From the NCBI GenBank assembly GCA_903834285.1, contig CAILIO010000383.1, positions 1 through 46,116 on the forward strand: DNA of 46,116 bases, in the 5' to 3' direction. Shown piece by piece: positions 1 through 46,116 of the stretch (position 1 is the stretch's first letter; every line of letters begins with the position of its first letter). The stretch comes from an uncultured Sphingomonadales bacterium (GTDB lineage Bacteria; Pseudomonadota; Alphaproteobacteria; Sphingomonadales; Sphingomonadaceae). Both the position numbers and the translations under genes were made by a program. The notes below the pieces were generated by a model, which was given only the letters and a program-made list of their open reading frames with translations, was not told the DNA's origin and did no database searches.

Positions 1-1
1 C

Positions 2-3000
2 TACCCTTATCTCGCGCGTACCATCTGGGGCGATGTCGAAAACTTCCGCGTCGCGGACGGCAGCGTCATGGGCGATTGGCGCGGCGATGCCGGGCGCTGG
101 GAGTCCGGCTACTGGAGCCGCTGGAAAGGCGCATGGGCTTATACCCAGGGCGATTTCGCCATTGCGCATGAGGACGGCTCGTTCTCGTTCCACGGCCGCT
201 CGGATGACGTGATCAACGTCTCGGGCCACCGCATGGGCACCGAGGAAATCGAGGGCGCGGTGCTTCGCGACAAGGCGCTCGATCCCAATTCGCCGGTCGG
301 CAACGTTCTCGTCGTTGGCGCACCGCATCGCGAGAAGGGCCTCACCCCGCTCGCCTTCGTCGTCCCCGTCGCGGGCCGCAAGCTCACCGAGGAAGACCGC
401 CAACGCCTGTTCAGTCTCGTCCGCACCGAAAAGGGCGCGGTCGCGGTTCCCGCCGATTTCATCGAGGTCAGCCAGTTCCCCGAAACACGCTCGGGCAAGT
501 ACATGCGCCGGATGGTCCGTGCGCTCGTCGAAGGCGGCGATCTGGGTGACGTCACCACCCTGCGCAACCCGGAAAGCCTGACCGAGCTCAAGACCGCGAT
601 CGACGCCTGGCAGCGCCAGCAGCGCCTTTCGGAAGAGCAGTCGCTGTTCGAGCGCTACCGCTACTTCCTGATCCAGTACAACGCGGTGGCCCCCGGCAAG
701 CGCGTCGCCACCGTCACGGTCACCAACCCGCCGGTCAACGCGCTGAACGAACGCGCGATCGACGAGCTGGTGATCGTCGTCGAGCACCTTTCGCGCAAGG
801 ACGATGTAGTCGCGGTCGTGTTCACCGGTGAAGGGACATCTTCGTTCGTCGCGGGCGCGGACATCCGGCAGATGCTGGAGGAAATCCACAGCCTCGATGA
901 AGCGCTGGTTCTGCCCAACAACGCGCAACTCGCCTTCCGCAAGATCGAGATGATGGGCAAGCCTTGCATTGCGGCGGTCCAGGGCGTCGCGCTCGGCGGT
1001 GGCATGGAATTCGCGCTCGCCTGCCATGTCCGCGTGGCGGAGACGACCGCGCGCTTCGGCCAGCCCGAAATCCGGCTGCGCCTGCTTCCGGGCTATGGCG
1101 GCACGCAGCGCCTGCCACGCCTGCTGGCGGAGCGCCACGGCGCGACCGGCGTGCGCGATGCGCTCGATCTCATCCTCGGCGGGCGCAGCATCGATGCGAC
1201 GCAGGCGGCAGAGATTGGCCTCGTCGATGTGCTGGCCGAAGGCAGCCGCGATGCCCTTGCCGAAGCCCACGCCATGGTGCGCGATTGGGTGAAGCACGGC
1301 ACCGCCAGCGCACTCGGCAAGGCCTTCGCCGCGCGTGAGGAAGCGACCGTCCTGTGGGAAAAGCCCTCCAGCGTCGATCTCGATGCCGTGCTTCAGGACG
1401 ACTTCCTCCAGCGCATCCTGCGCCAGCTCAATTGGGCCGGACGCGGCACCGCAGGCGCCCGCGCACTCGATGCCGTGCGCACGGGCCTCGTTTCAGGGCT
1501 CTCGGCTGGCATTGCCCGCGAGGCCGCGCTGTTTGCCGAGGCGATCATCGATCCCGAAGGCGGCAAGACCGGCATCCGCCAGTTCATGGACAAAGTCGCG
1601 CCGCCGCTCCCCGTCCGCCGCGACGGCGTGTGGATCGACAGCGAGCACGAGACACGCGCCGCCGAGCTGGAAGCGAATGGCGACCTGCTCCCCGTCGGCG
1701 CGCCGTTCTATCCCGGCGTAACCGCGATCCCGCCGTACCAGTATGCCTTCGGCATAGCCCGCGACGCCGATACCGGCTCCCCGCGCTTTGGCCCGCCCGC
1801 GACGCACGAGCGCGAACTGATCGTCAAGGTGCCCGAGCCCGCGCCCAACGAAGCGCTGCTCTACATGCTGACCAGCGAGGTCAACTTCAACGATATCTGG
1901 GCGCTCACCGGCATCCCCGTCTCGCCGTTCGACAGCCACGAGGAAGACGTGCAAATCACCGGCTCGGGCGGCATCGCGCTTGTCGCCGCGCTCGGCAGCG
2001 AGACGCGCTCGGAAGGCCGCGTCAAGGTCGGCGATCTTGTCACGGTTTATTCGGGCACCAACGATCTGCTCTCGCCCGCGGTCGGTAACGATCCGATGTA
2101 CGCGGATTTCTCGATCCAGGGCTATGAAACCGAAACGGGCAGCCACGCGCAGTTCCTGACCGTGCAGGCGCCGCAAATGCACAAGGTCCCGCCGAACCTC
2201 ACGCTGGAGCAGGCGGGCAGCTATGTGCTGAACCTCGGCACGATCTCGCGCTGCCTGTTCACCACCTTGCAGATCGCGCCGGGCCGCACGCTCTTCGTCG
2301 AAGGCGCCGCCACCGGCACCGGGCTCGATGCGCTGCGCTCCTCGGTGCGGACTGGCCTGCAGGTTACCGGCCTCGTCTCCAGCCCGGACCGTGCTTCATT
2401 CATCACCGGCCAGCAGGGCGCGGTCGGCGCGATCAACCGCAAGGACCCGCGCTTCGCCGATCTCTACACGACCGTGCCCGAAGACACCGAGGCGGCCCGC
2501 GCCTGGGAAGCCGCCGGTGCGTCGCTGGTGGAGGAATACAAGGCGCTCAACGGCGGCAAGCTGGCCGACTACGTCGTCAGCCATGCCGGCGAGACGGCGT
2601 TCCCGCGCAGCTTCCAGCTGCTAGCCGAAAATGGCACGCTGGCGTTCTACGGTGCGTCCTCGGGGTATCACTTCAGCTTCATGGGCAAGCCCGGCAAGGC
2701 GAGCCCCGAAGATATGCTGCGCCGCGCCGCGCTGCGCGGCGGCGAGGCGGTGCTGATCTACTACGGTCCCGGCTCGGACGCGCTGCTCGACGACATGGGC
2801 CTTGAGATCATCGAGGCCGCACGCCGCTTCAACGCGCGCAGCGTCGTGACCACAACCACCGACGGCCAGCGCGAGTTTCTTGGCTCGCTGGGTCTGGAAG
2901 ATGCGATCGAGGGCATCGTCAGCCTTGAAAGCATTCGCCGGCGCGAGGGCGACAACTTCCTCTGGCCCGACACGATGCCGCGCCTGCCCGATGCCAAGGT

Positions 3001-3556
3001 GGATATCGAGGTCTTCAAGGCGGCCGTGCGCGACTATCAGGACCGCGTGATGAAGCCGTTCGGCTCGGCCATCGGCAAGATCCTGCGCTCGCCCGACAAC
3101 CCGCGCGGCGCGCCCGATCTGGTGTTCGAGCGGACCGGGCAGGACACGCTCGGCGTTTCGACCTCGCTGGTGAAGCCCTTCACCGGGCGCGTGGTTTTCG
3201 CCGAGGACTGCGCCGGCAGCCGCTTCACCTTCTACGCGCCGCAAGTCTGGACCCGCCAGCGCAAGATCCTCATGCCCACGGCCGCAATCCTCGGCACGCA
3301 CCTCTGCAATGCCTTCGAGGTCGCGCGCATGAACGACATGATTGCGGCGGGCCTCCTCGAAGTGACCGAGCCAGAAGTCGTCGGCTGGGACGGCCTGCCC
3401 GAGGCCCATCAGTCGATGTGGGACAACCGCCACTCGGGCGCGACCTATGTCGTCAACCACGCCCTGCCCGCGATGGGCCTGCGCAGCCGCGACGCGCTGC
3501 TCGAGGCTTGGGCGGTTCTCGGGGCGACTGAAGAAGCGGAGGCCGCCGATGGCTGA
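2..3556 (+). CDS. pcs: Propionyl-CoA synthase (trifunctional acyl-CoA synthetase / enoyl-CoA hydratase / acrylyl-CoA reductase), 5'-truncated by the window edge
   Basis: Frame is open from base 2 (YPYLARTIWGDVENFRV...). C-terminal acyl-CoA synthetase motifs GRSDDVINVSGHRMGTEEIE and TRSGKYMRR; crotonase domain (GVALGGGMEFALACHVRVAE...FGQPEI); then a crotonyl-CoA reductase-like MDR domain. This three-domain order is characteristic of Pcs. Adjacent to mcr. Confidence 0.9.
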   Translation, partial: YPYLARTIWGDVENFRVADGSVMGDWRGDAGRWESGYWSRWKGAWAYTQGDFAIAHEDGSFSFHGRSDDVINVSGHRMGTEEIEGAVLRDKALDPNSPVGNVLVVGAPHREKGLTPLAFVVPVAGRKLTEEDRQRLFSLVRTEKGAVAVPADFIEVSQFPETRSGKYMRRMVRALVEGGDLGDVTTLRNPESLTELKTAIDAWQRQQRLSEEQSLFERYRYFLIQYNAVAPGKRVATVTVTNPPVNALNERAIDELVIVVEHLSRKDDVVAVVFTGEGTSSFVAGADIRQMLEEIHSLDEALVLPNNAQLAFRKIEMMGKPCIAAVQGVALGGGMEFALACHVRVAETTARFGQPEIRLRLLPGYGGTQRLPRLLAERHGATGVRDALDLILGGRSIDATQAAEIGLVDVLAEGSRDALAEAHAMVRDWVKHGTASALGKAFAAREEATVLWEKPSSVDLDAVLQDDFLQRILRQLNWAGRGTAGARALDAVRTGLVSGLSAGIAREAALFAEAIIDPEGGKTGIRQFMDKVAPPLPVRRDGVWIDSEHETRAAELEANGDLLPVGAPFYPGVTAIPPYQYAFGIARDADTGSPRFGPPATHERELIVKVPEPAPNEALLYMLTSEVNFNDIWALTGIPVSPFDSHEEDVQITGSGGIALVAALGSETRSEGRVKVGDLVTVYSGTNDLLSPAVGNDPMYADFSIQGYETETGSHAQFLTVQAPQMHKVPPNLTLEQAGSYVLNLGTISRCLFTTLQIAPGRTLFVEGAATGTGLDALRSSVRTGLQVTGLVSSPDRASFITGQQGAVGAINRKDPRFADLYTTVPEDTEAARAWEAAGASLVEEYKALNGGKLADYVVSHAGETAFPRSFQLLAENGTLAFYGASSGYHFSFMGKPGKASPEDMLRRAALRGGEAVLIYYGPGSDALLDDMGLEIIEAARRFNARSVVTTTTDGQREFLGSLGLEDAIEGIVSLESIRRREGDNFLWPDTMPRLPDAKVDIEVFKAAVRDYQDRVMKPFGSAIGKILRSPDNPRGAPDLVFERTGQDTLGVSTSLVKPFTGRVVFAEDCAGSRFTFYAPQVWTRQRKILMPTAAILGTHLCNAFEVARMNDMIAAGLLEVTEPEVVGWDGLPEAHQSMWDNRHSGATYVVNHALPAMGLRSRDALLEAWAVLGATEEAEAADG

Positions 3557-3571
3557 CCGACCGCGACGAAC

Positions 3572-3594
3572 GACCGCGCCGCAATAGCGCGGTC
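3572..3594 (+). other. Perfect 8-bp stem hairpin (GACCGCGC-CGCAATA-GCGCGGTC) in the pcs-mcr intergenic region
   Basis: Exact inverted repeat 3572-3579 / 3587-3594; no U-tract follows, so not a canonical intrinsic terminator. Confidence 0.6.
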
Positions 3595-3676
3595 CCCCTC
3601 CCAGCTGCCCTCCCCAGGCCCACTACCACCTCAATCCCGCGCGCTGGATTTCGCGCGCATTCTTCAGGAGAGTGAC

Positions 3677-6600
3677 ATGGCCAAGGCAAAGACTATCGCC
3701 CCCGCGCCGCTCGCAGCGCCCGCTGGCACCCCCACGACCACCGGCCGCCTCGCAGGCAAGATCGCGCTCGTGACGGGCGCTGCCGGCAATCTCGGCGGTT
3801 ATATCGTGCGGCACTATCTGGCCGAGGGCGCAACCGTGGTGATGACCGGCCGCACCGAGGCCCGCCTCGAAGCGGCGGCCGAAGCGATGCGCGCGGCCAG
3901 CGGAGTCGATGCCTCGCGCCTTGCCACCGTGATCCTCGATGGCGGCGATCCGCAGTCGGTTCGCGATGGCGTTGCCGATGTCGTCAGCCGTTTCGGGCGC
4001 ATCGACATCCTCGTCAACAACGCCGGTTCGGCCGGCCCCAAGCAGCCGATCGAACAGCTGCCGTTCGACGAAGAAGAACTCGCGGCCCTCCAGAAGCGCG
4101 GCTCGAACGATACAGAGACCGTCCCGGCCGCGATGCGCAACATCTTCGGCGTCGCGTGGAACCTCGCCCGCACGGTCGCCGCGGCGATGCCCGAGGGCGG
4201 CTCGATTATCAACGTCTCGACCATCTTCTCGCGCACGCCCTATTATGCGCGCGCGGCCTATGTCGTCCCCAAGGCGGCGATGAACGCATGGTCGCGTGAG
4301 CTTTCGCTCGAGCTCGGGCCGCGGGGCATTCGCGTCAATCTCGTCTTCCCCGGCCCCATCGAAAGCGAGCGGATCCGCACCGTGTTCGCCGCGATGGACA
4401 CGATGCGCGGCGATGAGCAGGGCACCACTGCCAACACCTTCTTCGACATGATGTCACTGGAGCGCAGCACCGGCGGCGCGCCCAAGGCCAAGACCTTCCC
4501 GGTGCCGGACGACATCGCCTCGACCTGCGTATTCCTCGGCAGCGACGAATCCGCCGCTTATAATGGGCACGATTTCGAAGTGACCCACGGCATGACCGTG
4601 CGCAAGGAAGAGCGCTCCACTTATCTTGCACGCCCCACCATGCGCTCGATGGACGGCGCGGGCCTCGCGATCCTCATCGCGGCCGGTGAAGGCTGGGAAG
4701 AAGCGCTCGAGATCGCGAAGATCCAGATCGCCTGCGGCACCAACGTGCTCCTCGGCGTGCCGCGGCAAGCCGACGTCGCCATCGCGCAGGCGCGTGCCAA
4801 GGCGGAAGGGATCAGCGACGCGCTCACCATCGTGCGCTTCAACCGCACCGAGCCCGCCACGATCGAGGCTGCGCTCGCCACCTACACCGAAAGCAACACG
4901 CCGATCACCGGCGCGATCTTCATGCCGGTCTATGGCCCGCAGGAATTCGGCGGCCGCCTCGTCGATGCTGAAGACGATGTGATCGAGACTTTCATGGATG
5001 TCGAACTCGTCGGCGCCATGGCGCTCGCCCGCACGCTAAGCCGCTACTGGAAGCGCCATGGCTCGCTGCTCCAGGCGCCGCGCTTCATCTTCATGTCGAA
5101 CGCCAGCGACGGCAAGGACAACGTCTACGCCAACGTGCTGCGCGCCGCGATCGAGCAGCTCATCCGAATCTGGCGCGATGAATCCGAGATCGACGTCGCC
5201 CATGGCCGCCGCCGTCAGGGCGAATGGGGCAACCAGATCGTGCGCTTCAGCAATGCGGAAAGCGAAAACACCCGCTTTGCCGCCGGGCATGCCGCACGCG
5301 TGCTGATCAAGGAAAGCAAGATCGCAGAAGTCACGCTCTATGTGCCCCGCAGTATTGGCGAGGCAACGGGCGCGCGCAAGGCGATGGCGGGTTTCAGCGA
5401 GAACATCACCGGCCTGCATCTCGGCAAGGTTGCGCTGATCACCGGCGGCTCGGCCGGCATCGGCGGCCAGGTTGCGCGCCTCCTCGCGCTGGCAGGCGGC
5501 AAGGTCATGATGGTCGCCCGGCGCGAGAGCGAGCTGGCCGTCGCCCGCGCGCGGATCGTGAGCGAACTGGAAGACATCGGCTTCGCCGGGGTCGAGCGGC
5601 GCGTCCAGACCATGGCCGGTATGGACGTTAGCAATCTCGACAGCCTCAAGGCGGCCGTCGACGCCACGATCAAGGCCTTCGGGCGGATCGACTACCTCAT
5701 CAACAACGCCGGCGTTGCGGGCGCGGAAGAGATGGTCGTCGACATGAGCCTCGACGCTTGGAACTACACGCTCGACGCCAACCTCATCTCGAACTTCGTG
5801 CTGATGCATCACGTCGTGCCGATCATGAAGACGCAAGGCTCTGGCTACGTGCTCAACGTCTCGTCCTACTTCGGCGGCGAGAAATACCTCGCGGTCGCCT
5901 ATCCCAACCGCTCCGACTACGCCGTCTCCAAGTCCGGCCAGCGCGCAATGGTGGAATCGATGGCGCGCTACCTCGGGCCCGAAGTGCAGTTCAACGCGAT
6001 CGCCCCCGGCCCGGTCGATGGTGACCGCCTGGCCGGCACAGGCGGCAAACCCGGCCTGTTCGAGCGGCGCGGCAAGCTGATCCTTGCCAACAAGCGCCTC
6101 AATGCGATCCACGCCGCGGCGGTCAAGTCGCTCCGGCGCGGGGTGCGGGTGGAGGCGCTGCTCGGCCGCCTCACGCGCAACGATACTGTCCGCATGTCGC
6201 ACGATACCAACAACCCGCGCGAAATTCGCGAGTTGGCCTTGGCCTGCGCGCGCGAGGGTGACGGCGTGTGCACCTGGGACCGGTATCTGATGACGCCAGA
6301 CATCGCCGCCAAGCTCGTCAAACGGCTGCGCGGCGCCGGCTATTTTCTTGATAGCCCCGAGTGGGCGGACAGGCCCGATACCCAGGAGGCTAACTCCGGT
6401 TGGTTGCTCAAGACCCCGCCCGAGGACCAGCCCTTCCTCCCCGGCGACAAGATCGCGGTCGAGGCCAAAAAGGTCGGCACGGGCGTGCTCTCGCAGCTCT
6501 TCCTCGGCAAGATGCCGACCGAGACCGACGTGGCGCAGGCGACCGTGTTCTTCCTCGCCGACCGCGCCGTTTCGGGCGAGACCTTCATGCCCTCGGGTGG

Positions 6601-7387
6601 CCTCAGCGTCGAACGTTCGACCACCGAGCGCGAACTGTTCGGCAGCCCCAAACAGGAACGGCTCGACCAGATGCGCGGCCGCACCGTGTGGATGATCGGC
6701 GAGCACCTCACCGACTACCTTGCCGAAACCGCGCGGCAGTTCATCGTGGATTGCCACGTCGCGCGCGTGGTGATGATGACCGGCACCGAGGGCGCCTTCA
6801 CCGCGCTCAAGGAGCAGCTCGACGATCTCGAAAGCCCACCGCTCGAATATGTCGGGCTGGAAGGCGGCGTCGAGGCTGCGATGGACGAAGCGATCCGCCA
6901 ATGGGGCTATCCCACCACGATCGTCTCGACCCCCATGCAGCCGCTGCCGAACCGGCTGTTCGCGGTTGATGCGCTGCTCACGCCGGAGGAATTCCGCGGC
7001 CTGGTGGGCGACAACCTGACCAATCATTTCCGCGTCGCCCGCAAGGCCTCGCTCTATGATGATTGCCAGCTCGTCCTCGTTTCGCCCGACGTGCCGATGG
7101 GCGACAAGAGCCCGGCCTTCGCGCTTGCCAACTTCATCAAGACGACGCTGCACTCGTTCACCGCCACGTTGGCCGTGGAGAACGAGCGCCTCGTTCACGG
7201 CGCACCGGTCAACCAGATCAACCTTACCCGCCGCGTCCGGTCGGAAGAGCCGCGCGACCTTGACGAGCATCTCGAAGAAGTGAAGCGCTTTGCCCGCGCG
7301 GTGCTCCTCGTCGGCACTCCCCTCCCGGATGCCGAAGATTCGCGCTATCGTGCGCGCATCTATCGCGGGATGTCGATGACGGTGTAG
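3677..7387 (+). CDS. mcr: Bifunctional malonyl-CoA reductase (two tandem SDR modules)
   Basis: 1236 aa; N-terminal SDR (GKIALVTGAAGNLGG; YVVPK) and C-terminal SDR (GKVALITGGSAGIGG; YAVSK), matching the Chloroflexus/Erythrobacter-type Mcr size and architecture. AGGAG ribosome-binding site at 3666-3670. Confidence 0.92.
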   Translation: MAKAKTIAPAPLAAPAGTPTTTGRLAGKIALVTGAAGNLGGYIVRHYLAEGATVVMTGRTEARLEAAAEAMRAASGVDASRLATVILDGGDPQSVRDGVADVVSRFGRIDILVNNAGSAGPKQPIEQLPFDEEELAALQKRGSNDTETVPAAMRNIFGVAWNLARTVAAAMPEGGSIINVSTIFSRTPYYARAAYVVPKAAMNAWSRELSLELGPRGIRVNLVFPGPIESERIRTVFAAMDTMRGDEQGTTANTFFDMMSLERSTGGAPKAKTFPVPDDIASTCVFLGSDESAAYNGHDFEVTHGMTVRKEERSTYLARPTMRSMDGAGLAILIAAGEGWEEALEIAKIQIACGTNVLLGVPRQADVAIAQARAKAEGISDALTIVRFNRTEPATIEAALATYTESNTPITGAIFMPVYGPQEFGGRLVDAEDDVIETFMDVELVGAMALARTLSRYWKRHGSLLQAPRFIFMSNASDGKDNVYANVLRAAIEQLIRIWRDESEIDVAHGRRRQGEWGNQIVRFSNAESENTRFAAGHAARVLIKESKIAEVTLYVPRSIGEATGARKAMAGFSENITGLHLGKVALITGGSAGIGGQVARLLALAGGKVMMVARRESELAVARARIVSELEDIGFAGVERRVQTMAGMDVSNLDSLKAAVDATIKAFGRIDYLINNAGVAGAEEMVVDMSLDAWNYTLDANLISNFVLMHHVVPIMKTQGSGYVLNVSSYFGGEKYLAVAYPNRSDYAVSKSGQRAMVESMARYLGPEVQFNAIAPGPVDGDRLAGTGGKPGLFERRGKLILANKRLNAIHAAAVKSLRRGVRVEALLGRLTRNDTVRMSHDTNNPREIRELALACAREGDGVCTWDRYLMTPDIAAKLVKRLRGAGYFLDSPEWADRPDTQEANSGWLLKTPPEDQPFLPGDKIAVEAKKVGTGVLSQLFLGKMPTETDVAQATVFFLADRAVSGETFMPSGGLSVERSTTERELFGSPKQERLDQMRGRTVWMIGEHLTDYLAETARQFIVDCHVARVVMMTGTEGAFTALKEQLDDLESPPLEYVGLEGGVEAAMDEAIRQWGYPTTIVSTPMQPLPNRLFAVDALLTPEEFRGLVGDNLTNHFRVARKASLYDDCQLVLVSPDVPMGDKSPAFALANFIKTTLHSFTATLAVENERLVHGAPVNQINLTRRVRSEEPRDLDEHLEEVKRFARAVLLVGTPLPDAEDSRYRARIYRGMSMTV

Positions 7388-7399
7388 CGGGACGGTTTG

Positions 7400-8341
7400 A
7401 TGGAATACCTGGCGTTCGAAAAGCCGATCGAAGCCCTCGCGAAGCGCGCCGCCGCACTCCGCGAGGGCAAAGGCGTCTCTGGTGAAGGCGAGGCGGAGGC
7501 GCTGATGCTCGACGAGCGGGCGCACCGCCAGCTCGGGGACATCTACGCGCGGCTCACCCCGTGGCAGCGAACGCAAGTGGCGCGGCATCCTTCGCGGCCG
7601 CATTTCGTCCACTATGTGCAGGGTCTGTTCGAGGACTTCCTGCCGCTGGGCGGCGACCGGCTCTATGGCAATGACCAGGCGATCATCGGCGGCTTCGCGC
7701 GGCTTGGCGGGCGCCCGGTGATGGTCATCGGCCATGCCAAGGGCGAAGATACCGCCTCGCGCCTGAGGCACAATTTCGGCATGGCGCGCCCCGAAGGCTA
7801 TCGCAAAGCCATCCGCCTGATGGAAATTGCCGACCGCTTCGGCCTCCCCGTCATCACGCTGGTCGATACGCCGGGCGCGTTCCCCGGCGTCGATGCAGAG
7901 GCGCGCGGACAGGCCGAAGCCATTGCGCGCAGCACCGAGAAGTGCCTCGAAATCGGCGTGCCGCTCGTCGCCGTGATCGTCGGCGAAGGTGGCTCGGGCG
8001 GCGCGGTCGCGCTCGCCAGTGCCAACCGCGTGCTGATGCTCGAACATGCGGTCTACTCGGTGATCTCGCCCGAAGGCTGCGCCTCGATCCTGTGGCGCGG
8101 CGCGGACCGCGCGCCCGATGCAGCCGAAGCGATGAAGATGACCGCGCCCGATCTCATGCAGCTCGGCGTGATCCACCGCGTGGTCTACGAGCCCATCGGC
8201 GGCGCGCACCGCAACCACGCCGAGACGATCAAGCGGCTCAGCACCGCGCTGCGCGCGGAGCTGCAGGACCTGACCTCGCTGACGGCTGAAGAATTGCGTG
8301 CCGACCGCTGGTCGTTCTTCATGAAGCTGGGTTCGATTTGA
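7400..8341 (+). CDS. accA: Acetyl-CoA carboxylase carboxyltransferase subunit alpha
   Basis: MEYLAFEKPIEALAKR...HPSRPHFVHYVQGLFEDFLPLGGDRLYGND...GMARPEGYRKAIRLM...VDTPGAFPGVDAEARGQAEAIA; classic AccA. ATG at 7400 preferred to TTG at 7397. Confidence 0.93.
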   Translation: MEYLAFEKPIEALAKRAAALREGKGVSGEGEAEALMLDERAHRQLGDIYARLTPWQRTQVARHPSRPHFVHYVQGLFEDFLPLGGDRLYGNDQAIIGGFARLGGRPVMVIGHAKGEDTASRLRHNFGMARPEGYRKAIRLMEIADRFGLPVITLVDTPGAFPGVDAEARGQAEAIARSTEKCLEIGVPLVAVIVGEGGSGGAVALASANRVLMLEHAVYSVISPEGCASILWRGADRAPDAAEAMKMTAPDLMQLGVIHRVVYEPIGGAHRNHAETIKRLSTALRAELQDLTSLTAEELRADRWSFFMKLGSI

Positions 8342-8345
8342 CCGC

Positions 8346-8747
8346 ATGCCTGAAAGCGCGATCGAAAACGAGCGAGACGACCGCGAAGTGCTGCATGGCA
8401 TGCGCGGCGGCCCCGGCAGCGTCACGCTTCGCCACTTCCGATTTGACGGAAAGGGCGCGCCGACGCGCTTCCTGATCCTTGAAATCCCGCCTGGCGCCGC
8501 CGAGGGCAGCCACACCCATTACGCGGACGACCGCAACGGCACCGGTGCCTACGAGGAATTCTACTACGTCATCGCGGGGCGCGGCCTCGCAACGCTGGGC
8601 GACGAGACGTACCCCGTCGCGACCGGCGACTACTGGCATGCCCCGCTCGATCTGCCGCGCGGGCTGGCCAATGCCGATCCGGTTGAAGTGCTCAAGGTTC
8701 ATCTGACCGTGGTGCTGCGCGATCCGGACAGGCCAGAGCAGCCCTAA
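8346..8747 (+). CDS. Cupin-domain protein
   Basis: Starts 5 nt after accA; cupin-like GSHTHYADD...YEEFYYVIAGRGLATLGDETYPVATGDYWHAP. Confidence 0.75.
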   Translation: MPESAIENERDDREVLHGMRGGPGSVTLRHFRFDGKGAPTRFLILEIPPGAAEGSHTHYADDRNGTGAYEEFYYVIAGRGLATLGDETYPVATGDYWHAPLDLPRGLANADPVEVLKVHLTVVLRDPDRPEQP

Positions 8748-9385
8748 AGGCGCAGGCAGGCCTCTTCGGCGATGGCCCTCGCGCGCGTCGGCGCGGCTCC
8801 CAGCCCAGTCAGGCCCAGCACCAGCATCGCATGGAGCGCCGTACGCGCGGCATCGTTGCCGGGCCGCTGCTCGACGAGGTTGGCCATGAGAATTTGGCAC
8901 AAGCCCAGCCAGTAGAGCACCCCGCCATCCCGCGCTTCTTCGCGCACCAGTCCTGCGCCAAGCGCCACGGCCAGATCGTGTACCAACCCGCGGTTGAGCG
9001 GATGGCTGCTGAGCGTCGAGCTTGCATGGCTGCGCAGCAGGACAATCGTGCGCTTGGGCTCGGCCAGCGCGAACACTGCGCCGGTGCGCATGCCGCCTGC
9101 AATCCGCAGAAGCGGATCGGCTACTTCGGCATTGGCCGCGCTAATGCGGCCTTCCAGTTCGAGCCGGACCTCATCGCCAATTGCCGATGCGAACGCAGGT
9201 TTGTCGGAAAAGTGATTGAAGAAGCTGCCTTTCGCGACGCCTGCCCGCGCCACAACCTCATCGATCGGGATCGCGTCGATCGGCTTTTCGGCCAGTAGTT
9301 CGAAGCCGGCAGCGATCAGAGCGCTGCGTGTGCGTGCCGCCCTGGGGGACAGCGTGGGGGGTAACAGGACGGGATGCGATGCCAT
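8744..9385 (-). CDS. TetR/AcrR family transcriptional regulator
   Basis: N-terminal HTH: RTRSALIAAGFELLAEKPIDAIPIDEVVARAGVAKGSFFNHFSDKPAF. Confidence 0.9.
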   Translation of the reverse strand: MASHPVLLPPTLSPRAARTRSALIAAGFELLAEKPIDAIPIDEVVARAGVAKGSFFNHFSDKPAFASAIGDEVRLELEGRISAANAEVADPLLRIAGGMRTGAVFALAEPKRTIVLLRSHASSTLSSHPLNRGLVHDLAVALGAGLVREEARDGGVLYWLGLCQILMANLVEQRPGNDAARTALHAMLVLGLTGLGAAPTRARAIAEEACLRL

Positions 9386-9397
9386 GTCTTAGCATAC

Positions 9398-9440
9398 TTG
9401 ACTATATGGTCATAAGCAAGATATTTGACCATATAGTCAA
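9398..9440. promoter_or_regulatory. Double TetR-type operator, perfect 15-bp inverted repeat with 13-bp spacer
   Basis: TTGACTATATGGTCA (9398-9412) and TGACCATATAGTCAA (9426-9440) are exact reverse complements; each arm is itself TGAC-N6-GTCA. Lies between divergent tetR and the dioxygenase operon. Confidence 0.8.
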
Positions 9441-9488
9441 CTGCGACTCGCTTGGGATCCAAACGCGGGCCAGCCGGGAGAGCGCACC

Positions 9489-10508
9489 ATGCCGGTGATC
9501 AGGATCGATGACATTGCGCATGTCCGCTTTGCCGCGCCAGACCTTGCGGTGATGCGCGGCTTTCTGAACGATTTCGGCTTCGAGACTTTTGAGGATAGCG
9601 GACGCCTCTACGGCCGCGGCCGCGATGGCCGTCCGTTCGTCCACGTCACCGAGCCCGGCGAAACGCGCTTCCTCGCGGTGGGCCTGCGCGCCGCCTCGCT
9701 TGCCGATCTGGAGACGCTTGCGGTGGCCGAAGGCGTTTTGGTTGAACCCCTGGACGAACCCGGTGGCGGCCACGTCGTCCGGCTGGTCGATCCTGATGGC
9801 TACCGGGTCGAGGTCGTTGCCGGGCAGGAGGTGCATGCGCCCACCCCTCCCGTCGCCGATCCGCCGCGCAACACCGCCGCTGCCAAACCTCGCATGCGCG
9901 CGCCTTTGCGGCTCACGAGCGCCCCGGCCCATATCCAGCGCATCGGCCATGCCGTCCTGCGCGTGCGTGATTTCCGCAAGTCGGAAGGTTGGTACAAAGC
10001 CCGCTTCGGCCTCTTGACCTCGGACGAAGTGGAAGCGGCCAAAGGCGTCCCCCTCGGAGCATTCCTGCGCTGCGATCGCGGCGACGTGCCCAGTGACCAC
10101 CACACACTGTTCCTCGCGCAGCTGCCCGGCCCGCCCGGGCTGCTCCACGCCGCGTTCGAAGTCGCTCATTTCGACGACCTGATGCTTGGCCACCAGCACC
10201 TCAAGGCGGCAGGCCACAAGCCCGCATGGGGTGTGGGCCGCCACATCATGGGTAGCCAGATTTTCGACTACTGGCGCGATCCCTTCGGCAACGAGCTCGA
10301 GCACTGGACCGACGGCGATCTCTTCACCGCAGCGGATCCGCCGCAGAAACAGACCATGCAGGCGCTCCTTGCGGTGCAATGGGGCTCGCCCCATCCCATG
10401 CAGGCTGGCCGTCTTGCCCCGCCTACCAGCCTCGTCGCTTTCCTCATGGCGCTGCGCTTGCGCGTCCTCCGCCTTTTCCGCCGCAGATCAGAAGGTACCC
10501 CCGCATGA
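9489..10508 (+). CDS. Type I extradiol (VOC-fold) ring-cleavage dioxygenase
   Basis: Two VOC domains; putative 2-His-1-carboxylate ligands in RIGHAVLRV, GLLHAAFEV and FGNELEHW. Confidence 0.8.
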   Translation: MPVIRIDDIAHVRFAAPDLAVMRGFLNDFGFETFEDSGRLYGRGRDGRPFVHVTEPGETRFLAVGLRAASLADLETLAVAEGVLVEPLDEPGGGHVVRLVDPDGYRVEVVAGQEVHAPTPPVADPPRNTAAAKPRMRAPLRLTSAPAHIQRIGHAVLRVRDFRKSEGWYKARFGLLTSDEVEAAKGVPLGAFLRCDRGDVPSDHHTLFLAQLPGPPGLLHAAFEVAHFDDLMLGHQHLKAAGHKPAWGVGRHIMGSQIFDYWRDPFGNELEHWTDGDLFTAADPPQKQTMQALLAVQWGSPHPMQAGRLAPPTSLVAFLMALRLRVLRLFRRRSEGTPA

Positions 10509-11344
10509 AGCTCGCCACTTATACCTCCGCTGGCCGCATCGGCACCGGCATCATCGTCGGGGACCATGTGATCGATACCGGCATCGAAGGGACGATGATC
10601 GACTTGATCCGCGATTGGGACGCACTGAAGGACGGACTTGCCGCAAAGGCGGCGGCGGGCGGCGGTGTGCCTCTTGCCGAAGTGACACTCGAAGCCCCCA
10701 TCCCGCGCCCCGGCAAGATCTTCGCCATTGGCCTCAACTATGCTGATCATATTGCTGAATCCAATATGCAAAAACCCGAGCGGCAGGTGTGGTTCACCAA
10801 AGCGCAGACCAGCGTCAACGCGCCTTTTGCCGATATCGAGATCGCCAGAGGCCAGATGACCACCGATTACGAAGTCGAACTCGTCGCGGTGATCGGCAAG
10901 GGCGGCAAGCATGTCTCCGCCACCGACGCCCCAGCCTCGATCTTCGGCTACTGCGTCGGCAACGATGTGACCGAGCGGATGTGGCAGCACGCTTCGCCGC
11001 AGTGGTCGCTCGGCAAGAGCTTCGACACCCACGCGCCGATGGGCCCGTGGATCGTCACTGCCGATGAAGTGGGTGATCCGCACTCCCTTGGCCTGCGTTG
11101 CTTTGTGAATGGCGAAAAGCGTCAGGATTCCAATACGTCACACCTCGTTTTCAACATCTGGCAGCAGGTCGAGCACCTCTCCGTCGGCATGACGCTGGAG
11201 CCGGGCGACTGCCTCTTCACCGGTACCCCCGGCGGCGTCGGCGCGGCGATGGACCCGCGCCAGTTCCTTAAAGCAGGCGATGTCGTCCGCTGCGAGATCG
11301 ACAACTTGGGTCACATCGAAGGCACCATGATCGCGGAAGGGTAA
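10505..11344 (+). CDS. Fumarylacetoacetate hydrolase (FAH) family protein
   Basis: IFAIGLNYADHIAESN...TTDYEVELVAVIGKGGKHV...GYCVGNDVTER...SFDTHAPMGPWIV; ATG at 10505 overlaps the upstream stop (ATGA). Confidence 0.88.
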   Translation: MKLATYTSAGRIGTGIIVGDHVIDTGIEGTMIDLIRDWDALKDGLAAKAAAGGGVPLAEVTLEAPIPRPGKIFAIGLNYADHIAESNMQKPERQVWFTKAQTSVNAPFADIEIARGQMTTDYEVELVAVIGKGGKHVSATDAPASIFGYCVGNDVTERMWQHASPQWSLGKSFDTHAPMGPWIVTADEVGDPHSLGLRCFVNGEKRQDSNTSHLVFNIWQQVEHLSVGMTLEPGDCLFTGTPGGVGAAMDPRQFLKAGDVVRCEIDNLGHIEGTMIAEG

Positions 11345-11348
11345 GGCC

Positions 11349-12809
11349 ATGGCCTTCGATTGCGATGTCCTGATCGCGGGTGGCGGGCCGACTGGCGTCA
11401 CGCTGGCGATCCTGCTCGCTCAACGCGGTGTGAAAGTGATCGTCGCTGAGAAGGAAGCGGAAATCTACCCGCTCCCCCGCGCCGCGCACATCGATCACGA
11501 AGGCATGCGCATCCTGCAGGAGGCCCGTGCGGCCGATGCCGTCATGGCCACCAGCCGCCGCGCCGCGCGCTATGAATTTCGCAATGCGCGGGGAGAAGTG
11601 CTGCTGTGCTTCGCAGGCTCGGACCGCCTCGGCCCGGGAGGTTGGCCGGGCGCCAACATGATCCACCAGCCCTCGGTCGAACGCGCACTGCGGACAAGCC
11701 TAGCCACCTGCCCCGATGCCGCGCTTCATGGTGGCTGGGAACTCGGCGTATTCGCCGAAGATGCGGAGGGCGTCACCGCGCAGATCGCCACGCCCGAAGG
11801 AGAGCGCACCGTCCGGACGCGCTGGCTCATCGGCGCGGATGGCGCGCGCTCGCCCGTGCGCAAGGCGATGGGGATCGCCTATGACGATCTCAACTTTGAA
11901 GAACCATGGCTGGTAATCGACGCGCTCGTCGATGATCCTGCGCGGCTGCCCACGGCCAATCTCCAGATCTGCGATCCCAAGCGCCCGACAACCTGCGTGC
12001 TGATGGGCGAAGGCCGCCACCGCTGGGAATTCATGATCCTGCCGGGCGAAACGCCTGAACAAGTGAGCGATGATGCCTTTATCTCGAGGCTGCTAAAGCC
12101 CTGGAATGTTGAAGGCGCAGTGCGGCTCGAGCGCAAGGCAGTCTACACCTTCCGCGCGCGCATTGCCCGCGAGTGGCGCAAGGGCCGCGTTTGCCTGGCC
12201 GGCGATGCTGCGCACCAGACCCCGCCGTTTGCCGGGCAGGGAATGTGTTCGGGCCTGCGCGATGCGGCCAATCTCGCGTGGAAACTGGCCGCGGTGATCA
12301 AGGATGGCGCGCCGGATAGCCTGCTCGACAGCTACCAGCCGGAACGCGAGCCCAACTTGCGAGCGACTATCGCGATGGCGATCATGATGGGCCGCATGGT
12401 CTGCACCACAAGCCGGTGGGGCGCTTTCCTGCGCGACACGAAAATGCGCATCGGCCGCGCACTGGGCAAGCTGCCTTCCGGGCCGCCGGGCTATCCGCCC
12501 ATCTCGACCGGAGCGATCCTAGTGGGCAGCGCGGGCGCGGGCAGCTATTTCCCGCAAGCCGTGGCGAGCGATGGCCCGAAGCTGGATGACCGCCTTGGCA
12601 ATAATGCGTGGCTGATCACGCGCGGCGGACTTGCGGCACCCGCCGTCACATCCTTCGCCCCTGCCCTGGCAGCATGGCTCGACACGCATCAAGCCGAAGC
12701 CGTGCTGGTGCGGCCCGACCGACATGTCTTCGGCACGGGCAATGCCACAACGCTCCGGGCCGCGTGGAAGGCCGCAACCGGCCTTGAGCCGCCCCCGCCC
12801 CTCGCCTAA
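11349..12809 (+). CDS. FAD-dependent aromatic monooxygenase (phenol hydroxylase/MhpA-like)
   Basis: [32 protein letters not shown]; second FAD motif [35 protein letters not shown]. Confidence 0.88.
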
Positions 12810-12844
12810 GCGAGGACGCGCTGGAACAGGCAGAAGGATCGAGC

Positions 12845-13942
12845 ATGCAGACCCCGCACTCGCCGCCCCGGTCGCGCCAGGATCAACCGTGGGTGCACTG
12901 GGCCATCGAGCGCATCGAGGCCGACTATGCGCGTTCTGCCGATACGCACTTGCTCCCGGTGCCGCTTCCGGCGCTGCCGGGCATCGCGATTTACCTCAAG
13001 GATGAGAGCAGCCATCCGACCGGCAGCCTCAAGCACCGCCTCGCGCGGTCGCTGTTTCTCCATGCGCTGTGCAGCGGCTGGATCGGGCCGCAGACCACAG
13101 TGGTCGAAGCGTCCTCGGGCTCCACTGCAGTTTCCGAAGCTTATTTCGCGCGCATGCTCGGCCTGCCCTTTGTCGCGGTGATCCCGGAGCGCACTGCGCG
13201 CGAGAAAATTGCCGCAATCGAAGCGCTGGGCGGCACCTGCCATCCGGTGCCCGATCCCGGCACTGTTCACGCTGTTGCTTCCCGCATCGCGGCCGAATGC
13301 GGCGGGCACCATATGGACCAGTTCACTTTTGCAGAACGCGCGACAGACTGGCGCGGCAACAACAACATCGCAGAAAGCATCTTCACGCAGATGCGGCGCG
13401 AACCCCATCCCGTACCGACTTGGGTCGTCTGCGGGGCAGGGACAGGAGGCACTTCGGCCACAATCGGCCGCTTCCTGCGCTATAACCGGCACGCGACCCG
13501 CCTGTGCCTTGCCGATCCGGCAGTGTCCGCCTTCCACCGTCATTGGCACGACCGCACGCAGAGCGAAGGCAGCGGCGAGCCTTGCCATATCGAGGGCATT
13601 GGCCGCCCGCGCGTCGAGGCCTCGTTCGTGCCCAGTGTGATCGACCGCGCCGAAGTGGTGAGCGACAGTGCCTCGATCGGCGCGGCGCGCGCGCTTTCGC
13701 GCCATCTCGGGCGGCGGGTCGGGGGCTCCACCGGCACCAACCTCGTCGCCTGCGCGCGCATTGCAGGCGAGATGGCGGCGCGCGGCGAGGATGGGGCGAT
13801 CGTCTCGATCCTGTGCGATTCAGGCGACCGCTACGCCTCCACGCTCTATAGCGACGACTGGCTTGGCGCGCAGGGGCTAGACGTCAGCAAGGAAGAGGCC
13901 CGCATGGTGCGCTTTCTTGCCGAGGGCTGCTGGAAAGAGTGA
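12845..13942 (+). CDS. PLP-dependent cysteine synthase-fold protein, Cds1-like (putative L-cysteine desulfhydrase)
   Basis: [31 protein letters not shown] (PLP Lys), [37 protein letters not shown]. Confidence 0.75.
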
Positions 13943-13954
13943 AGCCAGGCGGCC

Positions 13955-14479
13955 TCACCAAGGGATAATCAGCTGCTTGCCGTCCCAGTTTTCGGACTCG
14001 TGCCGGGCTTTGGCATACATGCCGCGAATGATCTCACTCTCCGGATAGAGCTCGAGCATGTGACCCATCGTGGCGCGCGCATCGATATAGCAGATTTGCG
14101 CGCCGAAGCTGACCACGAACTCGCTCGCCACCGGCATGCCTGCCGCAACATAACGGTCGCGCGTGCCTGCGTAATCCTCGCAGAACATTGCCACGTGGTG
14201 GATACCCTCGCCGCCATTAGGATACATATCGTGGAACGCGCTTGGCCCGGAGGAAACCAGCTCGACCAGCTCGATATTGAGGTCCCCGCTTTGCGCGAAC
14301 ACGCCGCGAATGCGGATCGGCTCTGCGGGCACGCCGCGATAGACATGGTCCGAAAGTACGCCCTGTCCGCCGCCGATGAACGGCCCCATACCGAACAGCT
14401 GGTTGTAGCGCGCACAGGCCGCCTCGAGATTGTCGACCACATGGCAGACCTGAATGAACGCTCCGCTAGGTACCGTCAT
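13955..14479 (-). CDS. VOC family (glyoxalase/bleomycin-resistance-like) protein
   Basis: MTVPSGAFIQVCHVVDNLEAACARYNQLFGMGPF...GEGIHHVAMFCED; start placed at the internal ATG (14477-14479) rather than the extended ORF start. Confidence 0.75.
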   Translation of the reverse strand: MTVPSGAFIQVCHVVDNLEAACARYNQLFGMGPFIGGGQGVLSDHVYRGVPAEPIRIRGVFAQSGDLNIELVELVSSGPSAFHDMYPNGGEGIHHVAMFCEDYAGTRDRYVAAGMPVASEFVVSFGAQICYIDARATMGHMLELYPESEIIRGMYAKARHESENWDGKQLIIPW

Positions 14480-14567
14480 CGCTATCCCCTCGCTTTTCTG
14501 TGCGGGAAACCTGACACTCATCGTCGGCCCCGTCCATGCCGGACTTGTCGCAATTTGGCGGCAGTTT

Positions 14568-14589
14568 GCGCTTGCCGAGCCGCAAGCGC
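14568..14589. promoter_or_regulatory. Perfect inverted repeat GCGCTTGC-N6-GCAAGCGC in a divergent intergenic region
   Basis: Exact 8-bp arms 14568-14575 / 14582-14589 between a minus-strand VOC gene and a plus-strand hydrolase gene. Confidence 0.45.
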
Positions 14590-14639
14590 CCCGCAATGAA
14601 GGGCGGTAGAGCGCAAAGCCAACTGCATGAGGATGCCCC

Positions 14640-15584
14640 ATGACCACTCGCCATCTCGTCGATCCGGAACTCCTGCCGCTGATCGACCTGCTGCCCGACA
14701 GCTTCTTCACCACTGAGGCGCTGCCGGAAATCCGCGCAGCGGCGGAAGGCCGCTTCGCCTTTGTCGGCGCGCCGCCACTCGCGCCCGAAGTCAGGGTGAT
14801 CGAAAGCGAAGGCGGGCCGCTGGAGGTCTACTGGTACGACCCGGCGCCCGGCACCAAGGGACGCGCGGCGCTCCTTCATATTCACGGCGGTGGCATGGTC
14901 ATGGGCTCGGCGCGCTCGATGCAGCAGGCGCCTTCGGGCATTGCGGCCGCGCTCGCCATTCCAGTCGCCTCGGTCGAGTACCGCCTCGCGCCAGAATTCC
15001 CTTTCCCCGCCCCGCAGCAGGATTGCCTCGACGCGCTCACGTGGCTGGCCGGCAACGCCGAAACCCTCGGCGTCGATGCCACGCGCATCGGCGTGATCGG
15101 GGAAAGCGCGGGCGGCGGGCTGGCCGCTGCGACCGCGCTCATGGCGCGCGACCTCGGCGGACCGGCGCTCGCCGCGCAGTTCCTTACCTATCCCATGCTC
15201 GATCACCGCACCGGCAGCCACGTCTGTCCTTACGGCAATCCGGTGACGGGCGAGTTCGTCTGGACGCGCGCGCACAACCGCTTCGGCTGGGAAGCCCTGC
15301 GCGGGGACTATGCAGCAGACGATACGCGCAAGGGGTGGTTCTCACCTTCGCTCGCCGCAGATCTTGCAGGCCTTCCGCCAACATGGATCGGCACAGGTAG
15401 CCTCGACCTGTTCCTCGACGAGGACCTCGATTACGCGCTGCGCCTGGTGCGGGCAGGCGTACCGGTGGAGCTTCATTCCTACCCCGGTGCGATCCACGCC
15501 TTCAATGCCGTGACCGAAGCTGCAACCGCCAAGGCGTTCACCCGCGACATGCTCAGCGCCATCGCGCGGATGCTGCGGATCTAA
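14640..15584 (+). CDS. Alpha/beta hydrolase, hormone-sensitive-lipase (HSL) type esterase
   Basis: HIHGGGMVMG oxyanion motif; GESAGGG nucleophile elbow; C-terminal HSYPGAIHAFN catalytic His region. Confidence 0.88.
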   Translation: MTTRHLVDPELLPLIDLLPDSFFTTEALPEIRAAAEGRFAFVGAPPLAPEVRVIESEGGPLEVYWYDPAPGTKGRAALLHIHGGGMVMGSARSMQQAPSGIAAALAIPVASVEYRLAPEFPFPAPQQDCLDALTWLAGNAETLGVDATRIGVIGESAGGGLAAATALMARDLGGPALAAQFLTYPMLDHRTGSHVCPYGNPVTGEFVWTRAHNRFGWEALRGDYAADDTRKGWFSPSLAADLAGLPPTWIGTGSLDLFLDEDLDYALRLVRAGVPVELHSYPGAIHAFNAVTEAATAKAFTRDMLSAIARMLRI

Positions 15585-15709
15585 GCAAAGCTGGGAACCA
15601 GCATTACAAAAACTCACAGCGGCCCCGATTTTACGGCATCCGCACAATTCGGCATTCCAATCCGGCACGGCCCGACTAAGCTCTGCGACAAAGGCCGAGA
15701 GGGAGCCCC

Positions 15710-16600
15710 ATGAATTTCGAAACGTTCATCACCTGCGCCGTGACCGGCTCGGGCAACACCGCCGACAAGCATCCGGGCCTGCCCGTCACCCCTGCGCAGA
15801 TCGCTGACGCCGCGATCGAAGCGGCCAAGGCGGGCGCAGCCATCGCCCATATCCACGTGCGCGATCCGCAAACCGGCAAGGGCAGCCGCGATGTCGCGCT
15901 TTACCGCGAAGTGGTCGAGCGCATCCGCGCGAGCGATACCGACGTGGTGATCAACCTCACAGCGGGCATGGGCGGCGATATCGTCTTCGGTCCCGGTGAA
16001 AACCCTTTCCCGCTCGACGCAGCCGGCACCGACATGGTCGGCCCGATGGAACGTCTGCTCCACGTGCAGGAACTGCTGCCGGAGATCTGCACACTCGATT
16101 GCGGCACGATGAATTTCGCCGAAGCCGATTATGTGATGACCAACACGCCCGGCATGCTGCGAACCATGGCCGCCGAGGTGCAGCGCCTTGGTGTGCGGCC
16201 CGAGCTGGAGGTGTTCGATACCGGCCATCTCGTCTTCGTGAAGGAGCTGATCCGCGACGGGCTGCTCGATGATCCGGTGATGATCCAGCTGTGCATGGGC
16301 ATCCCCTATGGTGCGCCGGATGATCCTCTGACGACGATGGCGATGGTGCACCAGCTGCCGCCGGGCGCCGTGTTCAGCGGGTTCTCGATCGGACGCAATC
16401 AGCTGCCCTTCGTCGCCATGGCGGCGCTGGCAGGCGGCAATGTGCGCGTGGGGCTGGAGGACAACCTCTACATCGGGCGGGGGCAGCTTGCGACGAACGG
16501 AGCACTGGCCGAGCGCGCGGTGCAGATCCTCACCGGCATGGGTGCCCGCATCCTCACGCCAGCCGAAGTGCGCGCCAAGCTCAAGCTGCAGAAGCGCTGA
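15710..16600 (+). CDS. cdhC: Beta-keto acid cleavage enzyme (BKACE/DUF849); probable 3-dehydrocarnitine cleavage enzyme by context
   Basis: [65 protein letters not shown]; located next to carnitine dehydrogenase. Confidence 0.82.
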
Positions 16601-16613
16601 GGAAACTGACGAA

Positions 16614-18113
16614 ATGACATCTGAAATCCGCCCTGTTCTCAACCGTGTCGGCATTGTCGGCGGCGGCGTAATCGGCGCTGGTTGGGCCGCGCGCTTCGTG
16701 CTCAACGGCATCGACGTCTCGGTCTACGATCCCGATCCCGAAATCGAGCGCAAGACCGCCGCCGTCCTCGCCAATGCCCGCCGTGCGCTGACGCGCCTGT
16801 TCGGCAATGCATTGCCCGCCGAAGGCACTGTCACCTTCGCCAAGACACTTGCCGAGGCAGTGCACGAGGCCGATTTCATCCAGGAGAGCCTCCCCGAGCG
16901 CGAGGATCTCAAGATCCGCCTGCTTGCCGAAATGGACGCGGCAATGCCCGCCCACGCGGTGATCGGCTCGTCCACTTCGGGCCTGCTGCCGACCAAGCTC
17001 CAGTCCGGCATGGCGCGGCCTGACCGGCTCGTTGTCGGCCATCCGTTCAACCCGGTCTATCTCCTGCCGCTCGTGGAAATCTGCGGCGGAGACCAGACCA
17101 GTCAGGAAACCAAGGACATCGCCGCCGCCGTCTACACGCGGATCGGCATGAAGGTGCTCCATGTCCGCAAGGAAATAGACGGTTTCATCGCCGATCGCCT
17201 GCTCGAAGCCGTCTGGCGCGAGGCGCTGTGGCTGATCAAAGATGGCGTGGCGACCGCGTCTGAAATCGACGACGCGGTGCGCTTTGGCGCTGGCATGCGC
17301 TGGTCGTTCATGGGCACCTTCCTCGTTTACCGGCTAGCGGGCGGCGAAGAGGGCATGCGCCATTTCCTCCACCAGTTCGGCCCCTCCATGGAATGGCCCT
17401 GGACCAAGCTGATCGGCCCCAAGCTGACCGACGAGCTGATCGACACGATCGCGCGCCAGTCCGACGAGCAGGCGGGCGGGATCGATCTGCGGACCTATGA
17501 AAAGCTGCGCGACGATTGCCTTGTCGATCTCACCCACGCGCTGGAGCGCAATGATTTCGCCTCGGGCCAAGTCGCGCGCGCGCACCGGGCGCGGCTTGCC
17601 GAGGCGGGCAAGGCCGCTGCACCCGCGATCGGCTCGATCCTCGCCGACGGGCGGATGCTCACCATCGCGACCGCGGTCCAGCCCGAATGGATCGACTACA
17701 ACGAGCACCTCACCGAATATTGCTACCTCAAGCTGTTCGGCGACGGCTCCGACGTGGTGCTGGCCAAGATCGGCGCGGGCGCGGACTACGTCGCGGCAGG
17801 CCATTCGTGGTACACGGTCGAGACGCATATCCGCCATCTCGGGCAGGCGCGGCTGGGCGATGATGTCGAAGTGCGCACGCGCGTGCTGGCAAGCGATGGC
17901 AAGCGACTCCACCTGTTCCACGAAATGGTGCGCGGGCCCGAAACCGTGGTGATCGCGACCGCCGAGCACATGCTGGTCCATGTCGATGCGGCAGCAGAGA
18001 AATCGGCCCCCGCGCCGGAGGCCATGCAGGCAGCGGCGAAGGCGCTCGTGGCCGGACAGGCGCACCTGCCGCCGCCCGAGGGTATGGGCCGCCAAATCCG
18101 GATGCCGGGTTAA
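16614..18113 (+). CDS. lcdH: L-carnitine 3-dehydrogenase fused to a C-terminal hot-dog thioesterase (betainyl-CoA thioesterase-like)
   Basis: RVGIVGGGVIGAGWAARFVLNGIDVSVYDPDPE (NAD-binding), GHPFNPVYLLPLVEICGG; C-terminal WIDYNEHLTEYCYLKLFGDGSD thioesterase motif. Start ATG at 16614. Confidence 0.85.
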   Translation: MTSEIRPVLNRVGIVGGGVIGAGWAARFVLNGIDVSVYDPDPEIERKTAAVLANARRALTRLFGNALPAEGTVTFAKTLAEAVHEADFIQESLPEREDLKIRLLAEMDAAMPAHAVIGSSTSGLLPTKLQSGMARPDRLVVGHPFNPVYLLPLVEICGGDQTSQETKDIAAAVYTRIGMKVLHVRKEIDGFIADRLLEAVWREALWLIKDGVATASEIDDAVRFGAGMRWSFMGTFLVYRLAGGEEGMRHFLHQFGPSMEWPWTKLIGPKLTDELIDTIARQSDEQAGGIDLRTYEKLRDDCLVDLTHALERNDFASGQVARAHRARLAEAGKAAAPAIGSILADGRMLTIATAVQPEWIDYNEHLTEYCYLKLFGDGSDVVLAKIGAGADYVAAGHSWYTVETHIRHLGQARLGDDVEVRTRVLASDGKRLHLFHEMVRGPETVVIATAEHMLVHVDAAAEKSAPAPEAMQAAAKALVAGQAHLPPPEGMGRQIRMPG

Positions 18114-18146
18114 CCGCAAGCGCCTACGAGGGGGAACGCAGACCGC

Positions 18147-19553
18147 ATGGCCTTGGTTGAAACGCGCTCGATCGATTACATTCCGCTCGCCGAGCGGAAA
18201 GGCAAAGTGCGCGATCTCTGGCCGGTGTGGTTCATGGGCGACGCGCATCTTGCGACGCTGGCGACGGGCGCGATCAGCGTCGCGGGCGGGTTGGATCTGT
18301 TCTGGTCGAGCCTTGCGGTGATCGGCGGCTGCGCTCTGGGCACGGTGCTGATGGCGCTTCACTGCACGCAAGGGCCCCATTTGGGCCTGCCGCAGATGAT
18401 CCAGTCGCGGCCCCAGTTCGGCTATATCGGCGCGCTCCTGGTCTGGATCGTCGCGCTGTTCACTTACATCGGGTTCAACGCGCTCAACCAGTCGCTGGCG
18501 GCCAGCACGCTTCGGGAGCTCGCTGGGGTGTCGGAAGCACCCGCGATCATTGGGTTCGGGCTCGTGGCCGCTCTGGTCGCGGTGATCGGCTACGATTTGA
18601 TCCACAGGGCGCAGCGGGTACTCGCCTATGTCATGATGGCGGCACTGGCAGTCTATACAGGCGGTCTCTTCCTGACGGTCGATCTCGCGGCCCTGTTGCA
18701 GCCCGGCGAATTCAGGCTGACACTGTTCCTCGTCCAATTCTTTGCGGCGGCGGGCTATCAGTTGAGCTGGTCGATCTATGTTTCCGATTACTCACGCTAT
18801 CTGCCACGCGAGGTGGGCATCCGCGCCTCGTTCTTCTGGACCTTTTGCGGGGCCTTCATCGGCGGGGCGTCGATGATGCTGGTAGGGGCCTTTGCGGGCG
18901 CTGCCTATGCCGATCCCGATATCATCGTGGCGCTGCGGCGCAGTGCGGACGCGATGTTCGGCGGGTTTGGCTGGATCATGCTGGTCAGCAGCTTTGGCGG
19001 GCTGATCACGATCACCTCGCTCAATCTCTATGGTTCCTCGCTAACGCTGCTGAGCGTGATCGACAGCCTGCGTCCGATCCGGCTGGGTGTCGCCCCGCGC
19101 ATGGCGGCGCTGGCGGTGGTCTTTGTCGCCTCACTCTCGCTCTCGCTGGCGATGAGCGGGAACGTGCTCCACAGCTTCGAGGCGTTTCTGGGCGTGCTGG
19201 TCTACCTCTTCACGCCGTGGACCGCGATCAACCTCGCGGATTTCTTCTTCGTGCGCAAAGGGCATTACTCGATCCGCGCGATGTTCATGGCGGACGGCAT
19301 TTATGGCCGCTGGAACTGGCGCGGGCTGACTTCTTACACTGTCGGCTTTGCGTCGATGATCCCCTTCTTCAAGACCGAGCTCTATGTGGGGCCGGTGGCG
19401 CGGGCCCTTGGCGGGGCGGATATCTCGATGCTGATCGGGTTGCCGGTCTCGGCGGCGGTCTATGTCTTCCTGTGCCGCAGTATGGACCTTGCTGCCGAAC
19501 TGGCGCAGATTCCCGCGCTTGACCGCAGTCTGGAAACGGAACCGGTGCGATGA
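18147..19553 (+). CDS. Multi-helix permease, NCS1 (purine/cytosine permease)-like
   Basis: Very hydrophobic, about 12 TM segments; QMIQSRPQFGYIGALL; SIYVSDYSRYLPREVGIRASFFWTFCGAFIG; FTPWTAINLADFFFVRKGHYSIRAMF. Confidence 0.72.
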   Translation: MALVETRSIDYIPLAERKGKVRDLWPVWFMGDAHLATLATGAISVAGGLDLFWSSLAVIGGCALGTVLMALHCTQGPHLGLPQMIQSRPQFGYIGALLVWIVALFTYIGFNALNQSLAASTLRELAGVSEAPAIIGFGLVAALVAVIGYDLIHRAQRVLAYVMMAALAVYTGGLFLTVDLAALLQPGEFRLTLFLVQFFAAAGYQLSWSIYVSDYSRYLPREVGIRASFFWTFCGAFIGGASMMLVGAFAGAAYADPDIIVALRRSADAMFGGFGWIMLVSSFGGLITITSLNLYGSSLTLLSVIDSLRPIRLGVAPRMAALAVVFVASLSLSLAMSGNVLHSFEAFLGVLVYLFTPWTAINLADFFFVRKGHYSIRAMFMADGIYGRWNWRGLTSYTVGFASMIPFFKTELYVGPVARALGGADISMLIGLPVSAAVYVFLCRSMDLAAELAQIPALDRSLETEPVR

Positions 19554-20617
19554 TCCTGCGCTGGCTGGCCTTGGCGGCGCTGGTGCTTGCGACACCGGTG
19601 AGCGCGCAGCCGATCGCCTTTCCCGATCATTTCGACCCCATCGGCACCCCGATTTCGAGCCTCAAGACGAGCGAAGGGCGCACGGTGCACTATACCGACA
19701 CCGGCGAGGCCGGCTGGCGTCCGATGCTCTTCATCGGCGGCGTCGGCACCAGCGCCCGCGCACCGGAACTCGTCTCCTTCCTCGATACCCTGCGCCGCCG
19801 CCTTAAGGTGCGGATCGTGGCGGTCGAACGCAATGGCCTTGGCGACACCGCCTATGACCCGGCGTGGACCTTCGCCGACTACACCAGCGAAGTGCAGCAA
19901 ATTCTCGGCCATCTCGGCATCGGGAAATTCGCGCTCGTCGCGATCTCGGGCGGCGGGGCTTATGCCGGCCATATTGCCGCGGCCATGCCCGAGCGGATCA
20001 CCTCCTGGCACATGCTCGCGGCCATCGCCTCCGCGCCCGCCGACAATCCGGTGTGCAAGGCCGACGCCGCCACTTTGGAAGCCATGCTCGCCAAGCAGGT
20101 CGGCGCTCCGCGCGAATTCTGGGCCATGCCGCCTGACGGTGTCGCTGCCAAAGTCAACGGCTTTGCCGACCGCGCCGCAGACGAGGGCGCCCATGCCTAC
20201 TTCATCGCCGGACAGCATGGCGACGCGCGTGCCGTCGCACGTGAATACCACCGCTTCTGCGACGCTCCCGCCCCCGTCGCGGCCTTCCCCGCTCCGGCGT
20301 ATTTCTACTACGGCGAGGCGGACAAGCTGGTGCCTCCATCGCAAGGCGATTTCTGGGCCAGCAAAGTCGCGGGCAAGGTGACCTTCCGCCGCTATCCCGG
20401 CGAAGGCCACGACGTGCAATATCGCCACTGGGACCAGCTCCTGCTCGATGTCGGCGGCCACGGCGACGCGACGCTGGTTTGCACGAAGGGCCGCGCGGGG
20501 TTGGTACCCGGCCTTGTCGAACCTGCCGCGCTGCCACGGGGCGACACGCTCGGCGTTTGCGCTTGGCAGGGCCGCAACACCGCCCCAAGGGAGCCGGACC
20601 ATGCCGCCCACAAGTGA
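19550..20617 (+). CDS. Exported alpha/beta hydrolase
   Basis: N-terminal signal peptide MILRWLALAALVLATPVSAQ; nucleophile elbow VAISGGGAYAGHIAA; C-terminal GEGHDVQYRHWDQ. ATGA overlap with the upstream permease. Confidence 0.75.
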   Translation: MILRWLALAALVLATPVSAQPIAFPDHFDPIGTPISSLKTSEGRTVHYTDTGEAGWRPMLFIGGVGTSARAPELVSFLDTLRRRLKVRIVAVERNGLGDTAYDPAWTFADYTSEVQQILGHLGIGKFALVAISGGGAYAGHIAAAMPERITSWHMLAAIASAPADNPVCKADAATLEAMLAKQVGAPREFWAMPPDGVAAKVNGFADRAADEGAHAYFIAGQHGDARAVAREYHRFCDAPAPVAAFPAPAYFYYGEADKLVPPSQGDFWASKVAGKVTFRRYPGEGHDVQYRHWDQLLLDVGGHGDATLVCTKGRAGLVPGLVEPAALPRGDTLGVCAWQGRNTAPREPDHAAHK

Positions 20618-21167
20618 TGACAAGACCCACGGCCTCACCACCCCGCTCGAAGGTGTGGCTGCTGAACCATTCCAGCCCGGCGAGGCCATCCCCGCGCCGC
20701 TGCGTCTGATCCGCCCCATCGTCCCGCACGAATGGGTCGACTACAACGGTCACATGAGCGAATCCTGCTATCTACTTGTTTTCGGGGATCAGTCCGACGC
20801 GTTCTTCCGCAAGATCGGCATCGACGAGGCCTATCGCGCCGGCGGGCATTCGCTGTTCACCGTGCAGACGATGATCTTCAACCTCGCCGAAGCACATCTG
20901 GGCGATCCGCTCGATCTCGCGCTCCAGCTGATCGATGCGGACGACAAGCGCCTGCACATCTTCCACACGATGCACCACGGCGAGACGGGTAAACTCCTCG
21001 CGACCGGCGAGCAGATGCTGGTGCATGTCGACATGAACGCGGGTCGCTCGGCGCCCATGCCGCCGGACTTGCACGCCACGGTGCATGCAGTTCTGACCGC
21101 GCACGCCGGGCTTGAACGCCCCGCGCAAGCGGGCCGCTCCATCGGAATCAGACGGGATCCCAAGTGA
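20601..21167 (+). CDS. Thioesterase family protein (hot-dog fold), similar to the C-terminal domain of the 16614-18113 protein
   Basis: EWVDYNGHMSESCYLLVFGDQSDAFFRKIG...LHIFHTMHHGETGKLLATGEQMLVHVDM; start ATG at 20601. Confidence 0.8.
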   Translation: MPPTSDDKTHGLTTPLEGVAAEPFQPGEAIPAPLRLIRPIVPHEWVDYNGHMSESCYLLVFGDQSDAFFRKIGIDEAYRAGGHSLFTVQTMIFNLAEAHLGDPLDLALQLIDADDKRLHIFHTMHHGETGKLLATGEQMLVHVDMNAGRSAPMPPDLHATVHAVLTAHAGLERPAQAGRSIGIRRDPK

Positions 21168-22315
21168 TGCATTTCGAACTCTCCTCCGAGCAGCAGATGC
21201 TGGTCGAAACCATCCGCCGCTTTGTCGAGACCGAGCTCTATCCGCATGAGAAACTGGTCGAGGAGACCGATAACGTGCCGGCAGATCTGGCCGCGGAAAT
21301 CCGCGCCAAGTCGCAGGCCCTCGGGCTCTACGCGGTCAACATGCCGGCCGAGCTTGGCGGCGGCGGCCTCGGCACGTTCGATACCACGCTGATGGAACGC
21401 GAACTCGGCCGCGCGAGCTACGGCCTGCAGATGATGATCGCTCGCCCCAGCAATATCCTGCGCGGGTGCGAAGGCAGCCAGATCGAGGAATACCTTCTCC
21501 CCACGATCCGGGGTGAACGCCACGATTGCCTTGCCATGACCGAGCCTGATGCTGGCTCCGACGTCCGCTCGATGCGCACCTTTGCGCGGCGCGATGGGGA
21601 TGATTTCGTCATCAACGGCACCAAGCATTTCATCAGCCACGCCGATGTCGCTGATTTCGTGATTCTCTGCGCCGCGACCGGCGAGGCAGGCGGCAAGAAA
21701 ACGATCAGCTGCTTCCTCGTCGATTTCGACACGCCCGGCCTCACCCGCCGGCGCGGGCCCAAGTGCGTTTCGCACCGCGGCTATCACCAGTGCGAGCTGA
21801 TTTTCGAGGATTGCCGCGTGCCCGCCTCCAACCTGCTCGGTAAACTCGACAAGGGGTTCGACCTGATGGGCCAGTGGCTGGGTTCCACGCGCCTGCAGGT
21901 CGCCACCACTTCGGTTGGACGCGGCCAGCGCGTGCTCGAAATGGCGACGCAGTGGGCCGCCACTCGCAAGCAGTTCGGGCAGGCGATCGGCAAATTCCAG
22001 GGCACTGGCTTCAAGCTGGCAGACATGAAGACCGAGCTGGAGGCCGCCGAACTCCTCACCTTCCGCGCCGCGTGGAAGGACGATCAGGGCACAATGACCG
22101 ATACCGATGCGGCCATGGCCAAGCTCTTCGCGTCCGAAGCGCTAGCGCGCGTGACGGACAACGCCCTGCAGATTTTCGGTGGGATGGGCTTGATGGACGA
22201 ACTCCCCATCGAGCGCTTCTGGCGTGATGCCCGCGTCGAGCGGATCTGGGACGGCACCAGCGAGATCCAGCGCCATATCATCAGCCGCGCGCTGCTGCGT
22301 CCGCTGGAGGCATGA
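21167..22315 (+). CDS. Acyl-CoA dehydrogenase, probable gamma-butyrobetainyl-CoA/crotonobetainyl-CoA oxidoreductase (CaiA-like)
   Basis: ACAD motifs CLAMTEPDAGSDVRSMRT, RKQFGQAIGKFQ, LQIFGGMGLMDELPIERFWRDARVERIWDGTSEIQRHI; next to a CaiD-like hydratase. A GTG start at 21164 is also possible. Confidence 0.8.
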   Translation: MHFELSSEQQMLVETIRRFVETELYPHEKLVEETDNVPADLAAEIRAKSQALGLYAVNMPAELGGGGLGTFDTTLMERELGRASYGLQMMIARPSNILRGCEGSQIEEYLLPTIRGERHDCLAMTEPDAGSDVRSMRTFARRDGDDFVINGTKHFISHADVADFVILCAATGEAGGKKTISCFLVDFDTPGLTRRRGPKCVSHRGYHQCELIFEDCRVPASNLLGKLDKGFDLMGQWLGSTRLQVATTSVGRGQRVLEMATQWAATRKQFGQAIGKFQGTGFKLADMKTELEAAELLTFRAAWKDDQGTMTDTDAAMAKLFASEALARVTDNALQIFGGMGLMDELPIERFWRDARVERIWDGTSEIQRHIISRALLRPLEA

Positions 22316-24387
22316 CGTCCGATCGGCTCGCCCGCCTGCTGCGCCCGCGCAGTCTGGCGATTGTTGGCGGCAAGGCGGCCGAGGAAGCCGTGCGCCAGTG
22401 CGTCGCGCTAGGCTTTGTCGGGCCGATCTGGCCGGTGAACCCGAAGCGCGCAGCGATGGGCGGCCTGCCCTGCTTTGCCGATTTGGCGGCGCTGCCTGAA
22501 ACTCCCGACGCGGTGTTCATCGCCGCCCCTGCCCCTGCCACCATCGCACTGGCAGGTACGCTTGCCGGAACCGGCGGCGCAATTTGCTACGCCGCCGATT
22601 TCGCCGAGAGCGGCGAGGAAGGCCGCGAGCGGCAAGCCGAATTGCTCGCTGCAGCCAAGGGCGTGCCGCTGATCGGCCCCAATTGCTACGGCATGCTCAA
22701 CTTGTTCGACCGCGTCGCGCTCTGGCCCGATCAGCATGGATGCCTGCCAATCGACAGCGGAAAAGGCGTCGCCATCGTCAGCCAGAGCGGCAACCTCGCG
22801 CTCAACCTCACCATGCAGGCGCGCGGGCTGCCAATCGGATATGTCATCTCGGTCGGCAATTGCGCCGACGTCACCCCGGCCGACCTGATCGAGGCGCTGA
22901 TTGCAGACGAACGCGTCAGCGCCATCGGCCTCCACCTCGAAGGTCTCGGCTCGGTCGCCCGTTTCTCGCAGGCCTGCCTCGCCGCGCGCGCGGCAGGGGT
23001 CCCGCTGGTTGCGCTCAAGACTGGCGCTTCGGTCAAGGGCGCAGCGCTCACGATGTCGCACACAAGCTCGCTCGCCGGAGCCGATGCGCTGTGCGATGCG
23101 CTGTTTGCGCGCTACGGCGTCGCCCGCGCGCATGATCCAGCGACGTTCCTCGAAACGCTCAAGCTGCTCCATGTCGCGGGGCCCTTGTGCGGACGGCGGA
23201 TCACCAGCGCCAGCTGCTCGGGTGGCGAAGCCTCACTGACGGCCGATCTGGCCGAAGCCGCCGGGCTCGAAACGCCGGACTTTCCCGCCGCCACGCAGGC
23301 CGCACTGGTGGAAGTCCTCGGCCCGCGCGTCCATGTCGCGAACCCGCTTGATTACCACACCTATATCTGGGGCGACCTCGCCGCGCAGACCGCCTGCTTC
23401 GCCGCGATGCTGGGCGCGGGCTTCGAAGCCTCGCTGCTGATCCTCGATTTCCCCCGCGCCGACCGCTGCACTGCCGCCGACTGGGACGTAACGCTCACCG
23501 CTTTCCGCGCCGCGTCTCGCGCGCATCCGGCGCCGCCAGGCACCGCTCGCATCGTAGCAAGCAGCCTTGCAGAGACGATGCCCGAGCCCATCGCCGCCGC
23601 GCTGATCGCCGAGGGCATACTCCCCGCCGCCGGTCTCGCCGAGGCCCTCCGCGCTATCGCCGCCGCCGCGCTTATCGGTGAGGCCTCGGCCCGACCTGCC
23701 CCTTTCTCGCTCACCGAACAGGCCCCGCCTATCGCGGGCGAGCCCAAGGTCTGGGACGAAGTGCACAGCAAGGCGGCGCTTGGCGCAGTCGGCGTGCCGG
23801 TCCCGCGTGGCCGGGTGCTCAACCGCGCCGAACTCGCCGACCCGGACACCACAATGCCGGCACCCTTCCCGCTTGTTCTCAAGGCCGTAGGCACTGATCT
23901 TGCTCACAAGACTGAAGTGGGCGGCGTCGCCCTCCGCCTCACCAGCCGTGAAGCGCTGCAAGCCGCCGCCGATGGCATGGCAAGCCTCTCGAACCAGTTC
24001 CTGGTCGAGGAAATGGTCGGCGGCGCGGTGGCCGAACTGATCGTCGGTGTGGGCCGCGATCCGCAGTTCGGCCTGTTCCTCACGCTCGGCGCGGGCGGTA
24101 TTTTCGTCGAACTCCTGCGCCAGACAGCCCAGGTCCTGCTCCCCGCCAGCCGTGCCGATATCGAAACGGCGCTCGCCGGACTGCCGCTTCACAAGCTGCT
24201 GGCAGGCTATCGCGGCAAGCCGGGCTGCGATTGCCCCGCGCTGGTCGACGCTATTGCGCGGATCGCCGCATGGGCCATGGACCATGCGGACCGGCTCGAG
24301 GAAATGGATGTCAACCCGCTGCTCGCGCTGCCAACCGGTGCAGTGGCCGTGGACGCGCTAATCCGCATCAGGGAACCCCAAGCATGA
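22312..24387 (+). CDS. ADP(NDP)-forming acyl-CoA synthetase (acetate--CoA ligase family)
   Basis: N-terminal CoA-binding [30 protein letters not shown]; phospho-His motif [14 protein letters not shown]-terminal ATP-grasp ([24 protein letters not shown]...[25 protein letters not shown]). Confidence 0.88.
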
Positions 24388-25163
24388 ACGCCGTAAACCT
24401 CGAATACCGGGATGGCACCCTGATCATCACGCTCGACCGGCCCAAAGCCAATGCCATCGACGTGGCAACCAGCCTCGAACTTTACGCGGCCTTCAAGACG
24501 CTCAACGACGATCCCGCCCTGCGTGTGGGGATCATCACAGGCACGGGGCGTTTTTTCTCCGCCGGGTGGGACCTTGGCGCGGCCAATGATGGCGAGGCGG
24601 TCGATGCCGACCACGGCCCCGGCGGCTTTGCCGGGCTGACCGAATATTTCAGCCTGACCAAGCCGGTCATCGCCGCGGTCAATGGCCTTGCCGTCGGCGG
24701 TGGGTTCGAGCTGGCGCTGGCGGCAGACCTGATCGTCGCCAGCGAGACCGCGAAGTTCTGGCTGCCCGAAGCGCAGCTCGGCATGCTCCCCGATTCCGGC
24801 GGACTGCTGCGCTTGCCCAAGACGATCCCGGAGCGGATCGCGCGCGAAATGATCCTCACCGGGCGCCGCATGGGCGCGGACGAGGCTGTAGCGCTCGGCC
24901 TTGCCAGCCGCGTGGTGCCGGGAGAGGCGCTTATCGATGCCGCTCTCGAACTGGCAACGATCATCGCCCGCTCTGCGCCACTCGCAATCGCCGCCGCGCG
25001 CGATATCCTGCGCGATACGGCCGGGATGGACGTGGAAGCGGGCTACAAGCTGATGCGCAGCGGCGCGATCCCTTCGTACCAGGCCATGCTGCAATCGGAC
25101 GATGCGCTCGAAGGCCCGCGCGCCTTTGCCGAAGGCCGTGCGCCGGAATGGAAGCGCCGCTAG
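24384..25163 (+). CDS. caiD: Crotonobetainyl-CoA hydratase-like enoyl-CoA hydratase
   Basis: [14 protein letters not shown]...[62 protein letters not shown] is near colinear with E. coli CaiD as recalled. Both catalytic Glu positions present ([19 protein letters not shown]). Confidence 0.85.
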
Positions 25164-26395
25164 GCCGCTTCCCAATCGACCGGCTTTACCTGTGGCAGGA
25201 TCGCCAGCCAGCCGATCAGCCCGAGCACGTTGACCAGTCCTGCGAGCAGGAACGCAGTGCCGTAGGATCCGCCGCCGGCATCGATCAGCACGCCGGCGAA
25301 GAACACGCCGATGATCCCTGGCATATTGCCCAGCATGTTCTGCACCCCCACCCAGCGCGCGGCGGCGGATGGGCCGCCCATGATCTGCGGGATCATGAAA
25401 TAGGCAGGCGAAGAGAACCCGAGGAAGACTTCGTAGACGAACAGCAGCGCGATGCAGGTCCCGAGCGGCATGAACGGCATCGCCAGCATGCACCCAAGCC
25501 CCGCCAGATGCGCCAGCGCCAGCGGTGCCTTGAGCGTGAGTGAAGGCGACCAGCCGCGCTGGATCAGCTTGTCGAACGCCCAACCCGCAGCGAGCGCGGC
25601 CAGCGCGTTGACGAGATAGGCGCTGGAAACCACCGTCGCCATATGCTCCTTGGAAAAGCCGCGCTGCATTTCGAGGTACATCGGCAGATAGCCGAGGATG
25701 AAATACCAGTTCCAGTTACCGGCAAAGTGGCCGAGGGAGGCGCCCCACAGCGCCCGTCGTGAGAGGATCTGACGCATGGTCACCGCCTGTCGCGCGAGCG
25801 TCTCGGCGGGCTTGGCTTCGCGGATATGTACCCGGCTCCAGGGCAATAGCCACAGCAGCGAGAGCGCACCGAACAACACGAAAGTCGACCGCCAGCCCCA
25901 GTGCGCCATCAGCATGCCGCCGATCAGCGTGCCTGCAGCGGGGCCGACCAGATAGCCGAAGCCAATGAGCCCGTTGGCAAGCCCCATCTGCGCCTTGGGC
26001 ACATTGCTGGCGATGATCTTAGAAGTGGTGGTGAAGGCGACGCTTTCTCCCATGCCGAGCATCAGGCGCAGCACGAAGAGCCCGTAGAAGCCCTGCACGA
26101 ACCCCGTCATCAGCGTGGACACGGACCATAGCAGCGCGCCCATCGCGAGCACCAGCTTGCCGCCCAGCCGGTCCGACAGCGCGCCCGCCGGCAGCTGGCA
26201 GAAGGCATAGGCAAAGTAGAACCCCGCCGCGAGCGCGCCATAGGCCGTGGCGCTGAGACCAAGGTCGGCGCGGATCTGCGTTGCGCCGGTCGCAAGATTA
26301 CCGCGGTCGATGTAGTTGATGAACAAGCTTGTCGCCATGAGCGCGACGAGCAGCAGCGGGGCCGTAGCCCGGCGGGCGCTTGCTTCATTCCGCAT
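25160..26395 (-). CDS. MFS transporter (ACS/hexuronate-type)
   Basis: [80 protein letters not shown]; start placed at 26395. Confidence 0.88.
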
Positions 26396-27125
26396 AGTCG
26401 GAACCCTGCCGGTCCAGCATGCGCTTGAGCGCGGCAAAATGCAGTTCGATGCGGTCGAGCCCCTCGACTTCAGCGGAACTGGTATACTGTTCGATCGTCC
26501 GCCCCAGCACCGGTTCGCCGACCAACCGCAGTTTCTGCCCGCTCGATTGCGCCAGTATCTGCGTCATCGCAGCACGTTCGAAGAAATAGAGCGTGTTGAA
26601 GGCCTCCGCGACGCTCTTGCCAGTTGTCACCGCCCCGTGGTTGCGCAGCAGCAGGACGGCCTTGTCGCCCAGCGCCGCCGCCATGCGCCGGCCCTCGCTG
26701 CTGTCGAGCGCGAAGCCCGCATAGTCACAGTGCGCGACGAGCCCCGCAAATCCGATCGCGTTCTGGCTCGACATCAGAACCTCGGGCTCCTCCAGCATGC
26801 TCAGAGCGGTGGCATAGGGCATATGCGTGTGCATCACGCAGCGCACATCGGGCCGGGCGGCATGGAGCGGCGCGTGGATATGGAACGCAGTGTCCTCCAC
26901 CGGCCCGTCCCCCATCAACTTGTTGCCCGCGAAATCGACCACGAGGAAATGGGAGGCCCGTATTTCGGACCAATGCAGCCCGAATGGCGCGAGGAAGAAG
27001 CGGTCCGTGTAGCCGGGCACCAGCAGCGTGAAGTGGTTGTCGATGCCTTCGTTGTAGCCGAAGTGGACCGCGAGCCGGTGGCTCGCGGCCAGATCGACCC
27101 GTGCCTGCCATTCGGCGTCGCGCAT
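26385..27125 (-). CDS. Class II aldolase/adducin family protein
   Basis: GYNEGIDNHFTLLVPG; HIHAPLHAARPDVRCVMHTHMPYATALSML (metal-binding His); LLLRNHGAVTTGKSVAEAF. Confidence 0.88.
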   Translation of the reverse strand: MRDAEWQARVDLAASHRLAVHFGYNEGIDNHFTLLVPGYTDRFFLAPFGLHWSEIRASHFLVVDFAGNKLMGDGPVEDTAFHIHAPLHAARPDVRCVMHTHMPYATALSMLEEPEVLMSSQNAIGFAGLVAHCDYAGFALDSSEGRRMAAALGDKAVLLLRNHGAVTTGKSVAEAFNTLYFFERAAMTQILAQSSGQKLRLVGEPVLGRTIEQYTSSAEVEGLDRIELHFAALKRMLDRQGSDYAE

Positions 27126-28507
27126 TAGAGTTTGGCCTCCGGCGTGCCGTCAAGCTCGCGGATGAGCGGCTTCCGCAGCAGCAGGATCACGACAGCGCCA
27201 ACCGCGCCGATGGCAGCGTCCATAGTCCAGAACGCCGAAGGGCTCATCGCATCGAAATGGCTGCCAACCCAGCCCGCCGTGACATGCGCGGCGAACGGGG
27301 AGAGGAAGGCAACGCCCATCAGCGTCGAGGCGACGCGCGGTGGCGCGGCCTTGCTGACAATCGCCATTGTCGTCGGCCAGTAGTACATCCAGCCGAGGCC
27401 CATGATCAGCCAGCCTGCGATGGCCCAGAAAGCGCCGACGCTGTGCTGCGCCGTCACGCCCAGATTGGCGAAGGCGAAGAGTAGCGCCGCGAAAGCAACG
27501 ATGGCCGTGCCGATGCCCTGCTTGGTGACATTGGCCGGCTCCTGCCCGCGCTTCGCCTGCCAGCTCCACAGCGCCACGAGGATCGGCGCGGCGAGGATCG
27601 AGCCGAACGAATCCATGCCGGCAAACCAGCTCGAAGGCACGGTGCCCAGCGGCGTCGCCAGATTGACCCACTGGTCGACCCACAGGATGCCGATACTCCA
27701 CACCATCGGATAAGTGATCTCGGCCGGAAAAGTGAGCGCGATGACGAAAATCAGCACAGCCACGCGGCGGCGCTCGGCCGGCGTGAGCGGCGGTGCTTTC
27801 TCTCGCGCGGTTGCCCCTGACCTCATTTTAGGCGGCTTGAAATCGGGCAGATGGCGCTGGCCGAGGATGTAGCCGACCATGGCCACGAGCATGAGCGCCG
27901 CCGCCACGGCGAACCCGGCATGAAAGCCCCAGATCGCGGCAATCAGTCCGGTTACCACCGGGCCGCTTGCTGCGCCGATGTTGATCCCGGTCGCAAAGAT
28001 CGTGTAGCCGCGCGATCGGCGCGATTCATCCACGCGCGGGTAGAGCGTGCCGACTTGCGCCGAGATATTCCCCTTGAGGAAGCCAGACCCCAGTATCAAC
28101 AGCAGCAATGCGATCACGAAACTCTCGTAGAACGACATCGCCGCGTGCCCGGCAGCCATCAGCAGCACGCCAAGTAGCACGGTCCGCTTGGGGCCGAGCA
28201 ACCGGTCTGCCACCCAGCCACCTATGATGGGCGTGAAATAGACGAGCCCCGCGTACCAGCCGTAGATGATCGAAGCGAAGGCAATGTCGCTCATCGGGCC
28301 GTTGAACTCGAGCCCATGGCGCAGCGCACCTAACCCGAGCACTTTGCCCGCATGGTGCGGCAGGAGCTCCTTCACCATGTAGAGCGTGAGCAATGCGGAC
28401 ATCCCGTAGAACGAGAAGCGCTCCCACATTTCGGTGAAGGCGAGGTAGTAGACCCCCTTGGGATGGCCGGCAAATTGTTCGAACTGCTGCTCGTCGGCCG
28501 CCATCAC
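27125..28507 (-). CDS. Proton-dependent oligopeptide transporter (POT family)
   Basis: GVYYLAFTEMWERFSFYGMSALLTLYMV; GGWVADRLLGPKRTVLLG; SGFLKGNISAQVGTLYP. Confidence 0.9.
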   Translation of the reverse strand: MMAADEQQFEQFAGHPKGVYYLAFTEMWERFSFYGMSALLTLYMVKELLPHHAGKVLGLGALRHGLEFNGPMSDIAFASIIYGWYAGLVYFTPIIGGWVADRLLGPKRTVLLGVLLMAAGHAAMSFYESFVIALLLLILGSGFLKGNISAQVGTLYPRVDESRRSRGYTIFATGINIGAASGPVVTGLIAAIWGFHAGFAVAAALMLVAMVGYILGQRHLPDFKPPKMRSGATAREKAPPLTPAERRRVAVLIFVIALTFPAEITYPMVWSIGILWVDQWVNLATPLGTVPSSWFAGMDSFGSILAAPILVALWSWQAKRGQEPANVTKQGIGTAIVAFAALLFAFANLGVTAQHSVGAFWAIAGWLIMGLGWMYYWPTTMAIVSKAAPPRVASTLMGVAFLSPFAAHVTAGWVGSHFDAMSPSAFWTMDAAIGAVGAVVILLLRKPLIRELDGTPEAKL

Positions 28508-28609
28508 GTAAACTCACCCCCTATGGCACGCGCTATTGCCTGCGTGCGGTTGTTGCAAGGGATGGGCGATGGGCCCTCCCCTCGTCAATCGCCAAACGCA
28601 AGTCTGTGC

Positions 28610-29593
28610 TCAGGCAATTGTGATCACGGCATTGCCGATCAGCCGGCCAGACTCGACCGTTTCGTGCGCCTTGGCGCTGTCGGCCAGATCAAAGCTCGCG
28701 GCAATCGCGTGCTGCAAGGCCCCCGAGTCCAGCGCGGCAGTGAGCCGGGAGACAGTCGCCGCGCGTTCCCTTGCCGAGAGCAGATAGACCAGCAGCATGC
28801 GCACAGTCGCGTGGCGGAACATCAGCGGATAGAACGGCAGCCTCGGCTCCGCGTCCGCCATCGAGCCATAGGCCGCGATCACCCCGCCTTCGCCAAGAAC
28901 CGCAGTGGTCACCGCCAGATTGCCGCCGAATTCCACTTCGACCACGCGGTCAACCTGCTTGCCCTGATTGGCCGCAAGGATCGCCGCCGCGACATCGCCC
29001 TCACGGTAGTTCACCACCGCATGCGCGCCAGCCGCTTCAGCCGCCGCTGCCTTTTCAGGCCCGCTCACGGTCGCGATCACCCGCGCGCCGCCCCAACGGG
29101 CAAGCTGGATGGCATAGTGCCCCACCGCGCCCGCGCCGCCGGTTACCAGCACGGTCTGCCCGGTGACATCGCCATCGGCAAACACGGCATGGCACGCAGT
29201 CGAAGCCGGGATGCCAAGACAAGCCCCTGCTTCGAAACTCGTGCCCCGTGGCAAGGGAACGGCCTGCGCTTCCGGCAAGCACACAAACTCGGCGCACGTG
29301 CCGAAGGGCCGCCGCCAGGCCGCGTTCCACACCCAGACCCGAGTCCCGATCCGCGCGGACGAAACACCCTCGCCCACCGCGTCGATCTCGCCCGCGCCAT
29401 CGGAATGGGGGATCACGCGCGGGAATGCGATCGGCCCGCGCACCCCGGCGCGCGATTTCACGTCGGACGGATTGACGCCCGAGGCCCGCAGCCGCACCCG
29501 TACTTCGCCCGGGCCGGGCTGCGGCGTTTCCATCTCGTCAAGCCGCAGCACGGCATCGGCAGGGCCCGTTTCTTCGTACCAGACAGCGCGCAT
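28610..29593 (-). CDS. NADPH:quinone reductase-like MDR oxidoreductase
   Basis: MRAVWYEETGPADAVLRLDEMETPQPGPGEVRVRLRASGVNPSDVK; VLVTGGAGAVGHYAIQLARWGGARVIATVS. Confidence 0.88.
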   Translation of the reverse strand: MRAVWYEETGPADAVLRLDEMETPQPGPGEVRVRLRASGVNPSDVKSRAGVRGPIAFPRVIPHSDGAGEIDAVGEGVSSARIGTRVWVWNAAWRRPFGTCAEFVCLPEAQAVPLPRGTSFEAGACLGIPASTACHAVFADGDVTGQTVLVTGGAGAVGHYAIQLARWGGARVIATVSGPEKAAAAEAAGAHAVVNYREGDVAAAILAANQGKQVDRVVEVEFGGNLAVTTAVLGEGGVIAAYGSMADAEPRLPFYPLMFRHATVRMLLVYLLSARERAATVSRLTAALDSGALQHAIAASFDLADSAKAHETVESGRLIGNAVITIA

Positions 29594-30399
29594 CAGGCCT
29601 CCATATCCAGCGACAAGCTTTCAGTATGGCCGTCGATCGCGATAGCCTGTCCGGAAATCCGCGCTCCCGCCGGCGACATCAGGTATTGCACCATTGCTGT
29701 CACATCCTCTTTGGTCGCGAACGTGCGCAGCGAGGTCTGCCGCTTGTATTCGCGCTCGACGTGCGCAACTGTCAGCCCCCGCTCGGCCGCATCGGCAGCG
29801 ATCACCCGGTCGATCCGCGGCCCTTCCACGCTCCCCGGGCAGATAGCGTTTGCACGGATGCCCTCGGGTCCGAGTTCCATCGCCAGCGTCTTGGTCAGCC
29901 CGATGAGCGCCCATTTGGTGGCCACATAAGGCCCCCGCAGCGGGCAGCCAAACAGCCCCGCGGTCGAGCTCATGGTGATGATCGCAGAGCCCGGCGCGCG
30001 GCGGCGCAGCAGCGGGATTGCGTGGCGCGTCATCAGGAACGACCCGTTGAGGTTGACGTCGATCGTGGTATTCCACGCCTCGATCGGCTGGTCCTCCAGC
30101 CGCGCGGTCGGCCCCGCGATGCCGGCGTTGTTCACGAGGAGGTTGATCCCCGCAGCATTGCGCGCGCGCAGATCGCTTTCAACCCATGCGTAGAACCGCT
30201 CGACCGACGCGGCATCGCTCACATCACAGACGCGCGCAGCAAGGCCATCCCGATCATGGCCAAGCGCTTCAATCGCCGCAGCATCCTGATCGCCGGCATA
30301 GACCAGCCAGCCATCGCCGCAGAGCGTTTCGGCAATGGCCAGCCCGATGCCGCTCGCCGCAGCCGAAATCACGGCAATACGCCGCTGCATTGTCCCCAT
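29593..30399 (-). CDS. SDR family oxidoreductase
   Basis: ISAAASGIGLAIAETLCGDGWLV; NNAG; YVATK active site; NAICPGSVEGPRI. Confidence 0.9.
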   Translation of the reverse strand: MGTMQRRIAVISAAASGIGLAIAETLCGDGWLVYAGDQDAAAIEALGHDRDGLAARVCDVSDAASVERFYAWVESDLRARNAAGINLLVNNAGIAGPTARLEDQPIEAWNTTIDVNLNGSFLMTRHAIPLLRRRAPGSAIITMSSTAGLFGCPLRGPYVATKWALIGLTKTLAMELGPEGIRANAICPGSVEGPRIDRVIAADAAERGLTVAHVEREYKRQTSLRTFATKEDVTAMVQYLMSPAGARISGQAIAIDGHTESLSLDMEA

Positions 30400-30419
30400 C
30401 CCCCGGTCTCGCGCTTTCG

Positions 30420-30536
30420 TCAGTCCCTGACGGTCCGGTCACCGGCCTCGTCTGAATGAAACTCGTGCCAGATGCCATTGAGGATCGCGACGCTCACCGC
30501 AAGGCCTAGGCCGAGAATCCAAGCAAAATACCACAT
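30420..30536 (-). CDS. cydX: CydX small subunit of cytochrome bd (38 aa)
   Basis: MWYFAWILGLGLAVSVAILNGIWHEFHSDEAGDRTVRD, directly downstream of cydB; typical CydX MWYFAWILG start. Confidence 0.88.
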   Translation of the reverse strand: MWYFAWILGLGLAVSVAILNGIWHEFHSDEAGDRTVRD

Positions 30537-30550
30537 GCGGCTTGTTCCTC

Positions 30551-31699
30551 TCAGTACATGTCGGGGTTGAGGCGGACTTCCTCGGCGCCAATGCGGCCGA
30601 ACATCACCCGGTAGGCCCAGGTCGTGTAGGCGAGCACGATCGGCAGGAAGATGAGCACGACGACCAGCATGATGAACAATGTCAGGTGGCTGGAGGAAGC
30701 GTTCCACACCGTGAGGCTGGAAGCGGGGTCGATGGAGCTGGGCAGGATGAACGGAAACATCGACAGCCCGACCGTGGCGATGATGCCCACGATCGCGAGC
30801 GAGGACCCGCAAAAGGCCAGCGCATCGCGCCGCATGCGCAGCCCGGCCAGCGCAACCACCGGGCCGAACAGGCCGAGAATCGGCGCGGCCATCATCCAGT
30901 GATGATCGGCAAGGTTGGTAAGCCACCCACCCGGCGCCGCCACAGCGCGGGCGAGATGCGGATTGGATGGCCCGCCCGTATCGACCAGCTCGGCCATGCG
31001 GAAGCCAAGGCCGCCCCATGCGACATAGGCGCCGCCCGCCGCGAAAAGCACCAGCGCTGCTCCGGCCGCCACCGCGCCAAAGCGCCGGGCGCGGAATTGC
31101 ACCGGTCCCGGCTCGAGCTTCATCGCCAGCCAGCCCGCGCCGTGCATGACCAGCATCGCCACGGAAAGTAGCCCGGTCAGCAGGGCAAACGGCGTGAATA
31201 AGCCGAGCAGCGAGCCCTCATAGAACGTGCGCAGATCGCTATCGAGCCGGAACGGCGCGCCGAGCAGCACATTGCCCACTGCCACGCCGAAGACCAGCGC
31301 CGGCACCAGTCCTCCGACAAACAGCGCCCAGTCCCACCGCGCGCGCCATGCCGGTTCGGGCCGCTTTGAGCGGTACTTGAAGCCTACCGGCCGCAGGATC
31401 AGCGACGCCAGTACAAGGAACATGGCAAGGTAAAAGCCAGAGAAGCTCACCGCATAGACGTAAGGCCAGGCCGCGAAGATCGCTCCGCCGCCGAGGATGA
31501 ACCAGACCTGGTTGCCTTCCCAGGTCGCGCTCACGGTGTTGATCACCATGCGCCGCTCAAGATCATTGCGCGCGACGAAGGGCAGCAGTGCCATCGCACC
31601 GAGATCGAATCCGTCGGTCAGTGCAAAGCCGATGAGCAGTACGCCGATCAGCACCCACCAGATCAGCCTCAACGTCTCGTAATCAAGCGGCAACGCCAC
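30551..31699 (-). CDS. cydB: Cytochrome bd ubiquinol oxidase subunit II
   Basis: DYETLRLIWWVLIGVLLIGFALTDGFDLGAMALLPFVARNDLERRMVINTVSATWEGNQVWFILGGGAIFAAWP. Confidence 0.96.
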   Translation of the reverse strand: MALPLDYETLRLIWWVLIGVLLIGFALTDGFDLGAMALLPFVARNDLERRMVINTVSATWEGNQVWFILGGGAIFAAWPYVYAVSFSGFYLAMFLVLASLILRPVGFKYRSKRPEPAWRARWDWALFVGGLVPALVFGVAVGNVLLGAPFRLDSDLRTFYEGSLLGLFTPFALLTGLLSVAMLVMHGAGWLAMKLEPGPVQFRARRFGAVAAGAALVLFAAGGAYVAWGGLGFRMAELVDTGGPSNPHLARAVAAPGGWLTNLADHHWMMAAPILGLFGPVVALAGLRMRRDALAFCGSSLAIVGIIATVGLSMFPFILPSSIDPASSLTVWNASSSHLTLFIMLVVVLIFLPIVLAYTTWAYRVMFGRIGAEEVRLNPDMY

Positions 31700-31711
31700 A
31701 GTGGCTCTCCT

Positions 31712-33301
31712 TCACTCGGCGGGGACGCTTTGATACGGGTTCGGCGCTCCGGATGGCGGCACCGGATCGCGGCGAGGATGCCACGGGGTGTAGCCTTCCG
31801 GCCCCTTGCTGATGGCCGCCACCATCAGCCGCACCTCGATCACCGCCAGCACGCTATAGAGCAGCGTGAAGCCCGCGATTGTGGTCCAGATCTGGCCGGT
31901 GGTGAGGCTGGAGGCTCCGAGGAAGGTCGGCAGCACACCGTCGACCGCCCAGGGCTGGCGTCCGAATTCGGCTACCATCCAACCCAGTTCGATCGCGATC
32001 CACGGCAGCGGGATCATCAGGACTGCTGCGCGCAGGAACCACTTCGCATCGAACCGGCGCGTATTGGCCAGAACCAGCGCCGTCGCAAAGAAACCGATGA
32101 ACAGGAAGCCGAGCCCCGCCATGCCGCGAAACAGGAAGAACAGCGCGGGCACGTTGGGCACGGTCGACCACGCCGCCTTGTCGAGCGCCGCGCTATCCGC
32201 CTTGCGCGGATCGGCGACAAAGCGCTTGAGCAGCAGGGCATAGCCCATATCGTCCTTCGCACTTTCGAACTGCGTGCGCGCGGCGATGTCCTTCGGGTTC
32301 ACCTTGAGCTTTTGCACCGCATCATAGGCAACCAGCCCGTGCTCGATGCGCATGCGGGCATGCGCTACCAGCGGATAGATCCCTTCAACCTGACCCGTCA
32401 GGCTGCGCGTGCCGATAATGCCGAGTACGTAGGGGATCTTGACCTCAAAGAGCGTCTCGCGCCCCGTGTTCGAAGGCAGGCCGAACACCGCGATCCCTGC
32501 CGGTGCCGGCTCGGTATGCCATTCCGCCTCGATCGCGGCGAGCTTCATCTTCTGGTTGTCGGTCAGCGTATAGCCGCTCTCGTCGCCCAGCACGACGACC
32601 GAGAGCGCCGAGGCAAGCCCGAAAGCGGCGGCCACGGCAAAGCTGCGCTTGGCCAGTTCCAGATGCCGCCCCTTGAGCAGGTACCACGCCGAAATGCCGA
32701 GCACGAACACGCTCGCCGCGACATAACCTGCGCTCACCGTATGGACGAACTTGGCCTGCGCGACGGGATTGAACACCACGTCGTAGAAGTTCGTCACTTC
32801 CATGCGCATCGTGATCGGGTTGAACGCGGCGCCGGTCGGGTGCTGCATCCAGCCGTTGGCGATCAGGATCCACAGCGCCGAGAGATTGGACCCCAACGCG
32901 ACCATGAACGTGGTAAAAAGGTGCTGACGTGCGCTCAGCTTGTCCCAGCCGAAAAACATCAGCCCCACGAAGGTCGCCTCGAGGAAGAAGGCCATCAGCC
33001 CCTCGATCGCCAGCGGTGCCCCGAAAATATCGCCAACATAGTGTGAATAGTAGGACCAGTTGGTGCCGAACTCGAACTCCATGGTGAGGCCCGTCGCCAC
33101 GCCCAGCACGAAGTTGATACCGAAGAGCTTGCCCCAGAAACGGGTGATATCCCGCCAGATCGGGCGATCAGTCATCACATAGACGCTTTCCATGATGACC
33201 AGAATGAACGACAAGCCGAGCGTGAGTGGCACGAACAGGAAATGGTACAGCGCGGTCAATGCGAACTGCAGCCGGGAAAGCTCCACCACTGCCATATCCA
33301 T
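31712..33301 (-). CDS. cydA: Cytochrome bd ubiquinol oxidase subunit I
   Basis: MDMAVVELSRLQFALTALYHFLFVPLTLGLSFILVIMES; GRETLFEVKIPYVLGIIGTRSL; long Q-loop type. Start set at 33301 rather than the longer ORF start. Confidence 0.95.
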   Translation of the reverse strand: MDMAVVELSRLQFALTALYHFLFVPLTLGLSFILVIMESVYVMTDRPIWRDITRFWGKLFGINFVLGVATGLTMEFEFGTNWSYYSHYVGDIFGAPLAIEGLMAFFLEATFVGLMFFGWDKLSARQHLFTTFMVALGSNLSALWILIANGWMQHPTGAAFNPITMRMEVTNFYDVVFNPVAQAKFVHTVSAGYVAASVFVLGISAWYLLKGRHLELAKRSFAVAAAFGLASALSVVVLGDESGYTLTDNQKMKLAAIEAEWHTEPAPAGIAVFGLPSNTGRETLFEVKIPYVLGIIGTRSLTGQVEGIYPLVAHARMRIEHGLVAYDAVQKLKVNPKDIAARTQFESAKDDMGYALLLKRFVADPRKADSAALDKAAWSTVPNVPALFFLFRGMAGLGFLFIGFFATALVLANTRRFDAKWFLRAAVLMIPLPWIAIELGWMVAEFGRQPWAVDGVLPTFLGASSLTTGQIWTTIAGFTLLYSVLAVIEVRLMVAAISKGPEGYTPWHPRRDPVPPSGAPNPYQSVPAE

Positions 33302-33385
33302 CGCTTGTGCCCTTTCGCGGCCTGAGCGCGCCAGCGCGTCCGAGTCTGACGCTGCCTTCCGCAACCAAATAAACGATTCCAAATC

Positions 33386-34918
33386 ATGAGGATACACAAA
33401 GCGGCAGGCCTTGCCTGGACGTCCGATATAGCAGGGGCCGCAGTGTTTGCCTGGGGGGTGGCCACGGCGCTGGAAGCCCGGCTTGCGGGCGGCACAACCT
33501 CGGGCTTGGCGACCGGCTCCGCGCTGGTAGTGCTTGGCGGCTTGCTCAGGCTTGCCAGCCAGTATAGCGCGCAAGTGCTGGGTTTTGACAAAGGCCGCGC
33601 GCTGGCGCGAGCGCGGCGCGCGGCCGTTTTCCCCAGACTACTCGCCATCGCGGGCCCCGGTGCGCCCGCGCTCGGTGCAACCGCCACGTTCGGGATCGAC
33701 CATATTGCCGCCGAACAGGCCCGCGCCGCGCGGTTTGATCCAGTGCGCCAGTCCGCGACACTGGCCCCTCTCCTCGTGGTCGTCGTGGTCGCGTTCCAGA
33801 GCCGGGTTGCCGCGCTGATCCTCTTCGCGACGCTGATCCCGTTCGTGATCGGCATGATCCTCGCCGGCGGGGCCGCCCGGCAAGCTGCGGACCGGCAGAT
33901 GGCAGCCATTGCTGCGCTCTCCGCACTCTATGTCGACCGGATCCGCCACTTGCCGATCATCCGCCACTTCGGCGCCGAGGAGCGGATCGCCCGGCAGGCT
34001 GGCGGCGCGGCGCAGGACGTCGCGGAGCGCACCATCGCGGTGCTCAGGGCCGCATTCCTCTCAAGCGCAGTGCTGGAATTCTTCGCCGCGCTGAGCGTCG
34101 CGCTGGTCGCGGTCTATTGCGGGTTCAGCCTCCTCGGCCTGCTGCCCTTCCCCGCGCCCGAGCATCTCGATTACCGCGCGGCGTTCTTCGTGCTGGTGAT
34201 GGCGCCGGAATTCTACCTTCCGATGCGCCGCCTTGCTGCGGCCTATCATGAAAAGCAGTTGGGCGAGGCTGCGGAGAAGGCTCTGGCGGAAGTGCCGGAG
34301 CTGGTCGCCCGCCCCTGCGCCTCCGAAGGTGTCGCGCTGCGCGATGTAGTCGTGGTCTGGCCAGGCCACCGCATCGGCCCGATCAGCTTCGAACTTGGCC
34401 GGGTCGGTCTGGTCTGCATCACGGGGCCGACCGGCAGCGGCAAGACCAGCCTGCTCGCTGCAATCGCCGGGCAAGTCGCGCCAAGCGAAGGCACGCTTGA
34501 AACGCTCCCGCCCGGGGCCATTGCATGGGCCGGCCAAGTTCCGCTGCTCCTGCCGACAACGCTCGCGGAAAACCTTCGCCTCGGCCGGCCCGATGCAGAC
34601 TGCGCATCGGTGGCCAAGGCGGTGGGCGCGGTGGGGCTCGATGCGCTGGTCGCTAGCCGGACGGACGGACTCGCCACCGTGATCGACCACCACGGCGCCT
34701 GGCTCTCTGGCGGCGAGCGGCGGCGCGTCGGCCTCGCCCGCGCGCTGATCGCGGATCGCGCGCTGCTGCTGGCGGATGAACCTACCGCCGATCTCGATGC
34801 GCCAAGCGCCGAGCGGATCGTCGCACTGCTGGCCAACGAAGCGAAGCGCCGCGCGGTGATCGTGGCGACGCATGATGAACGGCTGGCTGCCGTTGCCGAC
34901 AGGATCATTGCGCTGTGA
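33386..34918 (+). CDS. cydD: Thiol reductant ABC exporter subunit CydD
   Basis: TM region plus ATPase (GPTGSGKTSLLAAIAGQ; LSGGERRRVGLARAL); adjacent to cydC and cydAB. Confidence 0.9.
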   Translation: MRIHKAAGLAWTSDIAGAAVFAWGVATALEARLAGGTTSGLATGSALVVLGGLLRLASQYSAQVLGFDKGRALARARRAAVFPRLLAIAGPGAPALGATATFGIDHIAAEQARAARFDPVRQSATLAPLLVVVVVAFQSRVAALILFATLIPFVIGMILAGGAARQAADRQMAAIAALSALYVDRIRHLPIIRHFGAEERIARQAGGAAQDVAERTIAVLRAAFLSSAVLEFFAALSVALVAVYCGFSLLGLLPFPAPEHLDYRAAFFVLVMAPEFYLPMRRLAAAYHEKQLGEAAEKALAEVPELVARPCASEGVALRDVVVVWPGHRIGPISFELGRVGLVCITGPTGSGKTSLLAAIAGQVAPSEGTLETLPPGAIAWAGQVPLLLPTTLAENLRLGRPDADCASVAKAVGAVGLDALVASRTDGLATVIDHHGAWLSGGERRRVGLARALIADRALLLADEPTADLDAPSAERIVALLANEAKRRAVIVATHDERLAAVADRIIAL

Positions 34919-36507
34919 TCGCGCTGCGCTTCCCCCTTCCCCTGCCGCCGCGCGTGAGGGGCCGGATCACGATTGCCTTCTTCGCGGCGCTGGCCGCCGG
35001 GGTGGGCGGGCTCGCACTGCTGGGGGTCTCGGGATGGTTCCTGACCGGCGCCGCGCTGGCAGGTGCAAGCGGCACGGCGGCCGTCGCGGCCTTCAACTAC
35101 CTGCTGCCAAGCGCGGCGATCCGCGGCCTTGCTGTGGTGCGCACTGCGGCGCGCTATGGCGAGCGGCTGTGGTCGCATGAGGCGGCGCTGCATGCCCTTG
35201 CGGGGCTGCGCAGCACCCTGTTTGCCCGCCTCGCCCACGCCGATGGCCGCAGCGCGCCCGATTTGTCGAGCGGCGATGCGAGCGCGCGGCTGATCGGCGA
35301 TATCGCGGCGCTGGAAGACCTCGTCGTGCGGCGCCCCGGCATACCGGCGGCCGTCGGCACGGCGCTGGTCGGGCTGGTGGCCGTGATGCTGGCAGGATGG
35401 CTGGCAGCCCTGCTGCTGGCCGCCGTGCTGGCGCTGCTGCTTGTGGCGTTGGCACTCCTGCCGCCCCGCCTGAGCGCCGCGCCGGCGGCCGATGCGGCCG
35501 CAGCGGTCTCTCGTCTGCGCCGCATGTTGGTAGACTATGCGGCGGCGCGCAGTGAAATCATCACCTATGGCCTTGCTGACCGCGTGACCATGTTGCTGGC
35601 AGCAGAAGCGGACCAGCTGGACAAGGCGCAGCGCCAGTTGGCACGGATCGAGGCCGCGAGCAGTGGTCTGCTCATTCTGGGCAGCACGTTTGCCGCGGCC
35701 GCGGCGCTGCTGGCCAGCACCGCCGCACCGCCAATCACCGCGCTCGCCGTGCTGGCAGCAACCGCGAGTATCGAGGCCGTTGCCGCGATCGCCCGCTCGA
35801 GCGCGCGTGAGGCGGCTGTTGCCGAGGGCACTGCAAGGCTGCAAGTGCTGCTCACGCTGCCCGCACCGCACGCAGCAACTGCATTGCCGGCCATGGCCCC
35901 GCAGCCGCTCGGTTTTGGCGCGGCGTGCTTCCCGCCAGGAAGCCGCATTGCGCTGACGGGGCCCTCGGGATCGGGCAAGACGCAGGTGATCGAGGCGCTG
36001 GCCGGCCTGCGCGCGCCGTTCCACGCGCTTGCGATGGGCGGTACGCCGCTCGCCGAGCGGCCCGCATCCCTTATCCGCGAACAGGTCGCGCTGGCACCGC
36101 AAGAGCCGATGCTGATCGCCGGGACCATCGCCGACAACTTGCGCCTCGCCCGCCCGGGCATCGATGCCGCCGCGATGGAGCTGGCGCTGCGCACGGCGCA
36201 GCTTTGGCCGCGGATCGAGCGCATGCCGCAGAGGCTCGATACAGTGCTGGGAGAGGATGGCGGGGTGCTTTCAGGCGGAGAGCGCAAGCGGCTCTCGATC
36301 GCGCGGGCACTGCTGGCCGAGCGCCCCTGGCTCCTGCTCGATGAGCCCAGCGAAGGGCTCGACGCCGCTACCGAGGCCGCGCTGGTCGCCGCGCTCGAGG
36401 TCTGGCTCGATGCCCGCGGCATGGGGCTGGTGATTGCCTCCCACCACCCCCCGCCGCTCAGGCTAGCAAGCCAGCACATCGCGGTAGCGGTGGTGCCGCG
36501 AGCCTAG
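34915..36507 (+). CDS. cydC: Thiol reductant ABC exporter subunit CydC
   Basis: LLGVSGWFLTGAALAG...AAIRGLAVVRTAARYGERLWSHEAALHALAGLR; GPSGSGKTQVIEALAGL; LSGGERKRLSIARALL. Confidence 0.9.
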   Translation: MIALRFPLPLPPRVRGRITIAFFAALAAGVGGLALLGVSGWFLTGAALAGASGTAAVAAFNYLLPSAAIRGLAVVRTAARYGERLWSHEAALHALAGLRSTLFARLAHADGRSAPDLSSGDASARLIGDIAALEDLVVRRPGIPAAVGTALVGLVAVMLAGWLAALLLAAVLALLLVALALLPPRLSAAPAADAAAAVSRLRRMLVDYAAARSEIITYGLADRVTMLLAAEADQLDKAQRQLARIEAASSGLLILGSTFAAAAALLASTAAPPITALAVLAATASIEAVAAIARSSAREAAVAEGTARLQVLLTLPAPHAATALPAMAPQPLGFGAACFPPGSRIALTGPSGSGKTQVIEALAGLRAPFHALAMGGTPLAERPASLIREQVALAPQEPMLIAGTIADNLRLARPGIDAAAMELALRTAQLWPRIERMPQRLDTVLGEDGGVLSGGERKRLSIARALLAERPWLLLDEPSEGLDAATEAALVAALEVWLDARGMGLVIASHHPPPLRLASQHIAVAVVPRA

Positions 36508-36581
36508 CCTATTCGCCAGCCGCCTCCCCGCGCCGGATAGGATAGTCTTGGTTCCATCATGGCCAAGCACGAGGTGTCCAA

Positions 36582-36944
36582 ATGCCGGTGACCATCCTGA
36601 CCCTGCTCAAGCGCCGTCCCGGCATGAGCAAGGCCGATTTCATCGCCTATTACGAAACCCATCACCGCCTGATCGGCGAGAAAGTGCTGGGCCCCTGGGC
36701 GACCCGCTATGAACGCAAGCATCTCCATCCCATGGATGGCAGCGATATCGATTACGATTTCGACGTAGCGATGGAGATCGAGTTCGCCGACGAGGAGTCC
36801 ATGGCCGCATGCTTCGCCGCGATGGCCGATCCGGAGACGCGGCGCGAGATTACCGAGGACGAGGAGCGGCTGTTCGACCGGCCCCGCATGCGCGTCTACC
36901 GCGTCGAAAACTACCGCTCCGACCTGCCGGTGAAGCCGGGCTGA
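36582..36944 (+). CDS. EthD-domain (dimeric alpha-beta barrel) protein
   Basis: MPVTILTLLKRRPGMSKADFIAYYETHHRLIGEKVL; small ferredoxin-like fold pattern. Confidence 0.75.
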   Translation: MPVTILTLLKRRPGMSKADFIAYYETHHRLIGEKVLGPWATRYERKHLHPMDGSDIDYDFDVAMEIEFADEESMAACFAAMADPETRREITEDEERLFDRPRMRVYRVENYRSDLPVKPG

Positions 36945-36952
36945 CCAGTGCC

Positions 36953-37630
36953 TCAGACCACCATCTTGCCCGCATAGATCAGGCGTAACACTTCGTTCGA
37001 CAGTCGCTGCGCCCTCTGTGTGCGCGCCTCGCCAAAGACGGGCTGCTGCAGCAGCAGGCCCATGTGCAGCGTCGTCACGAAGTCGCTCGCCAGCTTCATC
37101 TGCTCCCACTGGTCGCGCCAGTGCGGGAATGCCTCGATCATCTCGGCAATCCACACTTCATCGTATCGGCGCACAACCGGGCCGAAGAACTGGTCCAGCT
37201 CCGCATCCGTCCGCGCGGCGACGGCGAGTTCGATGTAGGCTGCATATTCACGCGCCTGCACGCTGCGCCAATGTGCTGCCGTGGCGATCTCAAGCCGGTC
37301 AGCGTCAGAAGCCTGCGCCATCTCGGCTAGATAATCTTCCAGATAGAGGCGCATGCGTTCGTAGAAGACGTGCTCGATCACCGCGCCGACAATATCCATG
37401 CGGGTCGGAAAATGGTGGTGCATCGCCCCGCGAGAGACCCCCGTGCGCTCCGCCACAGCCTGTGTGGTAAGGCCGGAATAGCCGCCTCCGACCAGGCAAT
37501 CGACGGCAGCCTCGATGATGCGCAGGCGCGTGCGCGCGCTCTTCTGCTGCTGCCAGCGGGCTGGCTGCGCATCGTGCCCGGCAGGTTGCAGGGCATGCAG
37601 CACCCGCGTTTTAGTCGTCGATCCAGTCAC
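36953..37630 (-). CDS. TetR family transcriptional regulator
   Basis: RTRLRIIEAAVDCLVGGGYSGLTTQAVAERTGVSRGAMHHHFPTRMDIVGAVIEH. Confidence 0.9.
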   Translation of the reverse strand: MTGSTTKTRVLHALQPAGHDAQPARWQQQKSARTRLRIIEAAVDCLVGGGYSGLTTQAVAERTGVSRGAMHHHFPTRMDIVGAVIEHVFYERMRLYLEDYLAEMAQASDADRLEIATAAHWRSVQAREYAAYIELAVAARTDAELDQFFGPVVRRYDEVWIAEMIEAFPHWRDQWEQMKLASDFVTTLHMGLLLQQPVFGEARTQRAQRLSNEVLRLIYAGKMVV

Positions 37631-37690
37631 CTGGCTTGCCCCCGCCCCGCCTGCAGTGAGGCCGCAAAAGCCCCGTACTAGGGGCGTATC

Positions 37691-38536
37691 TTACCCGTTC
37701 GATAGCCTGCCAGCCAGCAGCATCTTGCGGTGCACCGACGGGCTCACCCCGAAGGCGGCGCGGTAGCACTGCGAGAAATAGGCGTGGGAGCGGAACCCGG
37801 TGCGATATCCGATCTGTGAGACCGGCAGATCACCGGTCGCCAGCATACGCGCCGCCTGCTGCAACCTGAAGCGGGTCTGGTAGGTGACGAACCCCGCGCC
37901 GAAGGTCTTCGCGAACAGACGCGAGAAATAGGACGCTGATAATCCGCACAGCGAGGCCGCCTCGGCGAGCGACAGCGCCTTGTCCGGAAACCGTTCCCAA
38001 TGCTGGAGGAGCGGGCGGAAATGCGCGAGGCCGGAGGATGGTGCAGGGTCCTCGCAGCCATCTTCCCCGAAGGCTCCCCGCAGCGCGAGAAGCAAGGCTT
38101 CGAGCAAGACGATGATTTGCGCCTCTGGAAGGTGATCCTCAAGGCTGGCGGCGAGCCAATCGAGCAGCAACGCCGCGCGCTCTGCCGCAAGCGCGCCGGG
38201 CGCGGCTGCGCAAGCAGCGGCCGGCAGCGCCGGGATACGGGGATCGATGGCTAGCGGATCGAACTGCACCAGCGTCCACCGCCGAACACCGGGTGCAAAA
38301 GCGAAATCGTGGATCGCCATGCCCGGCGCATAGAGCACCGATCCCGGCGCAAACGCCCATTCGCCCGCTTCGCTGATGAAGCTGCCGCTGCCTTGCTCCA
38401 TAAACACGAGTTCGGCGAGCCCGTGAAAGTGAAGGAACCGCTCGGGCACGGGCTCGCCCGCAGGCTGTCGGACGCGCTCGATCCGCACCGACCGTCCCGG
38501 CGGCAGGGCAACAGGTTCGGAGAGCGCGGGCAGCAT
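37691..38536 (-). CDS. AraC family regulator with N-terminal cupin sensor
   Basis: LHFHGLAELVFMEQGSGSFISEAGEWAFAPGSVLYAPGMAIHDF; C-terminal HTH LSLAEAASLCGLSASYFSRLFAKTFGAGFVTYQTRFRLQQAARML...YRTGFRSHAYFSQCYRAAFGVSP. Confidence 0.87.
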   Translation of the reverse strand: MLPALSEPVALPPGRSVRIERVRQPAGEPVPERFLHFHGLAELVFMEQGSGSFISEAGEWAFAPGSVLYAPGMAIHDFAFAPGVRRWTLVQFDPLAIDPRIPALPAAACAAAPGALAAERAALLLDWLAASLEDHLPEAQIIVLLEALLLALRGAFGEDGCEDPAPSSGLAHFRPLLQHWERFPDKALSLAEAASLCGLSASYFSRLFAKTFGAGFVTYQTRFRLQQAARMLATGDLPVSQIGYRTGFRSHAYFSQCYRAAFGVSPSVHRKMLLAGRLSNG

Positions 38537-38668
38537 AACAAGATATTGATAATTTATTGCCGGGATTGTTGCAATCGCCCCCGATGATATCCGCATGTAC
38601 GATAGGTATAGTCGTGCGCAGGGTTCACCCCCGGACCAATCCCGTGCAGACAAGAAAGCGCGCGCCCG

Positions 38669-39466
38669 ATGATCAACCTGCCCTATGCCGTTTCGGACGA
38701 CGCGATTGCCCGCTACAGGCGTGAGGGCTTCGTGCGCCTGCCCGGCCTGCTCGATGCTGCGGACCTCGAAGACTATGGCGCTGAAATCACCCGGCTGACC
38801 CTGGCGCTTAACACCCAACACAAGCCGCTTGAGGAACGCGAGACCTACGACCGCGCGTTCCTGCAGGTGATGAACCTCTGGCGCTGCTCGGAGATTGCCC
38901 GCAGCTTCGTCTTCGACCAGCGGCTCGCGGGCATAGCGGCGGAGCTTCTGGGGGTGAACGGCGTGCGGCTCTATCACGACCAGTCGCTCTACAAGGAACC
39001 TTCGGGCGGGATTACCCCGGCGCATGCCGACCAGTACTACTGGCCGCTCGCGAGCGACCGTGCGATCACCGTATGGATCCCGCTGCAGCCGGTGCCGCTC
39101 GAAATGGGGCCGCTGGAGTTCTACGCCGGCAGCCACCGGACCGCGCTGGGCCGCAACCTGCCGATCTCAGACGAGAGCGAAGCGCGAATCACTGCCGAAA
39201 TGGAAGCGCAAGGGCACCCGATCGACCGCGCGCCTTATGCGCTGGGTGACATAAGCTTTCACTCGGGCTGGACATTCCACCGCGCCGGGCCCAACTTCAG
39301 CGACCGGCCGCGTTCGGTGATGACAATGATCTACATCGATGCCGAAATGACCGTGGCCGAGCCCGCCAACGCGGTGCAGCAGGCTGATCTGGCTCAGTGG
39401 CTGCCGGGGCTGAAGCCAGGCGATCTCGCCGCCTCGCCGATCAATCCGGTGCTGTTTCCGCGATGA
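38669..39466 (+). CDS. Phytanoyl-CoA dioxygenase (PhyH) family Fe(II)/2-oxoglutarate oxygenase
   Basis: HxD motif PAHADQYYW; distal His SGWTFHRAGPNFSDRPRS; typical PhyH N-terminus YRREGFVRLPGLLD. Confidence 0.85.
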   Translation: MINLPYAVSDDAIARYRREGFVRLPGLLDAADLEDYGAEITRLTLALNTQHKPLEERETYDRAFLQVMNLWRCSEIARSFVFDQRLAGIAAELLGVNGVRLYHDQSLYKEPSGGITPAHADQYYWPLASDRAITVWIPLQPVPLEMGPLEFYAGSHRTALGRNLPISDESEARITAEMEAQGHPIDRAPYALGDISFHSGWTFHRAGPNFSDRPRSVMTMIYIDAEMTVAEPANAVQQADLAQWLPGLKPGDLAASPINPVLFPR

Positions 39467-41031
39467 AGTGGCCGGTCATCGTCGCCGCTCTTCTGGCGTT
39501 TGCGGCTCCGGCCGAAGCACGCAGCCTGCGGCCCGCATCGACACCGCCGGAGATGGTCTACCACGTGTTCGTGCGCAGCTTCGCTGACAGCAACGGCGAC
39601 CGGCAGGGCGATCTAAACGGCATCCGCCAGCGGCTCGGCTACTTGCAGCGGCTGGGGGTGACGACCTTAATGCTCACCCCGCTCTACCCCTCGCAGTTCT
39701 ACCACAACTATTTTGCCGACGATTTCGAGGGGATCGATCCCGAGTTCGGCACCAGGGCGGATTTCGCCGCGCTGGTGCGCGATGTGCACGTGCGGGGGAT
39801 GAAGATCATCCTCGACGAGGAAATCCAGTACGTTTCCGACCGGCACGCGTGGCGTACCGCTTCGTCCGGGCAGCCCGATGGTCCTTACGGCAAGTTTCTG
39901 CTCTATCGGGACGCGGCGAACCGCGAGCCTTTGCCAACCTTGCTCGGCACCAACGACTTCACCGTATGGCCCGGGCAGAAGCGGCAGATCTTTACAGTCA
40001 ATCTCGCCGAACCCAAAGTGCAGGCCTACTTTGCGCGCTATCTCACCGCCTGGGCCGATCCCGATCACGGCGGTGACCCCTCCGACGGCGTAGATGGTTT
40101 CCGCATCGACCACATGATGGACGATCTCGACAATGCAGGGGTGCTGAAGGACCTGCTCGCGAGCTTTTGGGCGCCGATCATCACGCAGCTGCATGGGGTC
40201 AATCCGAAGCTGCGCTTCATCGCCGAACAGGCCGATTGGGGCGATGGCGCGGCCTTCTTCGCCAGGGGCCGTGTCGACATGGTGTTCGCCTTTCCGCTCT
40301 GGCGCGCGGCGGGGGCGCTCGATGCGGCAGGGTTTGCCAAGGCGATCGTGCAATCGAACGCGGTGATACCGGCGGGGCGCAGCCAGCTGGTTTTTGTCGA
40401 AAACCACGATACCCCACGCTTTGCCCATGGCGCACCGCGCCGGGCGGAAATCCTGCGGCTGGGCGCAGCCATCACGATGCTGACGGGCTGGGTGCCGAGC
40501 CTCTACTACGGGCAGGAAATCGGCATGTCGGGCGCGCAGACTGATGACTATGCCGCGAGGGGAGACCAGCCCGCCAATGCCGACGCGCGCGATATTCCGC
40601 TGCGGCAGGCCTTCCGCTGGGTGCCCGATCCGCTGGCAGCGGGCAACGCCGCTTGGTACCGCGCCTTTCCGGATGCGTACCATACGCCGGACAGCAATGT
40701 GCCGGGCGACGGTGCCTCGGTCGTCGAGCAGGAGAGACATCCAGACTCGCTGCTCAATACATATCGCACGCTGGCGGACCTGCGGGCGCGCTGGCCAGCG
40801 CTAGCGCGAGGCGCGACGCGAGTTTTGTCGCAGCAGGGCAATCTTGTCCTGCTCGAGCGCCATGCCAAGGCTGGCACGGCGCTGGTGTTGTTCAACTTCG
40901 GACGTGAGACTACACGTGCCAGCTTGCCCCTGCCTTCAGGCGCCGTCCGGCGCTTTGGCGAGGCGCGGCTGGAGGGCAGGTTGGTCGCCGCTCCGGCCTA
41001 CTCCGCAACTTTCTGGACCACTGCGCTATGA
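39463..41031 (+). CDS. Exported GH13 (alpha-amylase family) glycoside hydrolase
   Basis: Signal peptide MKWPVIVAALLAFAAPAEA; MVYHVFVRSFADSNGDRQGDLNGI; GFRIDH (nucleophile), FIAEQADWG (acid/base), FVENHDTPRF. Confidence 0.9.
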   Translation: MKWPVIVAALLAFAAPAEARSLRPASTPPEMVYHVFVRSFADSNGDRQGDLNGIRQRLGYLQRLGVTTLMLTPLYPSQFYHNYFADDFEGIDPEFGTRADFAALVRDVHVRGMKIILDEEIQYVSDRHAWRTASSGQPDGPYGKFLLYRDAANREPLPTLLGTNDFTVWPGQKRQIFTVNLAEPKVQAYFARYLTAWADPDHGGDPSDGVDGFRIDHMMDDLDNAGVLKDLLASFWAPIITQLHGVNPKLRFIAEQADWGDGAAFFARGRVDMVFAFPLWRAAGALDAAGFAKAIVQSNAVIPAGRSQLVFVENHDTPRFAHGAPRRAEILRLGAAITMLTGWVPSLYYGQEIGMSGAQTDDYAARGDQPANADARDIPLRQAFRWVPDPLAAGNAAWYRAFPDAYHTPDSNVPGDGASVVEQERHPDSLLNTYRTLADLRARWPALARGATRVLSQQGNLVLLERHAKAGTALVLFNFGRETTRASLPLPSGAVRRFGEARLEGRLVAAPAYSATFWTTAL

Positions 41032-43211
41032 TCGACCGCCGCTGCCTGCTCGCGCTGACCGCATCTGCGGGTACCCTGCCTTTTGTCGGCTCGTCAGCGT
41101 GGGCACGGGACGACCGAGCGGGCCTCGTCGATCCCTTTATCGGCACGGATGGCACTGGCCACACTTTCCCCGGCCCAAGCCGCCCCTTTGGCATGGTCCA
41201 GCCGGGGCCCGACAATGCCGGATCGGGCTGGGACTATACCTCGGGCTACCAGTACCGCGCGCCGCGCATCCTTGGTTTCTCGCAGAACCGCGCGAGCGGC
41301 ACCGGCATTCCGGAACTTGGCGACGTATTGCTGCAACCAAGCGTCGAGCGGCGCGAAGACCTTGCCAGTACTTATGTCAAGACCAGCGAAGTGGCGCGGC
41401 CCGGCTACTACGCAGTCTCGCTGGCGGACAACGGCGTGCGAGTGGAGCTGACCTCGACCCTGCGCAGCGCCATACACCGTTACCGCTTTGCGCGTGGCGG
41501 GAGGGTGTGGGTGCTGGTCGATCTCCAACATGGCCTCACTTTCCGCACCGACCGGCAGCCAGTCCAATCGGTCGCCAACGACTTCAGCGCGGACGGCTTC
41601 GAAGGCGAGGCGGTGCGGCAGAACTGGACCACTCGGCACGTCGCGTGGTCGGCCCTCTTCAACCGGCCGATCGCTGCGGTGGAGACACTGCCGCCGCGCG
41701 TTGGGGAAGCCGCGCCGCGCTATCTGCTAGCGTTTGATCTCGGCGAGGACGCCACCTTGCAGGTGCGCATCGGGCTTTCCACCACCGACCGCGCCGGCGC
41801 GCGGCGCAACCGCGATGAGCAGGGCGGGTGGAATTTTGATGCAATCGCGGCCGAAAGCCGCGCCGAATGGAGCGCCTTGCTGGACCGCCTGTGCATCGAC
41901 GCACCAGCAGATCAGCAGCGCATCTTCGCCACCGCGCTCTACCACGCGTTCCTCCACCCTTCGGTGATCAGCGATCTGGATGGCCGTTGGCGCGGGCCGG
42001 ACGGCACGGTGCGGCAAGTGGGCAAGGGCCTGCGCTATTCCACAATGTCGCTGTGGGACAGCTTCCGCGCCGCCAATCCGCTCTACACGCTTCTCGTGCC
42101 CGAGCGCGTCGACGATTTCGTGAACACGCTGCTCGATCACTCCGATGCGGCGGGCAGGCTGCCGAAATGGCCGATCTGGGGCGGCGAGACGGGCACGATG
42201 ATCGGCGAGCCCGCGCTGCCGGTGATCGCCGATGCCTGGGCCAAGGGCTTTCGCGGATTTGACGGCCAGCGCGCGCTGGCGGCCATGGTCGCCACTTCCA
42301 CACGCGATGCCAAGCCGCTCTATCCGGGCGACGATTCTCTCTCAGTCTGGTCGATCTACGACCGGTTCGGCTACTACCCCTTCGATCTCGTCAGCGGCGA
42401 AGCTGTCTCGCGCTCGCTCGAAGCCGGGATCGGCGATACAGCGACCGCGCGCATGGCAGCCATGCTGGGCGAGCCGGCCCAGGCCCGCCACTATGCCGCG
42501 AGGGCGGCGGGATGGCGGCAGCTGATCGACCCGGAAACACGCCTTGCCCGCGGGCGCGACAGCAAGGGCCGCTGGCGCACCCCGTTCGATCCGCTCACGC
42601 CGACCTCCCCGCTTAACAACCCCGGCGACTACACCGAAGCCAATGCCTGGCAATACACCTGGACGCCCGCGCTCCACGATGCGCCCGGCCTGATCGCGGC
42701 GTGGGGCGGCAAGGCGGAGCTAAAGGCCATGCTCGACCGCTTCTTCTTCGGCCTGGCCGCCTCCAAGGGCTCCGAATACCTCGGGCAGGAAGCGATGATC
42801 GGACAATATGCGCACGGCAACGAGCCGAGCCACCATATCGCCTGGCTCTACGCCTTTACCGATAGTCCGGAGACCGGCCACCGCCTCATCGCGCGGATTG
42901 CGCGAGGCTTCTACCGCGATCTGCCAGCCGGGATCATGGGCAACGAGGATGCCGGGCAGATGAGCGCGTGGTATATCTTTGCCACGCTCGGGTTCTATCC
43001 CGTCGATCCCTCGAGCGGTTCCTATGTCGCTGGCGTTCCCCTCGTGAGCCGCGCGACGATCAACGTCCCCGGCCACCGCCCGCTTCAGATCGAGCGCCGC
43101 GGCACGGGCGAGAGGCTGCGGGCCGTCCGGCTGAACGTCGAGCTGCTGCCGACCACCCGCCTGCCGCACGGCAAGCTGGCGGCAGGCGGGAAGCTTGTGT
43201 TCGATCTCTAG
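41028..43211 (+). CDS. Exported GH92 (alpha-mannosidase family) protein
   Basis: DPFIGTDGTGHTFPGPSRPFGMVQPGPDN...YTSGYQY...GFSQNRASGTG; GNEDAGQMSAWYIFATLGFYPVDP; N-terminal signal with RR (Tat-like). Confidence 0.92.
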   Translation: MIDRRCLLALTASAGTLPFVGSSAWARDDRAGLVDPFIGTDGTGHTFPGPSRPFGMVQPGPDNAGSGWDYTSGYQYRAPRILGFSQNRASGTGIPELGDVLLQPSVERREDLASTYVKTSEVARPGYYAVSLADNGVRVELTSTLRSAIHRYRFARGGRVWVLVDLQHGLTFRTDRQPVQSVANDFSADGFEGEAVRQNWTTRHVAWSALFNRPIAAVETLPPRVGEAAPRYLLAFDLGEDATLQVRIGLSTTDRAGARRNRDEQGGWNFDAIAAESRAEWSALLDRLCIDAPADQQRIFATALYHAFLHPSVISDLDGRWRGPDGTVRQVGKGLRYSTMSLWDSFRAANPLYTLLVPERVDDFVNTLLDHSDAAGRLPKWPIWGGETGTMIGEPALPVIADAWAKGFRGFDGQRALAAMVATSTRDAKPLYPGDDSLSVWSIYDRFGYYPFDLVSGEAVSRSLEAGIGDTATARMAAMLGEPAQARHYAARAAGWRQLIDPETRLARGRDSKGRWRTPFDPLTPTSPLNNPGDYTEANAWQYTWTPALHDAPGLIAAWGGKAELKAMLDRFFFGLAASKGSEYLGQEAMIGQYAHGNEPSHHIAWLYAFTDSPETGHRLIARIARGFYRDLPAGIMGNEDAGQMSAWYIFATLGFYPVDPSSGSYVAGVPLVSRATINVPGHRPLQIERRGTGERLRAVRLNVELLPTTRLPHGKLAAGGKLVFDL

Positions 43212-44068
43212 TCCTTCCGGCTTGCCCGCGCCTCGCGCTTGATGATCTCGAGGCCCTCAGGATCGACCAACTGGCCGAATTGCGCGAAGTTGTTGGCATG
43301 GCCGAACTGGTGCAGGTTGAACGCGGACTGGATCGCGTTCCACATCCCTTGCGCGTCCATCGACTGGTTGACGCTCATCTTCGCGGTCTTGAGCCCGATG
43401 GCCGGGCGCGACGCGATCTTCTCGGCCATTGCGAGCGTGAAACTGTCGAGCTCCGCGCGCGGGACGACCTCGTTGACCATGCCGAGCGCCTTCGCCTCCG
43501 CCGCACCGATCGGCTCGCCCGTAAACAGCATCTGCTTGGCCTTGCGGTGACCAAGCTCGAAAGCGTGGACGAAAAATTCGTGGCCGTTCATGCCGAAGGC
43601 GACCACCGGATCGGAGAACTCGGTATCGTCGGCGGCGATGATCAGGTCGAACGGCCAGATCAGCATGAGCCCGCCGGCAATCGCCTTGCCCTGCACCTGC
43701 ACGATGATCGGCTTGGGCAGATTGCGCCAGCGCCAGCAGAAGCCGAGATAGACTTCCTGTTCGCGCGACATGTGGCCCTGCGGTCCCGGACTGCGATAGC
43801 CGCCAAAACCGAGGATCGGCGGACGCAGATCGCCGATGCGCGACCGGTCGCTCAGATCATGGCCCGAGGAGAAGTTCTTGCCGTCCGCCGCGAAGATGAC
43901 GACGTTCACCTCGTCATCGTCCATCGCCACATCGAGCGCATCGTTGATTTCGTAGAGCATGCGCAAGCTTTGCGCATTGTGCTTGTCGGGCCGGGCCAGC
44001 GTGATCCGGGCGACGCGCGCGGCGGGCCGGTCGTAGCGAATATCCTCGAAAGCCGACACTTCACGCAT
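43208..44068 (-). CDS. Enoyl-CoA hydratase/isomerase (crotonase) family protein, atypical active site
   Basis: RITLARPDKHNAQSLRML; GKNFSSGHDLSDRS; VQGKAIAGGLMLIWPFDLIIAADDTEFSDPVVAFGM. Confidence 0.87.
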   Translation of the reverse strand: MREVSAFEDIRYDRPAARVARITLARPDKHNAQSLRMLYEINDALDVAMDDDEVNVVIFAADGKNFSSGHDLSDRSRIGDLRPPILGFGGYRSPGPQGHMSREQEVYLGFCWRWRNLPKPIIVQVQGKAIAGGLMLIWPFDLIIAADDTEFSDPVVAFGMNGHEFFVHAFELGHRKAKQMLFTGEPIGAAEAKALGMVNEVVPRAELDSFTLAMAEKIASRPAIGLKTAKMSVNQSMDAQGMWNAIQSAFNLHQFGHANNFAQFGQLVDPEGLEIIKREARASRKD

Positions 44069-44267
44069 CCCAAATTTCCTTTCGCCTCGCGCCGCCCCTA
44101 TGCTCCGAGGCCTGCATGGGGCCGTTTGGCACTCCGGCTGACCAGTCCGTCAACTATCAAGGTAGCGGGGCAATCGGCAGCGTCAGCACTATCGCCAGTT
44201 TGCGCAAGCTTGGCTAAGCGGGAGGGTACGGCTCGCCGATGTGGTGCCGATGCCGGAAAGGGAACTG

Positions 44268-45272
44268 ATGCCGCAAAATGCCCGCCATATCGTGCTGGTA
44301 CGCCGACCAAAAGGTGCGCTGCGCAGCGACGACTTCGCCGTCCGCACCGGGGTGCTCGGCGATCCGGCAGCGGGCGAAGTCCTCGTGCGCAACTTGTGGC
44401 TCTCGCTTGATCCGTACATGCGCCTGACCATGAGCGAGCAGGGCGGGCTGCACGGCACGGTTCCGCTCGAGACGGCGCTTCCGGGAAGTTCCGTGGGCGA
44501 AGTGATCGCCAGCGCCAGCGACGACCTGCCCGTCGGCAGCATGGTCGTCTCGCGGACCTATGGCTGGCGTGATCACTACCTCGCCCCAGCGCATGAGCTC
44601 CTGCCGCTGCCCGCAGCACCGGGGCCGATCCAGCGCTATCTCGGTCTCTATGGCCTCACCGGCATCACGGCATGGGGCGGCCTCTTTGGTGTGCTCAAAC
44701 CGCAGCCGGGCGAGACGCTGTTCGTGAACGCGGCGGCCGGAGCTGTCGGCATGGTCGTGGTGCAACTCGCCAAACGGGCCGGCGCGCGGGTGATCGCCAG
44801 CGCAGGTTCGGACGCCAAATGCGCATGGACCACCGAGGTGCTGGGCGCGGACCATGCCATCAACTACCGGAGCGAAGACCTCGCAGCCCGGCTGGCCGAG
44901 CTGGCACCCGAAGGCCTTGCCATGGCGTTCGACAACGTCGGCGGCGAGCAACTCGAAATCCTGATCGATGCCATGGCCCCGCGGGGCCGGATTGCTTTGT
45001 GCGGTGCGATCGCCCTTTACGATGGCGCAAACTACCGCGCCGGTCCTGGCAACCTCTTCGCCACGGTCGAGAAGCACGTGAGCATCACCGGCTTCAACGC
45101 GGGCTTCTATTTCGCCGACGCACCGCGCATCATCGCCGAGCTTGCCGCCGCCGAGGCGGAAGGTGCATTGGTGGACGAAGAGACAATCGTCGAAGGGCTG
45201 GAGGCCATGCCGCAGGGCTTTATCGACATGATGGCCGGGGCCAGCCGCGGCAAGATGCTGGTGAGAGTGTAG
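44268..45272 (+). CDS. NADP-dependent MDR oxidoreductase (leukotriene B4 12-hydroxydehydrogenase/CurA-like)
   Basis: LVRNLWLSLDPYMRLTM; ITAWGGLFGVLKPQPGETLFVNAAAGAVGMVVVQLAKRAGARVIASAGS. Alternative starts at 44241 (GTG) and 44250 (ATG). Confidence 0.87.
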   Translation: MPQNARHIVLVRRPKGALRSDDFAVRTGVLGDPAAGEVLVRNLWLSLDPYMRLTMSEQGGLHGTVPLETALPGSSVGEVIASASDDLPVGSMVVSRTYGWRDHYLAPAHELLPLPAAPGPIQRYLGLYGLTGITAWGGLFGVLKPQPGETLFVNAAAGAVGMVVVQLAKRAGARVIASAGSDAKCAWTTEVLGADHAINYRSEDLAARLAELAPEGLAMAFDNVGGEQLEILIDAMAPRGRIALCGAIALYDGANYRAGPGNLFATVEKHVSITGFNAGFYFADAPRIIAELAAAEAEGALVDEETIVEGLEAMPQGFIDMMAGASRGKMLVRV

Positions 45273-45274
45273 CG

Positions 45275-46063
45275 ATGGATCTTGGGATCAAGGGGCGCAA
45301 GGCGCTCGTCAACGGCGGCAGCGCGGGCATGGGGCGCGGCGCCGCGCTGGCGCTCGCGCGCGAGGGCGCGGAAGTGTTCATCGCCGCGCGCGGGGCCGAG
45401 CGGCTGGAAGCAACTTGCGCTGCCATCGCTGCCGAAACGGGCGCTACGGCCCACCCCATCGTCGCAGATCACGCCAGCGACGAGGGCCGCGCGGCCATCC
45501 TCGCCGCCTGCCCCGATCCCGATATCTTCGTCGCAACATGCGCCCCGCCGCCCTTCACCGGCGATTTCCGCGATGTCTCGCGCGAGGAATTCGAACGCTC
45601 CGTTGCCACCGCGCTGCTGAGCCCGATCGACTATATCAAGGCGGTCTCCGTGCCGATGATCGAGCGGCGCTGGGGCCGGATCGTCAACATCAGCACCGGC
45701 GCGGCGAAGTATCCCGCCGCGATGCGCGTGCTTTCAGGCCCCCCGCGTGCCGCGCTCGCCAACTATTGCCACGCGATTTCCAAGGAGCTCGCCCGGTTCA
45801 ACGTGACGGTGAACTCGGTGCTGCCCGGCATGCACCACACCCCGGGCATCGAGGAAATGATGGGCCCGCGCGCGGCTGCCAATGGCCGCACGTATGACGA
45901 GGAAGTCGCGTCCTTCGTGAAAGCGGTGCGCATTCCCGCCGGGCGCTTCGGCGATGCCGAAGATCTCGGCGCGCTGGTGGCAATGTTCTGCAGCGCGCAG
46001 GCCAGCTTCCTCACTGGCCAGTCGCTGGTGATCGACGGCGGCATGGGAACCTCGATTTTCTGA
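45275..46063 (+). CDS. SDR family protein with degenerate catalytic motif
   Basis: KALVNGGSAGMGRGAALALAREGAEVFIAARG; IVNISTGAAKYPAAMRVLSGPPRAALANYCHAISKELARFNVTVNSVLPG; LTGQSLVIDGGMG. Confidence 0.87.
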   Translation: MDLGIKGRKALVNGGSAGMGRGAALALAREGAEVFIAARGAERLEATCAAIAAETGATAHPIVADHASDEGRAAILAACPDPDIFVATCAPPPFTGDFRDVSREEFERSVATALLSPIDYIKAVSVPMIERRWGRIVNISTGAAKYPAAMRVLSGPPRAALANYCHAISKELARFNVTVNSVLPGMHHTPGIEEMMGPRAAANGRTYDEEVASFVKAVRIPAGRFGDAEDLGALVAMFCSAQASFLTGQSLVIDGGMGTSIF

Positions 46064-46116
46064 GCCGCGAACACAAAGTTGAACGACTAAATGCGCCCAC
46101 TTGCGAACATCCGCAG

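Follow-up and report, generated by a model that had tools for sequence, protein, structure and literature searches.

The pcs-mcr-accA gene cassette described here has been inherited apart from the photosystem of its host, yet it is retained in hardly any genome that lacks one. We assign a probability of roughly two in three to the reading that this cassette is mobile and, with the support of light, enables an aerobic anoxygenic phototroph to co-assimilate acetyl-CoA and CO2 to succinyl-CoA, without conferring autotrophy. An initial annotation, made from the DNA sequence alone, had likewise favored CO2-consuming assimilation instead of full autotrophy, and the genome-wide evidence supports it on this point. 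As a marker of two genes that follows the photosystem in its occurrence and has a history of its own, pcs-mcr provides a direct genetic handle on the extent of light-enabled CO2 fixation in aerobic anoxygenic phototrophs.

The pcs-mcr-accA cassette

The stretch of DNA analyzed (the window; 46,116 nucleotides) makes up all of contig C383, which belongs to a draft genome (4.10 Mb in 425 contigs; 99.6% complete). The cassette occupies its first edge, where the three genes lie consecutively on one strand, as originally described:

2..3556, + strand: pcs, 3' two thirds (acyl-CoA synthetase C-terminal piece, enoyl-CoA hydratase and enoyl-CoA reductase domains)
3557..3676, + strand: pcs-mcr spacer of 120 bases, ending with a ribosome-binding-like AGGAG ahead of the mcr ATG
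3677..7387, + strand: mcr, intact bifunctional malonyl-CoA reductase of 1236 aa (full-length matches to 6k8s, 8hi4, and 8hjw; catalytic residues conserved)
7400..8341, + strand: accA, extra acetyl-CoA carboxylase carboxyltransferase alpha subunit (PF03255, 431 bits; NF004344, 439 bits)

The first open reading frame (2-3556) is cut off by the contig edge, and the 1184 aa that it encodes are the C-terminal part of propionyl-CoA synthase (Pcs). It aligns end to end with structure 6eqo (residues 668-1841, 1996 bits) and carries the Pfam domains AMP-binding_C, ECH, and ADH_zinc_N, which bears out its earlier description as a 5'-truncated, three-domain Pcs. The annotation had asked whether the N terminus might fall outside Pcs. 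The missing 631 aa are found at C195:26-1918, the end of another contig of the same genome, and are Pcs as well, with 94% identity to the protein of Novosphingobium sediminis. The two contig ends have 18 bases in common and then mismatch across the last 8 bases of C195, and we therefore infer one intact pcs whose join was not assembled. When the C195 and C383 parts are combined across this presumed join, the three-domain fusion of synthetase, hydratase, and reductase is present.

The match of Mcr to solved full-length and half-length Mcr structures (6k8s, 1254 bits; 8hi4, 1122 bits) covers the whole protein, in agreement with the earlier call of an intact enzyme. Structures 8hi4 and 8hjw align to residues 21-1236, indicating that the alcohol-dehydrogenase-type and CoA-acylating reductase halves are fused at full length. 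These structural matches, together with that of Pcs to 6eqo, rule out a chance open reading frame or a misannotation. Mcr had been called a two-SDR protein, a count that needs correction because its relatives have four tandem SDR domains per subunit, according to PMC10470521. The SDR1 motifs Y-x-x-R-x-x-Y and Y-x-x-x-K (Y189, R192, Y195, and K199), the SDR3 triad Ser/Tyr/Lys (S730, Y748, and K752), and the SDR3 substrate residues Arg/Arg/Leu/Arg (R745, R784, L794, and R798) are all present in the window protein and invariant in 15 relatives. The reference residues of the Roseiflexus enzyme RfxMCR are S731, Y749, K753, R746, R785, L795, and R799 (PMC10470521). The window Mcr is thus predicted to convert malonyl-CoA to 3-hydroxypropionate (3-HP) in an NADPH-dependent manner.

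The identity of AccA is secured by its PF03255 match and by a full-length NF004344 score well above the curated cut-off of 357. The gene was listed as an open reading frame at 7397-8341 with a TTG start. The ATG that directly follows, at 7400, is the more likely start and would leave 12 bases between mcr and accA. A search for a second accA in the same genome located one at C13:4947-5900 that is 65% identical to the window copy, which is therefore additional. It had also been proposed that this accA is co-regulated with malonyl-CoA reduction. Adjacency alone suggests as much, but most relatives lack accA beside mcr.

The host genome

The annotation correctly placed the DNA in an alphaproteobacterium, and had called the host a probable heterotroph. 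This is contradicted by contig C327, where a check for photosynthesis genes recovered bchI, bchD, bchX, bchY, bchZ, pufL, pufM, and pufC, all above curated cut-offs, and hence both bacteriochlorophyll genes and a type II reaction centre. By gene content, the host appears to be a facultative aerobic anoxygenic phototroph and a relative of N. sediminis. That species is the nearest named relative among the matches listed (Mcr, 94% identity). The first 11.3 kb of the window are collinear with its genome at 86% nucleotide identity, and the host PufLM proteins are also closest to those of N. sediminis (97%). Contamination of the bin by the window contig is accordingly unlikely.

The enzymes that lead from propionyl-CoA to succinyl-CoA, whose presence elsewhere in the genome had been left to be checked, were found on contigs C67 and C234 as pccA, pccB, methylmalonyl-CoA epimerase, and methylmalonyl-CoA mutase (MCM). 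The mutase gene is divided by a contig break. The pccB gene carries one in-frame stop near positions 3300-3311 of C67 (- strand), directly upstream of the open reading frame at 2301-3299. This stop is possibly an assembly error, as a sequencing error and a mutation look alike here.

Isocitrate lyase, another gene to be looked for, is also encoded (1059 bits), and the cassette is therefore not required for growth on acetate. Of the anaplerotic role originally proposed, CO2-consuming assimilation stands and a strict need on acetate does not. Likewise, the idea that the cassette substitutes for a glyoxylate shunt is unsupported, since isocitrate-lyase-family matches occur in 43 of 45 genomes tested, with or without mcr. 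With Pcs as the query, no crotonyl-CoA carboxylase-like protein was evident in the host genome and no reductase-region match exceeded 21 bits, which speaks against an ethylmalonyl-CoA pathway. RuBisCO was not found in the host genome and occurs in just one of the 57 family genomes with a reaction centre. In that genome it lies at G142:C1:3789352-3790275, ~12 kb from the genome's own mcr at 3802057.

Co-occurrence with photosystems

The tight association of the cassette with photosystems is the interesting part of these findings, and pieces of it are present in earlier papers. In 301 family genomes, drawn evenly, Mcr was found in 31 and a reaction centre (PF00124 above cut-off) in 57. Reaction-centre genes are present in 29 of the 31 genomes with mcr vs 28 of the 270 without it (Fisher p = 2.7e-22), and the two exceptions are genomes that are 67% and 88% complete. 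When counted by genus, 11 of 12 genera with mcr and 17 of 84 others have a reaction centre (Fisher p = 2.4e-6). Because genomes are related, and kinship beyond genus is ignored, both p-values overstate independence. In this family, mcr on a contig thus predicts phototrophy, a rule that would have corrected the heterotrophic reading. The converse is looser, as 28 of the 57 genomes with a reaction centre are without mcr.

The same pattern extends to a wider collection of at least 48 named genomes with mcr, which were obtained from GTDB loci matched by two degenerate peptide patterns and overlap with the family sample. PF00124 is present in 40 of the 48 among the matches listed, and the positive groups include gammaproteobacteria, Burkholderiales, Gemmatimonadota, Myxococcota, Parvularculaceae, and Roseiflexus. 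Three of the eight negatives (two Chlorobiota and one Chloracidobacterium) have a type-I-like centre (PF00223, 28-30 bits, cut-off 23). The sampled genome of Thermochlorobacter, a known type I phototroph, gave no match to PF00124 or PF00223. The last four are metagenome-assembled genomes (MAGs) of 1.9-2.3 Mb, one of which has an Mcr that is merely 32% identical.

Neither this near-exclusive tie between pcs-mcr and the photosystem nor the conflict between Mcr and PufLM trees described below is stated in the passages of the literature consulted, and we claim no priority. Photosynthetic Burkholderiales MAGs and Gemmatimonadota MAGs with 3-HP bicycle genes have been reported (PMC9802188).

Separate histories of cassette and photosystem

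The cassette and the photosystem have separate histories. In the PufLM tree, the host groups with N. sediminis and a genome of the same genus that lacks mcr, within a set of four genomes (support 98). In the Mcr tree, the window groups instead with Sphingomonas and Porphyrobacter/Erythrobacter, and this placement is rejected by the PufLM data (the smallest set has a p-AU of 0.004, and larger sets have 2e-5 and 7e-42). The association is therefore not mere co-transfer, and co-inheritance with the photosystem is ruled out as the whole explanation. When mapped on the PufLM tree, the presence or absence of mcr requires at least 11 changes, at least six of which are forced by well-supported branches. 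Six other genomes of the host's genus lack mcr, and one of these has puf. Photosynthesis clusters can also move, so the tree conflict reveals different histories and not which of the two moved.

The cassette is also not a part of the photosynthesis cluster, being on a different contig in the host and megabases away in some relatives. In several of the genomes G007, G136, G097, G209, and G274, mcr lies 63-75 kb from pufLM, and in others the distance is megabases. Partial linkage in some genomes is possible. Control of the cassette by PpsR was considered and rejected, because the PpsR-type site TGT-N12-ACA is not enriched upstream of pcs (two seen vs 3.6 expected at 68 loci).

Gene order and known relatives

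In 28 of 29 family relatives, pcs is located immediately upstream of mcr, and the contig of the remaining one begins just before mcr. The same adjacency is found in beta- and gammaproteobacteria, Gemmatimonadota, and Myxococcota. Placement of accA right after mcr is limited to a single clade of sphingomonads (19 sequences; support 91), in which the gene was appended once. Outside that clade, accA is near mcr in a Roseiflexus contig and in Glacieibacterium (2 kb off). The AccA copies of the window, N. sediminis, Sphingomonas, and Porphyrobacter group together (98/96) in a tree that broadly matches those of Mcr and Pcs, and the three genes therefore seem to travel as a unit. In a gammaproteobacterial MAG (L145) that gave no reaction-centre match, a full Pcs (51%) is beside a highly divergent Mcr (32%), and the order of the two genes is reversed.

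The initial annotation regarded the enzymes as not new, and we agree. They and the pcs-mcr pair are already known from Erythrobacter sp. NAP1 and Porphyrobacter (6eqo; 6k8s/6k8v), which are sphingomonad aerobic anoxygenic phototrophs like the window host and share with it both enzymes and gene order. The full pcs-mcr-accA arrangement is likewise present in Porphyrobacter and Erythrobacter strains (L081, L083, L084, L088, and L093). Unlike these organisms, the window host is nearest to N. sediminis (L079) among the matches listed, and the clade to which its Mcr belongs conflicts with its PufLM.

More distant systems share less. The half of the Chloroflexus/Roseiflexus 3-HP bicycle that leads from acetyl-CoA through propionyl-CoA to succinyl-CoA is common to the window host. 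The Roseiflexus contig (L111) also has accA beside mcr and pcs, but in the order accA-mcr-pcs, and the Roseiflexus Mcr is ~47% identical to that of the window. Halieaceae and their relatives (HTCC2080 and NOR5-3; L132 and L134) resemble the window host in having adjacent pcs and mcr and a type II reaction centre. Unlike the window, they have no accA alongside, and their Mcr is only ~40% identical and falls into a different lineage, together with those of Myxococcota and Longimicrobiales.

Proposed function and alternatives

The three genes make up a complete cassette that is probably functional. We propose that AccA, together with the housekeeping AccBCD subunits, would carboxylate acetyl-CoA with bicarbonate to yield malonyl-CoA, which Mcr would reduce with two NADPH to 3-HP. 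Pcs would then activate, dehydrate, and reduce this compound (ATP to AMP, one NADPH) to give propionyl-CoA, from which propionyl-CoA carboxylase, the epimerase, and MCM, encoded elsewhere in the genome, would form succinyl-CoA. In sum, this route converts acetyl-CoA, two bicarbonate, three NADPH, and ~4 ATP equivalents to succinyl-CoA. In the light, cyclic photophosphorylation would provide ATP and spare reductant, so that acetyl units could be carboxylated rather than burnt. Porphyrobacter ULC335 is reported to have key enzymes of the 3-HP bicycle but no complete pathway for carbon fixation; its bicycle genes are up-regulated in the daytime, and co-assimilation of CO2 was proposed in that study (PMC10674011). 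Light-supported co-assimilation is ranked first on the basis of this daytime up-regulation and the ATP expected from cyclic electron flow.

A different possibility is that the cassette serves light-independent, dark assimilation of 3-HP, malonate-derived substrates, or substrates that yield acetyl-CoA, in which case the link to photosystems would stem from a common lifestyle, such as that of oligotrophic surface waters. Substrate assimilation has been proposed for incomplete 3-HP gene sets (PMC9802188), and almost all family genomes examined have MCM (44 of 45), with or without mcr. However, Pcs alone would suffice for the use of 3-HP, which does not need Mcr, and the two genes are adjacent wherever a family contig permits. 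Moreover, mcr is almost missing from relatives without reaction-centre genes (two of 244). We consider this explanation unlikely.

The cassette might instead act chiefly as a redox valve, using up three NADPH for each acetyl-CoA when the cell is over-reduced by light or by reduced substrates, with carbon being secondary. This stoichiometry follows from established biochemistry, and the rarity of RuBisCO noted above would fit. Such a valve would cost ATP, however, and aerobes can shed electrons by respiration; the window itself encodes a cytochrome bd oxidase. Its role as the main benefit seems decidedly improbable. Autotrophy by the full 3-HP bicycle is harder still to credit: the first-cycle enzymes up to succinyl-CoA are in the host, and bicycle gene sets are reported for phototrophic Burkholderiales MAGs and for Gemmatimonadota MAGs (PMC9802188), but there is no sign of the glyoxylate-assimilation cycle of Chloroflexus/Roseiflexus in a search with the mesaconyl-CoA hydratase family PF19315 alone, which gave just 36-37 bits over partial stretches of the host genome and is a weak test, the Roseiflexus control reaching only 30 bits.

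Light-supported co-assimilation may also have a broader counterpart, which we advance tentatively and at slightly less than even odds. Under this proposal, pcs-mcr(-accA) would be a mobile cassette that conserves carbon and needs a photosystem in its host to be retained. It would have repeatedly entered or been lost from phototrophs of the Pseudomonadota, Gemmatimonadota, Myxococcota, Chloroflexota, Chlorobiota, and Acidobacteriota, and would rarely persist without ATP from chlorophyll-based phototrophy.

Other genes in the window

A TetR gene is located downstream of the cassette at 8744-9385. The idea that it encodes a regulator of the AcuR type, acting on acrylate metabolism, was rejected, because the match is in the DNA-binding part only (39 bits vs a cut-off of 247). 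Just downstream, genes at 9489-12809 for an extradiol-dioxygenase-like VOC protein, an FAA hydrolase, and a 3-(3-hydroxyphenyl)propionate-hydroxylase-like flavoprotein suggest aromatic catabolism. The region at 16440-25163 encodes a carnitine 3-dehydrogenase (NF005716, 655 bits, cut-off 592), a further short protein that matches this enzyme in its C-terminal part, an NCS1-type transporter, an acyl-CoA dehydrogenase, and acetate--CoA-ligase-like and crotonobetainyl-CoA-hydratase-like proteins; it is a probable cluster for the degradation of carnitine or a related betaine. Subunits I and II of the cytochrome bd oxidase are encoded on the - strand within 30554-36504, beside divergent CydD-like and second ABC exporter genes. 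Finally, adjoining genes at 39397-43211 encode alpha-amylase-family and GH92 glycoside hydrolases.
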